The notes below the pieces were generated by a model that worked only from the letters and a program-made list of their open reading frames with translations, was not told the DNA's origin and made no database searches. This document shows, one piece after another, positions 1-64,000 of a DNA stretch of 64,000 nt; positions within the stretch are counted from its first letter, which is position 1; each line of letters starts with the position of its first letter. The DNA lies in the NCBI RefSeq assembly GCF_000425385.1, contig NZ_KE384356.1:442380-506379 (forward strand), in the 5' to 3' direction. The DNA is from Pseudoduganella violaceinigra DSM 15887. GTDB lineage: Bacteria > Pseudomonadota > Gammaproteobacteria > Burkholderiales > Burkholderiaceae_D. Made by a program: the position numbers and the translations under genes.

Positions 1-97
1 GCTCGATCTTCACATCGGCCGGAACGTCGCCCTTCTCATTCTGCAAGCCGTCGCGCGGACCCACTTCAACAATCTTGACCTTCTTTGGCAAACTCAT
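1..97 (-). CDS. liuE: Hydroxymethylglutaryl-CoA lyase, N-terminal fragment (cut by window edge)
   Basis: Only the first 32 codons are present; the gene continues beyond position 1. The visible start reads MSLPKKVKIVEVGPRDGLQN, which contains the VGPRDGLQ signature near the N-terminus of HMG-CoA lyases. The family cleaves HMG-CoA to acetoacetate and acetyl-CoA, the last dedicated step of leucine degradation. The start codon lies 1 nt after the stop of the upstream ghrA-type gene, so it is the last visible member of the liu-bio operon. Identity is strong because the motif and the pathway context agree. Confidence 0.9.
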   Translation of the reverse strand, partial: MSLPKKVKIVEVGPRDGLQNEKGDVPADVKIE

Positions 98-98
98 T

Positions 99-1034
99 TC
101 AGTATCCTTTTTCGCGATTGATAACGTCGGCGACCTGTTCGCCGCGCGCGTGCTGGCGCATCTTGCCCACCATTTGCTCGATGCTTTCGCGGCGCAGCGT
201 GAGGGCGGAGATATGCGGCGTGATCGTGATGCGCGGCTCTTCCCAGAACGGATGCGGGGCCGGCAGCGGTTCGTTGCGGAACACGTCCAGCGTGGCGCCC
301 GCGATGTGGCCGGATTTGATCAGCGGCAGCAGGTCTGGGTCGGAAATGTGCGGGCCGCGTCCGACGTTGATGATGTATGCCCCTTGCGGCAGCTTTTGCA
401 TATTGCTGCGGCTCAGGATATTCACCGTCTCCGGCGTCAGCGGCAGCATGCAGACCACCACGCGCGAGGAACCGAGAAAAGCGTCCAGTCCATCCTCGCC
501 ATGGAAGCATTCCACGCCGGCCAGCGACTTCGCCGTGCGGCTCCATGCGCGCAGCGGGAAGCCGAATGGCCTGAGCGCCTCGATCACCTGGGTGCCGAGC
601 GCGCCCACGCCCATCACGCCGACCGTGAAGTCCGCCTTGTCGCGCGCCTCAAGCTGCAGCCAGGCGCCGGCACGGGCTTGCGCCTCGTATTCATCCAGGC
701 GGCGGAAGTAGCGCAGCACGGCATGCGTGACGTACTCCGCCATCTGCATGCCCATGCCGGCGTCGTTCAAGCGCACGATCGGGATGTGCGGCGGGATCGC
801 CTGCGAGTACTTCATGATCGCATCGGCGCCCGCGCCGGTCAGGAAAATGGCCTTGACGCGGGCCAGGTCCGCCAGCATGGACTGGGGCGGCGTCCACAGC
901 ACGGCATAGTCGCAGGCGGGGATCTCGCCGACGCCTTCGCGCCAGACCACCACCTCCGCTTCGGGCATCAAATCGGCAAAATCCTTGATCCAGGGCGCGG
1001 TATTGCCATCCGCGCGATACAGCAGGATGCGCAT
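99..1034 (-). CDS. ghrA: Glyoxylate/hydroxypyruvate reductase A-type 2-hydroxyacid dehydrogenase
   Basis: A 311-aa member of the D-isomer-specific 2-hydroxyacid dehydrogenase family, close in length to E. coli GhrA (312 aa), which reduces glyoxylate and hydroxypyruvate with NADPH in the cytoplasm. The nucleotide-binding loop GVMGVGALG is at residues 139-147. The catalytic triad expected for GhrA is visible as R226 (VGRG), E255 (RNEP) and H274 (TPHIS). It sits between liuD (9 nt gap) and liuE (1 nt gap), so it is co-transcribed with leucine catabolism although it has no established role there. Possible roles are removal of glyoxylate or reduction of a branched 2-keto acid; the sequence does not decide. 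Function at family level is secure, substrate is not. Confidence 0.85.
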   Translation of the reverse strand: MRILLYRADGNTAPWIKDFADLMPEAEVVVWREGVGEIPACDYAVLWTPPQSMLADLARVKAIFLTGAGADAIMKYSQAIPPHIPIVRLNDAGMGMQMAEYVTHAVLRYFRRLDEYEAQARAGAWLQLEARDKADFTVGVMGVGALGTQVIEALRPFGFPLRAWSRTAKSLAGVECFHGEDGLDAFLGSSRVVVCMLPLTPETVNILSRSNMQKLPQGAYIINVGRGPHISDPDLLPLIKSGHIAGATLDVFRNEPLPAPHPFWEEPRITITPHISALTLRRESIEQMVGKMRQHARGEQVADVINREKGY

Positions 1035-1043
1035 GCCGACCCC

Positions 1044-3074
1044 TTAAGCGGCGGTTTTGAAGGCCAGCAGCGGAGCACCGTCCGCCACCTGGTCGCCGAC
1101 CGCGTACAGGACTTCTTCAACCACGCCGTCGTGCGGAGCGGAGATGGTGTGCTCCATCTTCATCGCTTCCATGATGACCAGCGCATCGCCCTTTTTCACT
1201 TCCTTGCCCTTCTCGGCCAGCACCGCGACAACCTTGCCCGGCATTGGCGCGGTCAGGCGGCCGCCTTCGGCCTCGGACTCGCCGGCGTGCGCCATCGGGT
1301 CGTTATACTCCAGCACATAGTGGCCGCCGCCGGTGAACACGTGGAACACGTCGCCGTCGCGGCGCACGGTGCCGTGCACCGAGGTTTCGCCCAGCTTGAT
1401 GCTCAGGTCCACGCCGTCTTGCCGGAACAGGGACAGCGCGACTTCCAGGCCCTTGATCTCGAAGTGCCAGCCGTGCGGCAGGTAGGTCAGCATCGGCGCG
1501 TACTGCTTGCCATGCTCGTCGCTGAAGGCGAGCTTGCGCGCGTAATGGAAATTCATGCGCCAGCCGAGCGCCTGGCCCCAGGGATCGCCTTGATTGGCGC
1601 CCGATTGCGCCGCCGACTTGTCTTTCTCTTCCTCGATCAGCGACACCGCGGCCAGCGCCACGGCAGCGACAGGGATCGAGCGCGCCGGCGGGAACAGCGC
1701 GTCATGGTTGCGTTCGATCAGGCCGGTATCCAGGTCGGCGTTGGCGAAGGCGTCGCCTTCCACCAGGCGTTTCAGGAAGGCGATATTGGTCGCCAGGCCG
1801 ACAATCTGGTACTGCGCCAGGGCTTGCGCCATGCGGGCCAGGGCCTGTTTGCGGTCCGCGCCCCACACGATCAGCTTGGCGATCATCGGGTCGTAGAAGG
1901 GCGAAATCGCATCGCCTGCGCGCACGCCGGAATCGATACGCACGGCGCATGGATGGCCGGGCACGCCGCCCAGTTCAAAGTTCACCGAGGCCGGGGTTTC
2001 CAGGTGGCGCAGCGTGCCGATCGACGGCAGGAAGCCCTTCTCCGGATTTTCGGCGTAGATACGCGCTTCAATCGAGTGGCCGTTGATGGCCAGGTCGGAC
2101 TGCTTCTTGGGCAGTTGCTCGCCGGCGGCGACGCGGATCTGCCATTCCACCAGGTCGGTGCCGGTGATCATTTCGGTCACCGGATGCTCAACCTGCAGGC
2201 GGGTGTTCATCTCCATGAAGTAGAAGCTGCCGTCCTGGTTGGCGATGAATTCCACCGTTCCCGCGCCGACGTAGCCCACGGCGCGCGCGGCCGCCACGGC
2301 GGCTTCGCCCATGGCGGCGCGGCGCTCGGCGCTCATGCCCGGCGCAGGCGCTTCCTCCAGCACTTTCTGGTGGCGGCGCTGCACGGAGCAATCGCGCTCG
2401 AACAGGTAAATGCAGTTGCCGTGCGTGTCGGCAAACACCTGGATTTCAATATGGCGCGGGCGCTGCAGGTATTTCTCCGCCAGCACCTTGTCGTCGCCGA
2501 AAGAGCTGATCGCCTCGCGTTTGCAGGAGGCCAGCGCGTCCTTGAACGCTTCCGACGACTCGACCACGCGCATACCCTTGCCGCCGCCGCCGGCCGAAGC
2601 CTTCAGCAGCACCGGGTAGCCGATGCGGTCGGCTTGTTCCTGCAGGAAGCCTGCGTCCTGATTGTCGCCGTGGTAGCCCGGCACCAGCGGCACATTGGCT
2701 TTCTCCATCAGCTGCTTGGCGGCCGATTTCGAGCCCATGGCGCGCATGGCGGAAGCCGGCGGGCCGATGAAGGCCAGGCCCACTTCGGCGCAGGCCTCCG
2801 CAAACTCCGCGTTCTCCGACAGGAAGCCGTAGCCCGGGTGGATCGCCTCCGCGCCGGTGGCCAGCGCCACCGCGATCAGCTTGTCGCCGCACAGGTAGGA
2901 TTCCTTGGCGGCGGCCGGGCCGATGTTCACCGCTTCGTCGCACACGGCGACGTGCTTGGCATTCGCGTCCGCGTCCGAATACACGGCCACGGTCTTGATG
3001 CCCAGGCGGCGCGCGGTCGCGGCGACGCGGCAAGCGATTTCGCCACGGTTGGCAATCAGGATTTTCTTGAACAT
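1044..3074 (-). CDS. liuD: 3-methylcrotonyl-CoA carboxylase biotin-containing (alpha) subunit
   Basis: 676 aa. Biotin carboxylase N-domain opens with KKILIANRGEIACRV, followed by the ATP-grasp glycine loop (residues 161-169, AGGGGKGMR) and the biotin carboxylase C-domain. A linker domain follows, then a C-terminal biotinyl domain with EAMKMEH, in which K639 is the biotinylated lysine 37 residues from the end, the usual spacing. With LiuB it carboxylates 3-methylcrotonyl-CoA in leucine breakdown. The assignment to methylcrotonyl- rather than propionyl- or geranyl-CoA carboxylase rests on the liu neighbours. The upstream neighbour is bioB (34 nt gap), so the biotin consumer lies directly behind the biotin-making genes. 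Confidence 0.93.
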   Translation of the reverse strand: MFKKILIANRGEIACRVAATARRLGIKTVAVYSDADANAKHVAVCDEAVNIGPAAAKESYLCGDKLIAVALATGAEAIHPGYGFLSENAEFAEACAEVGLAFIGPPASAMRAMGSKSAAKQLMEKANVPLVPGYHGDNQDAGFLQEQADRIGYPVLLKASAGGGGKGMRVVESSEAFKDALASCKREAISSFGDDKVLAEKYLQRPRHIEIQVFADTHGNCIYLFERDCSVQRRHQKVLEEAPAPGMSAERRAAMGEAAVAAARAVGYVGAGTVEFIANQDGSFYFMEMNTRLQVEHPVTEMITGTDLVEWQIRVAAGEQLPKKQSDLAINGHSIEARIYAENPEKGFLPSIGTLRHLETPASVNFELGGVPGHPCAVRIDSGVRAGDAISPFYDPMIAKLIVWGADRKQALARMAQALAQYQIVGLATNIAFLKRLVEGDAFANADLDTGLIERNHDALFPPARSIPVAAVALAAVSLIEEEKDKSAAQSGANQGDPWGQALGWRMNFHYARKLAFSDEHGKQYAPMLTYLPHGWHFEIKGLEVALSLFRQDGVDLSIKLGETSVHGTVRRDGDVFHVFTGGGHYVLEYNDPMAHAGESEAEGGRLTAPMPGKVVAVLAEKGKEVKKGDALVIMEAMKMEHTISAPHDGVVEEVLYAVGDQVADGAPLLAFKTAA

Positions 3075-3108
3075 TGTCTCTCTCTATTCTTCTTTGTATG
3101 AGTACGAG

Positions 3109-4149
3109 TTAGCAGCCGCAGGCTTCTTTTTGTACCGAGTCCAGCACGGCGCCGCGGGTCGGCAGGCCCAGTTTGGCCAGCAGGGCGCGGTCGTCGTTGG
3201 CTTCCGGGTTATCGGTGGTCAGCAGCTTGTCGCCGTAGAAGATCGAGTTGGCGCCGGCCATGAAGCACATGGCCTGCACGGCTTCGCCCAGCTCGCGGCG
3301 GCCGGCCGACAGGCGCACGCGCGCCTTCGGCATGGTGATACGGGCAACGGCGATGGTGCGCACGAATTCCAGCGGGTCCAGCTTGTCCAGGCCGTGCAGC
3401 GGCGTGCCTTCCACCTGCACCAGGTGGTTGACCGGTACCGATTCAGGGTATGGGTTCAGGTTGGCCAGCTGGGCGATCAGGCCGGCGCGCTGCTCGCGCG
3501 TTTCGCCCATGCCCACGATGCCGCCGCAGCAGACCTTCAGGCCGGCGTCGCGCACGTGGCCCAGCGTGTCCAGGCGGTCCTGGTATTGGCGGGTGGAGAT
3601 CACGTCGCCGTAGAAGTCCGGCGAGGTGTCCAGGTTGTGGTTGTAGTAATCCAGGCCCGCGTCCTTCAGGCGCTGCGCCTGCGCCGCTTCCAGCATGCCC
3701 AGGGTGGCGCAGGTTTCCAGGCCCATGGCCTTCACCTCGCGCACCATGGTTTCGACTTTTTCCATGTCGCGCTCTTTCGGGCTGCGCCAGGCGGCGCCCA
3801 TGCAGAAACGGGTGGCGCCGTTGTCCTTGGCCTGCTTGGCCGCGTCCAGCACGGTGTCCAGGTCCAGGATCTTCTTGGCTTCCACGCCCGTGTCGTAGCG
3901 CGCGGCTTGCGGGCAGTAGCCGCAATCCTCTTCGCAGCCGCCGGTCTTGATCGAGAGCAGGGTCGCCAGTTCGACATCGCCATCCGGCCAGTGGGCGCGG
4001 TGGGCTTCCTGTGCGCGGAACATCAAATCGTTGAATGGCAGTGCGTACAGCGCCATCACGTCTTCCAGGGGCCAGGTGGCGGCCTCCGGCAGCTTGATGG
4101 CGGCGGTCGGACGGTGCAGTTGGACGGCTTTAGGTTCTTGCAGGGACAT
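3109..4149 (-). CDS. bioB: Biotin synthase
   Basis: 346 aa, the same length as E. coli BioB. The radical-SAM cluster motif CxxxCxxC is present as C72, C76 and C79 ([12 protein letters not shown]). The enzyme inserts sulfur into dethiobiotin, the final step of biotin synthesis, using a [4Fe-4S] and a sacrificial [2Fe-2S] cluster. The C-terminal region ends with a CGC tail. It follows bioD by 13 nt and precedes liuD by 34 nt, all on the minus strand, so it links the bio block to the carboxylase subunit that needs biotin. Confidence 0.97.
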
Positions 4150-4162
4150 ATTTCTTCCTCTC

Positions 4163-4927
4163 TTACTTGTTGCGGCGGCCCGGCCAGTTCGGCAGGGACG
4201 TGAAGTCCAGGTATTCGGCGGCGGCGGCGGCAGTCGGTTTCGCCAGCCGCGGAATGCGGCCCAGCAGCGGCGCGGGAATGCGCGCTGCCAGCGCGGCGAT
4301 ATTCTCGTCCGCGAAAGTCATTTCAAATTCCAGCGTGTTGGCAACCCAGCCCGCCAGTCTCAGGCCGCGCGACTCGATCGCCTCGACGGTCAAGAGGGCG
4401 TGGTTGATGCAGCCCAGGCGCAAGCCCACCACCAGCACCACCGGCAGCGCAAGCTGACCGGCCAGGTCGGCGGTGTCGAAGTCCTCGGTCAGCGGCACGC
4501 GGAAACCGCCCACGCCTTCCACCACGATGGCATCGGTGGCCGCCGCGATTTCCACGTAGGCCGCCAGGATCGGGACGGGGTCGATCGCCACGCCTTCCAG
4601 CGCGGCCGCGATATGCGGCGCGGCCGGTTCCTTCAGCATGAAGGGGGTGGTCAGCGACTGCGGCAAATGCACATTGCTGGCTTCGATCAGCTGGTCGGCG
4701 TCGTCGTTGTGCAACTGGCCGTTTTTCATCACGGCGCCCGCCGCGACGGGCTTCATGCCGCAGGCGCGCGCGCCGTGTTTCACCAGCGAGTACAGCATCG
4801 CGGAAGACGTGAGCGTCTTGCCGATCTCGGTGTCGGTGCCCGCCACGAAGCAGGCGAAGCGCGGCGGCATATCAACGGCCGCTGCGGCTTGGGGCTCTGG
4901 AGCGATGACAGGGTCTTCAAGCGCCAT
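4163..4927 (-). CDS. bioD: Dethiobiotin synthetase
   Basis: 254 aa; the P-loop GTDTEIGKT is at residues 30-38, after about 20 extra N-terminal residues compared with E. coli BioD. The enzyme closes the ureido ring of dethiobiotin from 7,8-diaminopelargonate, CO2 and ATP. The conserved [11 protein letters not shown] segment of the family is present. It starts 1 nt after the stop of bioF, indicating tight translational coupling. Whether the N-terminal extension is real or a later in-frame start is used is not settled; the annotated ATG keeps it next to bioF. Confidence 0.96.
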
Positions 4928-4928
4928 A

Positions 4929-6113
4929 TCAGTTCCTTTCCAGTTTGTTTAATGTTTCGACCAGGCGGGCCACGTCGTCGTGGCTGTGGCCTGCGGACAG
5001 GGTCACGCGCAAACGCGCGGTGCCGGCGGGCACGGTCGGCGGGCGGATGCCGCCTACCCAGATGCCCTGCTCGTACAGCGCCGCGGCCAGGCGCATGGTC
5101 TCCTCGTTTTCGCCGATCACGATCGGCTGGATCGCCGTTTGCGACGGCATCAGGTGCCAGCGCTCGAAGCGCAGGCCATCCCGCAATTGTGCCACCAGGG
5201 CACGCAGGTGGGCGCGGCGTTCGCGGCCCTCGTCGCCGGAGATGATGTCCAGGCTCGCTTGCAAGGCATGCGCCAGGGCCGGCGGGGCGGCGGTGGTGAA
5301 GATATAAGGACGGGCGCGCTGGATCAGCGTTTCGATCACCGTGCGATGCGCGGCGACGAAAGCACCGCCCACGCCGGCGGCCTTGCCCAGCGTGCCGACA
5401 TACACCAGGTAAGGCGAGCGCAGGCCAAAGTGCTCCAAGGCGCCGCGGCCGTTCTCGCCCAGCGTGCCGAAGCCGTGCGCGTCGTCGACCACCAGCCATG
5501 CCTGATGCTGCTCGCACAGGGCCAGCAGCTCGGGCAGCGGGGCCAGGTCGCCGTCCATGCTGAAGACGGCGTCGGTAACGACGATCTTATTGGTCGCCGT
5601 GCTGGTCTCCAGCATCTCGCGCAGCGCCGCCAGGTCGGCGTGGGGATAGACGCGCAGCGAAGTGCGCGACAGGCGGCCGCCGTCGATCAGCGAGGCGTGG
5701 TTCAGCGATTCGCTGAAGATTTCCGTGTTCTTGTCGCCGACCGCGAGGCCGGTGATCACGGCCAGGTTGGCCATGTAGCCGGTGCAGAAATACAGCGCCT
5801 GCGCCGCGACCAGGTGCGGCGCCATGAACTCGGCCAGGCGCTGCTCCAGCAGGGTGTGCGCGCGGCTATGGCCGCTGACCAGGTGGGCGGCGCCGCTGCC
5901 GGTGCCGTACAGCTGCACGCCCTGGTGCATCGCTTCGGCCAGGCGCGGATGCGCTGCCAGCCCGAGGTAGTCGTTGCTGCAGAAGGCCAGCAGTTCGCGG
6001 CCGTCGACGGTCATGCGCGGCGCGCAAGGGGTTTCGACGGAGCGCCGCTTGCGGATCAGGCTCTGGTCATGCAGGCCTTGCAGGTGCTGTTCGAGTTTTG
6101 CCAGCAATTCCAT
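4929..6113 (-). CDS. bioF: 8-amino-7-oxononanoate synthase
   Basis: 394 aa from the ATG at 6113, beginning [14 protein letters not shown]. The frame is open further upstream, but that part overlaps bioA and is rejected. It is a PLP enzyme of the alpha-oxoamine synthase family that condenses pimeloyl-ACP or pimeloyl-CoA with alanine. Visible signatures are SNDYLGLA (residues 47-54), [13 protein letters not shown] and the PLP lysine K244 in [11 protein letters not shown]. The start is 2 nt after the bioA stop and its own stop is 1 nt before bioD. Confidence 0.96.
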
Positions 6114-6115
6114 GT

Positions 6116-7444
6116 TCAGCCCACCCGCGTTTTCTCGAAGACCGACAGCGTGCGCGCGGCCAGGCCGTCGATTTCCTCGTCGCTGAGGATATAGGGCGGC
6201 ATCAGGTACACGGTATTGCCGATCGGGCGCAGCAGCAACTCCTGCCGCGTGCCCTCGGTGAAGAAGCGGCGCGAGAAGCCCGGCGTAGCGCCGACGGCGT
6301 CGAAAGCCCAGATCATGCCGCGGTGGCGGAAGTTTTCGGTGTGCTCGTGGTGCGCCAGCGGCGCCAGGGCCTCGGTCAGCTTGCGCGAGCGCGCCTTGTT
6401 CGTCTCCAGCACATGGTCTTCCTGGAAGATGTCCAGCGTCGCCAGCGCGGCGCGGCAAGCCAGCGGATTGCCGGTGTAGGAGTGCGAATGCAGGAAGCCG
6501 CGCGTCACGTCGGCATCGTAGAAGGCCTGGTAGATTTCGTCGCGCGACAGCACGATGGAGAGCGGCAGGTAGCCGCCGCTGATGCCCTTCGACAGGCACA
6601 GGAAGTCCGGCCAGATGCCGGCCTGTTCGCAGGCAAAGAAAGTGCCGGTGCGGCCGCAGCCGACGGCGATTTCATCCAGGATCAGGTGTACGCCGTGCTT
6701 GTCGCACAGCCCGCGCACCAGTTTCAGGTAGAGCGGGTCGTGCATCGCCATGCCGGTGGCGCACTGCACCAGCGGTTCGATGATGATGGCGGCGATCTTG
6801 CCGGCGCGTTCAGTGAACATGCGCTCGACGTCGGCGGCGGCGCGGCGCGCCACGTCGGCCGCCGTTTCGCCTTCGGCCGCCTGGCGCGCGTCCGGCGACA
6901 TCACGGTCTGCGTGGCGCGCAGCAGCGGACCGTAGGCGTCCTTGAACAGCGCCACATCGGTCACGGCCAGCGCGCCGATGGTCTCGCCGTGGTAGCTGCC
7001 CTTCAGGCAAACGAATTCCTGCTTGCCGCCCTGGCCCATATTGCGCCAGGCATGGAAACTCATTTTCAAGGCGATTTCGACCGCCGACGCGCCGTCGGAC
7101 GCATAGAAGGCGTGGCCCAGCTGGTCCTGGGTCAGCGCCGCCAGGCGTTCGCTGAGCTGGATCACCGGCTCGTGGGTGAAGCCGGCCAGCATCGCATGCT
7201 CCAGCATGTCCAGCTGTTTGCGCAGCGCCGCGTTGATGCGCGGGTTGGCATGGCCGAACAGGTTCACCCACCAGGAGCTGATCGCATCCAGGTAGCGGTT
7301 GCCTTGATGGTCGTACAGCCACACGCCGCGGCCATGGCTGACGGGAATCAGCGGTACCGTTTCATGGTGCTGCATCTGGGTGCACGGGTGCCAGACAGAC
7401 TTCAGGCTACGCGCGACCCAATCGCTTTGTTGGTTCACTTCCAA
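6116..7444 (-). CDS. bioA: Adenosylmethionine-8-amino-7-oxononanoate aminotransferase
   Basis: 442 aa class III aminotransferase. It carries the PLP-binding aspartate region [14 protein letters not shown] and the lysine K286 in [29 protein letters not shown] near residues 56-71 is typical of BioA rather than of other class III enzymes. It transfers an amino group from SAM to 7-keto-8-aminopelargonate, giving diaminopelargonate. It is the first bio gene in the operon, 12 nt after liuC. No bioC, bioH or other pimeloyl-forming gene is seen in the window, so the early pathway must be encoded elsewhere. Confidence 0.96.
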
Positions 7445-7456
7445 AAACTGCTCCGT

Positions 7457-8242
7457 TCAATTCAGCCAGCCCGGCTTACGCTTTTCCAGGAAGGAGGTGA
7501 CGCCTTCGCGGCCTTGCTCGGAAGCGCGGATATGCGCGATGCGTTCGGCCGTGTCGGCCAGCAGCGTGTCGTTCACCGGCTTGCCGGCGATGTCGCGCAC
7601 CAGCACTTTTGCTTCCTTGACTGCGTTCGGGCTGTTGGTCACCAGGGCCTTCAGCACTTCCGCCATCCTGGCGTCCAGTGCATCGGCGGCGACCAGTTCG
7701 TGCACCATGCCGATGCGGTGGGCTTCGGCGGCGCTGAAACGTTCGGCGGTGAGGAAATAGCGGCGCGAAGCCTGCTCCCCCATCGCCTTGATCACATACG
7801 GCGAAATGGTGGCGGGGATCAGTCCCAGCTTCACTTCGCTCAGGCAGAAATTCGCCTCCGGCACGGCGACGATGATGTCGCAGGCGGAGACCAGGCCCAT
7901 GCCGCCCGCATAGCAATCGCCATGCACGCGCGCGATGGTCGGTTTCGGGCACAGGTAGATTGTGCGCAGCATTTGCGCCAGCTGCATGGCGTCGGCCTCA
8001 TTCTCCTCGTGGGTGTAATGGGCCATCTTCTTCATCCAGTTCAGGTCGCCGCCCGCGCAGAAGGCCGGGCCGTTCCCGGCCAGCACGATGGCGCGCACGT
8101 TTTCGTTGCGGCCCAGCTCCGAGAAGGCGCGCGCCAGGTCGTTGATCGCATGCTCGTTGAAGGCATTGCGCACGTCCGGGCGGTTCAGGGTGACGGTGGC
8201 GATCTTGCCGCTGATGTCGACGGTCAGGGTGTCGTAGCTCAT
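7457..8242 (-). CDS. liuC: 3-methylglutaconyl-CoA hydratase (enoyl-CoA hydratase family)
   Basis: 261 aa crotonase-fold enzyme. The oxyanion-hole segments are visible: GPAFCAGGDLNWM (about residues 56-68) and the glycine-rich CYAGGMGLVSACDI (about 110-125), followed by FCLSEVKLGLIPATISPYV. It is predicted to hydrate 3-methylglutaconyl-CoA to HMG-CoA. This substrate is inferred from its place between liuB (12 nt upstream) and the rest of the leucine operon; the fold alone does not separate it from other enoyl-CoA hydratases. Confidence 0.9.
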   Translation of the reverse strand: MSYDTLTVDISGKIATVTLNRPDVRNAFNEHAINDLARAFSELGRNENVRAIVLAGNGPAFCAGGDLNWMKKMAHYTHEENEADAMQLAQMLRTIYLCPKPTIARVHGDCYAGGMGLVSACDIIVAVPEANFCLSEVKLGLIPATISPYVIKAMGEQASRRYFLTAERFSAAEAHRIGMVHELVAADALDARMAEVLKALVTNSPNAVKEAKVLVRDIAGKPVNDTLLADTAERIAHIRASEQGREGVTSFLEKRKPGWLN

Positions 8243-8254
8243 CTTCGCCTCTCC

Positions 8255-9862
8255 TTACATGCGGAACACGCCGAACTTCGTGTCCGGGATGGGCGCGTTG
8301 AGCGCGGCGGACAGGCCCAGGCCCAGCACCATGCGGGTGTCGGCCGGATCGATCACGCCGTCGTCCCACAGCCGCGCGGAGGCATAGTAAGGGTGGCCCT
8401 GATGCTCGTACTGCTCCTTGATCGGCTGCTTGAAGGCCGCTTCTTCCTCGGCGCTCCAGCTGCCGCCCTTTGCTTCGATGCCGTCGCGCTTGACGGTGGC
8501 CAGCACGCCCGCCGCCTGTTCGCCGCCCATCACGGAGATACGCGCGTTGGGCCACATCCACAGCATGCGCGGCGAGTAGGCGCGGCCGCACATGCCGTAG
8601 TTGCCGGCGCCGAAGGAGCCGCCGATGATCACCGTGAATTTCGGCACCGAGGCGGTGGCGACCGCGGTCACCATCTTGGCGCCGTTGCGGGCGATGCCTT
8701 CGTTTTCGTATTTGCGGCCGACCATGAAGCCGGTGATGTTCTGCAGGAAAACCAGCGGAATCTTGCGCTGGCAGCACAGTTCGATGAAGTGCGCGCCTTT
8801 CAGTGCCGACTCGGAGAACAGAATGCCGTTGTTGGCGATGATGCCGACCTTCATGCCGAAGATATGGGCGAAGCCGCACACCAGGGTGGTGCCGTAGCGG
8901 GCCTTGAATTCATCGAACTCGGAACCGTCGACGATGCGCGCGATCACTTCGCGGATATCGAAAGGCTTGCGGGTATCGACCGGGATCACGCCGTACAGCT
9001 CTTCCGGCGCATACTTCGGCTCCGCCGCTTCACGCAGCACGCCCTGCTGCGGCTTCTGGCGGTTCAGGTTGGAGACGATGGTGCGCGCCATCGACAGCGC
9101 ATGCATATCGTCCTGCGCCAGGTGGTCGGCCACGCCGGACAGGCGCGTGTGCACATCGCCGCCGCCCAGGTCTTCGGCGGAAACCACTTCGCCGGTCGCC
9201 GCCTTCACCAGCGGCGGGCCGCCCAGGAAGATGGTGCCCTGCTCTTTGACGATGATCGATTCGTCCGACATGGCCGGCACATAGGCGCCGCCGGCGGTGC
9301 AGGAACCCATCACCACCGCGATCTGCGGGATGCCCTTGGCCGACATATTGGCCTGGTTGAAGAAGATGCGGCCGAAGTGGTCGCGGTCCGGGAACACGTC
9401 GTCCTGGTTCGGCAGGTTGGCGCCGCCCGAATCCACCAGGTAGATGCAGGGCAGATTGTTCTGTTCGGCGATTTCCTGCGCGCGCAGGTGCTTCTTCACC
9501 GTCATCGGGTAATAGGTACCGCCTTTTACCGTGGCGTCGTTACAGACGATCACGCACTCCTGGCCGGAGACGCGGCCGATGCCGGTGATCACGCCCGCCG
9601 CGGGCGCGGCGTTGTCGTACATATCGAATGCAGCCAGTTGCGAGAACTCGAGGAAGGGCGTGCCGGGATCGAGCAGCATCTGCACGCGGTCGCGCGGCAG
9701 CAGCTTGCCGCGCGCCACATGCTTGGCGCTGGCCGCTTCGCCGCCGCCTTGGGCCGCTTTGGCGACCTTGGCGCGCAGATCGTCGACCAGGGCTTGCATG
9801 GCGCCGGCATTGGCTTTGAAGTCCTCGCTGCGCGGATTGAGTTTGCTTTCGATATGCGGCAT
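8255..9862 (-). CDS. liuB: 3-methylcrotonyl-CoA carboxylase carboxyltransferase (beta) subunit
   Basis: 535 aa, the usual length of bacterial MCC beta subunits. The N- and C-terminal carboxyltransferase halves are both present. [20 protein letters not shown] is the MCC-type signature that distinguishes it from propionyl-CoA carboxylase. The C-terminal half contains the glycine-rich [16 protein letters not shown] segment. It transfers carboxylate from LiuD-bound biotin to methylcrotonyl-CoA. It is the first gene of the liu-bio operon; only 15 nt separate it from ychJ, so its promoter must lie within ychJ, where a LiuR-like palindrome is found. Confidence 0.95.
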
Positions 9863-9877
9863 TGTCGTCCTCTTCTC

Positions 9878-10306
9878 TTATTCTGGAAATTCGCCGTCGA
9901 CGTAAAACCAGCGCAAGCCTCCCTCGCCCGGTTCGCGCAGGAAGCGGCTCAGCTCATGCAGGCGCTGGCCGCGGCCATTGACACGCAGGCGGGCCACAAA
10001 TTCGACGAAATCCTCGTTCGGCTGGGCCTCTGCTTTACGTTGACGTAAACGTAAAGCAGATTTTACCTCAAGTCCCAGCCATTGGAGCTTTTCATCCTGC
10101 TGAATAATTGGCTCGCTGGGGCGGGTGGTTTCATGCCAGGTTGACAAGAGATATGGCTCATTCCGCAGCGCATAGGCGGCATAGCGCGAGCGCATCAGCT
10201 GTTCAGCCGTCGCCGGCAGGGCTTTACCCTCGATGAAGGGGCCGCAGCACGTCTCAAAAGAAGGACCGCCGCAAGGGCAGCCGACAGGGGTCTTGGATTT
10301 GGACAT
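9878..10306 (-). CDS. ychJ: YchJ-like SEC-C motif protein (UPF0225)
   Basis: 142 aa from the ATG at 10306 (MSKSKTPVGCPCGG). The open frame extends farther upstream, but that part overlaps kptA and lacks homology, so the later start is preferred. The N-terminal CPCGGPSFETCCGPFI is a metal-binding SEC-C-like cysteine cluster. RSRYAAYALRNEPYLLSTWH and the C-terminal LHELSRFLRE...WFYVDG are typical of the family. Its function is unknown. The segment SALRLRQRKAEAQP is encoded by a near-perfect palindrome (10029-10060) resembling the LiuR sites in this window. Confidence 0.85.
   Translation of the reverse strand: MSKSKTPVGCPCGGPSFETCCGPFIEGKALPATAEQLMRSRYAAYALRNEPYLLSTWHETTRPSEPIIQQDEKLQWLGLEVKSALRLRQRKAEAQPNEDFVEFVARLRVNGRGQRLHELSRFLREPGEGGLRWFYVDGEFPE
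10029..10060. promoter_or_regulatory. Predicted LiuR operator inside ychJ, upstream of liuB
   Basis: Two perfect 13-nt arms, tctgctttacgtt (10029-10041) and aacgtaaagcaga (10048-10060), are separated by gacgta. The 22-bp core 10034-10055 aligns on the minus strand with the site next to liuA (36746-36767): both contain ACGTTTACGT followed by a pyrimidine and AACGT. It lies about 170 bp upstream of the liuB start, inside the ychJ coding sequence. MerR-family LiuR proteins are known to bind ACGT-rich palindromes at liu promoters. Binding here is inferred from the alignment. Confidence 0.75.
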
Positions 10307-10351
10307 CCCGCCATTATCCGCCATATCGGCGAATGCGATAAAATGTGCCAA

Positions 10352-10882
10352 ATGCATAACAACAGTACCAGCAAGTTCCTCAGCCTGATCTTGCGTCATC
10401 AACCAGAAGAAATCGGGCTGACCCTGGACCGCAATGGCTGGGCCTCCATCGACGAATTGATCGCCCTGTCCAATGCCAGGGGAAGCAGATTAAGCCGCAC
10501 CCTGCTCGAAACCATCGTCGCGGAATGCGAGAAGCAGCGTTTTGCCATCAGCGAGGACGGCACGAAGATCAGGGCCAACCAGGGCCATTCGGTCGCCATC
10601 GAGCTGGAATTGGCGCCGCAGACGCCGCCCGAACAGCTGTATCACGGAACCGCCACGCGCTTCCTCGACTCCATCAGGGAAAATGGACTGCACGCTGCCT
10701 CGCGCCAGCATGTGCATCTTTCACTCGAGCTCGCGACCGCTGAAAAAGTGGGCGGCCGGCATGGCAAGCCGGCCATCCTGACCGTGGAATCGGGGCGGAT
10801 GGCACGCGACGGCCATCTCTTTTACCTGTCGGAAAACGGCGTCTGGCTGACCGACACTGTTCCGGCGCACTACCTCCGCTAG
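10352..10882 (+). CDS. kptA: RNA 2'-phosphotransferase, Tpt1/KptA family
   Basis: 176 aa from the ATG at 10352 (MHNNSTSKFLSLILRHQPEE); an in-frame ATG at 10343 would add three residues. SKFLSLILRHQPEEIGLTLD, GWASIDELI, LYHGT and HVHLS are the conserved KptA segments, including the catalytic Arg-His-Arg-type region. In yeast Tpt1 removes the splice-junction 2'-phosphate of tRNA using NAD+. The bacterial substrate is unsettled because bacteria lack that splicing pathway; ADP-ribosylation of RNA ends or repair of 2'-phosphorylated RNA are possibilities from the family. It is divergent from ychJ and its stop abuts the stop of the next gene. Confidence 0.93.
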   Translation: MHNNSTSKFLSLILRHQPEEIGLTLDRNGWASIDELIALSNARGSRLSRTLLETIVAECEKQRFAISEDGTKIRANQGHSVAIELELAPQTPPEQLYHGTATRFLDSIRENGLHAASRQHVHLSLELATAEKVGGRHGKPAILTVESGRMARDGHLFYLSENGVWLTDTVPAHYLR

Positions 10883-11335
10883 TCAGCACGCCTCCAGGCT
10901 GGCTTCGATATTGGCGATATAGTGGTCCATGAAATAGCCGCCGCGCTCCTGGAGCAGGCGCATGTAGTCGCGCAGCGTCTGCCGCTGTTGCGCATCGAGA
11001 CGGGCGATGACTGCTCGCCCATGCTCCTTGCGCGCCAGCGCGGACAGTGTGCCGTCGACAACCACGTCCAAGGTGTCAGGATCTTCAATGGCGGCAATCA
11101 GGTAGGCTGGCAGGTAATAGGCAAATGCCTCATCGGTAAACACCGACGTCGCGAACTCGAGGCCGCGCAGGGCGCGCGCGCTATGCCCTTCCCAGGATTT
11201 GCCTGCAAAATAGGCAGAGACGCCCTCATCATCATGGGTAGGCCCGGATATATTGTGTGCCGCGGGCGGCGTTGCGTCGGCCCAGGCCAGGCGGATCCGC
11301 GCGATCAGTTCTTCTTGGTTAATAGGCGGAGGCAT
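10883..11335 (-). CDS. DUF6714-like hypothetical protein
   Basis: 150 aa, cytoplasmic, no signal or membrane segment. The central part (RALRGLEFATSVFTDEAFAYYLPAYLIAAIEDPD) resembles the DUF6714 family, small proteins of unknown function; this is recognition by pattern only. Its ATG overlaps the TAA stop of the upstream dadA-type gene by 1 nt (minus strand), so the two are translationally coupled. It ends directly against the convergent kptA. No function is proposed. Confidence 0.7.
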   Translation of the reverse strand: MPPPINQEELIARIRLAWADATPPAAHNISGPTHDDEGVSAYFAGKSWEGHSARALRGLEFATSVFTDEAFAYYLPAYLIAAIEDPDTLDVVVDGTLSALARKEHGRAVIARLDAQQRQTLRDYMRLLQERGGYFMDHYIANIEASLEAC

Positions 11336-12588
11336 TATTTACGATACGCCAGGCAATCGAGGGCGAATGGCGGCTCATTGCCGCGCATCATGGTGGCCAG
11401 CAGGCTTGCGCTGCCGCAGGCAAAGGTGAAGCCCAGCGGGCCGTGCCCGACGTTCAGCCACAGGTTGCGGTAAGGCGTGGGGCCGATGATGGGCGCGCTG
11501 TTTGGCGTGGCCGGACGCAGGCCGGCCCAGGCTTCGGCCTCCTCGTAATCGGCGGCATTCGGCATCGATTCGCGCGCCAGGCGTTTCAGGCTGGCGACGC
11601 GGCGCCGGTCGATGCTGTTGTTTTCCCCCACCAGGTCGACCATGGCGGAGACGCGCAAGTCGTTGCCGATGCGCGCGAACAGGGTTTTGCGCTCGAAGTC
11701 CGTCACGCTGATATTGGGCGCCACATGCTCGCTGCGGATCGGCGCGGTCAGGCTGTAGCCTTTTAGCGGGTAGATCGGCAGGTCGAGATTGGCGGTGGCC
11801 GCCAGGTCGCGGCTCTTGATGCCGGCCGCCAGCACGTAATGGTCGGCCGAGACCCAGCCGGCGTCGGTCTCGATCGCCGTCACCTTGCCTTTTTCGACAA
11901 AGATGGTGCGCGCCGCCGTGTGCATGCAGCGCTCGAAGCGCGGGTGGGCATAGATGCGCTTTTCCAGCGCCAGGCAGAAAGCGTAGCAGTCGGCCACCGC
12001 CTCGCCGGGGTTAAAAATGCCGCCCGCCAGCTTCGGCGCCAGGTCGATCAGGGCCGGTTCAATGCGGGCCGCATCCCTGCCCCACAGGACGGCGCGGTTC
12101 CTGTCGGTATCGTGCTTGTCGAGGACGGCCTTGAACGCTTCCTCGCTGCGGTACACCACCAGTTTGCCGGCGTTGCGCCAGCCAAATTCGGACAGCGGCA
12201 GGTTGATTTCCAGCTGCGCCAGCGACTGGCGGCTGAGCTCGCCGAGCTCCAGCAGCTTGGCCGTGGTGCGGGCATTGGCTTCGGCATTGCAGTTGCGCAG
12301 GAATTGCGCCATCCAGCGCCACTGGCGGTAGTCGGCTTCCGGACGAAAGCGCAGCGGGCCATCCTTTTCGAACAGCCATTCCAGGGCCTTCTTCGGTACC
12401 CCGACATCGGCCAAGGGGGAAACGTAGCGATAGCTCAGCTGGCCACCGTTGCGGTAACTGGCCGCGCTGGCAACAGTAGGGGCGCGTTCGAGCAGCGTCA
12501 CCCGGAAGCCTGCTTCGAGCAGCCACCATGCCGACGCCAGGCCGACTACGCCGCCGCCAATCACCACCACTTGCCGTCTATTCGACAT
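11335..12588 (-). CDS. dadA: D-amino-acid dehydrogenase-like FAD oxidoreductase
   Basis: 417 aa from ATG 12588, chosen over an earlier in-frame codon because GGAG lies 6 nt upstream. The Rossmann FAD motif VVVIGGGVVGLASAWWLLEAG is at the N-terminus, and the C-terminal NLWLNVGHGPLGFTFACGS is typical of DadA. The family deaminates D-amino acids, chiefly D-alanine, at the inner face of the membrane, passing electrons to quinones. It is divergent from the gntR-murQ peptidoglycan island, whose dipeptidase and carboxypeptidase would release D-alanine, so D-Ala disposal is a plausible role. No alanine racemase gene accompanies it. Confidence 0.8.
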   Translation of the reverse strand: MSNRRQVVVIGGGVVGLASAWWLLEAGFRVTLLERAPTVASAASYRNGGQLSYRYVSPLADVGVPKKALEWLFEKDGPLRFRPEADYRQWRWMAQFLRNCNAEANARTTAKLLELGELSRQSLAQLEINLPLSEFGWRNAGKLVVYRSEEAFKAVLDKHDTDRNRAVLWGRDAARIEPALIDLAPKLAGGIFNPGEAVADCYAFCLALEKRIYAHPRFERCMHTAARTIFVEKGKVTAIETDAGWVSADHYVLAAGIKSRDLAATANLDLPIYPLKGYSLTAPIRSEHVAPNISVTDFERKTLFARIGNDLRVSAMVDLVGENNSIDRRRVASLKRLARESMPNAADYEEAEAWAGLRPATPNSAPIIGPTPYRNLWLNVGHGPLGFTFACGSASLLATMMRGNEPPFALDCLAYRK

Positions 12589-12874
12589 TCCATCTCCGCG
12601 TTCCACCACGACCTGAGCTTAAAGCACATGTTGCTCGCTGGCAAACCAATCGTATTGTAGCGGTCATGTGCCCTGATGATGAAGTCGAGGCGACTGCCGT
12701 TGCCCGGTCCGCTCTTCAAGTCTAGGGCGAACGTGGGAATCAGGCCACAAGCTTTGCTGCGTTCCGCAGGCGTGCCAGCCGCCTGTAAACCCCGCCATTG
12801 ATGCCAAAAGCGAAATGAAAAGAGCAGCGGGATTTGGCTTTCGCTATTACACTAGCGCTTATAGGAGAAATGTA

Positions 12875-13615
12875 ATGAGCCTCGCCGGCGCTGAATTCAA
12901 ACCAGACCAACAAGATAATTCGCCGCTGTACATGCAGATTGCCCGCAAGTTGAGCGACGATGTCCGAAATGGACGCTACCAGGTCGACCAGGCGCTGCCC
13001 TCCGAACGCACGCTGTCCGAATTACTGAATGTCTCGCGCGTCACGGCGCGCAAGGCCATCGACCAATTGGTTGACCAGGGGCTGGTAGTGCGCCGCCGCG
13101 GATCCGGCAATTACATCGCCCCCCGCATCGAACAACCGCTGTCGAACCTCACCAGCTTTTCCGAACAACTGTCGCAGCGCGGCTACAAACCCGGCTCGCG
13201 CTGGCTCAAGCGCGGCATCGTCGCCGCCACGGCCGATGAGCAGCTGAGCCTGGGCCTCTCGCCCAACACCCGCGTGGCGCGCCTGGAACGCCTGCGCCTG
13301 GCGGACGATGTGGTGATGGCTTACGAGGTGTCGGTACTGCCGCAAACCATTGTGGCCAATCCGGAACTGATCGGCGATTCGCTGTACCAATACCTGGAAT
13401 CGGTCGGCAAGGGACCGTCGCGCGCGCTGCAGCACATCCGCGCCATGAACGCGTCGGCCGAACTGGCGCGCCAGCTGGAAGTGCCGGAAGGCCAGGCCGT
13501 CCTCTTCATCACCCGCATCGCCTACCTGGAGTCGGGCCAGGCGATCGAGCTCACGCATTCCTACTGCCGCAGCGATCACTACGATTTCGTGGCCGAGATG
13601 CGCCGCGCCGCATAG
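12875..13615 (+). CDS. GntR/HutC-family regulator with UTRA domain
   Basis: 246 aa from the ATG at 12875, preceded by AGGAG at 12863-12867; an in-frame upstream codon at 12815 lacks a ribosome site and is rejected. N-terminal winged helix (about residues 20-85: SERTLSELLNVSRVTARKAI, then VVRRRGSGNYI) is followed by a UTRA ligand domain with the typical ending LTHSYCRSDHYDF. UTRA regulators of this type often sense phosphorylated amino sugars (for example NagR/YvoA binding GlcN-6-P). As the first gene of the island before murQ, it is the likely local regulator, perhaps responding to MurNAc-6-P or GlcNAc-6-P; that is inference. Confidence 0.88.
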   Translation: MSLAGAEFKPDQQDNSPLYMQIARKLSDDVRNGRYQVDQALPSERTLSELLNVSRVTARKAIDQLVDQGLVVRRRGSGNYIAPRIEQPLSNLTSFSEQLSQRGYKPGSRWLKRGIVAATADEQLSLGLSPNTRVARLERLRLADDVVMAYEVSVLPQTIVANPELIGDSLYQYLESVGKGPSRALQHIRAMNASAELARQLEVPEGQAVLFITRIAYLESGQAIELTHSYCRSDHYDFVAEMRRAA

Positions 13616-13620
13616 CACAG

Positions 13621-13638
13621 CGGCCCGCTCCTGGGCCG
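13621..13638. terminator. Short GC hairpin between gntR and murQ
   Basis: Perfect 6-bp stem cggccc / gggccg with loop gctcct, 6 nt after the gntR stop. There is no T-tract, so it may be a weak attenuator or simply an mRNA hairpin. The region after it, up to the murQ start at 13668, contains a tacact box that could serve a separate murQ promoter. Confidence 0.35.
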
Positions 13639-13667
13639 GTCCGGCGATTTGGCATTACACTGCTTGC

Positions 13668-14549
13668 ATGCTGAAGACCGAAACGCCCAGTTCCCAGCAT
13701 CGCGAGCTGGACCAATATCCCACAGAGCAGCTGGTCGCTGCTTTTGCCGATGACCAGCTGGGCGCGGTACACGCCGTGCGCGCCGCCGTGCCCGCCATTT
13801 CGCGGGCGATCGATGCCGCCGTGCCCCGCATCGAAGCCGGCGGGCGCCTGCTGTATGCCGGCGCCGGCACCTCCGGGCGGCTTGGCGTACTCGACAGCGT
13901 TGAACTCTACCCCACCTTCTCCTGGCCGCCCGAACGCGCCGTCGCCATCATCGCCGGCGGGGCGCAAGCCATGTTCCACGCGGTGGAAGGCGCGGAAGAC
14001 GACCGCGCCAGCGGCGCGCGCGATCTGCTGGCACTGGCGCCCGGCGCCAACGACGTGCTGCTGGCGCTGGCCGCCTCCGGCACCACGCCCTATGTGCTGG
14101 GTGCACTGGAAGCCGCGCGCGGCGCCGGGGCGCTGACCATCGGTATCGCCAACAATCCAGACGCGCCGGTGGCGCGCGAGGCGGAATGCGGCATCGTCCT
14201 CGACACCGGCAATGAAATCATTTCCGGCAGCACGCGCTTGAAGGCGGGCACCTCGCAGAAGATCGTGCTGAACACGATTTCCAGCGCAATCATGGTGCGC
14301 TTGAACAAGGTTTATGGAAACTTGATGGTAGACTTGAAGCCGACCAATGCGAAGCTGTTTGCGCGCACGGTGCGGCTCACCATGCACGCCACCGGCGCCG
14401 ACGAAGCGGCAGCCCGCATAGCGCTGGAACAGTGCGGCTTCCATGTCAAAGTGGCGGTGGTCGCCCTGTTGAAGAAAACCACGGTGCAGCAAGCGGGAGA
14501 CTTGCTGGACCAGGCCAGGGGCAGCGTGCGCGGCGCACTCGCCATTTGA
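13668..14549 (+). CDS. murQ: N-acetylmuramic acid 6-phosphate etherase
   Basis: 293 aa, close to E. coli MurQ (298 aa). SIS-fold segments are plain: GAGTSGRLGVLDSVELYPTF, then AGGAQAMFHAVEGAEDD (with the catalytic glutamate region), ASGTTPYVLGAL, and STRLKAGTSQKIVLN followed by NKVYGNLMVDL. The enzyme removes the D-lactyl ether of MurNAc-6-P, giving GlcNAc-6-P and D-lactate in the cytoplasm. In E. coli the substrate comes from the PTS transporter MurP or from AnmK. Here neither is nearby; a BadF/NagK-type kinase lies four genes downstream. Confidence 0.95.
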   Translation: MLKTETPSSQHRELDQYPTEQLVAAFADDQLGAVHAVRAAVPAISRAIDAAVPRIEAGGRLLYAGAGTSGRLGVLDSVELYPTFSWPPERAVAIIAGGAQAMFHAVEGAEDDRASGARDLLALAPGANDVLLALAASGTTPYVLGALEAARGAGALTIGIANNPDAPVAREAECGIVLDTGNEIISGSTRLKAGTSQKIVLNTISSAIMVRLNKVYGNLMVDLKPTNAKLFARTVRLTMHATGADEAAARIALEQCGFHVKVAVVALLKKTTVQQAGDLLDQARGSVRGALAI

Positions 14550-14583
14550 CCCGCACTGCGTCCGGCCGACCAGAAAGGACGTA

Positions 14584-15849
14584 ATGGATCGAGCGCAGCA
14601 ACGCAGCCCGTGGGGCTGGGTCCCGACACTCTATTTCAACCAAGGCATTCCCTACTTTGCGGTCACGGCGCTGTCCACCGCGATGTACAAGGATTTGGGC
14701 ATTTCCAATGCGGACATGGCGTTTTACACCGCCTGGCTGTACATACCGTGGGTGATCAAGCCCTTATGGTCGCCCCTGATCGACATGTTCGGCACCAAGC
14801 GCTCCTGGGTCGCCATCCTGCAGATGCTGCTCGGCGTGTCGCTGGCCGCCGTCGCATTCACGCTGCCGCTATCGAATTTCTTCCAGCTTAGCCTGGGCGT
14901 CATGTGGCTGATGGCGTTCAGCTCCGCCACCCACGATATCGCGGCCGACGGCTTCTACATGCTTGGCCTGCGGCAGAAGCAGCAGGCGGAATTCGTCGGC
15001 GTACGCGGAACCTTCTATCGCGCCGCCAATGTGGCATGCAACGGCGGGATGCTGTTCCTGGCCGGGGAGGTCATCAAGTATTACGGCAATCCGCGACTGG
15101 CGTGGGGGATCGCCTTCGGCGCGGCCGGCGCCGTCTTCCTGGCGCTGGCGGTCTACCACTTCTTCGCGCTGCCCAAACCGGCGCAGGACAAGCCCGTGGC
15201 CCATACTTCGGCGCCGATGCGTGAATTCTTCGCGACGTTCGCCGCCTTCTTCCGCAAGGAAGGCATTGTGGTGAGCGTGCTGTTCCTTCTGCTGTTCCGC
15301 CTCGGCGAGTCGCAACTGCTGAAAATGGTGGTGCCGTTCCTGAAAGATCCGCTGGAAAAAGGCGGCCTTGGCTTGAGCACCGCGGACGTCGGCATCGCCT
15401 ATGGCACGGTCGGCATCATCGGCCTGATTCTCGGCGGGCTGGCGGGCGGCTGGCTGATTTCCCGTTTCGGCCTGAAGCGCTGCCTGTGGCCTTTTGCGAT
15501 CGCAATCCATATTCCGGACCTGATTTTCGTCTACCTGTCCCAGTTCCAGCCGCAGGACTTCATCTGGATTTCCAGCTGCCTGGCGGTGGAGCAGTTTGGC
15601 TACGGCCTGGGCTTCACCTCCTTCATGATGTATATGATCATGGTCAGCCAGGGCGAACACAAGACCGCCCATTACTCGATCTGCACTGGCTTCATGGCGT
15701 TGGGCATGATGCTGCCGCAGATGGTCAGCGGCAAGATGCAGGAGATTCTCGGCTACCAGCATTTCTTCATTTATGCCTGCACCGCAACCGTGCCGGCCTT
15801 CATCATGACGGCGCTGCTCAAGATAGACGCGGAGTTCGGGCGCGAATAG
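14584..15849 (+). CDS. ampG: AmpG-like MFS permease (muropeptide/amino-sugar importer)
   Basis: 421 aa with about 12 hydrophobic membrane segments. The N-terminal GWVPTLYFNQGIPYFAVTALS, WLYIPWVIKPLWSPLIDMFG and SSATHDIAADGFYM segments match the AmpG-type branch of the major facilitator superfamily. E. coli AmpG (491 aa) imports GlcNAc-anhydroMurNAc and its peptides; this protein lacks the extra C-terminal helices. GAAAGGAC precedes the ATG. Position between murQ and a periplasmic glycosidase supports a role in importing cell-wall fragments; the exact cargo cannot be read from the sequence. Confidence 0.82.
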   Translation: MDRAQQRSPWGWVPTLYFNQGIPYFAVTALSTAMYKDLGISNADMAFYTAWLYIPWVIKPLWSPLIDMFGTKRSWVAILQMLLGVSLAAVAFTLPLSNFFQLSLGVMWLMAFSSATHDIAADGFYMLGLRQKQQAEFVGVRGTFYRAANVACNGGMLFLAGEVIKYYGNPRLAWGIAFGAAGAVFLALAVYHFFALPKPAQDKPVAHTSAPMREFFATFAAFFRKEGIVVSVLFLLLFRLGESQLLKMVVPFLKDPLEKGGLGLSTADVGIAYGTVGIIGLILGGLAGGWLISRFGLKRCLWPFAIAIHIPDLIFVYLSQFQPQDFIWISSCLAVEQFGYGLGFTSFMMYMIMVSQGEHKTAHYSICTGFMALGMMLPQMVSGKMQEILGYQHFFIYACTATVPAFIMTALLKIDAEFGRE

Positions 15850-15885
15850 GTAGAATACGGCTCCTGCCGATGTGAGGATTTGGTT

Positions 15886-17550
15886 TTGTCTTTTAATGCG
15901 AAAAGGCGGCTGTCGATAGCCGCAGCCGCGGCCGGCGTGGCCGCATTGATGGGAGCTTGCTCCTCGACGCCGATTGGTCCGGCCGCCAGCGAAGGCGCTG
16001 CCTCGCCCGCCGGCGGTACGGGCGGAAACGCCCCCGCCCCGGCGCCGGTCGCCGCCGCCAGCCCCGTGCAGCCGGCGATCACTGGCGAACAGCCGCCCGC
16101 CGCGCCGCGCGAATTCCGCGCCGCCTGGGTGTCGACTGTCGCCAACATCGACTGGCCAAGCCGCAGCAACCTGCCGCCGGCGCGCCAGCAGGCGGAAGCC
16201 ATCGCCATCCTGGATCGCGCCAAGTCCCTGCAACTGAACGCCATTGTGCTGCAGGTACGCCCCAGCGCCGACGCCATTTACCCGTCCAAACTGGAGCCCT
16301 GGTCCGAATTCCTGACCGGCCAGCAAGGCAAGGCGCCGGAGCCGGCCTGGGACCCGTTGGCCTTCTGGATCAGCCAGGCCCACTTGCGCGGCCTGGAACT
16401 GCATGCCTGGTTCAACCCTTACCGCGCGCGCCACTCCGCCGCCCGCACGCCGAACGCGCGTGAGCATATTGCCAACACCAAGCCGCAGGTCGTGCGCCAG
16501 TACGGCAAGTTCCTGTGGATGGACCCGGGCGAGGAAGCCGCGGCCCAACAGACCCTGGACGTCATCCTGGATGTGGTGCGCCGCTACGATATCGACGGCG
16601 TCCACATCGACGATTACTTCTACCCCTACCCGATCGAGGCGCCCGGCGCCAACGGCGGCGAGGCGGCGCTGGACGCGCCATCGAACGGCAGCAAGCCGGA
16701 ACTGGACTTCCCCGACAACCCGCCATTCCTGCGCTACCTGCAGGGCGGCGGCACCCTGGACCGCGCCAACTGGCGCCGCCAGAACGTCAACCAGCTGATC
16801 GAGGCCATCTACAGCGGCATCCGCAAGGAAAAAGCCTGGGTGCGCTTCGGCATCAGTCCCTTCGGCATCGGACGCCCGGACCGCCGCCCGCCCGGCATCC
16901 AGGGTTTCAGCCAATACGACAAGCTGTACGCGGACGCCGAACTGTGGCTGCAGAACGGCTGGCTGGACTATCTGGCGCCGCAGCTGTACTGGCCGATCGC
17001 GCAGCCGCCGCAGGCTTTCCCTGTGCTGCTCGACTACTGGCTGGGGCAGAACAAGCGCGGCCGCCATATCTGGCCGGGCCTGTACACCAGCCGCATCGAC
17101 GACAGCGCCAAATCGTTTGCGCCGGAGGAAATCGTGCAACAGGTCGACCTGATGCGCAGCCGCGGCAACGTGAACGGCCATATCCATTTCAGCATCGCCG
17201 CCCTGATGCAGAACCGCAAGGGCGTCGCCGACCAGCTGAAATCCACCCGCTACCTGGGCCCGGCCCTGATACCGGCTTCGCCATGGCTGGGCAGCGAGGC
17301 GCCGCCGGCACCGAGCGTCTCGGTCAAGCGCCACGCCAGCGGCCTGGCGCTCATGCTCGGCAATGCCACCCGCGCCACCCATCTTGCCATCTGGGCACGC
17401 TATGGCGAGGAGTGGCGTTTCAACGTGGTGCCAGCCAACCGCAGCGAAGTGGTACTGACCGACGACAACGGCGTGCCGGCCCGCAGCGTGGTGGTTTCCG
17501 CCGTCGACCGCCTTGGCAACGAAAGCCCGAGGGTTTCCGCCGCTCTGTAG
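15886..17550 (+). CDS. Glycosyl hydrolase-like 10 lipoprotein (DigH/YddW type)
   Basis: 554 aa from a TTG at 15886; another TTG at 15880 is in frame but too close to the gagg ribosome site (15874-15877). There is no ATG in a suitable place. A lipoprotein signal ends at ALMGACSS, followed by an Ala/Pro/Gly-rich linker (to about residue 70). The GHL10 domain follows (EFRAAWVSTVANIDWPS, ELHAWFNPYRARHSA, IDGVHIDDYFYPYP). E. coli DigH (YddW), the best-known member, is an outer-membrane lipoprotein that cuts glycan strands stripped of stem peptides. The C-terminal ~90 residues form a probable beta-sandwich. Its neighbours make the same role here likely. Confidence 0.85.
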   Translation: MSFNAKRRLSIAAAAAGVAALMGACSSTPIGPAASEGAASPAGGTGGNAPAPAPVAAASPVQPAITGEQPPAAPREFRAAWVSTVANIDWPSRSNLPPARQQAEAIAILDRAKSLQLNAIVLQVRPSADAIYPSKLEPWSEFLTGQQGKAPEPAWDPLAFWISQAHLRGLELHAWFNPYRARHSAARTPNAREHIANTKPQVVRQYGKFLWMDPGEEAAAQQTLDVILDVVRRYDIDGVHIDDYFYPYPIEAPGANGGEAALDAPSNGSKPELDFPDNPPFLRYLQGGGTLDRANWRRQNVNQLIEAIYSGIRKEKAWVRFGISPFGIGRPDRRPPGIQGFSQYDKLYADAELWLQNGWLDYLAPQLYWPIAQPPQAFPVLLDYWLGQNKRGRHIWPGLYTSRIDDSAKSFAPEEIVQQVDLMRSRGNVNGHIHFSIAALMQNRKGVADQLKSTRYLGPALIPASPWLGSEAPPAPSVSVKRHASGLALMLGNATRATHLAIWARYGEEWRFNVVPANRSEVVLTDDNGVPARSVVVSAVDRLGNESPRVSAAL

Positions 17551-17620
17551 CGGCCGAAAATGCGTGCTGCTCAGCCTTTCGTGTTAAGTTGCAGTGGTAT
17601 TACCGTACACTCGACAGATC

Positions 17621-18538
17621 ATGGGCAAACCTGACACCGATCGTACCTTGGGCCTGGGAATTGATGCTGGCGGCACGGAAACGCGTTGGGCGTTGTCCGA
17701 CCCGGCAGGCGAGATCGTGGCCGAAGGCACAGTGGCCGGGCTTTCGGCCCTGCAAATGGCCAAGCCGGCCGGCCGCGAGCAAGTGCACGCCACCTTCAGC
17801 CGTCTGGCGACCGATGTGCTGGAAGCCGGCGCGCCCCTGCGCATCTGCGCCGGGCTGACCGGCTTCGGCGGCGACGGCAATGTGCTGGTGGACTGGCTGT
17901 CCACCTTGCTGGGGGTGCGCCTGGACGCCATCACCCTGTGCAACGATATCGAAGTGGCCTATCTGGACGCGTTCGAGCCCGGCCAGGGCTACCTGGTCTA
18001 CGCCGGTACCGGCTCCATCGCCGCGTATATCGACGAGCAGGGCGAATTCCACCGCGCCGGCGGCCGCGGCGTCACGCTGGACGATGCCGGCGGCGGCTTC
18101 TGGATTGCCCGGGAAGCAATGCGCCGCATTTGGCGCCTGGAGGACGAAACGCCCGGCGCATGGCAGGAATCGCCGATGGCCCTGGCCGTGTTCGACCATG
18201 TCGGCGGCAGCGACTGGAGCTACTCGCGCAACTTCATCTACACCCAGGAGCGCGGCGAAATCGGCAAGCTGGCCCTGGCTGTCGCCATGAGCGCCGGCGC
18301 CGACCCGGCCGCCCGCCATATTCTGCTGCAGGCCGGACGCGAACTGGCCCGCCTTGGGCTGGCGCTGGTGACGCGCTTCGGCGCGCGGCCGCTGGTACTG
18401 TCCGGCCGCGCCGCCGAACTGCACCCCCTGGTCTTCGAAGCCATGCGCGCGGAGTTGCCGCCTGGATTGAATTTGCAAAAACGCACTGCCAAGCCGCATC
18501 ATGCGGCGGCACGGATGGCCGCCCGGCCACGCAACTGA
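17621..18538 (+). CDS. BadF/BadG/NagK-type amino-sugar kinase (possible MurNAc/GlcNAc kinase)
   Basis: 305 aa from ATG 17621 (MGKPDTDRTLGLGIDAGGTE). The ASKHA phosphate-binding loops are visible: GIDAGGTETRWALSD, LTGFGGDGN, and YAGTGSIAAYI followed by GRGVTLDDAGGGFWIAREA. This is the BadF/BadG/BcrA ATPase family, which also contains eukaryotic GlcNAc kinase and clostridial MurK, a kinase that makes MurNAc-6-P and GlcNAc-6-P. With MurQ in the same gene row, MurNAc-6-P formation is the most economical role. It is not AnmK (different family), so anhydro-sugars would not be its expected substrate. Substrate is inference. Confidence 0.8.
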   Translation: MGKPDTDRTLGLGIDAGGTETRWALSDPAGEIVAEGTVAGLSALQMAKPAGREQVHATFSRLATDVLEAGAPLRICAGLTGFGGDGNVLVDWLSTLLGVRLDAITLCNDIEVAYLDAFEPGQGYLVYAGTGSIAAYIDEQGEFHRAGGRGVTLDDAGGGFWIAREAMRRIWRLEDETPGAWQESPMALAVFDHVGGSDWSYSRNFIYTQERGEIGKLALAVAMSAGADPAARHILLQAGRELARLGLALVTRFGARPLVLSGRAAELHPLVFEAMRAELPPGLNLQKRTAKPHHAAARMAARPRN

Positions 18539-18552
18539 AACTCAAGAGAACA

Positions 18553-19344
18553 ATGAAGAAACTCCTGCTTGCCTCCCTGATCGCCTTGCTGACCGGCTGC
18601 GCCACCCAGCTGCCCCACATCGACCATTCGCTGACGTCCAAGGGACAGAGCAGCCGCGTGCGTTTCGTCGTGCTCCATTACACGGTGTCCGACCTGCCGC
18701 GCTCGATCATGCTGCTCACCGAGAAGGAAGTCAGTGCGCACTACCTGATCACCGACGAGGAGCAGCCGCGCGTGTATGCCCTGGTCGATGAAAACCGCGC
18801 CGCCTGGCATGCCGGGCTAAGCAGCTGGAAGGGGTATACCGCGCTGAACAGCAGCTCGATCGGCATCGAAATCGTCAATCCCGGCTTCAAGGACGAGGCG
18901 GACGGCCGCCACTGGTATGGCTTTAGCGAGCGCCAGGTGGAACAGCTGGTGGCCCTGCTCAAGCAGATCAAGGAGCGCCACCAGATCGCTCCGGAGAACT
19001 TCCTCGGCCACGCCGACGTCGCCCCGCAGCGCAAGCAGGACCCCGGCCCAATGTTCCCCTGGAAGCGCCTGGCCGATGAAGGCCTGATCGCCTGGCCGGA
19101 TGCCAATGCCGTGGCGGCGGTGCGCCCGCAGTACGAGGCCCGCTTGCCCGACATCGCCTGGTTCCAGCAAAAGCTGGCGCTGCACGGCTATGCCACGCCG
19201 CAAACCGGCGTGCTCGATCCGGAAACCCATAATGTGCTGGTGGCCTTCCAGGCCAAATACCGCAACAGCAAGTGGGACGGGGTGCCGGACGCCGAATCCG
19301 CCGCCATCCTCGATGTGCTGACCGCGCCCAAGCCCAAGCAATGA
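18553..19344 (+). CDS. amiD: AmiD-like N-acetylmuramoyl-L-alanine amidase lipoprotein
   Basis: 263 aa from ATG 18553. The lipobox LLTGC gives lipid attachment at C16. An Amidase_2 domain follows: H42 (VVLHYT), H153 (GHADVAP) and D163 (KQDPGP) are the expected zinc-site positions, and the SIGIEIVNPG stretch is conserved. The C-terminal ~70 residues form a peptidoglycan-binding helical domain (FQQKLALHGY...LVAFQAKYR). E. coli AmiD is an outer-membrane amidase that strips peptides from MurNAc and anhydroMurNAc. Its stop overlaps the ATG of the next gene, so it is coupled to the VanX-like dipeptidase. Confidence 0.9.
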   Translation: MKKLLLASLIALLTGCATQLPHIDHSLTSKGQSSRVRFVVLHYTVSDLPRSIMLLTEKEVSAHYLITDEEQPRVYALVDENRAAWHAGLSSWKGYTALNSSSIGIEIVNPGFKDEADGRHWYGFSERQVEQLVALLKQIKERHQIAPENFLGHADVAPQRKQDPGPMFPWKRLADEGLIAWPDANAVAAVRPQYEARLPDIAWFQQKLALHGYATPQTGVLDPETHNVLVAFQAKYRNSKWDGVPDAESAAILDVLTAPKPKQ

Positions 19345-19952
19345 GCAACACCCTGCGCAGCGAAGACGTGCCCGGCCACCCTGATTTCCGCCACCTGGAC
19401 AGCATCGCCGGCATCGCGGTCGACCTGCGCTACGCCGGCGCCGGCAATTTCGTCGGGCGCGACCTGTATTCGCCGCTGGATTGTGCCTGGCTGCACCGCG
19501 AAGCCGCGGCCGCCATCGAGAAGGTGGTTGCCTGGCTGGCGCAGCGCGCACCGGGCCACCAAGTGCTGCTGCTCGATGCCCTGCGCCCGCACCGCGTGCA
19601 GGAACAGCTCTGGGACGCGCTGGCCGGCACCAGCCTGCAGATGTACCTGGCGCCGCCGGAGCGCGGTTCGATCCATTCCTTCGGCATGGCGGTCGATATC
19701 ACCCTCCTCGACCCGTCGGGGCGGGAACTGGATATGGGCACCGGCTTCGATGACATGACGGAGCTGTCGCATCCCGCGCTCGAGGCGCGCCATCTGGCGA
19801 GCGGAGCATTGAGCGCGGCGCAGGCGGCCAACCGCCAACTGCTGCGCGACGCCATGTTCCAGGCGGGCTTCGCCGGCATCAACAGCGAATGGTGGCATTT
19901 TGATTGCGGCGACCGTGTGCTGGTGCGCCGCGACTATACGCGCGTCCTGTAG
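19341..19952 (+). CDS. D-alanyl-D-alanine dipeptidase, VanX/DdpX family
   Basis: 203 aa; the ATG overlaps the upstream TGA (ATGA). The zinc motif SIHSFGMAVD gives H112 and D119, and EWWHFD supplies the catalytic E183 and H186, as in VanX. No signal peptide is evident, so it should act in the cytoplasm, cleaving D-Ala-D-Ala. In this recycling setting it would recover D-Ala for re-use or energy (as for E. coli DdpX) rather than confer glycopeptide resistance: there is no vanA/vanH-type ligase or dehydrogenase here. Confidence 0.9.
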   Translation: MSNTLRSEDVPGHPDFRHLDSIAGIAVDLRYAGAGNFVGRDLYSPLDCAWLHREAAAAIEKVVAWLAQRAPGHQVLLLDALRPHRVQEQLWDALAGTSLQMYLAPPERGSIHSFGMAVDITLLDPSGRELDMGTGFDDMTELSHPALEARHLASGALSAAQAANRQLLRDAMFQAGFAGINSEWWHFDCGDRVLVRRDYTRVL

Positions 19953-19967
19953 CCAGGAATCGGCTGC

Positions 19968-20468
19968 CTACATGCGGAATTCGGACAGCTTCCAGTCGCA
20001 GAAGCCGCTACGGATAAAGACCAGCGCGACCTTTTCGTTGCGCACGATGTAGCGGTTGACGCCCTCGCGCTCCGTTACCCATTTCGGCTTATTTTCTTCA
20101 GTGGCCGGGGTGCTGCTATCCCGCGCGGTCTCGTCGCTGCGCTGCTCACGGCGCTTCTTCGCGAAATCCCCATGTTCCAGCATGAACATGACCGACTCCG
20201 GGCGCACCAGGGCGTCCACCATGACACCGCCAAGCAGCCGTCCGAGGCCGCCGAGCGCGCCGTCGTCCTGCTTGGCTGCCATGCCATCCTTCATGTTTTC
20301 CCGCAGCGCCGGAAAGTCCACGTGGCTGTTGAACGCCGCCACGTCATGCTCGCGCACCGCTTCCTTCATCTGGTGCACCACGAGCAGCGGTGACCAATAC
20401 CAATACGCCGCCACCGCGGCGGCCACGGCCAGCGCCGCCGCTGGAATACGCTTACCTTGCTTTGCCAT
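19968..20468 (-). CDS. DUF2939 membrane-anchored protein
   Basis: 166 aa. A single N-terminal hydrophobic helix (about residues 9-26, ending WYWSPLLVV) anchors a soluble domain outside the cytoplasmic membrane. The sequence pattern (YWSPLLVVHQMKEAVREHD, VDFPALRENMKDGM) is that of DUF2939, a family of unknown function. It converges with the VanX-like gene and lies 16 nt downstream of dacB, so it is probably the last gene of the spmAB-dacB operon. No function is proposed. Confidence 0.8.
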   Translation of the reverse strand: MAKQGKRIPAAALAVAAAVAAYWYWSPLLVVHQMKEAVREHDVAAFNSHVDFPALRENMKDGMAAKQDDGALGGLGRLLGGVMVDALVRPESVMFMLEHGDFAKKRREQRSDETARDSSTPATEENKPKWVTEREGVNRYIVRNEKVALVFIRSGFCDWKLSEFRM

Positions 20469-20484
20469 TTGCTGCTTTCTTTCC

Positions 20485-21993
20485 TTAAGGTTGACGGGAT
20501 ACCCAGTCGATCACGCCGTCGGCGATCGCGCGCCCGTTGCCGCCGCCGGCGCGCTCATGGTTGACCATGACGACCACGATGCATTGCTGCCCGTTGGCGT
20601 CGGGAACGTAGCCGGCGACTGCGGCGACGTTCTTCAGCGTGCCGGTCTTGGCCCGGGCGCGCATGGCGGCCGGGCTGTTCTTCAAGCGGCGCTTCATATT
20701 GCCGTCGATGGCGGCAATCGGCAGGCTGGCCAGGAATTCCGGCGCCCATAGCGATTCCTGCGCGGCTTTCAACAGGCCGCCCATCTGGGCCGGGCTGAAG
20801 CGCTCCACGCGCGACAGGCCCGAGCCGTTGTCGAACACCATCCCGGTATCGTCGATGCCGTGGCCGCGCAGCCAGTTGCGCATGACGAGCTCGGCGCGCG
20901 CGTTGGTGCTCATGGCCGCCGGGCCGGCCTCGCCGCCGCCGGGAAGTGCCATGGGCACCGGCTCCTCCAGCGGGTGGCTGCCCAGGTCGGGATCGGATTG
21001 CAGGCTGCCCAGGCTGAGGAAAATCGAACGGGCCAGGCCGTTGTCGGACTGCTTGTTCGTGTCGCGTACGATCTCGGGCAAGAAGCGGCTTACATGCTCG
21101 GCTAGCAGGGTCGAAGGCGCACCGTTGAAGGCACGCGCCTGCTCGGCCGAGGCCTCGAGCGTGGCGCCGACGAAGCGTCCGCCCAGGCGTTCCCACGTCG
21201 CACGGAACAGACGGTCGGCGTAATCGGTCCGATCGAGCACGTTGACCACATTGGTCTTGCTGCAGTTGCGCGGGAAAGTTCCCTTCAGCACCAACGTCAG
21301 GTTCGTGCCTTCGCGGACATATTCGGGAATCTTCCAGCCCTCTTCCCAGCGCCCGCAATCGGCGTTGACCAGCTGCATATCGGAGCGCACGCGCACGCCG
21401 GCCAGTTCGGGTAGGACGCTGGCCTTGATCGACTTGGCGTCGGAAGTGATATCGAGCGTCTGCAGATTCATGTTCAGCAGCAGCGCATCGGGAATCAGGT
21501 TGTAATACGCTTCGGGCGACTCGTCGAAGGGCGGCGCACCGGCATCGGCACGGGCGGGCTGCCACAACTGGCGGTCCAGCACCAGATTGCCTTCGATTCG
21601 ATGGATGCCTTTGGTGCGCAGCTTTTCCAGCATGTGCGTGAAGGCGTCGGCAGTCAGGTCGCCGTCGGCGCCGCCGCGCAGCACCAGGTCGCCGCGCAGC
21701 ACGCCCGCCGCGACGGTCCCCGTGGTGCGCAGCTCGGTGCGGCCGCGGAACTGCGGGCCGAGCATGTCCAGCCCCACCATGGTGGTGAACAGCTTCATGA
21801 TGGACGCGGGCGTGAAGGTGCGCGACGACTCGTTCGACACCAGAACCTGGTCGCCGCGCAGCACCAGGGCCCCGATGGCGTTTTCAGGGATGCCTTTTTC
21901 GGCGGCCAGGCGGGCGACCGGTTCCGGCAATGCGGCGTGCGCGGAAGCGCCGAGGGCGGCGAACAGGGTAGCGAGGAGCAGGCGTCGCATCAA
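20485..21993 (-). CDS. dacB: D-alanyl-D-alanine carboxypeptidase/endopeptidase (PBP4)
   Basis: 502 aa with a cleavable signal peptide (ends near ASAHA, residue 20). All three penicillin-binding motifs are present: S64-I-M-K67 (TPASIMKLFT), the SDN triad in NKQSDNGLARS, and K449-T-G (AKTGTLKNVAAV). The long insert between SxxK and SxN is typical of the S13 peptidase family (PBP4). It trims the terminal D-Ala and cuts D-Ala-mDAP cross-links in the periplasm. It starts 6 nt after the stop of the SpmAB-like gene, so the two are co-transcribed; the opposite-strand neighbours are recycling genes. Confidence 0.95.
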   Translation of the reverse strand: MMRRLLLATLFAALGASAHAALPEPVARLAAEKGIPENAIGALVLRGDQVLVSNESSRTFTPASIMKLFTTMVGLDMLGPQFRGRTELRTTGTVAAGVLRGDLVLRGGADGDLTADAFTHMLEKLRTKGIHRIEGNLVLDRQLWQPARADAGAPPFDESPEAYYNLIPDALLLNMNLQTLDITSDAKSIKASVLPELAGVRVRSDMQLVNADCGRWEEGWKIPEYVREGTNLTLVLKGTFPRNCSKTNVVNVLDRTDYADRLFRATWERLGGRFVGATLEASAEQARAFNGAPSTLLAEHVSRFLPEIVRDTNKQSDNGLARSIFLSLGSLQSDPDLGSHPLEEPVPMALPGGGEAGPAAMSTNARAELVMRNWLRGHGIDDTGMVFDNGSGLSRVERFSPAQMGGLLKAAQESLWAPEFLASLPIAAIDGNMKRRLKNSPAAMRARAKTGTLKNVAAVAGYVPDANGQQCIVVVMVNHERAGGGNGRAIADGVIDWVSRQP

Positions 21994-21999
21994 GAATCC

Positions 22000-23238
22000 T
22001 TAACCGAAGAAGACATAGGCAACGGCGATTGCCGCCAGCACACCGGCGAAGTCCGCGATCAGGCCGCAGGAAATCGCATAGCGCGTTTTGCGGATGCCGA
22101 CCGAGCCGAAATACAGGGCCACGATGTAGAAGGTCGTGTCGGCCGAGCCCTGGAACATGCAGGCCAGGCGGCCCACAAAGGAATCCGGACCGTAGGTTTT
22201 CATGGCATCGATCATCAGTGCGCGCGAGCCGCTGCCGCTGAAGGGGCGCATCAGGGCGGTCGGCAGCGACGGCACGAAATCGGTCGCCAGGCCCAGCTTG
22301 GCCAGCAGCCAGCCGGCGCCGTCCATGATCATGCCCAGCACGCCCGCATTGCGGACCACGCTGATGGCCACCAGCATGCCCACCAGGTAGGGGATCACGG
22401 TGAGGGAGGTCTGGATGCCGCCTTTGGCGCCTTCGATAAAGGCCTCGTAGACATTGACCTTCTTGCGCAGCGCGCCCAGCAGGAAGGCGGAGATGATGGT
22501 GATCAGGATCAGGTTGCTCGCCACCTTGGACACCACTTCAATTTCGGCGCGGCTCAGGACGTGCGTGAAGTAGTAGATGATGCCGCCGATCGCCGCCGTC
22601 ATGCCGCCCAGCCAGGCCAGCACCACCTTGTCGAACAGCTTGATGCGCTGGCGGATCGAGACGGCGATGATGCCGGCCAGCGTCGCCACATAGGTCGCGA
22701 TGATGCACGGAATGAAAATATCCGATGGATCGGCTGCGCCAAGGATGGCGCGCTGCGCCATGATCGCCAGCGGGATCAGGGTCAGCCCCGAGGTGTGCAG
22801 CACCAGGAACATGATCTGCGCATTGCTGGCGGTATCCTTGTCCGGGTTCAGCGTTTGCAGGCTTTCCATGGCTTTCAGGCCGAAGGGCGTGGCGGCATTG
22901 TCCAGTCCCAGCAGGTTGGCCGAGAAATTCATCACCATATGGCCGGTGGCCGGGTGGTCTTTCGGCACGTCCGGGAAAATGCGCGAAAAGAAAGGGGAAA
23001 TGAGCTTGGCCAGCCAGCCGATGGCGCCGGCTTTTTCGCCCACGTTCATCAGGCCCAGCCAGAGCGTCATGATGCCCGCCAGCGGCAGGGCGATTTCCAT
23101 CACGGCCGCCTTGGCGGAATCGAACGTGCCATCAATGACCTTCTTGAAGATCTCGGTGTCGCCCGTGAACAGCCATTGCAGGATGGCGGCGGCAAAGCCG
23201 ACGAGGAAAAACCCGGACCAGATGTAATTGAGGGACAT
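22000..23238 (-). CDS. Fused SpmA/SpmB nucleoside-recognition (Gate) domain membrane protein
   Basis: 412 aa from the ATG at 23238 (MSLNYIWSGFFLVGFAAAIL); the frame is open further upstream but that part is basic, low-complexity and lacks homology. Two Gate domains are seen: an N-terminal SpmA-like half (LPLAGIMTLWLGLMNVGEKAGAI, LLGLDNAATPFGLKAM) and a C-terminal SpmB-like half (VIPYLVGMLVAISVVRNAG). About ten membrane segments are predicted by eye. SpmA/SpmB affect spore-core dehydration in Bacillus; their role in non-sporulating bacteria is unknown. It is directly coupled to dacB. Confidence 0.85.
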   Translation of the reverse strand: MSLNYIWSGFFLVGFAAAILQWLFTGDTEIFKKVIDGTFDSAKAAVMEIALPLAGIMTLWLGLMNVGEKAGAIGWLAKLISPFFSRIFPDVPKDHPATGHMVMNFSANLLGLDNAATPFGLKAMESLQTLNPDKDTASNAQIMFLVLHTSGLTLIPLAIMAQRAILGAADPSDIFIPCIIATYVATLAGIIAVSIRQRIKLFDKVVLAWLGGMTAAIGGIIYYFTHVLSRAEIEVVSKVASNLILITIISAFLLGALRKKVNVYEAFIEGAKGGIQTSLTVIPYLVGMLVAISVVRNAGVLGMIMDGAGWLLAKLGLATDFVPSLPTALMRPFSGSGSRALMIDAMKTYGPDSFVGRLACMFQGSADTTFYIVALYFGSVGIRKTRYAISCGLIADFAGVLAAIAVAYVFFG

Positions 23239-23362
23239 GGATGTAGTGTGATGGCTGTTTCGCAGCGAAAGTATAGGGCCAGCCGGTGAAAGTATGCGTT
23301 GCGCACGGGTAAAAAAGTTATAAGCTGGCGTATCGCCGCCCCCTGGCTTATGCTCCTGCCGC

Positions 23363-25012
23363 ATGAAACGACTTTGCGCTCTCGCCGCCGCCATCACCCT
23401 TGCCCTTGCCGCCCCCGCCGCGCCGGCGGCCGACAAGGTTCTGCACGCCTTCCTCTCCACCGGCGAGACCGGCCTTGATCCCGCCGTCGCCTCCGACCTG
23501 GCCAGCCTGAGCCTGCTGGAAAACCTGTTCGAACCCATGCTGCGCTATGACTACGATGCGCGCCCGGTCAAGCTGGTGCCCGGCGGCCTGCGCGAATTGC
23601 CGTCCAGCGATGCCAGTGGCAAGGTCTGGACCTTCCGCCTGCGGCCCGGCATGTATTTCAGCGACGATCCGGCCTTTAACGGTAAAAAACGCGAAGTTGT
23701 AGCCGGCGACTATCAATACGCCATCGAACGTTTGCTGGACCCGGCCCTCAAATCGCCGTGGTCCTTCCTGTTCGACGGCAAGCTGGCCGAGCTGCGTGTG
23801 CTGGACCGGTACACCCTCAGGATGACGCTGAAAGAGCCCGACCCGAGCCTGCTGTTCTATCTCGCCTTGCCGGCCACCGGCGCCGTCGCCAGGGAAGTGG
23901 CCGACGCCTACGGCAGCCAGGTCGGCAACCACCCGGTCGGCAGCGGCCCCTTCGTCATCGAGCAGTGGAAGCGCAGCGACAAGATCACCCTGGCGGCCAA
24001 CCGCGGCTACCACCAGGTCTGGCAGGGCAGGCAGCTGCCCATGGTCGACAAGGTCGAGGTCAAGATCATGGAGGAATACCAGTCGCGGGTGCTGGGCTTC
24101 CTGAACGGCGAGTTCGACTTTATCGAGCAGGTTCCCGAGTCGATGCGCGATATGGTGCTCGACCCATCTTCGCCCGCCCCCGTGTTGAAGCAGGAACTGG
24201 CCGGGCGCGGCATGGTGCTGTCGGCCTTCCCCGTGCTGCAGACTTACTACATGTGGATGAATATGGACGACCCGGTCCTCGGCGGCTACAGCAAGGAAAA
24301 GGTCGCGCTGCGGCGTGCCATCGCCCTCGGCTATAACGGTCCCGAAGACATCGCCCTGCTGAAAAAAGGCCTGGCCATCCCGGCGCAAAGCCCGCTGCCG
24401 CCCAATGTGCTGGGCTATGACCCGGCCTACCGCAGCCCGCTCAGCTACAACCCGAAACTGGCCAAGGCCCTGCTCGACCGCTTCGGCTACAAGGTGGGCA
24501 AGGATGGCTTCCGCAGCCAGCCCAACGGCCAGCCGCTGGCGCTGCTCATGCACAGCGAGCCGACCATGGTGGGCCGCCTGCGCGACGAGCTGTGGCGCAA
24601 GAACCTGAATGCCATCGGCATCCGCGTCCGCTTCAAGACGGACAAGAAGACCGAGATCATCAAGGCCAGCCGCCTGGGCAAAGTGCAGATGTTCGAAACC
24701 AACTGGGTGGCCGATTTCCCGGACGGGGAAAACTTTTACCAGCTGCTGTACGGGCCGAACAGCGGGCGCGCCAACTATGCCCGCTTCAACCTGCCCGCGT
24801 ACAACAGCCGCTATGAAAAGGCGCGCCAGCTGGGCGACGGGCCGCAGCGCGATACGCTCTACCGCGAGATGAACCAGCTGATCCACGCCTATAACCCGTG
24901 GGTGCTGCTGATCCATCCGATTTCGGCCGACATCCAGCAGCCCTGGCTCAAACACTATAAGCGCCATCCGGTCGAATTCACCAACTGGCGCTATCTGGAC
25001 GTCGAGAGATAG
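23363..25012 (+). CDS. ABC transporter solute-binding protein, family 5 (peptide type)
   Basis: 549 aa with a signal peptide ending near APAAPAA (about residue 21). The fold of peptide/nickel-binding proteins is seen in DPAVASDLASLSLLENLFEP near the N-terminus and the SGPFVIEQW segment about residue 195. It would bind an oligopeptide or similar ligand in the periplasm. No permease or ATPase gene is adjacent, so it either serves a transporter encoded elsewhere or has another role. It stands alone between spmAB and the YihY gene, and closeness to the wall-recycling island leaves murein peptides as an untested possibility. Confidence 0.85.
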   Translation: MKRLCALAAAITLALAAPAAPAADKVLHAFLSTGETGLDPAVASDLASLSLLENLFEPMLRYDYDARPVKLVPGGLRELPSSDASGKVWTFRLRPGMYFSDDPAFNGKKREVVAGDYQYAIERLLDPALKSPWSFLFDGKLAELRVLDRYTLRMTLKEPDPSLLFYLALPATGAVAREVADAYGSQVGNHPVGSGPFVIEQWKRSDKITLAANRGYHQVWQGRQLPMVDKVEVKIMEEYQSRVLGFLNGEFDFIEQVPESMRDMVLDPSSPAPVLKQELAGRGMVLSAFPVLQTYYMWMNMDDPVLGGYSKEKVALRRAIALGYNGPEDIALLKKGLAIPAQSPLPPNVLGYDPAYRSPLSYNPKLAKALLDRFGYKVGKDGFRSQPNGQPLALLMHSEPTMVGRLRDELWRKNLNAIGIRVRFKTDKKTEIIKASRLGKVQMFETNWVADFPDGENFYQLLYGPNSGRANYARFNLPAYNSRYEKARQLGDGPQRDTLYREMNQLIHAYNPWVLLIHPISADIQQPWLKHYKRHPVEFTNWRYLDVER

Positions 25013-25051
25013 CGCGCTGTCCACCTGCCGGCTTCGGCGTAGAATGGGGCG

Positions 25052-25963
25052 ATGCGATTACTCAAGCACAAGGCGCTGGCCTATGTGCTGGCGCATCCCC
25101 TGGACTTCGGCCTTCAGTGCCTGAAGGGTTTCCGCGCCAACCAGGGGCTGCTGCTGGCAGGTGCCGTGGCCTATTACTCGCTGCTGTCCATCGTTCCGCT
25201 GCTGATGCTGGTGGTGGTGGCGCTGTCCCACGTGATCCCGCAGCAGGAGCTGTTGCAAATCATCGGCCGCTACCTTGAATGGCTGATCCCCGGCCAGTCG
25301 CAGGCCGTGGTGGCCGAGGTCGGCCATTTCCTGGAACACCGGGAACTGGTCGGCGGGGCCCTGGTGCTGGTGATGCTGTTCTTCAGTTCGCTGGCCTTTT
25401 CCGTGCTGGAGAACGCCATGTGCTTCATCTTCCTGCACCGCGCCGCGGTGCGCCGCCGCCATTACCTGGTCTCCGCCATCCTGCCGTATTGCTATATCCT
25501 GTTCCTCGGCATCGGCGCCCTGGTGATGACCCTGGTGGCCGGCGGCCTGCAAGTGATCGGCCAGGAAAGCGTGCGCCTGTTCGGCTACCAGTGGTCGCTG
25601 CACGGCCTGTCCGGTGTGCTGCTCTACCTGCTGGGCCTGGCGGGCGAGGTGCTCATGCTGAGTTCCATCTACCTGGTGATGCCGGTCGGCCGCCTGTCCC
25701 TGTCGCACGCCCTGATCGGCGGCGCCACCGCCACCGCGCTGTGGGAAGTGGCGCGCCATGTGCTGGTCTGGTACTTCACCACCTTGTCGCAGGTGAACCT
25801 GGTGTACGGCTCCATGACCACCGCCATTGTCGTCATGTTCAGCCTGGAAATCGGGGCCACCCTGCTGCTGTTCGGCGCCCAGGTCATATCCGAATTCGAG
25901 CGGGTCGGGCGCGGCGAACAGGGCCGGGCGCCGCACCGCCTGCAGACCAAGAGCGCCGGTTAG
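25052..25963 (+). CDS. YihY/BrkB-family inner-membrane protein
   Basis: 303 aa with about six membrane helices. Typical family segments are FRANQGLLLAGAVAYYSLLSIVPL, the region around residue 240 (GATATALWEVARHVL) and NLVYGSMTTAIVVMFSLEIGATLLLFGAQV. The family was once called ribonuclease BN, which is a misnomer; its function is unknown, and it is probably a transporter or membrane-integrity protein. It ends by overlapping the stop of the convergent sensor-kinase gene. Confidence 0.88.
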   Translation: MRLLKHKALAYVLAHPLDFGLQCLKGFRANQGLLLAGAVAYYSLLSIVPLLMLVVVALSHVIPQQELLQIIGRYLEWLIPGQSQAVVAEVGHFLEHRELVGGALVLVMLFFSSLAFSVLENAMCFIFLHRAAVRRRHYLVSAILPYCYILFLGIGALVMTLVAGGLQVIGQESVRLFGYQWSLHGLSGVLLYLLGLAGEVLMLSSIYLVMPVGRLSLSHALIGGATATALWEVARHVLVWYFTTLSQVNLVYGSMTTAIVVMFSLEIGATLLLFGAQVISEFERVGRGEQGRAPHRLQTKSAG

Positions 25964-27264
25964 GCGGGCAGGGTGACCGTGAAGCGGGCGCCGCCCAGGG
26001 CCGAGGCGCCGGCGACCAGGGTGCCGCCGTGCAGTTCGATCGCCTTGCGAGCGATGGACAGGCCCAGGCCGAAGCCGCCGGTGTTGCGGTCGCGGCTGCG
26101 GTCCAGCCGGTAGAAGGGTTCGAAGATGCGGTCGCGTTCGGCATAGGGAATGCCGGGGCCGTCGTCTTCCACCACCACCTGCACCACATTACCGATGCGC
26201 GTTGCGCCCAGGCGCACCGAGTGCGTGCCGTATTTCAGCGCGTTGCGCAGCAGGTTGCCGACCGCGCGCAGCAGCAGGCGCTGGTCGCCATCGAAATGGC
26301 CCAGGTTGGGGCCCAGCTCCATCTCCAGGGCGATGCCGTCCGACGGCGGCAGGATCTCGCCGCAGTGGGCCAGCGCCGCGCCCAGGTCGAAGCGCTGGCG
26401 CTGCAGGTGCGGCTCGGCGTCCAGGCGGGCCATGCCGAGCAGCTCGTTGACCAGTTCCTTCAGCTCGCGCAGATCGCCTTCCATGGCGCCGATGCGCTTG
26501 TCGAGCGCCGGGTTTTCCGCCACGTCGCGCAGCAGCTCCAGGGCGAATTCCAGGCGCGCGATCGGGGTGCGGATTTCGTGCCCGACCGAATGCAGCAGGC
26601 TGCGCTGCGATTCGAGCAGGCGTTCGATGCGGTTGGCCATGTGGTTGATACGCTCGGCCAGGGGATAGATGCTGTCCTTGGGTTCCATGAAGGCGCGCGC
26701 CCCCAGTTCGCCGCCGCCGAAGCGGTCCGCCACGTCGGACAACTGCTGCAAGCCCTGCCAGTGCGAGCGCGACCAGGCCGCGATCGGGATCAACAGCACC
26801 AGGGCCACGATCAGGTAGCGCACCGCCTCCATCGACAGGGCGAAGCCGATATCGAACGGCAGATCCTGCGCCACCAGCGCTTCCTCGTTGCTGCCGATAT
26901 AGCGCTCGCCGACCATGTCGACGCGCCGGTAGAAGGACTTGCGCCCGATATCCAGCACCACCCCGCCGCGCTCGAAGCCCGCCAGGTCGATGCCGGACAG
27001 CTGCCGGCGCACCTCGCTGAGCGGCACCAGTTCGAAACGCACGCCCGACACTTCGCGCACCTTGTTCAGGCGGTCCAGCCACTGGTCGGCGGGGGCCTGG
27101 TCGATGTACTGCTCGAGGAGGAAGATCTGGGCCGCGGCCTGGCGCCGCGCAATCGAGTCGAGGGGATCGCCGAACAGGCGATTGATCGCGAAATAGACAA
27201 TGAATGCCGCCGCACTGATGGACAGCATCACCAGTATAAAGAAGCGGAAAAACAGGCGATTCAT
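25960..27264 (-). CDS. rstB: RstB-like two-component sensor histidine kinase
   Basis: 434 aa from the ATG at 27264 (MNRLFFRFFILVMLSISAAA), matching E. coli RstB in length (433 aa). Membrane helices lie near residues 5-25 and 140-160 and flank a periplasmic sensor domain. A HAMP linker follows, then the H-box HSVGHEIRTPIARLEF, N-box NLLRNALKYG and G-boxes DDGPGIPYAE and GGFGLGLSIARK. It would phosphorylate the RstA-like regulator at 29054-29734. The two genes are not adjacent: a MipA-like and a DUF2987 gene lie between them on the plus strand. Confidence 0.87.
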   Translation of the reverse strand: MNRLFFRFFILVMLSISAAAFIVYFAINRLFGDPLDSIARRQAAAQIFLLEQYIDQAPADQWLDRLNKVREVSGVRFELVPLSEVRRQLSGIDLAGFERGGVVLDIGRKSFYRRVDMVGERYIGSNEEALVAQDLPFDIGFALSMEAVRYLIVALVLLIPIAAWSRSHWQGLQQLSDVADRFGGGELGARAFMEPKDSIYPLAERINHMANRIERLLESQRSLLHSVGHEIRTPIARLEFALELLRDVAENPALDKRIGAMEGDLRELKELVNELLGMARLDAEPHLQRQRFDLGAALAHCGEILPPSDGIALEMELGPNLGHFDGDQRLLLRAVGNLLRNALKYGTHSVRLGATRIGNVVQVVVEDDGPGIPYAERDRIFEPFYRLDRSRDRNTGGFGLGLSIARKAIELHGGTLVAGASALGGARFTVTLPA

Positions 27265-27304
27265 CAGGGCGAATTGTAGTGGAAACCAGCAGCGGCGGGA
27301 ATCG

Positions 27305-27333
27305 GCGTACAAATTTGCGACAAAAAGCGTACA
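27305..27333. promoter_or_regulatory. Direct repeat gcgtaca, candidate OmpR-type operator
   Basis: gcgtaca occurs at 27305-27311 and again at 27327-27333, 22 bp apart, that is two helical turns on one DNA face, as expected for tandem binding of an OmpR-family dimer. It lies between the divergent rstB-like and mipA-like genes. A candidate -10 box tacaat for mipA is at 27449-27454. The canonical E. coli RstA box was not found, so this is a weak inference. Confidence 0.3.
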
Positions 27334-27489
27334 GCTGGGGGCGGAATTTGCATGTCTTTTTGCTTATGATGGCGCTATCAGGCTGGCGAATTCGCCACGT
27401 ATCGAAGTTGGGAGCCGGGCGTTTTGGCGGGGGGAATGGTAATGCAATTACAATGTGCGCCACTCCGTGTTCAACCGTAGACGTTTTTT

Positions 27490-28362
27490 ATGCGACAGTA
27501 CCTGTTCCTTGCCATTGCCGGCGCCTGTGGCGCCGTGGCCGCCCAGACCCCGGCCACCAACCCGATGCCAGACGGCAGCCGGGACATGTTCATTGGCATT
27601 GGCGCCCAGTCTGAACCACGCTATGAGGGCGCGCGCGACAACCGCACCCGCCCGCTGCCGGTGATCCAGGTCCAGTGGAGCAATGGCATCTTCGTCTCCA
27701 GCATGTCGCTGGGCTGGCACCTGTCGCAATCGCCCTCGATGGAATTCGGTCCCATGCTGACGCTGTCGCCGCGCCGCGACCGCGACGGCCTGTCGTACGG
27801 CGCCGGCGGCGTGAGCGAAGGCGCCGGCGCGCGTATGGGCTTCGCCAGCGCCGATCCGGTCGGCTTCGAACCGGAAGCGGGCGACGACGGCGACCGGCTG
27901 CGCGACATGGACGTGATCCAGCGCCGCGTACTGGCCGGCGGCTTCTTCAACTACTATCTGTCGCCCAAGCTGCGCCTCACCAATACCCTGTCCTACGGCA
28001 GCGGCAGGCGGCACAACGGCGCGCAATTGCATACCGCCTTGCAGTACATGATGGAAGATGTGGCGCCGCACCACTGCGTGGTGCTCTCGGCCGGCCTTTC
28101 GCTCGCCAACGGCGCCGAAAACCGGACCTGGTTCGGCGTGACGGAGGCGGAAGCGGATCGCGCCGGCATGCGGGCTTACCGGCCCGGCGCCGGCGTGCAG
28201 GAAGTGCGCGCGGGCGTGCGCTGGAACTGGGCGCTGAGCCCCGCATGGATCCTGACTTCCGGCGCAACGGTCAGCCGCCTGGTCGGCGACGCAAAACATA
28301 GCCCGCTGGTTGAGCGGCCCACCAATTATTCCGTGTCCACGGCACTGGCCTACCGATTCTGA
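27490..28362 (+). CDS. MipA/OmpV-family outer-membrane protein
   Basis: 290 aa with a signal peptide ending AAQT (about residue 20). The body alternates short hydrophobic/aromatic strands and ends SVSTALAYRF with a terminal phenylalanine, the outer-membrane beta-barrel signature. MFIGIGAQSEPRYEGARDNRT is the characteristic opening of MipA/OmpV proteins. E. coli MipA scaffolds the murein hydrolase MltA and PBP1B; most relatives are of unknown function and many are two-component targets. It overlaps the next gene by 1 nt and sits between the genes of the Rst-like pair. Confidence 0.88.
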   Translation: MRQYLFLAIAGACGAVAAQTPATNPMPDGSRDMFIGIGAQSEPRYEGARDNRTRPLPVIQVQWSNGIFVSSMSLGWHLSQSPSMEFGPMLTLSPRRDRDGLSYGAGGVSEGAGARMGFASADPVGFEPEAGDDGDRLRDMDVIQRRVLAGGFFNYYLSPKLRLTNTLSYGSGRRHNGAQLHTALQYMMEDVAPHHCVVLSAGLSLANGAENRTWFGVTEAEADRAGMRAYRPGAGVQEVRAGVRWNWALSPAWILTSGATVSRLVGDAKHSPLVERPTNYSVSTALAYRF

Positions 28363-29057
28363 TGAAGACTACGACGACGCTTCGTATCACGCTGCCGGCA
28401 TTGTGCCTGGTTGCGGCGACTTGCGCCGTCCAGGCGCAGGAGGAGTGGATCAGTTATCGCGACGCCTACCGGCAGATGGTGGTGTTCGCCAAATACGGCA
28501 AACCGAAGCACTTCCTGCAGATTCATTACCAGGTCGCCCCGCGCGATGCATCGGCCGCGCTGGAAGGCTTGCACCTGACGCTGACTGGCAAGAACACCCA
28601 GCTGACGCTGCCGCTGGACGCCACCGGCCGCGCCGTGTTCCCGCTGCTCAAGGCCGCCTACGACGACAACGCCGTGCTAGCGCTGAACCGGCGCATGGCC
28701 AGCTACCGCTTTATCCCGCGCGTGTCGATCCTGTCGCGCAACGATGGCATTTACGAGGCAGCCGACCTGCACGCCGCCTGCGAGCAGGCGCTGGCTTACC
28801 AGCGCTTCGTCGATTCCTCTTACGGCGCCAAGAAATGCGCCGGTGTGCGTTTCGTGTTTGTTAACCGCGCGGATGCGCTGGTGCAGGTGAAATTCGGGCC
28901 GCGCGAAGCGCCGTTGCCGGTGGTGGACGGCCCCGCCTTCGACGGCGAAGCGCTGGGCGCCTACCGCACCGCCACCTACCGCTTCTCCGACTGGTCCACC
29001 CAGGGCCAGGTCGTCAGCCAGAATACCCCGCTGGCGATCGCGCCCCTGTTCGACTAA
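28362..29057 (+). CDS. DUF2987 periplasmic protein
   Basis: 231 aa with a signal peptide ending AVQAQEE. The region EWISYRDAYRQMVVFAKYGK and the C-terminal LYRFSDWSTQG-like stretch place it in DUF2987, a family of unknown function. Its ATG overlaps the mipA stop (TGATG), so the two are co-translated and may work together at the outer membrane. Its stop overlaps that of the convergent rstA-like gene by 3 nt. Confidence 0.82.
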   Translation: MKTTTTLRITLPALCLVAATCAVQAQEEWISYRDAYRQMVVFAKYGKPKHFLQIHYQVAPRDASAALEGLHLTLTGKNTQLTLPLDATGRAVFPLLKAAYDDNAVLALNRRMASYRFIPRVSILSRNDGIYEAADLHAACEQALAYQRFVDSSYGAKKCAGVRFVFVNRADALVQVKFGPREAPLPVVDGPAFDGEALGAYRTATYRFSDWSTQGQVVSQNTPLAIAPLFD

Positions 29058-29734
29058 TTCCAGGCCGACGGCGAGAACAGGTAGCCCTCGCCCCAGACGG
29101 TCTTGATCTTCTCGCCGTCGGTATCGTCGAACTTGCGGCGCAGCTTGGAAATGCTGTTGTCGATACTGCGGTCCAGGCCATCGAACTCGATGCCGCGCAT
29201 GGTCTTCAACAGCGCATCGCGCGACAGCACGGTGCCCGCCGACTCCGCCAGTACCAGCAGCAGCTTGTATTCCGTGTTGGAGAGCGGGCAAGGCTGGCCG
29301 CGCCAGGTAACGGAGCGGTCGCTGGTGGCAATGCTCAACTGGCCGAAGCTCAGCTGGTCCGCGTCGGACTTGCCTTGGCGCCGGCGCAGCAGCGCACGCA
29401 GGCGCGCCAGCAGTACGCGCGGTTGCACTGGCTTGTTGATGAAATCGTCGGCGCCCTGCTCCAGCAGCGACACCTCGTCGTAGGAATCTTCACGGGCGGT
29501 CATGATCAGGATCGGCACATCGCTGATTTCGCGGATCTGCTGGCTGACCTTCATGCCATCCATGCCGGGCAACATCAGGTCCAACACCACGACATCGGGA
29601 CTAGTCAGCTTGAAGCGCTGCAGCGCCTCATCGCCGCGCGGCACCACGTCCACCTTGAACTCATAACCCGCCAGATACTCCGTGACCAGCTCGGCCAACC
29701 GGGCATCGTCTTCCACCAACATCACATGAACCAT
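29054..29734 (-). CDS. rstA: RstA-like OmpR-family response regulator
   Basis: 226 aa. Receiver domain with phosphoacceptor D52 (VVVLDLMLPGMDG), switch threonine in LIMTAREDSYDE and lysine in DDFINKPVQP; a C-terminal winged helix (SNTEYKLLLVLAESAG, then RGIEFDGLDRSIDNSISKLRRKF). AAGGAGAAAG precedes the ATG. Together with the kinase at 25960-27264 it forms an RstBA-type system; E. coli RstBA is under PhoP control and affects acid and outer-membrane genes. Target genes here are unknown, but the embedded mipA-DUF2987 pair is an obvious candidate. Confidence 0.88.
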   Translation of the reverse strand: MVHVMLVEDDARLAELVTEYLAGYEFKVDVVPRGDEALQRFKLTSPDVVVLDLMLPGMDGMKVSQQIREISDVPILIMTAREDSYDEVSLLEQGADDFINKPVQPRVLLARLRALLRRRQGKSDADQLSFGQLSIATSDRSVTWRGQPCPLSNTEYKLLLVLAESAGTVLSRDALLKTMRGIEFDGLDRSIDNSISKLRRKFDDTDGEKIKTVWGEGYLFSPSAWN

Positions 29735-30050
29735 GACTTTCTCCTTGTGGCGGACATTTTATAAGAGCTGCAACCCTATGGGATATATGCAATGAAAAAC
29801 CGACAAAGCGATACATCTCGTGAAGTGCCCTTGGGGAGTGGCTGGCAGCGGCACCCGGCCAGCGGCCGCAAACGCCCAAAAATTTACATTCTTGACAATA
29901 TCTGAGTTATATGCTTGACAATTTCTGCGTCGCCTGCCTGCAACGCCCGTCCGTTATTTACGCTGCGGCAACGGAATGTTAGAATTAGTGAGAATTTATT
30001 TAGTGAAATTCCTGTAGCCTATTGGCTTTTTCCAAGCTGGAGCTTTGGTG
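29735..30050. other. Intergenic region with candidate promoters
   Basis: This 316-bp stretch between rstA and a small lipoprotein gene contains no credible coding frame. TTGACA boxes occur at 29892-29897 and 29915-29920 without a good -10 at the right distance. A better pair for the lipoprotein gene is tttacg (29957-29962) and tagaat (29980-29985), 17 bp apart. The region is AT-richer than its surroundings. Nothing else was recognised. Confidence 0.4.
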
Positions 30051-30563
30051 ATGTTAATCAAGAATTCGAAAGTCTTAGCCGCGCTGCTCGCCAGTGCCTT
30101 CCTTGCAACTGCCTGCGGCGGCGGCGGCGGCGATCCTGGCGCTGCTGTCAGCACCGGCAACGGTGCCAGCAACGTCGGCAACGGCTCCAACACCTCGTCG
30201 ACTTCCATCCTCGTGCTGACGCCAAACGCTGTCGACGTGACCATTGCCGAAGGGTCCGACGAAAAGGCCCGTCTGATCGTGATTGACGCAAAAGTCAGTG
30301 ACGCGATTCACGACGCGTTCGCGCTGAAAGCTGTCGAAAAGCCGGGCGTGGGCGCATTCATGACCAAGTTCACCATTGACCTTACCCCTGTTGCGAAACA
30401 ATACAAACTCGGGTTTACCTTGGCGCCGGATCTCAAGCCGGGCGAATATAACACCAGCATCGATATTTCCATTTGCTATGACGATGGCGTTACCTGCGCC
30501 AAGCCGCAACCTGGTTCTCCATGGACCCTGCCGGTAAAGGTGAAGATCACGCCTAAGCCATAA
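30051..30563 (+). CDS. Small hypothetical lipoprotein
   Basis: 170 aa from the ATG at 30051, chosen because GGAG (30039-30042) lies 8 nt upstream; TTG and GTG codons just before it are in frame but badly spaced. The lipobox FLATAC gives lipidation at a cysteine followed by five glycines, a flexible tether to the membrane. The rest is a Ser/Asn/Gly linker and a probable beta-sandwich domain ending PVKVKITPKP. Two cysteines in ICYDDGVTC could form a disulfide. I do not recognise the family. It has its own promoter candidate and a terminator hairpin, so it is monocistronic. Confidence 0.75.
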   Translation: MLIKNSKVLAALLASAFLATACGGGGGDPGAAVSTGNGASNVGNGSNTSSTSILVLTPNAVDVTIAEGSDEKARLIVIDAKVSDAIHDAFALKAVEKPGVGAFMTKFTIDLTPVAKQYKLGFTLAPDLKPGEYNTSIDISICYDDGVTCAKPQPGSPWTLPVKVKITPKP

Positions 30564-30566
30564 GAC

Positions 30567-30591
30567 CTGGCGCCGCGGCCTGCGGCGCCAG
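30567..30591. terminator. Hairpin between convergent genes
   Basis: Perfect 10-bp stem ctggcgccgc / gcggcgccag with loop ggcct, 3 nt after the lipoprotein stop and just before the convergent acyl-CoA dehydrogenase stop. There is a short ttccc run but no real T-tract. It probably acts as a bidirectional transcription stop. Confidence 0.5.
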
Positions 30592-30600
30592 TTCCCTGCG

Positions 30601-31728
30601 TTACAGAGCGCGGGCGATCAACAGTTTCTGAATATCGCTCGTGCCCTCGTAGATCTGGCACACGCGCACGTCGCGGTAAATCCGTTCCACCGGGAAGTCG
30701 GCGGTATAGCCGTAGCCGCCATGGATCTGGATCGCGTCGGAACAGACGCGCTCCGCCATCTCCGATGCAAACAGCTTGGCCATCGCCGCCTCCTTCAGGC
30801 ACGGCTGGCCGGCATCCTTCAGCGATGCGGCATGCCAGATCAACTGGCGTGCGGCTTCCAGCTGCATCGCCATTTCCGACAGTTTGAACTGCACCGACTG
30901 GTGCTCGAAGATCGGCTTGCCGAACGATTCGCGTTCGCGCGCGTATTTCAGCGCCGCATCAAAGGCGGAGCGCGCCATGCCGACCGATTGCGAAGCGATG
31001 CCGATGCGCCCGCCCTCCAGGCCTGACAGGGCGATCTTGTAACCCTGGCCCGGTTCGCCAATCATGTTCGCCGCCGGTACGCGGCAATTCTCGAAAAGGA
31101 TCTGCGCGGTGTCGGATGAGTGCTGCCCCATCTTGTGTTCGATACCGGCTACGATATAGCCCGGCGTATTGGTTGGCACCCAGAAGGCGCTGATCCCCTT
31201 CTTGCCGGCCGCCTTGTCGGTCACCGCGAACACGATCGCCACGTCGGCATGCTTGCCCGAAGTGATGAACTGCTTGGTGCCGTTGATCACGTACTCGCCG
31301 CCATCCAGCGTTGCCGTCGTGCGCAGGGCGGCGGCATCGCTGCCGGTATGCGGCTCGGTCAGCGCGAAGGCGCCCAGCATCTCGCCCTGCGCCAGTGGGC
31401 GCAGCCACTGCTGCTTCTGCTGCGCGTTGGCGTACATCATGCCGATGCTGCACACCGGGCAGTTGTTCACGGAAATGACGGTGGACGTGCCACCGTCGCC
31501 GGCCGCGATCTCCTCCAGCACCAGGGCCAGCGAAACATAATCGAGGCCGGCGCCGCCCAGTTCTTCCGGCACCGCCACGCCGAAGGCGCCCAGCGCCGCC
31601 AGCTCTTTCAGCTCTTCTTTCGGAAAGTGGTGTTCCTTATCCCAGCGTGCCGCGTTGGGCGCCAGGCGCTCCTGCGAAAACGCGCGCAGCGCATCGCGGA
31701 TCATTTCGTGTTGTTCGTTGAGGATCAT
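30601..31728 (-). CDS. Short-chain acyl-CoA dehydrogenase
   Basis: 375 aa from the ATG at 31728 (MILNEQHEMIRDALRAFSQE). The FAD/substrate signatures are ALTEPHTGSDAAALRTTA (around residue 125) and the C-terminal QIHGGYGYTADFPVERIYRD, in which the catalytic glutamate of short-chain enzymes is usually on the loop before GLEG. It oxidises acyl-CoA esters and hands electrons to ETF. It is the last gene of the liuR-liuA-aceK-thiolase-SDR row, but a REP-like hairpin separates it from the SDR gene, so it may be expressed separately. Chain length preference cannot be read from the sequence. Confidence 0.88.
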   Translation of the reverse strand: MILNEQHEMIRDALRAFSQERLAPNAARWDKEHHFPKEELKELAALGAFGVAVPEELGGAGLDYVSLALVLEEIAAGDGGTSTVISVNNCPVCSIGMMYANAQQKQQWLRPLAQGEMLGAFALTEPHTGSDAAALRTTATLDGGEYVINGTKQFITSGKHADVAIVFAVTDKAAGKKGISAFWVPTNTPGYIVAGIEHKMGQHSSDTAQILFENCRVPAANMIGEPGQGYKIALSGLEGGRIGIASQSVGMARSAFDAALKYARERESFGKPIFEHQSVQFKLSEMAMQLEAARQLIWHAASLKDAGQPCLKEAAMAKLFASEMAERVCSDAIQIHGGYGYTADFPVERIYRDVRVCQIYEGTSDIQKLLIARAL

Positions 31729-31744
31729 TGTTATCTTTCTAGTC

Positions 31745-31799
31745 GGCTGAGCCCGTGGCAACCTTGGGGTCAGGCTTTTTGCTTGCCACGGGCTCTGCT
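31745..31799. repeat. REP-like hairpin carrying a ttggggtcagg motif
   Basis: Perfect 13-nt arms, gagcccgtggcaa (31749-31761) and ttgccacgggctc (31783-31795), extend to 17 bp with one mismatch. The 21-nt loop contains ttggggtcagg, similar to the ggggtcagg at the ends of the palindrome at 40519-40650. It lies in the 72-bp gap between the SDR gene and the acyl-CoA dehydrogenase. It could be a REP element, an mRNA stabiliser or a partial terminator. Confidence 0.6.
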
Positions 31800-31800
31800 G

Positions 31801-32463
31801 TTACCAGCCAATTGGTGTGCCGTCATAGTCTCGGTAGACGGGGTGTTCGGATGCGGGCAGTTCAGCCAGCACGCGGCGGATGCCGCGGGCGCTGTCCTCC
31901 ACCGCCAGCGTGGCGCCGGCCCCGCCCATATCGGTGCGGACCCAGCCCGGGTGCAGGGCGACACAGGTCGCCCCTGCAAACTGATGCGCGGTGTCGACCA
32001 GCACCGAGTTCAGCGCCGCCTTGCTGGCGCGGTACAGCGAACCGCCGGAGCCATCGCGCTCGCTCAGTGAACCCATGCGGGAAGACATCACGGCCAGCTT
32101 GCCGCCCGCTGCGCTCACCAGCGGAGCGATGATTGGCAGCAGGCGCATCGCCGCCAGCACATTGGTGTGCATGACGGCGTCAAAATCCATCTGTGTCGGG
32201 AAGCCATCGCTGCGCGGACCGTAGATGCCGGCGTTCAGGATGGCGACATCCGGCGCTTCGCTATCGAGCGTCCAGCCCAGGCCCGCGACCGCTTCCACGT
32301 TTGTCACGTCCAGCCTGTGGGCCTCGGCACCCATCCCGGCCAGCATTGCCACGTCTTCCTTTTTGCGTGCCGTGGCGATCACGCGCCAGCCGTCGGCCAG
32401 ATACTGGCGCACCAGTTCCAGGCCGATGCCGCGCGAGGCGCCGATGATGAGTGCCAGCGCCAT
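31801..32463 (-). CDS. Short-chain dehydrogenase/reductase (SDR)
   Basis: 220 aa; classical SDR features are the NAD(P) loop GASRGIG (residues 8-14), the NAG motif in ILNAGIYGP, the serine in MSSRMGS and the catalytic YRASK. An arginine-lysine pair after the first strand (ATARKKED) suggests NADP(H). Substrate unknown. It starts 5 nt after the thiolase stop, within the liuR-liuA operon, so a role in acyl-CoA or keto-acid metabolism is possible but not shown. Confidence 0.85.
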   Translation of the reverse strand: MALALIIGASRGIGLELVRQYLADGWRVIATARKKEDVAMLAGMGAEAHRLDVTNVEAVAGLGWTLDSEAPDVAILNAGIYGPRSDGFPTQMDFDAVMHTNVLAAMRLLPIIAPLVSAAGGKLAVMSSRMGSLSERDGSGGSLYRASKAALNSVLVDTAHQFAGATCVALHPGWVRTDMGGAGATLAVEDSARGIRRVLAELPASEHPVYRDYDGTPIGW

Positions 32464-32468
32464 GGTGC

Positions 32469-33668
32469 TTAGACCAGCTCGATGCCCATGGCGGTGGCTT
32501 CGCCGCCGCCGATGCACAGCGCCGCCACGCCCTTCTTGCCGCCCTTGGCTTTCAGTGCGCCGATCAGGGTGGTGATGATGCGCGCGCCGGTGGCGCCGAT
32601 CGGGTGGCCCAGGGCGCAGGCGCCGCCGTGCACGTTCACCTTGCTGTGCGGGATGTCCAGGTCGTGCATGGCCGCCATCGGCACCGCGGCGAAGGCTTCG
32701 TTGATCTCGAACAGGTCGACGTCGCTGACTTTCCAGCCGGTCTTGGCCAGCAGCTTCTGGATCGCGCCCACGGGAGCGGTGGTGAACTGTTCCGGCACCA
32801 GGGAGTTTGTGGCGTGGCCGGTGACCTTGGCGATCACGTTGGCGCCCAGCTTCTTGGCGGTCGATTCGCGCATCATGACCAGCGCAGCGGCGCCGTCGTT
32901 GATCGACGAGGACGATGCGGCGGTGATGGTGCCGTCCTTGGCGAAGGCCGGCTTCAGTGCCGGGATCTTTTCGATCTTGGCTTTCAGCGGGCCCTCGTCC
33001 TTGTCGATCACCACGTCGCCGGCGCGGCCGGATACGGTCACTGGCGTGATTTCCCAGTTGAAGGCGCCCGAAGCTTGCGCAGCCTGGGCGCGCTTGACCG
33101 ATTCGATGGCGAAGTTGTCCTGCGCTTCGCGGGTGAATTTGTAAGCCGCGGAGCACTGCTCGGCGAAGGTGCCCATGGAGCGGCCGGCGCCGGTCTTGGC
33201 GTCGCGGGTGTAGGCGTCTTCCAGGCCGTCGTACATCATGTGGTCGAACATCATGCCGTGGCCGATGCGGTAGCCGCCGCGCGCCTTGGGAATCAGGTAA
33301 GGCGCATTGGTCATGGATTCCATACCGCCGGCCACGATCACCTCGGCCGAACCGGCGGCGATGGCGTCGTAGGCGAAGATGGCCGCCTGCATGGCGGAGC
33401 CGCACATCTTGGACAGGGTCACGGCGCCGGCCGATACCGGCAGGCCGGCCTTGATCGACGCCTGGCGCGCAGGCGCCTGGCCCTGGCCCGCCATCAGGCA
33501 GTTGCCGAAATAGACGTGTTCCACGGCTTCAGGTTTGATGCCGGCGCGTTCAACGGCGGCCTTGATCGCCACCGCGCCCAGGTCATTGGCGCTCAGGGAC
33601 GCGAAGTCGCTCTGGAAAGCGCCCATTGGGGTACGGGCCGCGCCGACGATTACGATAGGGTCATTCAT
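32469..33668 (-). CDS. Acetyl-CoA C-acetyltransferase (thiolase)
   Basis: 399 aa from the ATG at 33668. Catalytic residues are clear: nucleophile cysteine in [11 protein letters not shown] (about residue 89), the [17 protein letters not shown] histidine, and the C-terminal [10 protein letters not shown] cysteine. It interconverts acetoacetyl-CoA and two acetyl-CoA, completing use of the acetoacetate made by LiuE. The start overlaps the aceK stop by 8 nt (33661-33668). GGAG lies 10 nt upstream. Confidence 0.93.
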
Positions 33669-35484
33669 GTTCAAAAGTCTCCAAAAGGGAAGAAGTTACA
33701 TGCGCCGCCGAGGCCGGCGGCGCGCTTTGATTACAGAACCGGACGTGCTGGGGATACGGGAACACGTCCTCGATGACGCCACTGGCGATCAGCTCTTTTT
33801 TCTTGGCCCACCAGGAGGGCGAGAGCAGGTCGGCGTGGTGCTTCATAAAGTATTTTCGGATGTTCGCGTTCCCGAGCAAGAACTTGTCGAACTGCTCGGG
33901 AAACACGTCGTGCTTTCCGATCGGGTACCACGGCTCGGCGGACATTTCATCCTCCTCGTTGCGCGGCGCCGGAATCACACGGAAGTTGCAGTCCGTGAGG
34001 TATTCAATTTCATCGTAGTCGTAGAAAACGACCCGCTTGTGACGGGTGACGCCGAAGTTCTTGTACAGCATGTCGCCCGGGAAGATATTCGCCGCCACCA
34101 GGTCCTTGATGGCGTTGCCGTATTCGAGAATGCCATGCTCCAGCGCCGCGTCGTCGCCGACCTCGTCGGCATGCGACAGCCACATATTCAGCGGCACCAT
34201 GCGCCGTTCGATGTACAGGTGCCGGATCACCAGCTGCTCGCCGTCCTCCTCCACCAGCGAGGGTGCGAAGTGCTTCAGCTCCTTCACCAGCTCCTCGCTG
34301 AAGCGGTTGCGCGGGAAAGCCACGTTCGAGTATTCCAGGGTGTCGGCCATGCGGCCGACGCGGTCGTGGTGCTTGACCAGCAGGTACTTGCCCTTGATCT
34401 GCTCGCGCGTGGTTTCCTTCGGCGCCGGGTAGAAGTCCTTGATCACCTTGAACACGTAAGGGAAGGATGGCAGCGCGAACACCAGCATCACCAGGCCGCG
34501 GATACCGGGCGCTATGGCAAACAGGTCGGACGAGTGCTTCAGGTGCTGCAGGTAGTCGCGGTAGAAGGCATTCTTGCCCTGCTTCTGCAGGCCCAGGATG
34601 GTGTAAATCTCGCTGCGCGGCTTGCGCGGCAGCAGATTGCGCAGGAATTGCACATAGGCCGACGGCACCTCCATATCGACCATGAAGTAGGCGCGCGTGA
34701 ACGAGAACAGGGTGACGATATGTTCATCGGCGGTCAGGATCGCATCCAGCACCAGCTGCTTGTTCTTGTTGTGCAGGATCGGAATCACGAACGGCAGCTC
34801 GCGGCTGCCGTTGATCGCCTTGCCGACGATGTAGGCGCCCTTGTTGCGGAAGAACAGGCTGGAAAGCACATGCACCTGCGCATTCGGCTCCAGCGTGCCG
34901 AACAGGCTTGACAGACGCTCCTCCACCAGGCCGATATCGCGCGACAGGTTGGCGAACGGGGTGTTCAGCTGGAAGTTGGTGACGATGCGCTTGAGCGTGA
35001 AGGTCAGGCCGTCCTGCGCCGGATAGTAGACGCGGTAGGTCGGCGCCACGTCTTCCGTCTCGATGTACTCGGTGGAGACCATGGGCCGCACGAAAATGAA
35101 TTCGTTGTGGAAGTAGGAGCGGTGCAGGATATTGCAGCAGACGGAGTTGAAAAACGTCTCCGCCAGCTCCGGCTGCTTGTGGCCGGACAGCATGCCGATG
35201 TAATGGAGCTTGAGTTCGCGCCACACTTCATCGGTCAGCTCGGACGGGTCGTATTCGTCCTCCAGCATCTGCACGCATTCCTGCACGCGCTTGTCGTAAA
35301 AGTCGATGCGCTCGCGCGCCGCGAGCTGGGCCACCGCCCAATCGCCCAGCTCGAAATGCCGCTTGGCCGCCTGCGCCGCCTGCCGGAACAGGCGGTAGTG
35401 CTTGTCGAACCCCTCGCGAATGGTGCGCGCGATGTCGAACGCGATTTGCGACGACAGCAGCTTGGGGAAGGCGGCGTGGATCAT
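33661..35484 (-). CDS. aceK: Isocitrate dehydrogenase kinase/phosphatase
   Basis: 607 aa, full length for AceK. The family segments [20 protein letters not shown], the kinase-domain [14 protein letters not shown] and the acidic [19 protein letters not shown] are present. AceK phosphorylates isocitrate dehydrogenase and so diverts isocitrate into the glyoxylate shunt when acetyl-CoA is the carbon source. Its place behind liuA (28 nt gap) makes sense: leucine breakdown yields acetyl-CoA only. No aceA or aceB lies in the window. aceK under LiuR control has been described by comparative genomics in betaproteobacteria. Confidence 0.97.
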
Positions 35485-35512
35485 GGGCGGCCCCGGCAGG
35501 GAACAGCGATGT

Positions 35513-36697
35513 TTACTTGGTTTCGGCGAACAGTTCGCGGCCGATCAGCATGCGGCGGATCTCGCTGGTGCCGGCGCCGATTTCGTACAGCTTGGCGTCA
35601 CGCCACAGGCGGCCGACCGGGTACTCGTTGATATAGCCGTTGCCGCCCAGGGTCTGGATCGCTTCGCCGGCCATCCAGGTCGCCTTTTCAGCCGAGTACA
35701 GGATGGCGCCGGCGGCATCCTTGCGCAGGGCGCGCACCTGCTCCGGCGAAGTGGCGCGGTCGCAGGCCTGGCCCACCGCGTAGACGTAGGCGCGGCAGGC
35801 CATCATGGTGGAGTACATGTCCGCCACTTTGCCCTGCATCAGCTGGAATTCGCCGATCGGCTGGCCGAACTGCTTGCGGTCGTGCAGGTAAGGCACCACG
35901 GCATCCATGCAGGCCGACATGATGCCCAGCGGGCCGCCGGACAGCACGGTGCGCTCGAAGTCCAGGCCCGACATCAGCACGTTGACGCCCTTGCCCAGGC
36001 CGCCCAGCACGTTCTCGGCCGGCACTTCGCAATCTTCGAACACCAGCTCGCCGGTGTGCGAGCCGCGCATGCCCAGCTTGTCCAGCTTCTGGGCGATGGA
36101 GAAGCCCTTGAAGCCCTTCTCGATCAGGAAGGCGGTCATGCCGCGCGGGCCGGCTTCCAGGTCGGTCTTGGCGTACACCACCAGGGTGTCGGCGTCCGGG
36201 CCGTTGGTGATCCACATCTTCGTGCCGTTCAGCACATAACGGTCGCCCTTGAAGTCGGCGCGCAGCTTCATCGACACCACGTCGGAACCGGCGTTCGGTT
36301 CGGACATGGCCAGCGCACCAATATGCTCGCCGGAGATCAGCTTCGGCAGGTATTTCTTCTTCTGTGCTTCGGTGCCGTTGCGCTTGATCTGGTTGACGCA
36401 CAGGTTGGAGTGGGCGCCGTAGGACAGGCCGACCGACGCCGAAGCGCGCGAAATCTCTTCCATCGCGACGATGTGGGCCAGGTAGCCCATGTTCGCGCCG
36501 CCGTATTCCTCGCCGACGGTAATGCCCAGCAGACCCAGTTCGCCCATCTTTTTCCACAGGTCCATTGGGAACTGGTCGCTGCGGTCGATGTCAGCGGCGC
36601 GCGGGGCGATTTCGGCGGCGGCGAACTGTTGCACCGCTTCGCGCAGGGCGGCGATGTCCTCGCCGTGGTCAAAGGTCAGGCCTGGGAGATGGAGCAT
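35513..36697 (-). CDS. liuA: Isovaleryl-CoA dehydrogenase
   Basis: 394 aa, usual length for IVD. Signatures: [47 protein letters not shown] and the C-terminal [33 protein letters not shown]-type region. It oxidises isovaleryl-CoA to 3-methylcrotonyl-CoA, the substrate of LiuB/LiuD at the left end of the window. The gene lies 66 nt after the liuR stop, with a LiuR-like site (36746-36767) directly upstream. liuA is thus about 26 kb from the rest of the liu genes but shares the operator. Confidence 0.94.
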
Positions 36698-36745
36698 GTC
36701 TTCCTCTATTCGGGTTAAATTCTGAGAAGCAGATAATACGCTTGA

Positions 36746-36767
36746 GTGACGTTAACGTAAACGTCAA
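36746..36767. promoter_or_regulatory. Predicted LiuR operator before liuA
   Basis: On the minus strand the 22 bp read TTGACGTTTACGT then TAACGTCAC, an imperfect palindrome that aligns with the intragenic site at 10034-10055. It overlaps the liuR stop codon (36764-36766) and lies 49 bp upstream of the liuA start. It would let LiuR control liuA and the genes behind it. Binding is inferred from the shared pattern and the known LiuR regulon. Confidence 0.75.
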
Positions 36768-37165
36768 GTAGTTGTTTGCTTTTCTGCAAGTGCCGCCAGC
36801 AGGCGCCTGCATTCCTCTTCGTGGGTGGCGATCTCCTGCAGGGACATATCGATGTCCTCGCGCTGCTGTTCCAGCGTCTCGCGGTGCTGCGACAGCACGC
36901 CCAGGAAGCGGTTCATCTGGGCTTCGGTGTCCTTGGGCGACTCGTACATGTCGACCAGGCTCTTGATCTCGCTCAGCGACAGGCCGATGCGCTTGCCGCG
37001 CAGGGTCAGCTTGAGGCGGGTGCGGTCGCGCGGCGTGTAGACGCGGTTGCGGCCGCCGGCTCCCTCGCGCGATGGCGCCAGGAGGCCCTGGTCTTCGTAG
37101 AAACGGATGGCGCGCGGCGTGATATCGAACTCGCGGGCCAGTTCAGTAATGGTGTAGGTCGGCAT
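36764..37165 (-). CDS. liuR: LiuR, MerR-family regulator of leucine/isovalerate catabolism
   Basis: 133 aa. MerR-type helix-turn-helix at the N-terminus (YTITELAREFDITPRAIRFY, then EDQGLLAPSR and RVYTPRDRTRL) followed by a coiled-coil dimerisation helix (about residues 80-125). LiuR senses a leucine-pathway acyl-CoA and controls liu genes. Two ACGT-rich palindromes flank the gene and one lies in ychJ ahead of liuB. It starts 49 bp from the divergent MBL-fold gene. Confidence 0.92.
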   Translation of the reverse strand: MPTYTITELAREFDITPRAIRFYEDQGLLAPSREGAGGRNRVYTPRDRTRLKLTLRGKRIGLSLSEIKSLVDMYESPKDTEAQMNRFLGVLSQHRETLEQQREDIDMSLQEIATHEEECRRLLAALAEKQTTT

Positions 37166-37180
37166 GGCTTACAATGGATC

Positions 37181-37200
37181 TTCCGTTTACGTAACGTTAA
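37181..37200. promoter_or_regulatory. Possible degenerate LiuR site between liuR and the divergent hydrolase
   Basis: The plus strand reads ttccgtttacgt then aacgttaa, matching the other two LiuR-like sites except that the spacing is one base shorter. It lies 15 bp upstream of liuR and 14 bp upstream of the divergent gene at 37215, so it could mediate autoregulation and control both directions. Confidence 0.5.
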
Positions 37201-37214
37201 CCGCATTCTAGCCT

Positions 37215-38261
37215 ATGAACCCGCTCGAATCCCAACTTGACTATCCATTTGGCGACACCCTGCCGGCCAGCGGCACCGTGCTGGAGGTGGCGCCCGGCGT
37301 GGCCTGGCTGCGGCTGCCGCTGCCCTTCGCCCTCGACCATATCAACCTGTGGCTGCTGCGCGAGGAAGGCGGCTGGAGCGCGGTCGACTGCGGCGTCGCG
37401 CTGGACGCCAGCAAGCAAGCCTGGGACGCCGTGCTGGCCGGGCCGCTCGCCGGCCAGCCCCTCTTGCGCGTAGTGGCCACTCACTGTCACCCCGACCATG
37501 TGGGCCTGGCGGACTGGCTGTGCCAGCGCTTTGGCGTGTTCTTGTGGATGACGGCGGGCGAGTATGCGTTTGCGCGCATGATGTCGGCCGGCCTGCCGGG
37601 CGTGGATGGGCCCTCGGCCGTGCCGCACTTCGAGCGCCATGGCCTGGTCGACCCGGACATGCTGGCAAAGATGCGCTCGCGCAAAAACTACTACCCTTCG
37701 CTGGTGCCTGCGGTACCGGCCTCCTATGTGCGCCTGCAGGATGGGCAGTCGCTCACGGCCGGCGACTGCGGCTGGCGCGTCATCACCGGCTTCGGCCACT
37801 CGCCCGAGCACGCCGCACTCTACTGCGCGCGCTTGAATGTGCTGATCTCGGGCGACATGGTGCTGCCGCGCATCTCCACCAATATGTCGGTGTTTGCGGT
37901 GGAGCCGGAATCCAATCCCCTGCAACAGTACCTCGACTCGCTGCAGCGCTTTGCGGACCTGCCGCACGACGTGCTGGTGCTGCCCTCGCATGGCCGGCCG
38001 TTCCGCGGCCTGCACGCCCGCATCCGGCAGTTGCGCGAGCACCACGAGGCGCGCCTGGCCGAGGTGCTGGCGGCCTGCTCCGGCCAGCCGCGCTCCGCGG
38101 CCGAGGTAGTACCCATTATGTTCCGCCGGCCGCTGGATGCGCACCAGCTGAGCTTCGCACTGGGCGAGGCGCTGGCCCACCTGCACAAGCTGTGGCGCGA
38201 TGGTATCGTGCGCCGGGATACCGGCAATGACGGCATCATCAAATTTGAAAAGGCGCATTAA
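37215..38261 (+). CDS. Metallo-beta-lactamase-fold hydrolase
   Basis: 348 aa. The metal motif THCHPDHVG gives H90, H92, D94 and H95, with later ligands in GFGHSPEHA and the aspartate in LISGDMVLP. A winged-helix-like C-terminal segment (about 280-348, VPIMFRRPLDAHQLSFALGE) resembles the LACTB2/glyoxalase-like branch of the family. Hydrolysis of a thioester or acyl compound is possible; divergence from liuR and the shared ACGT palindrome hint at a link to acyl-CoA metabolism. Substrate unknown. Confidence 0.82.
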   Translation: MNPLESQLDYPFGDTLPASGTVLEVAPGVAWLRLPLPFALDHINLWLLREEGGWSAVDCGVALDASKQAWDAVLAGPLAGQPLLRVVATHCHPDHVGLADWLCQRFGVFLWMTAGEYAFARMMSAGLPGVDGPSAVPHFERHGLVDPDMLAKMRSRKNYYPSLVPAVPASYVRLQDGQSLTAGDCGWRVITGFGHSPEHAALYCARLNVLISGDMVLPRISTNMSVFAVEPESNPLQQYLDSLQRFADLPHDVLVLPSHGRPFRGLHARIRQLREHHEARLAEVLAACSGQPRSAAEVVPIMFRRPLDAHQLSFALGEALAHLHKLWRDGIVRRDTGNDGIIKFEKAH

Positions 38262-38517
38262 GTTACCGGCGGTCATTAATACCAGCCGACCGGTCGACAA
38301 CCAAGATCGCCGCTAGGCTTGTAGTCGCCAGTCAACTTTCGTTGTGAAGTTGCATCCGATTGCTTGTCGTCCTGACAAGTTGATTCTGCTATCTTTGATC
38401 GCTTTAACCGAAAGAAATTCGGGATGGCAGCGAGAGAAATCGGACAGTCTGTAGGGCCAATTGTTAATTATTGTTCTTCGTATTTGTCACAATTGGTCTG
38501 AAGGTTCTAGAGACTGA

Positions 38518-38540
38518 CATTCATGTTCTGACATGAAATA
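38518..38540. promoter_or_regulatory. Palindrome just upstream of the HTH gene
   Basis: Perfect arms tcatgt (38521-38526) and acatga (38531-38536) with spacer tctg, partly extending outwards. It lies 12 bp before the ATG of the HTH protein at 38549. The position suits an autoregulatory operator. The 287-bp gap from 38262 holds no other recognisable gene; it is AT-richer than its surroundings. Confidence 0.4.
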
Positions 38541-38548
38541 GTGCAACT

Positions 38549-38959
38549 ATGAATTCTTCAAACGAACGTGAAAGCTTTAGCCAGCGTCTCCAGCAGGCTT
38601 TGAAAAACGCCCACTACTCTCCGGACAGCCCGACCCGGCTGGCGCGGGAGTTCAACATCAGGTTCGAGGGCAGGCCGATTACCGTCCACGCGGCCCGGAA
38701 ATGGCTGGTTGGCGAGGCGATTCCGACCCAGGAAAAGCTGCGCATGATTGCACAATGGCTCGGCGTTCCCGCCGAATGGCTGCGCTTTGGCGGGGCGGAA
38801 ATCGAGCACCACAACGGCGATACGAACGGCAGCAACCTGGCCCGTTTTGAGTCGGCGGACGTCAAATTGATCGCTGATTTGCAACGCCTGGACGACCATC
38901 ACAAGCAAATCGCCCGAGAATTTATTCGAATGCTGGTGAGGGTCAACTACCAAAAGTAA
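38549..38959 (+). CDS. Small HTH (Cro/CI-like) DNA-binding protein
   Basis: 136 aa. The N-terminal half is a lambda-repressor-like helix-turn-helix (about residues 10-75): SPTRLAREFNIRFEGRPITV followed by HAARKWLVGEAIPTQEKLRMIAQWLGVPAEWLRFG. The C-terminal helix LQRLDDHHKQIAREFIRMLV probably dimerises. The sequence lacks a peptidase or effector domain. It stands alone with its own upstream region, which contains a palindrome. Similar short HTH proteins are common in Oxalobacteraceae chromosomes; a phage origin is possible but no phage gene is nearby. Confidence 0.75.
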   Translation: MNSSNERESFSQRLQQALKNAHYSPDSPTRLAREFNIRFEGRPITVHAARKWLVGEAIPTQEKLRMIAQWLGVPAEWLRFGGAEIEHHNGDTNGSNLARFESADVKLIADLQRLDDHHKQIAREFIRMLVRVNYQK

Positions 38960-39030
38960 CACAAAGACACTATTTGTCCTGTGCAAATGGCGGATAAACA
39001 GCGCGCCCGCCCATATTCGCGTTTCACTTA

Positions 39031-39051
39031 GCGCGCCGATTTCCGGCGCGC
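39031..39051. terminator. GC-rich hairpin downstream of the HTH gene
   Basis: 8-bp stem gcgcgccg / cggcgcgc with loop atttc, 71 nt after the HTH stop and 117 nt before the convergent ubiX stop. No T-tract follows on either strand. It may end transcription from either side, but this is uncertain. Confidence 0.35.
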
Positions 39052-39168
39052 CCCAGCAAGGCGCCTGGCATAGTTTCCGGCGCATCCCGAATGGCCTTCC
39101 GCCATGTCACAAACGACCATACCACTTTGTAATAATATTGATACATTCGCCCGTAAAGGCGCATGTTT

Positions 39169-39750
39169 TCAGGGGTTCATGCCGTTCCAGCGAGGGGCCA
39201 GATTGTGACATATGCCGAATAAATCGATGATGCGGGCCACGCTGTGGTCCACCATTTCATCGATGGTTTTGGGCTGGTGGTAAAACCCTGGTAAGGGCGG
39301 GAAGATAATGCCGCCCATTTCCGTCACTGCCGTCATATTGCGCAAATGCGCAAGATTGAACGGTGTCTCGCGCACCATCAGTACCAGGCGGCGACGCTCC
39401 TTCAGCATCACATCGGCGGCGCGGGCAATCAGATTATCGGACAGGCCGTGCGCAACGGAAGCCAGGGTTTTCATGGAGCATGGCGCGATCACCATGCCGT
39501 CGCTCTGGAACGAGCCGCTGGCGATGGCGGCGCCGATATTGTTCTGCTTGTGGACGACATCGGCCAGCGCTTCGACTTCCTTGCGCCGCAGGCCGGTTTC
39601 CTGGTGGAGGGTGAGGACGGCGGCGTCGGAGACCACCAAATGTGTCTCCACGCCGCCAATCTGACGCAGGTGTTGCAGCAGCCGCACACCGTACACGGCG
39701 CCAGTGGCGCCGGTGATGGCAATGACCAGCCGCTGCGGGCGATCAGCCAT
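39169..39750 (-). CDS. ubiX: Flavin prenyltransferase UbiX
   Basis: 193 aa, usual UbiX length. The flavin-binding opening [22 protein letters not shown] and the later [28 protein letters not shown] and [11 protein letters not shown] segments are diagnostic. UbiX joins dimethylallyl phosphate to FMN, giving the prenylated cofactor for UbiD decarboxylase in ubiquinone synthesis. Its start overlaps the grxD stop by 8 nt, so it is translationally coupled to that gene. ubiD is not in the window. Confidence 0.95.
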
Positions 39751-40060
39751 TATTATCCAGCAGGGCCTTCAGTTCGCCGGATTCATACATCTCGGACATG
39801 ATGTCGGAGCCGCCGATGAATTCGCCGCGCACATACAGCTGCGGAATGGTTGGCCAGTTCGAGTATTCCTTGATGCCCTGGCGCACTTCCGGGTCATCCA
39901 GCACGTTCACGGTAGCGATGTTCTCGACGCCGCAGGCCTTCAGGATCTGGATGGCACGGCCGGAGAAGCCGCACTGCGGGAACTGGGCGGTGCCCTTCAT
40001 GAACAGCACGACAGGGGTGTTGCTCACGGTTTCTTTGATCCAGGTTTGTACGTCGCTCAT
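39743..40060 (-). CDS. grxD: Monothiol glutaredoxin, GrxD type
   Basis: 105 aa. The CGFS active site is at residues 30-33 ([10 protein letters not shown]), preceded by the glutathione-site lysine in LFMKGTAQ, and the C-terminal [18 protein letters not shown] is conserved. This family carries and transfers [2Fe-2S] clusters rather than acting as a classical disulfide reductase. It starts upstream of ubiX with an 8-nt overlap, an arrangement that ties iron-sulfur handling to quinone synthesis. Confidence 0.95.
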
Positions 40061-40148
40061 TGCATTCTCATTGCTAAGGATTGGAATCCCGCCATTTTAC
40101 CAAGAAACGGGCGCCTGCCAGTTGACACGGGTCATGTAATAATGCCAC

Positions 40149-40182
40149 TATATCGATACTCGATATAGCGCTATTCGATATA
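40149..40182. promoter_or_regulatory. PadR operator candidate
   Basis: A perfect palindrome tatatcga-tac-tcgatata at 40149-40167 is followed by a third half-site tcgatata at 40175-40182, which ends 1 nt before the padR start codon. PadR regulators commonly repress their own promoters through such ATA/TAT dyads. The position would block transcription start or the leader itself. Confidence 0.6.
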
Positions 40183-40183
40183 T

Positions 40184-40507
40184 ATGGATTACTCAAAATA
40201 CCTGCCTCTATCGGAGGCCAGCTTCTACATGCTGGCGGCCCTGACCGAGCCCTCGCACGGCTACGCCATCATGCAAAAAGTCGAAGCCATGAGCGGCGGC
40301 GTGGTGACGATCGGCCCGGGCACGATGTATGGCGCCTTCAGCACGCTGGAAAAGCAGAAGCTGATCGTCAAGGTGGCGGAGGAAGAGCGGCGCAAGATTT
40401 ACGCGCTGACCGAACTGGGGCGAGAGGTGCTAGCCGAGCAGGTGCGCCGGCTGGAAATCATGGTAAAAAGCGCCCAGGTGGCGCTCAAGACCGGGAGACC
40501 GGCCTGA
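40184..40507 (+). CDS. PadR-family transcriptional regulator
   Basis: 107 aa, the short (subfamily 2) PadR form. The winged helix is seen in EASFYMLAALTEPSHGYAIM, GGVVTIGPGTMYGAFSTLEK and EEERRKIYALTELGREVL. It has no recognisable Shine-Dalgarno sequence: the bases before the ATG are the operator half-site, so the mRNA may be leaderless or weakly translated. Many PadR genes are followed by a membrane or efflux gene; here a REPIN-like palindrome follows instead, so the target is unknown. Confidence 0.88.
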   Translation: MDYSKYLPLSEASFYMLAALTEPSHGYAIMQKVEAMSGGVVTIGPGTMYGAFSTLEKQKLIVKVAEEERRKIYALTELGREVLAEQVRRLEIMVKSAQVALKTGRPA

Positions 40508-40518
40508 AGCCTGAAAGT

Positions 40519-40650
40519 CGGGGTCAGGTCTGTCATTCGGACAGTCAACACAATCTTTTGATCTGCCTCAATACGCAAAAATCGAGGTTTTTGCGTATTG
40601 AGGCAGATCAAAGCTTAGCGTCGGCTGTCCAATTGACAGACCTGACCCCG
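40519..40650. repeat. Nested 132-bp palindrome (REPIN-like element)
   Basis: Three pairs of arms are nested. The outer pair is 17 bp, cggggtcaggtctgtca (40519-40535) against its exact complement at 40634-40650. The middle pair is ggacag (40539-40544) and ctgtcc (40625-40630). The inner pair is a perfect 25 bp (40557-40581 and 40588-40612) with loop tcgagg. It begins 12 nt after padR and ends 5 nt before the tex stop. Short coding frames on both strands are mirror images of the palindrome and are not genes. The ends resemble REP sequences mobilised by RAYT transposases, one of which lies at 48164. Confidence 0.8.
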
Positions 40651-40654
40651 GCTT

Positions 40655-43003
40655 TTAGCTGCGTAGTTTGGCGAAGGCGGCGGCCATCGAGCTTTGCTGG
40701 GCCGGCTCGCGCGATTGCTGCTTCTGCTGCTGGCCCATGGCGCGGCGGTCGTTGCGGTCGCTGCGCTGCTCCGGATGCGCACCGGCGGCCGGGGCGCTGT
40801 CGCTCAGGCGCATGGTCAGGGCAATGCGCTTGCGCTTGACGTCCACTTCCAGCACTTTCACCTTCACGACCTGGCCGGCTTTCACCACCGTGTGCGGGTC
40901 TTTGACGAAGGTGTTCGACAGGGCGGAGATGTGTACCAGGCCGTCCTGGTGCACGCCGATGTCGACGAAGGCGCCGAAGGCGGCCACATTGGTCACCACG
41001 CCCTCCAGGATCATGTCCGGGCGCAGGTCGCTGATTTCCTCCACGCCTTCCTTGAAGGTGGCGGTGGTGAATTCCGGACGTGGGTCGCGGCCCGGCTTTT
41101 CCAGTTCCTTGAGGATGTCGGTCACAGTCGGCACGCCGAACCGTTCGTCGGCGTACTTGGCCGGGGACAGGGATTTCAGCAGCTTGCTTTCGCCGATCAC
41201 GCCGCGCACGTCCTTCTGGATGTCGGCCAGGATCTTCTCGACCAGCGGGTAGGATTCCGGGTGCACGGCGGAGGCGTCGAGCGGGTTCTCGCCGCCCATC
41301 ACGCGCAGGAAGCCGGCTGCCTGTTCAAACGTCTTGTCGCCCAGGCGCGGTACGTTCTTCAGCGCGGCGCGCGAGGCGAAGGCGCCTTTCATGTCGCGGT
41401 AGCTGACGATGCTCTGCGCTACGCTGGCCGACAGGCCGGAAACGCGCGCCAGCAGCGGCGCCGAGGCGGTGTTCACGTCGACCCCGACGGCGTTCACGCA
41501 GTCCTCCACCACGGCGTCCAGCGAGCGCGCCAGCTGGGTCTGCGAGACGTCGTGCTGGTATTGGCCGACGCCGATCGATTTCGGGTCGATCTTCACCAGT
41601 TCGGCCAGCGGGTCTTGCAGGCGGCGTGCGATCGAGACGGCGCCGCGCAGCGATACGTCCAGCTCCGGCAGTTCGCGCGAGGCGTATTCGGAGGCCGAGT
41701 ACACCGATGCGCCGGCCTCGGAGACGACGATCTTGGTCAGCTTCAGTTCGGGGCATTGCTTGATCAGGTCCTGCGCCAGCTTGTCGGTTTCGCGCGAGGC
41801 GGTGCCGTTGCCGATCGAGACCAGTTGCACGCCGTGCTTGGCGGCCAGCTGCGACAGGGTGTGCAGGGCGCCATGCCAGTCGTTGCGCGGCTGGTGCGGG
41901 TAGATGGTGGCGGTATCCACGACCTTGCCGGTGGCGTCGACCACGGCGACTTTCACGCCCGTGCGCAGGCCTGGATCCAGGCCCATGGTGGCGCGCGGGC
42001 CGGCCGGGGCCGCCAGCAGCAGGGCTTTCAGGTTGGTGGCGAAGACGTTGATCGCGTCCAGTTCGGCTTTCTCGCGCAGGGCGCCCATCAGTTCGGTTTC
42101 CAGGTGCATGAAGGACTTCACGCGCCAGGTCCAGCGCACCGTGTCGGCCAGCCATTTGTCGGCCGGGCGGCCGGCCTGCTTGATGCCGAAGCGGGCGGAA
42201 ATCCGGCTTTCGCAGGGGTTATGCGGGGCGTCCCACTTCGGTTTTTCCTCTTCCGTGTCGAGGCGCAGGGTGACGTCCAGCATGCCTTCGCGGCGGCCGC
42301 GCAGCAGGGCCAGGGCGCGGTGCGACGGGACGGCGGCCAGCGGTTCGGAATAATCGAAGTAGTCGGCGAACTTTTCGCCTTCTTCTTGCTTTCCCTCAAC
42401 AACTTTGGATTCAACTACGCCATGATCTTGCACATATTCGCGCAGCGATTGCAGCAGGGTGGCGTCTTCGGCGAAGCGTTCCATCAGGATCTGGCGGGCG
42501 CCGTCCAGGGCGGCCTTGGCGTCGGCCACGCCCGGGTTCTTGCCGTCGGCGGTTTCAAACGCTGCGCGCAGGTAGCCGGCGGCTTGTTCTTCCGGCTGCA
42601 GGCTGGGGTCGGCCAGCAGGGCTTCAGCCAGCGGGGCCAGGCCGGCTTCGATGGCGATCTGGGCCTTGGTGCGGCGTTTTTGCTTGTACGGCAGGTAAAG
42701 GTCTTCCAGCCGGGTCTTGTCCTCGGCGTGCATGACCGCATCTAGCAGCTCCGGCGTCATCTTGCCTTGCTCGGTAATCGAGTTGACGATCGCTTCGCGG
42801 CGCTCTTCCAGCTCGCGCAGGTAGCGCAGACGTTCTTCCAGGTTGCGCAGCTGGATGTCGTCCAGGCCGCCGGTCGCTTCCTTGCGGTAGCGGGCGATAA
42901 ACGGGACGGTGGCGCCTTCGTCCAGCAGGGCGATGGCGGCGGCGACCTGGACCGGCTTGGCGGCCAGTTCGAGGGCGAGGCGTTGTTCGATAGAAGGCAG
43001 CAT
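40655..43003 (-). CDS. tex: Tex, S1-domain RNA-binding transcription accessory protein
   Basis: 782 aa, full length for Tex. The N-terminal helical region, the YqgF/RNase H-like domain ([16 protein letters not shown], about residue 340), the helix-hairpin-helix part ([20 protein letters not shown]) and the C-terminal S1 domain ([28 protein letters not shown]) occur in order. The tail is Gln/Arg-rich. Tex binds RNA and the transcription elongation complex and is widely conserved. A REPIN-like palindrome lies just past its stop and may end transcription. Confidence 0.96.
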
Positions 43004-43200
43004 GACGGTGATTCCAAACTGTGAAGGCCGAAATCATACAACGCCCGCATCGCCAACGGCCACCGGAATAGATTATTATTAATTAGTTAATCTTGCCCGT
43101 CTAACCGCAAGTTGCACTAAGTTAGGATTTTCACAAACACGAAACTGTGGAAGGCGGATAATATTGCATGTTGCTGTTTTTGAACCGCTGATTTAAAAGA

Positions 43201-46200
43201 ATGCGCCCAATGGATATAACCCGCGACGAAGCCCGCGAAACTCCAGTCGCACCGGCCCCCGCATCTGCACCGGTACCAGCCGCTCTGCCCAACCAGCTGC
43301 CCTATGCGGTGGCGACGTGGCTGCAACGGGTGGATGCCGCCGCGCATCCCAAGCCCAAACTGGCCCCGGTCGACATCGACCCGAAACAGACCAACTACCG
43401 ATTGATTTACGTGCTGGCGCCCACCAGCGGCGGGCGCCATGTCGCGCTCTGCCTGTACAAGGCGCGCCTGAAGCCGAACGGCGACGTGGCCGCGGCCAGC
43501 CCGGTCAGCGAAGTGTTCTCCCTGCTGTCCGCCCCGCCGGCCTTCCTGGCGCCGGGCGACGAGGACCTGGTGCGCTTCTTCGTGGCCATGCGCAGCGGCC
43601 CCAATTCCCAGACCGGCAGCGCGACCGAGCCGCGCGGCAAGATCGGCGCGGCCCTGCTGCAAATGCTGTCCGAGCAGGAAAAGTTGCTCTGGGCAAATTC
43701 CTGGTCGGATGTCGGCAACGGCCTGGTGTATCCGATGAAGGCGGGCGCCATGCGCAATGCCAGCCTGGCCTGGCGCGAAGAAGGCAAGGGCTTGCGCCTG
43801 GGCTGGCAGGTCGATGTGCCGGAGGGGGCCCGCCACCATGGCGCCGACCAGATCGACTATATGCTGCCGACCGAGCCGCCGTGGTTTATCGACAATCTGT
43901 CCACCGGCGTGCTGCAGCTGAACCAGGGCGGCACCACGATTCCGCTGGCCGACTTGCAAGCCCTGGTGGCGCAGGCGCCGTTGCTGATGCCAAGCGATAA
44001 GATGCGCGTGTCCCAGCTGCTGCTGGCGCATGGCTTGCAGCAGCTGATGCCGCTGCCCCAGCCGCTGCCGCAGCGCGTACGCAGCGACGTCAAGCCGCGC
44101 CCTATCCTGGTGCTCGATGCGGCCCAGCTGGCCGACGGCACCCTGCAGCGCTGGAACGACTATGCCGTCCTGTCTTACGACTATGACGGCGAGCGGGTGT
44201 CGTTCGATCCGTCGCAGCGCGTGGTGCGCCAGCGCGGCGAGGTGACCGAGATCATCCAGCGCGATGAGGCCGCCGAGGCGGCTGCGCTGGACACCCTGAC
44301 CCAGCTGGGCTTCCGCAAGCCGACCGCCCTGCCGCTGTCGAGCGTGCGCGGTGGCTTGCTGCTGGCGAACCAGGCCGACTGGATCCGGTTCGCCGAATCC
44401 GGCATCGAGGAGCTGCTGGCGGCCGGCTGGCGCGTCGAGAAATCGGTGAAGTACCGCTACGATATGGTGGCGGTCGAGGATTGGTATGCCGAGGTGGAGG
44501 AGGACACGTCCGACAACGGCAGCACCTGGTTCGACCTGGAGCTGGGCATCACCATCAATGGCGAGCGCGTGCCGCTGCTGCCGGTGCTGGTGCAGATGAT
44601 ACGCAACTTCCCCAACGATTTCGGCCCGAAGGCGCTGGCGATGCACGGCGAGGCCGACCAGATGCTGGCCGCGCTGCCGGACGGCACCCGCGTGGCCCTG
44701 CCATGGAACCGCCTGAAGCCCATCCTGGCGACGATCGGCGAACTCTACTTCAGCGAGAAGATCCGCCATTCGGTGCGCATGTCCTCGCTGGATGCGGCGC
44801 GCCTGGACGAGCTGTCGCGCAATGTCGACTTCCAATGGACGGGCGGCGAAGCGCTGCGCGACATGGGCCGCAAGCTGAACCAGTTCTCCTCGGTGCAGCG
44901 GGTGGCCACCCCGGCCGGCTTGCAGGCGACCCTGCGCGATTACCAGAGCGACGGCCTGAGCTGGATGCAATTCCTGCGCGAGTACAATTTCGGCGGCATC
45001 CTGGCCGACGATATGGGCCTGGGCAAGACGGTGCAGACCCTGGCCCACATCCTGGTGGAAAAGGAAGCGGGACGCCTCGACCACCCGGCCCTGGTGATCG
45101 CGCCAACCAGCCTGATGAACAATTGGCAGGATGAAGCCGCCCGCTTCGCCCCCGACCTGAAGGTGCTGCTGCTGCAAGGCAAGGACCGCGCCGAACTGTT
45201 CGAGGATATCCCGCAAGCCGACCTGGTGCTGACCACCTACGCCCTGCTGCCGCGCGACGAGGAAAAGCTGCGCGAGCACGATTTCCACCTGGTGATCCTG
45301 GACGAGTCGCACTACATCAAGAACACGCGCTCCAAGGCGGCCCAGAGCGCCGGCCTGCTGCGCGCGCGCCACCGTCTCTGCCTGTCCGGCACGCCGCTGG
45401 AAAACCACCTGGGCGAGCTGTGGTCGCAGTTCCACTTCCTGCTGCCGGGACTGCTGGGCGACGAGAAGACCTTCAACAGCAGTTTCCGCCATCCGATCGA
45501 GCGCCAGGACGACCCGCAGCGGCGCCAGCTGCTGAACCGCCGCATCAAGCCGTTCCTGCTGCGGCGGACCAAGGACAGCGTGGCGAAGGAGCTGCCGCCG
45601 AAGACCGAGATGGTGCGCAAGGTGGAACTGTCGGGCGCGCAGCGCGACCTGTACGAAACCGTGCGGCTTGCCATGGACCAGAAAGTGCGCGAGGAGATCG
45701 ACCGCAAAGGGGTGGCCCGCTCCCAGATCGTGATCCTGGAAGCGTTGCTCAAGCTGCGCCAGGTCTGCTGCGACCCGCGCCTGGTGAAGAGCACCAAGAA
45801 GGCGGCCGCCACCGGCTCGGCCAAGCTGATCGACCTGATGCAGATGATCGAGGATCTGCTGGAAGAGAAGCGCAAGATCCTGGTGTTCTCGCAATTCACC
45901 TCGATGCTGGAGCTGATCGAGGAAGAGCTGGAAGCGCGCGACATTCCGTACGCCATCCTGACCGGCGAAACGCGCGACCGCGGCGCCCAGGTGGCGGCCT
46001 TCCAGCAAGGCGCGGTGCCGATTTTCCTGATCTCGCTGAAAGCCGGCGGCGTGGGCCTGAACCTGACCGCGGCCGATACCGTGATCCATTATGATCCATG
46101 GTGGAACCCGGCCGCCGAGAACCAGGCCACCGACCGCGCCTGGCGCATCGGCCAGGACAAGCCGGTCTTCGTCTACAAGCTGATTGCCAAGGGCACGCTG

Positions 46201-46332
46201 GAAGAAAAGATCCAGCTGCTGCAGCAGAAGAAATCGGACCTGGCGCAATCGGTGCTGGCCGAAGGCGAATCGCAGAAGATGGCGCTGACCCAGGAAGACC
46301 TGCAACAGATCTTCGCACCTTTACAGGATTGA
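43201..46332 (+). CDS. SNF2-family DEAD/DEAH helicase
   Basis: 1043 aa; an ATG at 43210 is an equally possible start. The N-terminal half (to about residue 560) has no recognised domain. The SNF2 motor follows: DDMGLGKTVQTLAHIL (Walker A), LDESHYIKN (DEAH-like), SGTPLENHLGELWSQFHFL, then the helicase C lobe KILVFSQFTSMLELIEEEL and TDRAWRIGQDKPVFVYKLI. Bacterial SNF2 proteins (RapA/HepA relatives) remodel RNA polymerase or DNA-protein complexes. Its stop is 1 nt before the start of a sensor kinase, an unusual pairing. Confidence 0.92.
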   Translation: MRPMDITRDEARETPVAPAPASAPVPAALPNQLPYAVATWLQRVDAAAHPKPKLAPVDIDPKQTNYRLIYVLAPTSGGRHVALCLYKARLKPNGDVAAASPVSEVFSLLSAPPAFLAPGDEDLVRFFVAMRSGPNSQTGSATEPRGKIGAALLQMLSEQEKLLWANSWSDVGNGLVYPMKAGAMRNASLAWREEGKGLRLGWQVDVPEGARHHGADQIDYMLPTEPPWFIDNLSTGVLQLNQGGTTIPLADLQALVAQAPLLMPSDKMRVSQLLLAHGLQQLMPLPQPLPQRVRSDVKPRPILVLDAAQLADGTLQRWNDYAVLSYDYDGERVSFDPSQRVVRQRGEVTEIIQRDEAAEAAALDTLTQLGFRKPTALPLSSVRGGLLLANQADWIRFAESGIEELLAAGWRVEKSVKYRYDMVAVEDWYAEVEEDTSDNGSTWFDLELGITINGERVPLLPVLVQMIRNFPNDFGPKALAMHGEADQMLAALPDGTRVALPWNRLKPILATIGELYFSEKIRHSVRMSSLDAARLDELSRNVDFQWTGGEALRDMGRKLNQFSSVQRVATPAGLQATLRDYQSDGLSWMQFLREYNFGGILADDMGLGKTVQTLAHILVEKEAGRLDHPALVIAPTSLMNNWQDEAARFAPDLKVLLLQGKDRAELFEDIPQADLVLTTYALLPRDEEKLREHDFHLVILDESHYIKNTRSKAAQSAGLLRARHRLCLSGTPLENHLGELWSQFHFLLPGLLGDEKTFNSSFRHPIERQDDPQRRQLLNRRIKPFLLRRTKDSVAKELPPKTEMVRKVELSGAQRDLYETVRLAMDQKVREEIDRKGVARSQIVILEALLKLRQVCCDPRLVKSTKKAAATGSAKLIDLMQMIEDLLEEKRKILVFSQFTSMLELIEEELEARDIPYAILTGETRDRGAQVAAFQQGAVPIFLISLKAGGVGLNLTAADTVIHYDPWWNPAAENQATDRAWRIGQDKPVFVYKLIAKGTLEEKIQLLQQKKSDLAQSVLAEGESQKMALTQEDLQQIFAPLQD

Positions 46333-46333
46333 C

Positions 46334-47365
46334 ATGCTGAGCGCTCAACACTATCGCCAGATCCTCGACCTCAGTAGCGACGTGCATTGGATGCTGGACT
46401 GCGATAGTGGCCAGCTGCTGTACGTCAGCCCATGCGCCGAAGCGCTGTTCGGCTACCTGCCGGAGCGCGCGCAGCAGGTGGCGGAAAGCCTGATGGGCGA
46501 ACTGCCTGCGCGGCTGGAAGCCTACACCTCGGGCGATACCACCCGCCGCCACACCGTGCGCGAAGCCGAACTGGCGGGCCGCGACGGCGTGCCGATCCCG
46601 GTGGAAATCGAATCGACCCTGGTGCCGGATGTGGAAAGCGGCGCGCTGCGCCTGGTGGGCACGGTGCGCGATATCCGCGAGCGCGCCGAGCGCGAGCGGC
46701 AGCAGAAGAAATTCGCATCGATGGTGTCGCACGAATTCCGCACGCCGCTGTCGACCATCGACGGCGCCATCCAGCGCCTGGAGATGACCTCCGCCAACGC
46801 CGACGAGAATACCAAAAAGCGCTACCGCAAGATCCAGACGGCGGTCGACCGCCTGCTGGAACTGATCAACGAATACCTGAGCCCGGAGCGCCTGGCCAGC
46901 ATCGGCCGCAAGCGCCAGGCGGACGAGGTGTCGCCGCAAGCCTTGCTGGAGACGGCGGCCGAGCAGGCGCGCCAGCGCCGCCCTGGCATCAGCGTGCGCG
47001 CGGAAGGCTTGCCGCAGTGGATGCGTTGCGATCCGCAAGGCATGCGTTTGTGTCTGGATATACTTTTGGACAATGCGCTCAAATACACCAGCGATAACGT
47101 TGCGATAGAATTACATGGCAGGAAAGCCAGCGAAGGCGGGGTGGAGCTGCTCGTCATCGACCATGGCGCCCCCGTTCCGGATGATGAGCTAGGCAAACTC
47201 TTCGACAAGGGTTACCGAGGCAAGGCTGCCGCTGGGCATGCCGGTTCCGGCCTCGGCCTTTACATGGCCAGGAATGTTGTCGAGGTCCACGGCGGCACAC
47301 TGTCTGTGGAAAATTTGCCAGAAAGCGGCAAGAAATTTCGGATTTGGCTCCCGATCGCTGCTTAA
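46334..47365 (+). CDS. PAS-domain sensor histidine kinase
   Basis: 343 aa with no membrane segment, so cytoplasmic. An N-terminal PAS domain (residues about 5-120, QILDLSSDVHWMLDCDSGQL) precedes the dimerisation domain with phosphoacceptor H133 (ASMVSHEFRTPLSTID) and the ATPase domain (ILLDNALKYTS, AGSGLGLYMARNVVEVHGG). It starts 1 nt after the SNF2 helicase stop and is followed after 87 nt by an OmpR-type regulator, its likely partner. The signal is unknown. Confidence 0.92.
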   Translation: MLSAQHYRQILDLSSDVHWMLDCDSGQLLYVSPCAEALFGYLPERAQQVAESLMGELPARLEAYTSGDTTRRHTVREAELAGRDGVPIPVEIESTLVPDVESGALRLVGTVRDIRERAERERQQKKFASMVSHEFRTPLSTIDGAIQRLEMTSANADENTKKRYRKIQTAVDRLLELINEYLSPERLASIGRKRQADEVSPQALLETAAEQARQRRPGISVRAEGLPQWMRCDPQGMRLCLDILLDNALKYTSDNVAIELHGRKASEGGVELLVIDHGAPVPDDELGKLFDKGYRGKAAAGHAGSGLGLYMARNVVEVHGGTLSVENLPESGKKFRIWLPIAA

Positions 47366-47452
47366 GGGTTGCGCAGCCCGTGACCAACCGTGATAATTCT
47401 TTGACGCAAGTCCTAAACCCCGGCTTGCGACAGAATGGAAAATGGCGCATCA

Positions 47453-48133
47453 ATGACGCAAATACTGATCGTGGAAGACAACCTGGAATACGCCGAGGAG
47501 ATGGCGGATTTCCTGGCGGAGCTTGGCCACGTAGTTCACACCACCAATAACGCCCAGGAAATGTGGTCCGCCCTCAGCCAGGGCACCGTGGGCGTGGTCG
47601 TGCTCGACCTGGGCCTGCCGGATGAGGATGGTTTCAACGTCATCCCGCGCATGCGCCAGTTGTATCCGCAGATCGGCCTGCTGGTGCTGACCGGCCGCGT
47701 GGCTTTCGATTCCCGCATCATGGGTCTGCGCCTGGGCGCCGACCATTACCTGACCAAACCGATCAAATTCCCGGAACTGGCCGCGCATATCGAGGCGCTG
47801 GACCGCCGCGTCGGGCCGCAGGAAGCGATTCCCGTGCCGAGCAAGTGGACCCTGCGGGTCTCGGCGCGCCAGCTGGAACTGCAGGGCCAGGCGATTACCC
47901 TGACCGAGAAAGAATGCAACTTCCTGCACCTGCTGACGATTAATACCCGTCCCGTGCCGCGCCAGGTGATCGTGGCCGGGATCGGCGGCGACGATCCGGA
48001 CGCCGGCCGCCGCGTCGACATGCTGGTGTATCGCCTGCGCAAAAAAGCGCGCAGCGGCCTGGGCCAGGATCTGCCCCTGCGTTCGGCCTACGGCGAGGGC
48101 TATAGCCTGTCCGCCAGCTTCAATCTTTCCTAA
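47453..48133 (+). CDS. OmpR-family response regulator
   Basis: 226 aa from the ATG at 47453 (MTQILIVEDNLEYAEEMADF); an in-frame ATG at 47435 would add six residues. D52 in VVLDLGLPDEDG is the phosphoacceptor, with K in HYLTKPIKFPEL as the switch lysine. The C-terminal winged helix is plain (ITLTEKECNFLHLL, VDMLVYRLRKKA). Most likely partner of the cytoplasmic PAS kinase just upstream; targets unknown. Confidence 0.9.
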   Translation: MTQILIVEDNLEYAEEMADFLAELGHVVHTTNNAQEMWSALSQGTVGVVVLDLGLPDEDGFNVIPRMRQLYPQIGLLVLTGRVAFDSRIMGLRLGADHYLTKPIKFPELAAHIEALDRRVGPQEAIPVPSKWTLRVSARQLELQGQAITLTEKECNFLHLLTINTRPVPRQVIVAGIGGDDPDAGRRVDMLVYRLRKKARSGLGQDLPLRSAYGEGYSLSASFNLS

Positions 48134-48163
48134 TTGGGGACAGAGCGGGGTAAAATAGCGGCC

Positions 48164-48868
48164 ATGGCCCGCTTACCCCGTCTGATCGTCCCGCACCAAG
48201 CCCATTACCTCATCCAGCGTGGCCTGCATGGCCAGGAAGTCTTTCGCCATGCGGAGGATTACACCGCCTTTTTAGCCTGGCTGCGCGCCGCCGCGCGCCA
48301 GTACAAGGTGGCGGTGCACGCCTATACCCTGTTGCCGGGCGAAGTCCATCTCCTGGTGACGCCCAGCGACGAGGAGGGACTGGGCGGGATGGTGCAGTGG
48401 CTGGGGCGCCACTATGTCCCCTATTACAACCAGAAGTACGGCCGTGCCGGCACGCTGTGGGCGGGACGCTATAAGACGGCGGTGGTGGACGCCGACAATT
48501 ACCTGATGGCCTGTAGCCGCTACATTGAATTGGCGGCGGTGCGCGCCGGGTTGGCCGCAGCCCCGGAGCACTATCCCTGGTCGAGCTATCCGCACCATGC
48601 CGGCATCAAGCCGGAAGGCACCGTCACCGACCATCCGGTGTATTGGGCGCTGGGCAATACGCCCTTCCAGCGCGAGGCGGCGTATATCGAATTGGCGGCG
48701 CAGGGGCTGCGGGCCACCGACTTGCGCGCCATCGAGGCGGCCGTGCTCAAGGGCTGGCCCCTGGGCTCGGACAAGTACAAGGCGGATTTGCAGAAGAGGA
48801 TGCAGCGGCAGGTACTGCCGGCGAAGCGCGGGCGGCCGTTCAAACAGAAGCCGCCCGCCGAAGTGTAA
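48164..48868 (+). CDS. REP-associated tyrosine transposase (RAYT) with altered HUH motif
   Basis: 234 aa from the ATG at 48164; the preceding open frame from a TTG at 48134 is rejected. Y1-transposase features: RLIVPHQAHYLIQRG, GRAGTLWAGRYKTAVVD and SRYIELAAVRAGL, where Y120 is the expected catalytic tyrosine. The HUH box, normally HVH, reads G-E60-V-H62 (LLPGEVHLLVTP), so the first histidine is a glutamate. The C-terminal ~90 residues are basic and end in KRGRPFKQKPP. RAYTs are single-copy, domesticated relatives of IS200-type transposases tied to REP palindromes. No terminal repeats or second IS gene flank it. ggggacagagcggggt upstream resembles REP heads. Confidence 0.85.
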   Translation: MARLPRLIVPHQAHYLIQRGLHGQEVFRHAEDYTAFLAWLRAAARQYKVAVHAYTLLPGEVHLLVTPSDEEGLGGMVQWLGRHYVPYYNQKYGRAGTLWAGRYKTAVVDADNYLMACSRYIELAAVRAGLAAAPEHYPWSSYPHHAGIKPEGTVTDHPVYWALGNTPFQREAAYIELAAQGLRATDLRAIEAAVLKGWPLGSDKYKADLQKRMQRQVLPAKRGRPFKQKPPAEV

Positions 48869-48881
48869 AGAATTCCGACAC
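48863..48881. promoter_or_regulatory. Second copy of the PEP-CTERM operon upstream motif
   Basis: GTGTAAAGAATTCCGACAC matches the motif at 51639-51657 in 18 of 19 bases. Here it overlaps the RAYT stop codon and the first arm of the hairpin at 48873-48900, downstream of the metalloprotease. No promoter for a neighbouring gene is apparent, so it may be a relic or a terminator part. Confidence 0.45.
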
Positions 48882-48900
48882 GGCGGCTGCCGTGCCGGAA
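48873..48900 (-). terminator. Hairpin terminator after the metalloprotease operon
   Basis: 12-bp arms ttccgacacggc and gccgtgccggaa (one mismatch) with loop ggct. Read on the minus strand, the stem is followed by ttcttt, so it looks like an intrinsic stop for the operon ending at 48912. It also lies just after the RAYT stop on the plus strand. Confidence 0.6.
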
Positions 48901-48911
48901 GCTAGAACCAA

Positions 48912-50399
48912 TTACCAGCCGATATCCTTCAGCAATGGCAGCGTCAGATCCTTTGGCGACACCAGGACGGTGCCCAGGTCAGGATTGATGTTCGGTTCCA
49001 TCAGCAGGTTGGGCGTCGCGGTCACGTCCCAGTGCGACACGGACGAGCCAGGAGCCAGCGTGGCCGGGCTGTACAGCAACGGACGGCCCGCTTTATCCGC
49101 ACCGGCAATACGGGCCGCATCGACGCCGAAAGCGATGCTCACGGCACCTGGCGCGCCACGCGAACCATACTTGGCGGCCGCCGCAGCTGCCGCCACCAGG
49201 GCTTGGCCGTCGGCCTGGGTAATGCCGGCCGCCGCAATCGTCACGCTCGCATCGGTGCCGCCCGGGGCGATCGCACCCGCCGCGTTGTTGTACAGGATGG
49301 CGCCGATCGCGCCGGCGTTCTGTGCATTCTTCACTTTTTGCACAAAGGCACAGGCACCGCGGCTGATCAGGGCAACCTTGCCTTTGACGGCCGTGGCGTT
49401 GGCGGCATTGAACGGGTCGCAGCCCGGACCGGTTTCACCCGGCTGGGTGGCCACCACCGCGACCGAACCCCAGGCGCCGGAACTCGGCAGTGGGGCGCCG
49501 AAGCTGGCCGTGTTGAAGTCGATTTGCGGCAGCGTGCCGGCCGGGCTGTACTGGTTCAGCACGGGCAGGTGGCGCAGCATGCTGGCGCCAGCCACCGCGT
49601 TCGGGCCGGTCCAGGCCAGCTTCAGCGGATTGATCGCGGAAGCCTTGCGCTCGGCGGAAGTCATTTTCAGCCAGCTCTTGCCGCTGGTGTTGTCGTACAT
49701 GAACTCTTCCCATGGGCTCGGCAGGCCATCTTCGGTATAGGCGGTGAAGTCGGCATTGACGCGTTTACCGCTGCTGGTGCTGGTCAGACCGAGCGAGAAG
49801 CCGAGGCCGTGGCCCAGTTCGTGCAGCAGGGTTTCGACGAAGTTCACGTCGGCGCCGGCCTTGCCGTCCAGGCCCAGGTAGAAGGCGCTGCCGGCCAGGC
49901 AGTCAGGCTTGCCCAGGTTGATGTTGAACTGGGTCTTGATGTCCGCATCGGCATAGCCGGTGCCGTCGTCGGGCGTGCCTTCGCTCAGGTTGACGCCGGC
50001 CAGCTTATTGGCCAGCGCTTGCGGATACCAGATGCCCGGTTTGCCGCCGGCGAAATCGTGCCAGAAGTTATACGCGCCAGCGCTGCCCAGGGTCGCGGAG
50101 CCGGCCGTGCAGGTCAGCGGTTCCCAGCCGGCGCTGACCTTGATGGTGACGTTGCTGTCCAGGTTCTTTTCCCAGATATCGGCCACGTAGCGGTAGACGT
50201 TATAGCGCTGCTGGCCCAGGGTGGTGCCAGGGTTGCCGCCGACCGGCGCCACTGGGGTGGGATCGTTGAAGCCGACGCCTGGGGCATCGCGGCTGGTGAT
50301 GACAATCGTCGCTGCCGAGGCGCTAAAGCAGGCCAGTGCGGCGGCGCCGGCGATCAGGGTACGTACAAAACGTGGTGCAATATTCTTGTTGGTCGCCAT
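48912..50399 (-). CDS. Secreted zinc metalloprotease with protease-associated (PA) domain
   Basis: 495 aa with a signal peptide (ends ASAATI, about residue 30). The zinc motif is H193-E-L-G-H197 in LLHELGHGLGFSLG. The third metzincin ligand position (HExxHxxGxxH) is a leucine, so the third ligand must lie elsewhere. A PA domain follows at about residues 320-430 (VKGKVALISRGACAFVQKV, GAIGAILYNNAAGA). The C-terminal part ends VSPKDLTLPLLKDIGW. It is the third gene of an operon with a PEP-CTERM protein and is expected outside the cytoplasm. The substrate is unknown. Confidence 0.82.
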   Translation of the reverse strand: MATNKNIAPRFVRTLIAGAAALACFSASAATIVITSRDAPGVGFNDPTPVAPVGGNPGTTLGQQRYNVYRYVADIWEKNLDSNVTIKVSAGWEPLTCTAGSATLGSAGAYNFWHDFAGGKPGIWYPQALANKLAGVNLSEGTPDDGTGYADADIKTQFNINLGKPDCLAGSAFYLGLDGKAGADVNFVETLLHELGHGLGFSLGLTSTSSGKRVNADFTAYTEDGLPSPWEEFMYDNTSGKSWLKMTSAERKASAINPLKLAWTGPNAVAGASMLRHLPVLNQYSPAGTLPQIDFNTASFGAPLPSSGAWGSVAVVATQPGETGPGCDPFNAANATAVKGKVALISRGACAFVQKVKNAQNAGAIGAILYNNAAGAIAPGGTDASVTIAAAGITQADGQALVAAAAAAAKYGSRGAPGAVSIAFGVDAARIAGADKAGRPLLYSPATLAPGSSVSHWDVTATPNLLMEPNINPDLGTVLVSPKDLTLPLLKDIGW

Positions 50400-50403
50400 G
50401 GGC

Positions 50404-50829
50404 TTACTCCGTTACTGGGGTGACGTGCTGGTTGACGTGGCTGTGGCCGGCTTGCGCAGCGGCCTCGGCACCTTCATGCGAATCGGTGCACTGTTTCTCC
50501 AGCGTGCCGTCGGCATTACGGACCACGACGGCGGAGCTCATGAATTCGTTCGTCACGCGTGCGCCGGTGGCGCCGGATTTATGGAACTTCAGTTGCGCGC
50601 GCGGCGCTGGTGCGGCAACGGCGGCACGCAACATGGTTTTCGCCACGACTTTCGGTTGCAGCGCTGCCAGTTCTTCTGCGGTCGGGGCACGCAGTTTGCC
50701 GGTTTCGGCATCGCGTACCACGGTCATCTTGTCTGCGGCTACTTGCTCTGTTTCCATTTCCTGGGCATGCAGCGGCAGTGCCGCGGCGAGTGCCAGACCC
50801 AGCATGCACGATTTAATCTTGATAGTCAT
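50404..50829 (-). CDS. Post-PEP-CTERM-like secreted hypothetical protein
   Basis: 141 aa with a signal peptide ending PLHAQE (about residue 22). The segment MTVVRDAETGKLRAPTAEEL resembles the 'post-PEP-CTERM-1' family of small proteins found next to PEP-CTERM genes; this name is from memory of the pattern and should be checked. The middle is Ala/Lys-rich and the C-terminus is His-rich (HSHVNQH). AAAGGA precedes the ATG. It lies 22 nt after the PEP-CTERM gene and 4 nt before the metalloprotease. Function unknown. Confidence 0.72.
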   Translation of the reverse strand: MTIKIKSCMLGLALAAALPLHAQEMETEQVAADKMTVVRDAETGKLRAPTAEELAALQPKVVAKTMLRAAVAAPAPRAQLKFHKSGATGARVTNEFMSSAVVVRNADGTLEKQCTDSHEGAEAAAQAGHSHVNQHVTPVTE

Positions 50830-50851
50830 TACTTTTCCTTTCGATGATGGG

Positions 50852-51496
50852 TCAGGCGGAGCGCTGGCGGCGACGCGCCGCGATCAGGCCAGCCAGGCCG
50901 GCGCCCAGCAACAGCATGGATGCCGGCTCAGGGACCGCAGCGACTTGCACGGAATCGACGCCGATGTAGTTGGCGGTGTCGGACAGTCCGGTGTAATTGA
51001 TGGCAAAGCGCGCCGTGGCGCCAGCGCCCTGGCTGGCGATGTTGAAGGTGTACTTGGCCCAGCCGTCGGTATTGACCACGAAGGATGGATTCACGGCGAA
51101 GTCAGCGATCTTGCTGCCGCCTTTGCTGACACCGAAAGACAGGGTGTCAAAGAAGCCGGCGTCGTTGGCGCCGCGCAGCCACAGCGTAACGACTGCGCCC
51201 GTGGCCGTGGTGAATTCGGGGGTAATCAGCCAGTTATTGATGGTGCCGCCGGCTACGCCGCTATTGTAATTGGCCGCAATATAGGAGTTGGCCGCACCTT
51301 GCTGGGCGCCGAACAGGCTTTGGTCGCCCTGGTACCAGCTACCCGTAATGCCAATTGGACTGCTGTTGTTGTTCAGCACCCATCCGGTAGCACCGATAGT
51401 TGCTACATCATCAAAATTCTGGGAAACCAGAACGCCGGCCTGGCTTGTGGCGGCCGCGCCTAGTAAAGCGAGGGTGCAAAGCGCTTTTTTCATCAT
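50852..51496 (-). CDS. PEP-CTERM sorting-domain protein
   Basis: 214 aa. A signal peptide ending SQAGV is followed by a choice-of-anchor-type beta-sandwich (residues about 25-185: NFDDVATIGATGWVLNN, FTTATGAVVTLWLRGAND). The C-terminus is the PEP-CTERM tripartite signal: VPEPASMLLLG, a hydrophobic helix, and AARRRQRSA. Exosortase EpsH-type enzymes recognise this signal in polysaccharide-making Gram-negative bacteria. No exosortase lies in this window. It is the first gene of the sigma-54-driven operon. Confidence 0.93.
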   Translation of the reverse strand: MMKKALCTLALLGAAATSQAGVLVSQNFDDVATIGATGWVLNNNSSPIGITGSWYQGDQSLFGAQQGAANSYIAANYNSGVAGGTINNWLITPEFTTATGAVVTLWLRGANDAGFFDTLSFGVSKGGSKIADFAVNPSFVVNTDGWAKYTFNIASQGAGATARFAINYTGLSDTANYIGVDSVQVAAVPEPASMLLLGAGLAGLIAARRRQRSA

Positions 51497-51561
51497 GTAA
51501 AGCCTCTCTAAGAATCGATTTGTTTTACTTCATGACAATACTTCTACGGCTGGAGCAAGTA

Positions 51562-51578
51562 AGCAATCTTTATGCCAA
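51562..51578 (-). promoter_or_regulatory. Sigma-54 promoter of the PEP-CTERM operon
   Basis: On the minus strand the bases read TTGGCAT-AAAGA-TTGCT, which matches the RpoN consensus TGGCAY-N5-TTGCW with the GG and GC pairs at the required spacing. Transcription would start near 51550, leaving a leader of about 55 nt before the ATG at 51496. Sigma-54 control of PEP-CTERM genes with a PrsK/PrsR-type system is known in other betaproteobacteria. Confidence 0.75.
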
Positions 51579-51638
51579 GGCAACATGTCATTGATTTGTA
51601 ATGAATTGTTAATATTGCGTTACGAGAAATGGAAGTAT

Positions 51639-51657
51639 GTGTAAAGAAATCCGACAC
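51639..51657. promoter_or_regulatory. Upstream activator-like motif for the sigma-54 promoter
   Basis: GTGTAAAGAAATCCGACAC has inverted ends (GTGT/ACAC) and lies about 60 bp upstream of the -24 element, where enhancer-binding proteins such as PrsR usually bind. A near-identical copy lies at 48863-48881. The regulator gene is not in the window. Confidence 0.6.
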
Positions 51658-51786
51658 TTCTCTGGAGATTGGCTGCAAAAACGCACTGCAATGGCGCGGG
51701 TATGTAGGCGAACGAGGGAGGAGCTGAGCTGGTGTGCGCTTGGGCTGGCGCCAACAAGGTGCGCACAGGGTGGAAACCGGCCAGAT

Positions 51787-51907
51787 ATGGCGGAAAGGTG
51801 GCTGAGAGCCGGTGGAGAGGCGGCAGAGAGGTGGCGGAGAGGTGGCGGAGAGGTGGCGGAGAGGTGGCGGAGAGGTGGCGGAGAGGTGGCGGAGAGGCCG
51901 CAGAGAA
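51787..51907. repeat. 11-bp minisatellite (11 units)
   Basis: Unit gtggcggagag. Six perfect copies in a row at 51831-51896 are flanked by variant copies (51787, 51798, 51809 and 51820 before; 51897 after), giving 11 units in 121 bp. The perfect core suggests recent slippage expansion. It lies in non-coding DNA about 170 bp upstream of the gltB start and 210 bp behind the sigma-54 promoter. Confidence 0.85.
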
Positions 51908-52074
51908 GCGGCACGACAGTATTTTTGCGAAAATACCTCCACTGTGTCCCTATTTAAAATTCTGAGCGACTATCCGGAAATTAATTTGACTCCGACCCTA
52001 ATTGTTTTTGTTGCGAGTTTTTGTGCATTGCACTACTCTGGATTTTCGTGAGTAAAATTTCAGCGGAGAAATGC

Positions 52075-55000
52075 ATGGAAGCGCAAGGTTTGTATAACCC
52101 AGCCAACGAACATGACGCCTGTGGCGTCGGCTTCGTCGCCCATATCAAAGGCAACAAGAGCCATTCGATCGTCGAACAGGGTCTGCTGATCCTGAAGAAC
52201 CTGGACCACAGGGGCGCGGTTGGCGCGGACAAACTGATGGGCGACGGCGCCGGCATCCTGATCCAGATTCCGGACCAGTTCTACCGCGACGAAATGGCCA
52301 AGCAAGGGGTTGAACTGCCGCCACCGGGCGAATACGGTGTCGGCATGGTCTTCCTGCCGAAGGAAAACGCTTCCCGTATCGCCTGCGAACAGGAAATCGA
52401 GCGCGCCGTGCGTATCGAAGGCCAGGTTGTGCTGGGCTGGCGCAATGTGCCGATCGATTCGGACATGCCGATGTCACCGCGCGTGCGTGAAAAAGAGCCG
52501 GTCATCCGCCAGATCTTCATCGGCCGCGGCCAGGACGTGATGGTGACCGACGCGCTGGAACGCAAGCTGTACGTGATCCGTAAATCGTCCGGCCACGCGA
52601 TCCAGGCGCTGAAACTCATCCACGGCAAGGAATTCTTCGTGCCGTCCATGTCGGCCCGTACCGTTGTGTACAAAGGCCTGCTGCTGGCCGACCAGGTGGG
52701 CGTGTACTACAAGGACCTGCAAGATCCCCGCTGCATCTCGGCGCTGGCGCTGGTGCACCAGCGCTTCTCGACCAACACCTTCCCCGAATGGCCGCTGGCC
52801 CACCCTTACCGCCTGATCGCGCACAACGGCGAGATCAACACCGTGAAGGGCAATTTCAACTGGATGCGCGCCCGCGAAGGCGTGATGAAGTCCGCCGTGC
52901 TGGGCGAAGACCTGCAGAAGCTGTTCCCGCTGATCTATGAAGGCCAGTCCGACACCGCCTGCTTCGACAATGCGCTGGAACTGCTGCTGATGGCGGGCTA
53001 TCCGCTGGCGCAGGCGATGATGATGATGATTCCGGAAGCGTGGGAAAACCACACGCTGATGGACGATAACCGCAAAGCTTTTTACGAATACTATGCGTCG
53101 ATGATGGAACCATGGGACGGCCCGGCCGCCATGGCCTTCACCGACGGCCGCTACATCGGCGGCACCCTGGACCGCAATGGCCTGCGCCCGGCCCGCTACA
53201 TCGTGACCGACGACGACCTGGTGGTGATGGCGTCCGAATCGGGTGTACTGCCGATTCCCGAATCGAAGATCATCCAGAAATGGCGCCTGCAGCCGGGCAA
53301 GATGTTCCTGATCGACCTGGAAGCCGGCCGTATCATCGACGATAAGGAATTGAAGGACACCTACGCCAACGCCAAGCCGTACAAGGCCTGGATCAACGCG
53401 GTGCGTATCAAGCTGGGCGAGCTGAAACTGAGCGAAAGCCAGACCGCCGGCAATGTGGCCAAATATGGCCCGGCCAGCGGCGAGAAGCAGAGCGCATCCC
53501 TGCTGGACCGCCAGCAGGTGTTCGGCTACACCCAGGAAGACATGCGCTTCATCCTGGCGCCGATGGCGACCGCCGGCGAAGAAGCCGTCGGCTCGATGGG
53601 CAATGACTCGCCGCTGGCCGTCACGTCCAACAAACTCAAGCCGCTGTATAACTACTTCAAGCAGCTGTTCGCCCAGGTGACCAACCCACCGATCGACCCG
53701 ATCCGCGAGGCGATGGTGATGTCGCTGGTGTCCTTCATCGGCCCGAAACCGAACCTGCTGGATACGAACAACGTCAACCCGCCGATGCGCCTTGAAGTGT
53801 CGCAGCCGGTGCTCAGCTTCGATGACATGGCGCGCCTGCGCACCATCAGCCAGCACACCGGCGGCAAGTTCAAATCTTATGAGCTGAGCATCTGCTATCC
53901 ACTGGCCTGGGGCAAGGAAGGCGTCGAAGCCTCGCTGGCGTCGCTGTGCGCGGAAGCGGTGGACGCGGTCAAGTCGGGCCACAACATCCTGATCGTTTCC
54001 GACCGCACCGTCGGCCCTGACCGCGTTGCGATCCCGGCCCTGCTGGCAACCTCCACCATCCACCTGCACCTGGTGAGCAAAGGCCTGCGTGCCTCGACCG
54101 GCCTGGTGGTGGAAACCGGCTCCGCCCGCGAAACCCACCACTTCGCCCTGCTGGCAGGCTATGGTGCGGAAGCCGTGCATCCTTACCTGGCGATGGAATC
54201 GCTGGCCGAACTGGCGCACTCGCTGCCGGGCGACCTGACGCCGGAAACCGCCATCTACAACTACACCAAGGCGGTCGGCAAAGGCTTAATGAAGGTGATG
54301 TCGAAGATGGGCATCTCCACCTACATGTCCTACTGCGGCGCGCAGATCTTCGAAGCGGTGGGCCTGAACCGCCAACTGGTCGACAAGTACTTCCGCGGCA
54401 CCCAGTCGAATGTGGAGGGCATCGGCCTGTTCGAAGTGGCCGAGGAAGGCCTGCGCCTGCACAAGCTGGCCTTCAGCAACGACCCGGTGCTGGCCGACCA
54501 GCTCGATGCCGGCGGCGAATACGCTTACCGCGTGCGCGGCGAAGACCACCTGTGGACGCCGGACGCCATCGCCAAGCTGCAGCATTCGACCCGTTCCAAC
54601 AACTACGCGACCTATAAAGAGTACGCCCAGCTGATCAACGACCAGAGCAAGCGTCACCTGACGCTGCGCGGCCTGTTCGAATTCAGGATCGATCCATCCA
54701 AGGCCATTCCGCTGGACGAAGTGGAGCCGGCCAAGGAAATCGTCAAGCGCTTTGCCACCGGCGCCATGTCGCTCGGTTCCATCTCGACCGAGGCGCACGC
54801 CACCCTGGCCTTGGCGATGAACCGCATCGGCGGCAAGTCCAACACCGGCGAAGGCGGCGAAGACCCGCGCCGTTACGCCAACGAGCTGAAAGGCATTCCG
54901 ATCAAGGTCGGCGAAACCCTGGCCTCTGTGCTGGGCAAGGAGCAGGTGGAATCGGACATCCCGCTGCAGGAAGGCGACTCGCTGCGTTCGCGCATCAAGC

Positions 55001-56796
55001 AGGTGGCATCGGGCCGCTTCGGCGTCACCGCGGAGTACCTGAATTCCGCCGACCAGATCCAGATCAAGATGGCGCAGGGCGCGAAGCCGGGCGAAGGCGG
55101 CCAGCTGCCGGGCCACAAGGTGTCGGAATACATTGCCCGGCTGCGCTTCTCGGTGCCGGGCGTGGGCCTGATTTCGCCGCCGCCGCACCACGATATCTAT
55201 TCGATCGAAGACCTGGCGCAGCTGATCCACGACCTGAAGAACGCCAATCCGCGCGCGTCGATCTCGGTCAAGCTGGTGTCGGAAGTCGGTATCGGCACCG
55301 TTGCCGCTGGCGTATCCAAGGCCAAGGCCGACCACATCGTGGTGGCCGGCCATGACGGCGGCACCGGCGCCTCGCCGCTGTCCTCCGTCAAGCATGCCGG
55401 CACCCCGTGGGAACTGGGCCTGTCGGAAACCCAGCAAACCCTGGTGCTGAACGGTCTGCGCAGCCGCGTGCGGGTCCAGGCCGACGGCCAGATGCGCACC
55501 GGCCGCGACGTCGTGATCGCCGCCCTGCTGGGCGCCGACGAAGTGGGCTTCGCCACCGCACCGCTGGTGGTGGAAGGCTGCATCATGATGCGCAAATGCC
55601 ACCTGAACACCTGCCCGGTCGGCGTTGCGACCCAGGATCCTGAACTGCGCAAGAAGTTCCAGGGCAAGCCTGAGCATGTGGTGAACTATTTCTTCTTCGT
55701 CGCCGAAGAAGCGCGCCAGTTGATGGCGCAACTGGGCATCCGCAGCTTCGAAGAGCTGATCGGCCGCGCCGACCTGCTGGACAAGTCGAAAGCGATCACC
55801 CACTGGAAGGCCAAGGGCCTGGACTTCACGAATGTGTTCCACCAGCCGAAGGTGAGCGACGGCATGTCGATCTTCCACAGCGAAGAGCAGGACCACGGCC
55901 TGGACAAGGCGCTCGACCTGAAGCTGATCGCACAAGCCAAGCCGGCGCTGGAAAAAGGCGAGCGCGTGTCCTTCATCTCGCCGGTGAAGAACGTCAACCG
56001 CACCGTCGGCACCATGCTGTCGGGCGAAGTGGCCAAGAAGTACGGCCACGCCGGCCTGCCGGACGACACCATCCACATCCAGCTGCAAGGCACCGCCGGC
56101 CAGTCGGCGGCGGCGTTCCTGGCGGCCGGCATCACGCTGGACCTGGTGGGCGAAGGCAACGACTATGTGGGCAAGGGCCTGTCGGGCGGCCGCATCATCG
56201 TGCGCCCGAATACCGAGTTCCGCGGCTGGGCGGTGAATAACATCATTGTCGGCAACACCGTCATGTACGGCGCCGTATCGGGCGAAGCGTTCTTCAACGG
56301 CGTGGCCGGCGAGCGTTTCGCGGTGCGCAACTCCGGCGCCACGGCGATCGTGGAAGGCCTGGGCGACCACGGCTGCGAATACATGACCGGCGGCACCGTC
56401 GTGGTGCTGGGCGCCACCGGGCGCAATTTCGCCGCCGGCATGTCGGGCGGCATCGCCTACGTGTACGACCCGGATGGCGAATTCCACAGCAAGTGCAATA
56501 TGTCCATGGTGAGCCTGGAAGAAGTCAGGGCGGCTGCCGACCAGCAGGTCGACAAGGCCACCTGGCACAGCCAGCATCGCGACGGCGAACCGGAAGCCGA
56601 TGAAACCATCCTCAAGCGCTTGATTGAGCGCCACTTCAAACACACCGGCAGCACGCGCGCGCGCCTGTTGCTCGACAACTGGAACGAAAGCCGTGCCAAG
56701 TTCGTCAAAGTGTTCCCGAGCGAGTACAAACGCGCCCTGGTGGAAATGGCAGACAACGCCGCGATCGAAGCGGAAACTCAAGCAATCGCAGCGTAA
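52075..56796 (+). CDS. gltB: Glutamate synthase [NADPH] large chain
   Basis: 1573 aa from the ATG at 52075, preceded by GGAG 6 nt upstream; an earlier TTG-initiated frame is rejected. The Ntn-type glutaminase domain starts at C16 ([12 protein letters not shown]), which becomes the N-terminal nucleophile after removal of the short propeptide. The central and FMN-binding domains contain [20 protein letters not shown] and the [3Fe-4S] cysteines in [12 protein letters not shown]; the GXGXG beta-helix domain is at the C-terminus. The enzyme makes two glutamates from glutamine and 2-oxoglutarate. gltD follows by 15 nt. Confidence 0.97.
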
Positions 56797-56811
56797 GAGA
56801 GGATCAGTAAA

Positions 56812-58275
56812 ATGGGTAAGATCACCGGTTTCATGGAATTCCAGCGCCAGGAAGAAAGCTATCTGGCTCCCGAGGCACGCCTCAAGAACTACAAAGAATT
56901 CGTCATCCACCTGAGCCACGACCAGGCCAAGGTGCAGGGCGCGCGCTGCATGGATTGCGGCATCCCGTTCTGCAATTCGGGCTGCCCGGTCAACAACATC
57001 ATCCCGGACTGGAATGACCTGGTGTACCGCGGCCACTACCGCGAAGCGTTGAACACGCTGCATTCGACCAACAACTTCCCCGAGTTCACGGGCCGCATTT
57101 GCCCGGCGCCTTGCGAGAGCGCCTGTACCCTGGGCATCAACGAGCTGCCGGTCGGGATCAAATCGATTGAGCACAAGATCATCGACGAAGGCTGGGAGCA
57201 CGGCTGGGTGGTACCGCAGATTGCCGACGTCAAGACCGGCAAAAAAGTCGCGGTCGTCGGCTCCGGCCCGGCCGGACTGGCGGCGGCGCAGCAGCTGGCC
57301 CGCGTGGGCCACGATGTGACCGTGTTCGAAAAGGCCGACCGCATCGGCGGCCTGCTGCGCTACGGCATCCCTGACTTCAAGATGGAGAAGTACCACATCG
57401 ACCGCCGCGTCGAGCAGATGGAAGCGGAAGGCGTGAAGTTCCGCACCTCGGTCCTGATCGGCAAGGACTTCCCTGCCACCGTCGCCAACAGCGCCAAGGA
57501 AACCATCTTCCCGGAAGACCTGGAACAGGATTTCGACGCGGTCGTGATGGCCGGCGGTGCGGAAGCGCCGCGCGACCTGCCGGTGCCGGGCCGTGAGCTG
57601 AAAGGCGTCCACTTCGCGATGGACTTCCTGCCGCAGCAGAACAAGGTCAACGCCGGCGACAAGATCAAGGACCAGATCAAGGCCAACGGCAAGCACGTGG
57701 TCGTGATCGGTGGCGGCGACACCGGTTCCGACTGCGTCGGCACCTCCAACCGCCACGGCGCCGCAAGCGTCACCCAGTTCGAGCTGATGCCGATGCCGCC
57801 GGAACAGGAAAACAAGCCGCTGGTCTGGCCTTACTGGCCGACCAAGCTGCGCACCTCTTCTTCGCACGAAGAGGGCTGCGAGCGGGATTGGGCCGTCGCC
57901 ACCAAGCGCTTCGAGGGCAAGAACGGCAAGGTGGAAAAGCTGATTGCTTGCCGCGTCGAATGGAAGGACGGCAAGATGAGCGAAGTGCCGAACTCGGAAT
58001 TCGAAATGAAGGCCGACCTGGTGCTGTTGGCCATGGGCTTCGTTTCGCCGGTCCAGCAGGTGCTGGATGCATTCGGCGTTGACAAGGACGCGCGCGGCAA
58101 CGCCCGCGCCGCGACTGAAGGCGACAGCAGCTACAAGACCAGCAAACCCGGCGTATTCGCAGCCGGCGACATGCGCCGCGGCCAGTCGCTGGTGGTGTGG
58201 GCGATCCGCGAAGGCCGCCAGTGCGCGCGCGCGGTGGACGAGTACCTGATGGGCAGCTCGGTGCTGCCGCGCTGA
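56812..58275 (+). CDS. gltD: Glutamate synthase [NADPH] small chain
   Basis: 487 aa. Two N-terminal cysteine clusters that hold [4Fe-4S] centres are visible: [17 protein letters not shown] and [12 protein letters not shown]. The FAD loop [21 protein letters not shown] is near residue 150, and the NADPH loop [15 protein letters not shown] near residue 300. It feeds electrons from NADPH to GltB. The arrangement gltB-gltD with GAGAGGA before the ATG is standard. Confidence 0.97.
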
Positions 58276-58286
58276 TGCGGCATCCG

Positions 58287-58314
58287 GTCAAGCGCTTCAT
58301 GCGGGGCGCTTGAC
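58287..58314. terminator. Hairpin between gltD and the convergent gene
   Basis: 9-bp stem gtcaagcgc / gcgcttgac with a 10-nt loop, 11 nt after the gltD stop. There is no T-tract, but it lies between convergent genes and probably ends transcription from gltBD. Confidence 0.45.
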
Positions 58315-58324
58315 GGCTCCCGGT

Positions 58325-59407
58325 TCAGCCTTGGCGGCGGCGCTGTAGCTCGAATGTAAAGAGGGCGCCTGCCAGTTGGACGAGCAACTCCAGGTACTCG
58401 TTGCCGCGTTCTGCGGGCGGTTCACATTCGAAATGCAACTCCCCAGTGCCGCGGGCGACGGGCTTGTCCAGCAAGCATTTTTCCCAGCGGGGTTTAGGCT
58501 GCTGCCTGGATCCCTTTTCCGGGTGCTGCATCAGCCGGACCTTGATGATGACCTGGTGCGTCGATTCAAGCGGATCTGCGCGCTGCCCGATGGCCGGACG
58601 GAACAGAAGGCGCCCGCGCAGCGGAGCCGTGCCTGAGATTTCCAGCACTGGCCGGCCCGCCAGCCAGCGGCGCCGCAATTCCTGGCAAGTGAAGTAGATC
58701 AATCCCAGGCCGGAGACTGGGAACAGCAAGCCAATGATGGCCAATGAGGCGCCGTTTGCCTGCAGGTGCTGCCAGGTCAGGATGCCGAAAGGCCAGCTGA
58801 AGATGTTCCAGCACAGCGTGAGCAGGAAAAGTATCAAGTAGCCTTTCGCGCCGTTGATACGGACAGGTCCGCCCTGCTTGAGCCTATCCGCCAGGGGCTT
58901 GCTGCGTCCCGGCCGCCAAATGTGGATGATTGCGGCCAGAGCTCCAAATCCTACTGCGGGAAAAAGAATGGCCAATGGCAGTTGCCAGAGCGCGGAGTCC
59001 CAGCATAGCGTGCGGTCATAAACGGCCTGCTCAGGATGGTCCGGGTCCAACCAGATATCGACGGGGAGCTGCCGCTGCCGTGCATCTTCCAGGCGATGGC
59101 GCAACTGATCCTGGAAGCCGCCCGGAAGTTCCGGCGAGTCGTAATAGCTGGCCCGTCCGCCGGTGAACTGGCGGCCGTTAACGGTGTACTGAAAGCTCGC
59201 CTTGGTCCAATAGCTTGGACCTCCTTTTCTGGCGACACGTTTGACCAGCTCCAGCGTTGCGATCTGCGCCGGGACCGCCACATAGGCGCGGGAATTCCAC
59301 CAGTTCCGGCCTTGCTCAAAGAGCGGATTGAGGCCGGCAAAGAAGCCGATCAGCGGAAAGATGATCGCGAACACCAGCGCGATCAGCGTTAAGGGAATTC
59401 TATTCAT
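58325..59407 (-). CDS. DUF3592-type membrane protein
   Basis: 360 aa. Membrane helices are near residues 7-27, about 145-165 and two around 200-245. A DUF3592-like extracytoplasmic domain lies between the first two ([46 protein letters not shown]). The C-terminal ~130 residues are a soluble domain ending in ELQRRRQG. Function unknown. It lies downstream of another small minus-strand gene with a 30-nt gap. Confidence 0.75.
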
Positions 59408-59437
59408 TGAATTGGGGCCGATAGCATGGCGAGAAAG

Positions 59438-59764
59438 TCAACGAGCCCCCGCCTCGCTGCCGAAGTGAAGCATGTGCTCGACATGCACCTTGATTTCGCC
59501 GTTCAGACCAGCAAGCTCCTTGCGCAACTCGCGCGCCGACTCGTCGCCAATGCCCTCGACGGTAATACAGTGTTCATAGAATCCGCCGCGGCGCGAGATC
59601 ACCCATTTTTCGACACGCGCTTTGGAACGTTTCAAGGTCGATTCCAATTGCCCGGCAATCGGCTCATTGGCGCCTAGCGAGAGGTGGAATGTGTGCGTCA
59701 TGCGGAACTGATCGCGCCATGCGCTGATGTCGTGGGACGGGGAGCAGGAACTTTGAGTTTGCAT
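59438..59764 (-). CDS. Small hypothetical protein, possible ACT-like fold
   Basis: 108 aa; TGGAG 6-7 nt before the ATG at 59764 supports this start. The core (from about residue 22) alternates strand-helix-strand-strand-helix-strand by eye: MTHTFHLSLGANEPIAGQLE, EKWVISRRGGFYEHCITVEG and GEIKVHVEHMLHFG. This resembles the small ferredoxin-like or ACT fold, but no family is recognised. It probably shares a transcript with the DUF3592 gene downstream. No function is proposed. Confidence 0.6.
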   Translation of the reverse strand: MQTQSSCSPSHDISAWRDQFRMTHTFHLSLGANEPIAGQLESTLKRSKARVEKWVISRRGGFYEHCITVEGIGDESARELRKELAGLNGEIKVHVEHMLHFGSEAGAR

Positions 59765-59931
59765 GGTTTCTCCAGAAAGCTTGGCTCGATTCGGAGCAAA
59801 CCATGTGCGCCCGCTTCGTTGCCGTTAATAGGCCGCATCGCCGTGATGGCTTCCACCTTGCCCGGGAGAGGCAGGTTGGCGTCGGATAAACCGACTCTTG
59901 ATGCTAATTGGTTGATAACAGAATCTGTGTG

Positions 59932-59971
59932 AAAAATCCGTTATACAGAACCGTACGTTCAATATAACGGA
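59932..59971 (-). terminator. Intrinsic terminator of the TonB-receptor operon
   Basis: Perfect 9-bp arms tccgttata (59937-59945) and tataacgga (59963-59971), with an inner gaac/gttc pair in the 17-nt loop. On the minus strand the stem is followed by five T. It lies 24 nt after the stop of the gene at 59995, where the operon should end. The rest of the 59765-59994 gap shows nothing else. Confidence 0.7.
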
Positions 59972-59994
59972 ATTCATCCGAAGCTGCAACTGCC

Positions 59995-60903
59995 TCAAAA
60001 GGACGGGTCCCGCCCTGTTTTCATGCGCAGGTCATGGAATTTTTTTGCGACCAGCTTCGCTGCTTCCAGTTCGGCGGCTTTTTCTGCCGGGCTGAAGCCT
60101 TCGGCAAGCGCGACCATCTGCTCGCTACCTTCTGCAAACAATTTGGGGAATTCGGCGTTGGGCCCCTGGATTTCACGCTGAACGATTCCCAATGCAATAC
60201 TGTAGCGATAAGTGAGGCGCAAATTCCGTTCAAAGAGATCCGAACCGGACCGGTTTTCCCTCATCACGTAAGTGAGGGCGTCCAGGTCGTTTCCATACTC
60301 TGCCGCTGAAATCAATTGAGCCTTTGCCAATTCTTTCCACTCCTGGATCAGGGGATCATTTGGGCGCGTCTTGAGGGCGGACGGATCGCCAAACGGCCCT
60401 CGCAGGGCAAATATAATGGCAGAGCCCTTGATCCCGGCCTTTGCCGCAATGGCAAGGTAGTCCAGCCGCGAGCGCCAGTCCCGCTCGTCTATGCCCTGGC
60501 ATCGTTTGATATCTTGTTGTTTCTCTTCCTCGGTCAAGGGCCGATAGCCGGCGAATGCCCCGTGGCCCAGGGTTTCCCTGGATTTCTTTTCGTCGCGAAC
60601 CAGCCTTTCCGCATTGCTGCTTTCACAGCCTGCCAGGAAAAGATACGCAGTAAACAGCTTTGCTGGCTCGCGGGTCTCCACGAGATCATGGATTTGCCGG
60701 CCTAAATTCCTTCCCGCAGGCACGTCTGCCGATGGGAGCTGGGTGGTCTGAGGTGGCGGAGAGGGTTCAGCTTTTCTTGGCGCCACCGCCAACGCATCGC
60801 TTTTTCCCTGCACCTTGTCTCCGCCATTTTCCATCCAGACTGTCAGGGCGGCGATGACCGCCGCAACAGATGCCAGACCTACTCCCCGCTTCCAGAGCCG
60901 CAT
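59995..60903 (-). CDS. Hypothetical membrane-anchored protein
   Basis: 302 aa from the ATG at 60903; a TTG at 60921 that overlaps the receptor stop is also in frame. One N-terminal hydrophobic helix (about residues 8-24) is followed by a Pro/Ser-rich linker (about 45-60) and a mostly helical domain. Cysteines occur at about residues 93 and 135 (FLAGCESSN, IKRCQGIDE) and could pair outside the cytoplasm. I do not recognise a family. It lies directly behind the TonB receptor, so it may be co-transcribed. Confidence 0.65.
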   Translation of the reverse strand: MRLWKRGVGLASVAAVIAALTVWMENGGDKVQGKSDALAVAPRKAEPSPPPQTTQLPSADVPAGRNLGRQIHDLVETREPAKLFTAYLFLAGCESSNAERLVRDEKKSRETLGHGAFAGYRPLTEEEKQQDIKRCQGIDERDWRSRLDYLAIAAKAGIKGSAIIFALRGPFGDPSALKTRPNDPLIQEWKELAKAQLISAAEYGNDLDALTYVMRENRSGSDLFERNLRLTYRYSIALGIVQREIQGPNAEFPKLFAEGSEQMVALAEGFSPAEKAAELEAAKLVAKKFHDLRMKTGRDPSF

Positions 60904-60917
60904 TCTCGCTATGCCAC

Positions 60918-63233
60918 TCAAAACTTGGCCGCAATGCTCATGCCGATGCTGCGCGGCGCCAGCCGGTAGCCCTGCACGATCGAGGCCACCTGCGGATGCT
61001 GGATCACCTTGTCTTCGTCCAAGGCGTTCTTCACAAAGGCCGTCAGCTGGTAGCGGTCGATGGAAATGCCGGCGCTGAGGTTGACTGTGTGATAGGCCGG
61101 GCGGTCATAGTCGGTCTGCTCCGGGTTGAGCGAACCTTTGCTGGCGCCGATCCACTGTACGCCGCCCATCACGAAGGCACTGCGGCCGCCGGACGTGGAG
61201 AAGTTGTACTGCGCGTTGACGGTGCCGTTGTACTTCGGTACACCCTGCACTGGCGCGCCTTTCACGGCGCCGACCACGCCGTTGGCGACGCCTTCATCGT
61301 TGGACAGTTCGGCTTTCACGTAGCCGCCCGCCGCGCTCAGGGTCAGGCCCGCCATCGGCTTGGCCTTGATGTCGAATTCGAAGCCCTTGCTGGTGGCATT
61401 GCCGGCGTTGGCGTTGTAGCTGTAGGCGCAGGTTGGCAGGTAGACGCCTTGCTGGATGTTTTTCCATTTCACGTAGAAGGCATCGGCGTTGACCGCGACC
61501 CGGCCTTGCAGGAAGCGCGATTTGCTGCCGACCTCATAGCTCCACAGGCTGTCCGGCGCGTAGGTCGGCGGGCCCGCGGTCAGGCCGTTCGCTTCCAGGT
61601 CCTGGCCGCAGGTGGTGGTCGGCACGAACACATTCGAGCCGCCGAGGCGGAAGCCTTTGGCGATGGAACTGTAGACGGTATGGTCGGGCGAGATTTCCCA
61701 CGTCACGGCGTACTTCGGCGTGAAGGCGTGCGAAGACAGGCTGGTGCTGCTGCTGTTGCCCGCGCCCGCCAGGTACAGGCTGTTGCGCTGGGTCAGTGCG
61801 GATTTGCCTTTCAGGTAGCGTGCGCCGATGGTGGCGTGCAGCGCCGGCGAGAAGTAATAATTCACTTCGCCGAAAATCGAGTTTTGCTTTTCGCGGTAGT
61901 GGAATTCGCCGGCGAAGGAATTATCGTTCGGGAAGGCGCCGGCGTAGGCGCCCGGCAGCAGGTCGGGATCGGCGCTGGAGAAGCCGAATTTGGTGAAGGT
62001 GTCGTTGACGCCGAAAATCGGGTCGTTCTCGTTCAGGTTGGTATGCTGGTTCGAGAAATAGTAGCCGCCTAGCCAGGTCCATGGCGCGCCGCCCGCCTCG
62101 TAGGGTTTGGATGCCAGGCGAAATTCCTGCGAAATCTGGCGCACGGCGTTATTCAGGTAGACGGCGGACGGCAGGCCGGCAATCGCGGCGATCAGCTCAG
62201 GCGGCGCATTGCCGCCATCGCCGGTCGAGGTCAGGAAGGTCGACAGCGAATAGCTGTTATAGGCCGAGCCGTTCTGCGTGCGGTTGAACTTGCGCTGGAA
62301 GTAGCTGGTGCTCGACGTCAGGTCGGCCGCGCCCAGCTCCCAGTTGACGGCCAGATTGGGCGTCAACAGCTTGTCGAGCGACGGCTCGCGCACCTGCTTC
62401 TGCGCCTGGTACGGCGGGCGGTCCAGGTTGAAGGCGGCAATATCCTTGGCATCGACGCGCTGATAGTAGACCGACGGCGTGATGGTCAGGTCGCGCGTGG
62501 GCGCCCACTTCAGCGCCACGCGCAGCTCCTGGTCGTTGATCTTGTCGATATTGTTGGCCAGCACCTTGCCGTCACCGTCCACCTGGTCGATGAAGCCGCC
62601 GGCACGCTGGGCCTGGGCGCCGATGCGCAGCGCCAGTTCGTTCGCCACCAGGGGGAAATTGCCGACCACATTGGTCGAGAAGCTCGGGCTGCCGCCCTTG
62701 GTGGAGGCTGCTTCGGCGTAGGCGCTGACTTCGCGTTCTTTCAGGTCCGGCTCGTTCGGCACGAACTTGATGGTGCCGCCCATCGAGCTGGCGCCGTACA
62801 GGGTGGCTTGCGGGCCGCGCAGCACTTCCACACGGTCGATGTCGAAGAATTTCGGTTCCACCGTCCCCATGGTGTACAGATTGCCCACGGTCAGCGACAC
62901 GTCGCCCAGGTAGATGCCGACGGTGGACTGGCCGGCCGCCGAGCTGATGCCGCGGATCTCGATATTGGACGTGCCCGGCCCGGCCCCGCCATTGCCGGTG
63001 GCGGCGGTGAAGGAAATATTCGGCACGGCGCGCGTCAGGTCGGTGAAATCGGCCACCTGCTGCGACTGCAGCGCCGCACCGCTGATGGCGGAAATGCTCA
63101 TGGCCACCTTGTTCGGGTCTTCCTTGCGTTTTTGCGCGGTGACCGTGACCACTTCGATCCTGTCGCCATCGGCCAAGGCCTGGGCCGCGATCGCCGCCAG
63201 GGAGCAAGCCAGCACCGTCCGACGAATTTTCAT
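60918..63233 (-). CDS. TonB-dependent outer-membrane receptor
   Basis: 771 aa with a signal peptide ending AAQALADG. The mature N-terminus carries a TonB-box-like IEVVTVTA. The plug domain follows (SNIEIRGISSAAGQSTVGIYLGDV, then VEVLRGPQATLYGASSMGGTIKFV), and a 22-strand barrel ends in a phenylalanine (RSIGMSIAAKF). Ligand unknown: siderophore, carbohydrate and peptide receptors share this layout and no ligand-specific gene is adjacent. The following minus-strand gene starts at its stop. Confidence 0.93.
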   Translation of the reverse strand: MKIRRTVLACSLAAIAAQALADGDRIEVVTVTAQKRKEDPNKVAMSISAISGAALQSQQVADFTDLTRAVPNISFTAATGNGGAGPGTSNIEIRGISSAAGQSTVGIYLGDVSLTVGNLYTMGTVEPKFFDIDRVEVLRGPQATLYGASSMGGTIKFVPNEPDLKEREVSAYAEAASTKGGSPSFSTNVVGNFPLVANELALRIGAQAQRAGGFIDQVDGDGKVLANNIDKINDQELRVALKWAPTRDLTITPSVYYQRVDAKDIAAFNLDRPPYQAQKQVREPSLDKLLTPNLAVNWELGAADLTSSTSYFQRKFNRTQNGSAYNSYSLSTFLTSTGDGGNAPPELIAAIAGLPSAVYLNNAVRQISQEFRLASKPYEAGGAPWTWLGGYYFSNQHTNLNENDPIFGVNDTFTKFGFSSADPDLLPGAYAGAFPNDNSFAGEFHYREKQNSIFGEVNYYFSPALHATIGARYLKGKSALTQRNSLYLAGAGNSSSTSLSSHAFTPKYAVTWEISPDHTVYSSIAKGFRLGGSNVFVPTTTCGQDLEANGLTAGPPTYAPDSLWSYEVGSKSRFLQGRVAVNADAFYVKWKNIQQGVYLPTCAYSYNANAGNATSKGFEFDIKAKPMAGLTLSAAGGYVKAELSNDEGVANGVVGAVKGAPVQGVPKYNGTVNAQYNFSTSGGRSAFVMGGVQWIGASKGSLNPEQTDYDRPAYHTVNLSAGISIDRYQLTAFVKNALDEDKVIQHPQVASIVQGYRLAPRSIGMSIAAKF

Positions 63234-63463
63234 ACTTTTTTTCCTTCAAATGAGCCAAAGTTATTAAAATAGCAGGAATATGCTGCCTTGCAGCAGTGAA
63301 CAAGCGATCAACAAGCGTTTCAATTTGTAAATAGCTGACCCGGGGGTTAGTAGTGTTGTATTATTGCTCTCTTTAGCTGGGCCACTGGGGCCGCTACGGG
63401 GCTCCGAGCAGAGAAATCAGTTTCTGAATTACAATGTGGCCTCACGAACAAAGAGTGACATCT

Positions 63464-64000
63464 GTGCCAAATTTAGTCGAAATCCGCGACTTACACTTCA
63501 GCTATGGAAAGCGGGCGATCCTGTCCGGCCTCCGTATGGACTTCCCACGCGGGAAGGTGGTGGCGGTCATGGGCGGTTCCGGCAGCGGCAAGACCACGGT
63601 CCTGCGCCTGATTGGCGGCCAAGTCCGCCCGCAGAAGGGGTCCGTCAGCGTGGAGGGCCAGGTGGTCCACCAGCTGAAAACCCGCGAACTGTATGTGCTG
63701 CGCCGCAAAATGGGCATGCTGTTCCAGCATGGCGCGCTGTTTACCGACCTGAGCGTGTATGAAAACGTGGCGTTCCCGCTGCGCGAGCATACCGACCTGC
63801 CGGAAGAACTGATCCGCGACCTGGTGCTGATGAAGCTGCACTCGGTCGGCCTGCGCAACGCCGCCAAGCTGAAGCCGGGCGAGATTTCCGGCGGCATGGC
63901 GCGCCGCGTGGCGCTGGCGCGTTCGATCGCCCTGGACCCGCAGCTGATCATGTACGACGAGCCGTTCGCCGGCCTCGACCCGATTTCGATGGGCGTGACC
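63464..64000 (+). CDS. mlaF: MlaF-type ABC transporter ATPase, N-terminal part (cut by window edge)
   Basis: 179 codons are visible from a GTG at 63464 (VPNLVEIRDLHFSYGKRAIL); an in-frame GTG at 63455 is an alternative. Walker A is GGSGSGKTTVL, the Q-loop LFQHGALFTDLSVYENVAFP, the ABC signature ISGGMARRVALARS and Walker B LIMYDEPFAGLDP. The FTDLSVYENVAFPLREHTDL pattern is characteristic of MlaF/Ttg2A, the ATPase of the retrograde phospholipid (or organic-solvent) transporter. mlaE, D, C and B are expected beyond the right edge. A candidate -10 tacaat is at 63430-63435. Confidence 0.9.
   Translation, partial: MPNLVEIRDLHFSYGKRAILSGLRMDFPRGKVVAVMGGSGSGKTTVLRLIGGQVRPQKGSVSVEGQVVHQLKTRELYVLRRKMGMLFQHGALFTDLSVYENVAFPLREHTDLPEELIRDLVLMKLHSVGLRNAAKLKPGEISGGMARRVALARSIALDPQLIMYDEPFAGLDPISMGVT

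Follow-up and report, generated by a model that had tools for sequence, protein, structure and literature searches.

We analysed a 64-kb window, the whole stretch of Pseudoduganella violaceinigra DSM 15887 DNA under study, in which seven plus-strand genes between 12875 and 19952 lie between two minus-strand neighbours. The features are listed below with model scores and, where given, model cut-offs.

11335..12609, minus strand: DadA-type D-amino acid dehydrogenase, divergent neighbour (NF001933 422.6 bits, cut-off 383)
12846..12853, plus strand: ATTACACT word 5′ of gntR, promoter- or operator-like candidate (word count in window)
12875..13615 (alternative ATG 12815), plus strand: GntR-UTRA transcription regulator (PF07702, UTRA, 134 bits; PF00392, GntR, 66.1 bits)
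13654..13661, plus strand: ATTACACT word 5′ of murQ (word count in window)
13668..14549, plus strand: MurQ, N-acetylmuramic acid 6-phosphate etherase (NF003915 368.7, cut-off 168; TIGR00274 306.7, cut-off 302)
14584..15849, plus strand: AmpG-family MFS permease (TIGR00901 181.9 bits, cut-off 350)
15880..17550, plus strand: GHL10 (DigH/Cwp19-type) lipoprotein, predicted glycan-cleaving (PF02638 187.3 bits, cut-off 27.9; lipobox-like start)
17621..18538 (alternative GTG 17594), plus strand: BadF/BcrA-type sugar kinase, putative MurNAc 6-kinase (PF01869 51.9 bits, cut-off 31.5)
18553..19344, plus strand: AmiD/AmpD-type N-acetylmuramoyl-L-alanine amidase with PG-binding domain (PF01510, Amidase_2, 102 bits; PF01471, PG_binding_1, 27.8 bits)
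19341..19952, plus strand: M15 D-Ala-D-Ala dipeptidase, DdpX/VanX type (PF01427 110.5 bits, cut-off 27)
20485..21993, minus strand: PBP4-type D-Ala-D-Ala carboxypeptidase, convergent neighbour (TIGR00666 196.4 bits, cut-off 107.8)

All seven frames are open in the ORF reading of the window and the family scans agree, which bears out the original prediction of seven same-strand genes. The intergenic gaps are 52 bp (gntR-murQ), 34 bp (murQ-permease), 30 bp (permease-GHL10), 70 bp (GHL10-kinase; 43 bp if the GTG start of the kinase is used) and 14 bp (kinase-amidase), and the amidase and dipeptidase genes overlap by 4 bp. Neither a terminator-like site on the plus strand nor, in a promoter scan, a consensus promoter was found within 12550-20500. 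The G+C content, calculated in 2-kb windows, ranges from 0.617 to 0.675 across 8000-26000 without a break; a horizontally acquired island was thus rejected, and "island", as the locus had been called, can mean an operon only. Repeats in the locus region are weak coding matches.

By sequence, the product of the second gene is MurQ, which exceeds both curated cut-offs; in the family sample described below, 14 of 40 MurQ-bearing genomes reach the 302 bits of TIGR00274 and the others score at least 279 bits. The permease belongs to the AmpG family as proposed, its closest PDB structures are AmpG, and it is the best-scoring of three relatives in the genome, but it reaches no AmpG cut-off (TIGR00901, 181.9 versus 350); it may work like AmpG despite this score. 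M15 D-Ala-D-Ala dipeptidases carry the metal motifs SxHxxGxAxD and ExxH, both of which are matched in the translated dipeptidase (SIHSFGMAVD and EWWH). Its description as VanX-like therefore holds for the M15 domain and motifs but not for the DdpX-type model NF007557, which it misses (145.3, cut-off 176). The amidase has a lipobox (LTGC) in its translated sequence. Together with the predicted GHL10 enzyme, this AmiD-type amidase fits the module.

The GHL10 protein matches the Cwp19 structure 5oq2 with 252 bits. One study attributes to the GHL10 enzyme Cwp19 the generation of reducing ends at peptide-free MurNAc and judges it a lytic transglycosylase (PMC6016235); DigH of E. coli has a reported role in daughter cell separation and may be a glucosaminidase rather than a muramidase (PMC12288456). 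Either a transglycosylase or a glucosaminidase activity would weaken the reducing-MurNAc step proposed below. Both DigH and Cwp19 share the GHL10 domain and are known from division and autolysis, whereas the GHL10 gene here sits in a sugar-catabolic operon.

The GntR protein is probably the controller of the module. On either strand of the whole window, ATTACACT occurs in just two copies, at 12846 and 13654. Its longer form, TATTACACT, lies 5′ of 33 of 70 gntR genes, 35 of 77 murQ genes and none of 81 kinase genes (window counted in each case), and a CATRA-N7-TYATG dyad is enriched in relatives 5′ of gntR, murQ, kinase and dadA (0.637 versus 0.032 per kb; gntR 6/70, murQ 2/77, kinase 14/81, dadA 18/45), with all these counts drawn from regions that share descent and hence not independent. 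The sole copy of the dyad in the window is at 15624, within the permease gene, and we draw no conclusion from the dyad. An operator common to the nag locus was rejected, as TATTACACT is in none of the genome's own nag, amgK-murU, ubiG-mupP and anmK stretches.

The seven-gene set is found again in Massilia, Duganella, Pseudoduganella and Rugamonas. Within the best 80 of 345 relatives, whose loci were all picked by the kinase and 10 of which are shorter than 16.5 kb, we identified genes for the amidase in 80, GHL10 protein in 79, permease in 78, MurQ in 76, GntR and dipeptidase in 69 each, PBP4-type enzyme in 68 and DadA-type enzyme in 45. This recurrence over the best 80 of 345 relatives indicates that the grouping is more than chance, and the conservation upholds the earlier idea of a single peptidoglycan module that combines MurQ with a BadF/NagK-type kinase outside the PTS. 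A NagX-like gene is inserted in 28 of these best 80 of 345 loci; the window copy lacks the LysR and NagX-like genes that many relatives have. The kinase of one locus (L103) contains an in-frame insertion of about 180 residues, and its frame is open on translation.

Among 145 genomes sampled from the family, the kinase was identified in 41, MurQ in 40 and both in 39, with kinase orthologues called at E < 1e-80 (next best 3e-16); a looser cut of E 1e-10, including distant relatives, matches 54 of the 145. A second BadF relative is present in at least 16 of the 41 genomes that have the kinase, and MurQ occurs in 9 of the 44 sampled genera. A second MurQ in genome G045, located among tblastn matches above 45 bits, stands with AnmK, which suggests that MurQ pairs with an enzyme making MurNAc-6-P.

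The predicted model of the kinase (pLDDT 91.8) has the MurK of C. acetobutylicum (CaMurK) as its top fold match (Z 28.9, rmsd 3.0, 289 residues, 24% identity), with human NagK and the S. tokodaii hexokinase scoring within 2 Z units of it. Foldseek ranked the S. tokodaii hexokinase first, which also led the sequence profile comparison with solved structures (78.6 bits; CaMurK 62.6; MurK of Tannerella forsythia, TfMurK, 21.4). Structure rankings are not decisive for kinase specificity. The NagK model NF046058 (Shewanella SO3507 type) was missed, with a score of 54.6 against a cut-off of 370.

Numbered from the GTG start and the conserved Asp, the pocket residues are Gly147-Gly148-Arg149 and Asn108; to accommodate the lactyl group, the pocket should lack a bulky residue at TfMurK 133-135 and a blocking one at 94. 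CaMurK, likewise of the PF01869 family, also has a Gly-Gly pair in the lactyl pocket and an Asn that precedes the catalytic Asp, but differs in its third pocket residue (Trp for Arg149), in its low identity and in its Gram-positive host. The authors of the TfMurK study state that Asn at the position matching Asn108 blocks MurNAc; CaMurK reportedly phosphorylates both GlcNAc and MurNAc. In an alignment of the window with 25 relatives, taken from the 40 of 46 loci with kinase coverage of at least 85%, the Asn108 column reads N in 21 of 26 rows, S in three, T in one and D in one. The pocket residues do not settle the kinase substrate. Our best guess is a MurNAc 6-kinase, because a NagK-like kinase is encoded elsewhere in the genome.

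The NagK-like kinase is part of a separate nag locus, which also contains genes for GntR, NagA (244 bits, cut-off 225.65), NagB-II, a sugar ABC system, a NagZ-like GH3 enzyme (208.4, cut-off 207) and a second AmpG-family permease; the NagK-like kinase scores 178.8 against the NagK cut-off of 370, and its top PDB relative is 1zc6, a probable NagK (280.6 bits). The original prediction named a complete AmgK/MurU pathway elsewhere as a finding that would refute it and proposed a genome search for anmK, amgK and murU. AnmK, an AmgK homologue and MurU were all found, and this refutation largely applies. MurU passes its cut-off (313.8 bits, cut-off 250), the AmgK homologue adjoins it (392.2 bits, under the cut-off of 550) and a MupP candidate lies after ubiG (202.7 bits, under the cut-off of 359), the AmgK and MupP models being the best ones for these two sub-cut-off proteins. 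The amgK and murU frames are open and adjacent. MurU was identified in 38 of 40 MurQ-bearing family genomes; the corresponding figure for a sample across the class is 3 of 11, and of the eight genomes there scored without MurU, three were named as matchless and five were merely absent from the match table. A MupP homologue is present in 39 and AnmK in all 40 of the MurQ-bearing family genomes; the MurQ-bearing genome G027 yielded no match for MurU or MupP.

A 2017 paper assigns to Beta- and Gammaproteobacteria one of the two, MurQ or AmgK-MurU, but not both. The coexistence of MurQ and AmgK/MurU genes, a pairing said to be absent in these classes, is the interesting result. Among the literature matches listed, none dealt with MurQ in Oxalobacteraceae or with MurQ plus AmgK/MurU within one Betaproteobacterium. 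Figure 8 of PMC5371409 covers MurU-pathway proteins over 1,773 taxa, with MurQ included in the methods, and may already show cases of MurQ with MurU.

A MurK-like kinase with MurQ had been put forward as a third, PTS-independent Gram-negative variant, which is not supported as worded: BadF-type MurK, MurQ and AmpG are reported to be co-transcribed in Gram-negative T. forsythia (AmpG-MurT-MurK-MurQ operon, Tanf_08345-08385), a transcription unit of an organism without PTS uptake for which a MurNAc salvage route is also claimed, and whose AmpG imports peptide-free disaccharides (PMC7670621). The present locus similarly has a BadF kinase, MurQ and an AmpG-family permease in one operon predicted from gene order and gaps. 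T. forsythia differs as a MurNAc auxotroph of the Bacteroidota that has a GppX two-component regulator and whose operon has MurT, YbbC, glycosyltransferases and LytB; the genes as listed there do not include the GHL10, AmiD and dipeptidase genes found here, and TfMurK is only a distant relative of the kinase. The E. coli AnmK/MurP-MurQ route shares AnmK and the MurQ step, but E. coli lacks AmgK/MurU, whereas this genome has both AmgK/MurU genes and a non-PTS kinase beside MurQ. All four homologues of the Pseudomonas AnmK-MupP-AmgK-MurU route are present, together with MurQ, which Pseudomonas lacks.

We propose, with about even confidence, that the operon is a catabolic scavenging module for muramic acid beside an intact anabolic salvage route. 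The AmiD-type amidase would remove stem peptides, and the GHL10 lipoprotein would cleave the denuded strands, hydrolytically at least in part, to GlcNAc-MurNAc with an ordinary reducing end. This disaccharide could be taken in by the AmpG-family permease and split by the NagZ-like enzyme of the nag locus, where NagK would take the GlcNAc. The operon kinase would then form MurNAc-6-P, which MurQ would convert to GlcNAc-6-P and D-lactate before NagA and NagB-II finish the pathway, and D-Ala-D-Ala could be disposed of by the dipeptidase and the neighbouring DadA, which could oxidise D-Ala. MurNAc without the anhydro ring is not known to be a substrate of AnmK, which would explain a separate kinase despite AnmK. 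Catabolism by MurQ and reuse through MupP, AmgK and MurU would diverge at MurNAc-6-P, and MupP would reverse the kinase, resulting in a futile cycle unless regulated.

Gene content and spacing, conservation, the kinase-MurQ co-occurrence in 39 genomes, the nag locus, the MurQ-AnmK pair of G045 and the NagX-like insertions all speak for this proposal. The reducing ends left by Cwp19 and the disaccharide uptake by T. forsythia AmpG would support it by analogy, and the predicted CaMurK fold match (Z 28.9) also favours it. Against it stand the hexokinase as the closest relative by sequence and Foldseek, Asn108, the sub-cut-off permease and dipeptidase scores, the MupP futile cycle, the missing LysR and NagX-like genes and the activity readings of Cwp19 and DigH.

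A broader and more tentative suggestion is that Oxalobacteraceae hold two opposed muramic acid pathways per cell with MurNAc-6-P as the switch: transglycosylase products might pass through AnmK, MupP, AmgK and MurU to the wall, and denuded glycans cut by GHL10 might yield reducing-end MurNAc for the 6-kinase, MurQ and carbon metabolism under GntR. If so, the rule that Beta- and Gammaproteobacteria have one route or the other, which served in finding MupP, would fail across a whole lineage, and AmiD with GHL10 would constitute a second, non-anhydro recycling channel. In a family with both routes, the choice between burning and reusing muramic acid becomes testable, and one can ask if MurU-route fosfomycin tolerance needs low MurQ. 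GHL10 enzymes, whose products are disputed, would gain a metabolic context and a prediction, namely that denuded strands are hydrolysed to reducing-end MurNAc.

It is possible, if somewhat improbable, that the operon kinase is instead a GlcNAc or dual GlcNAc/MurNAc kinase for the GlcNAc half of disaccharides, and that AnmK, using anhMurNAc, supplies most of the MurNAc-6-P for MurQ, as it does in E. coli. The universal AnmK of MurQ-bearing family genomes, this one included, the near-equal fold matches, the Asn at position 108, a residue that typical glucose or GlcNAc kinases share, and the reported dual activity of CaMurK are consistent with such a role; however, the nag locus has its own NagK-like kinase, second BadF relatives occur among the kinase genomes, the operon kinase scores far below the NagK cut-off, and it tracks MurQ rather than nag genes.

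We regard it as unlikely that the cell uses the module to turn over its own wall, for instance at division, with MurQ draining surplus MurNAc-6-P and foreign peptidoglycan not being the target. The daughter cell separation role of E. coli DigH (PMC12288456), the AmiD and PBP4 types as ordinary wall enzymes and the separate AmpG-family permease of the nag locus would agree with it, but a set of sugar-catabolic and D-Ala-D-Ala-cleaving enzymes with its own regulator would suggest nutrient use, and the restriction of MurQ to 9 of 44 sampled genera argues that the module is not core wall upkeep. Least probable by far is that MurQ has replaced the MurU route, leaving AmgK, MurU and MupP genes as relics or in other roles. 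The sub-cut-off AmgK and MupP scores and genome G027 are in its favour; it conflicts with a MurU above its cut-off, with open, adjacent amgK and murU frames, and with the near-universal MurU and MupP homologues of MurQ-bearing family genomes. Replacement of AmgK/MurU by MurK/MurQ as gene sets was rejected, since both are in this genome and MurU accompanies MurQ in 38 of 40 family genomes; the module stands beside the AmgK/MurU route, not in place of it.

All seven genes of the original prediction were identified by family models as a plus-strand set, spaced 14 to 70 bp apart save for a single 4-bp overlap.

12875-19952, plus strand: module encoding a GntR-UTRA regulator, MurQ, an AmpG-family permease, a GHL10 protein, a BadF/BcrA-type kinase, an AmiD/AmpD-type amidase and an M15 dipeptidase
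22000-23538, minus strand: Gate-domain (nucleoside recognition) membrane protein, beyond the PBP4-type gene

MurQ scored above its family cut-offs; the permease belongs to the AmpG family, yet falls under the AmpG cut-offs of the profile models. The amidase carries a peptidoglycan-binding domain. A divergent DadA-type dehydrogenase gene flanks the module on the left and a convergent PBP4-type carboxypeptidase gene on the right, the latter separated from the dipeptidase gene by one small frame. The word ATTACACT precedes gntR and murQ, with no further copy on either strand of the window, and offers a hint of regulation of the module, the sole pointer to it here.

Beyond gene content and order, the analysis established the conservation of the module, the co-occurrence of its genes and the presence of both catabolic and anabolic gene sets in one genome (6.1 Mb, 41 contigs). 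By sequence, the kinase has its five best named relatives (86-91% identity in the best segment) in Duganella, Massilia and Pseudoduganella, all Oxalobacteraceae as judged from the Pseudoduganella lineage. Among the best 80 of 345 named relatives, the loci contain the amidase (80/80), GHL10 (79/80), permease (78/80), murQ (76/80), gntR and dipeptidase (69/80 each), PBP4 (68/80), Gate protein (56/80) and dadA (45/80), and 31 of the 80 keep the complete order dadA (minus), gntR, murQ, mfs, ghl10, kin, amiD, vanX, pbp4 (minus), gate (minus). Extra genes for a NagX-like membrane protein (28/80) and, by tblastn, a LysR regulator (44/80) also occur in these best 80; in the loci read, they occupy the permease-GHL10 and amidase-dipeptidase intervals. 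Neither was found in the window. Four loci of one genus, g33 (L105, L106, L126 and L130), are rearranged, with kinase and amidase together, permease and dipeptidase on the opposite strand and no match to GHL10; in L105, the locus read among the four, the intervening genes encode a LysR regulator, a protein of beta-lactamase fold, a peptide-binding protein and one resembling AstE/AspA.

In the 145-genome family sample (family as drawn by the search tool), MurQ was found in 40 genomes (14 above the curated cut-off, all at least 279 bits) and a clear orthologue of the island kinase in 41, with both present in 39. MurQ occurs without the kinase in G107, where murQ has the amidase gene in its vicinity, along with genes for a peptide-binding protein and a protein resembling AstE/AspA. 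Conversely, G040 and G106 lack MurQ and retain permease, GHL10, kinase and amidase; the kinase gene of G040 (L103, 7250-8750; locus without gntR and murQ) carries an in-frame low-complexity insertion of about 180 residues. Genome G045 has the full module and, elsewhere, a second murQ in the order gntR-anmK-murQ (L101, 4419-7250). Because of this set and the kinase/MurQ pairing, a steady partner of MurQ is an enzyme that makes, or might make, MurNAc-6-P.

The island kinase reaches 54.6 bits with the NagK model, below its cut-off of 370. On a different contig, a nag locus encodes a NagK-like kinase (178.8 bits, same cut-off) together with GntR, NagA, NagB-II, a sugar ABC system, a NagZ-like GH3 and one more permease of the AmpG family; an XrtA/PEP-CTERM-associated ATPase (289.6 of 324.5 bits) lies near this locus (L083, contig C1, 5099-6733). 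The structure predicted for the island kinase, at pLDDT 91.8, best matched Clostridium acetobutylicum MurK (CaMurK) by VIA-align (Z 28.9, rmsd 3.0, 289 aligned), followed by human NagK (Z 27.8), Sulfolobus tokodaii hexokinase (27.0) and, lower, Tannerella forsythia MurK (TfMurK, 24.8); the S. tokodaii enzyme ranks first by Foldseek and by sequence profile. We compared the pocket with TfMurK (PMC10465942), numbering island residues from the GTG start and aligning via the conserved Asp. TfMurK S133-P134-L135 corresponds to G147-G148-R149, and small pocket residues admit the lactyl group (PMC10465942). Since the paralogue K1058 has an arginine nearby (PMC10465942), R149, predicted near the lactyl carboxylate, is suggestive of MurNAc use; the same Gly-Gly-Arg is found in S. 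tokodaii hexokinase. Asn108 precedes catalytic Asp109 where TfMurK has Thr94, and Asn at this position was argued to exclude MurNAc (PMC10465942); CaMurK, a known kinase of MurNAc and GlcNAc, has Asn there as well. Genomic context favours MurNAc as the substrate, with pocket residues compatible with either answer.

The original prediction took an AmgK/MurU pathway elsewhere in the genome as evidence against it, and in gene content this pathway is largely present: MurU (about 313.7 bits, cut-off 250), an adjoining AmgK homologue (392.2 bits, cut-off 550), AnmK (435.3 bits) and, after ubiG, a MupP candidate whose best NCBIfam match is the MupP model (202.7 bits, cut-off 359). Proteobacteria, particularly Beta- and Gammaproteobacteria, were described as having MurQ or AmgK-MurU, not both, which was the basis for finding MupP (PMC5371407). 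A class-wide sample of 370 genomes, of which the host alone of those listed is from the family, has 12 genomes with MurQ (E up to 1e-40) and 325 with MurU (E up to 1e-50). The either/or rule is a strong trend across the class, yet fails in the family of Pseudoduganella, because MurU is present class-wide in 3/11 MurQ genomes versus 321/358 MurQ-less genomes (host excluded), but within the family in 38/40 versus 103/105. AnmK is found in 40/40 MurQ family genomes and a MupP homologue (E 1.3e-83 or better) in 39/40; MurU is missing from only two of the 40, the drafts G019 and G027, and MupP was not found in G027 either.

The kinase with MurQ had been proposed as a third, PTS-independent variant for a Gram-negative. 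A precedent exists in T. forsythia, whose BadF-type MurNAc kinase occurs with MurQ and AmpG, and which is also said to possess a salvage route (PMC5790795, PMC5388701, PMC7670621). The Pseudoduganella module differs from that operon in phylum, in its GHL10/AmiD/dipeptidase set and GntR regulator, and in that MurQ stands, in Betaproteobacteria, beside the genes of the anabolic route. Among the papers listed in the literature searches, none was on this coexistence; a published figure may show such cases.

Every reaction step of the module we infer. The GHL10 enzyme Cwp19 was judged a lytic transglycosylase, but those of its products that had a reducing end bore peptide-free MurNAc; its authors inferred that peptide absence disturbs the usual mechanism (PMC6016235). 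DigH, which degrades denuded glycans, is termed a hydrolase of glucosaminidase or muramidase type (PMC12288456), and T. forsythia AmpG imports GlcNAc-MurNAc as well as GlcNAc-anhMurNAc (PMC7670621). If muramidase-like, the GHL10 enzyme acting with the amidase would release GlcNAc-MurNAc whose reducing end is free. AnmK is not known to use this product, a gap that a MurNAc 6-kinase beside MurQ would close. MupP would reverse the kinase step, and regulation would therefore have to matter. Elsewhere in the genome (L134, contig C4, 1414-4025), another AmpG-family permease adjoins a glycosidase-like frame that, by eye, resembles a GH1 beta-glucosidase.
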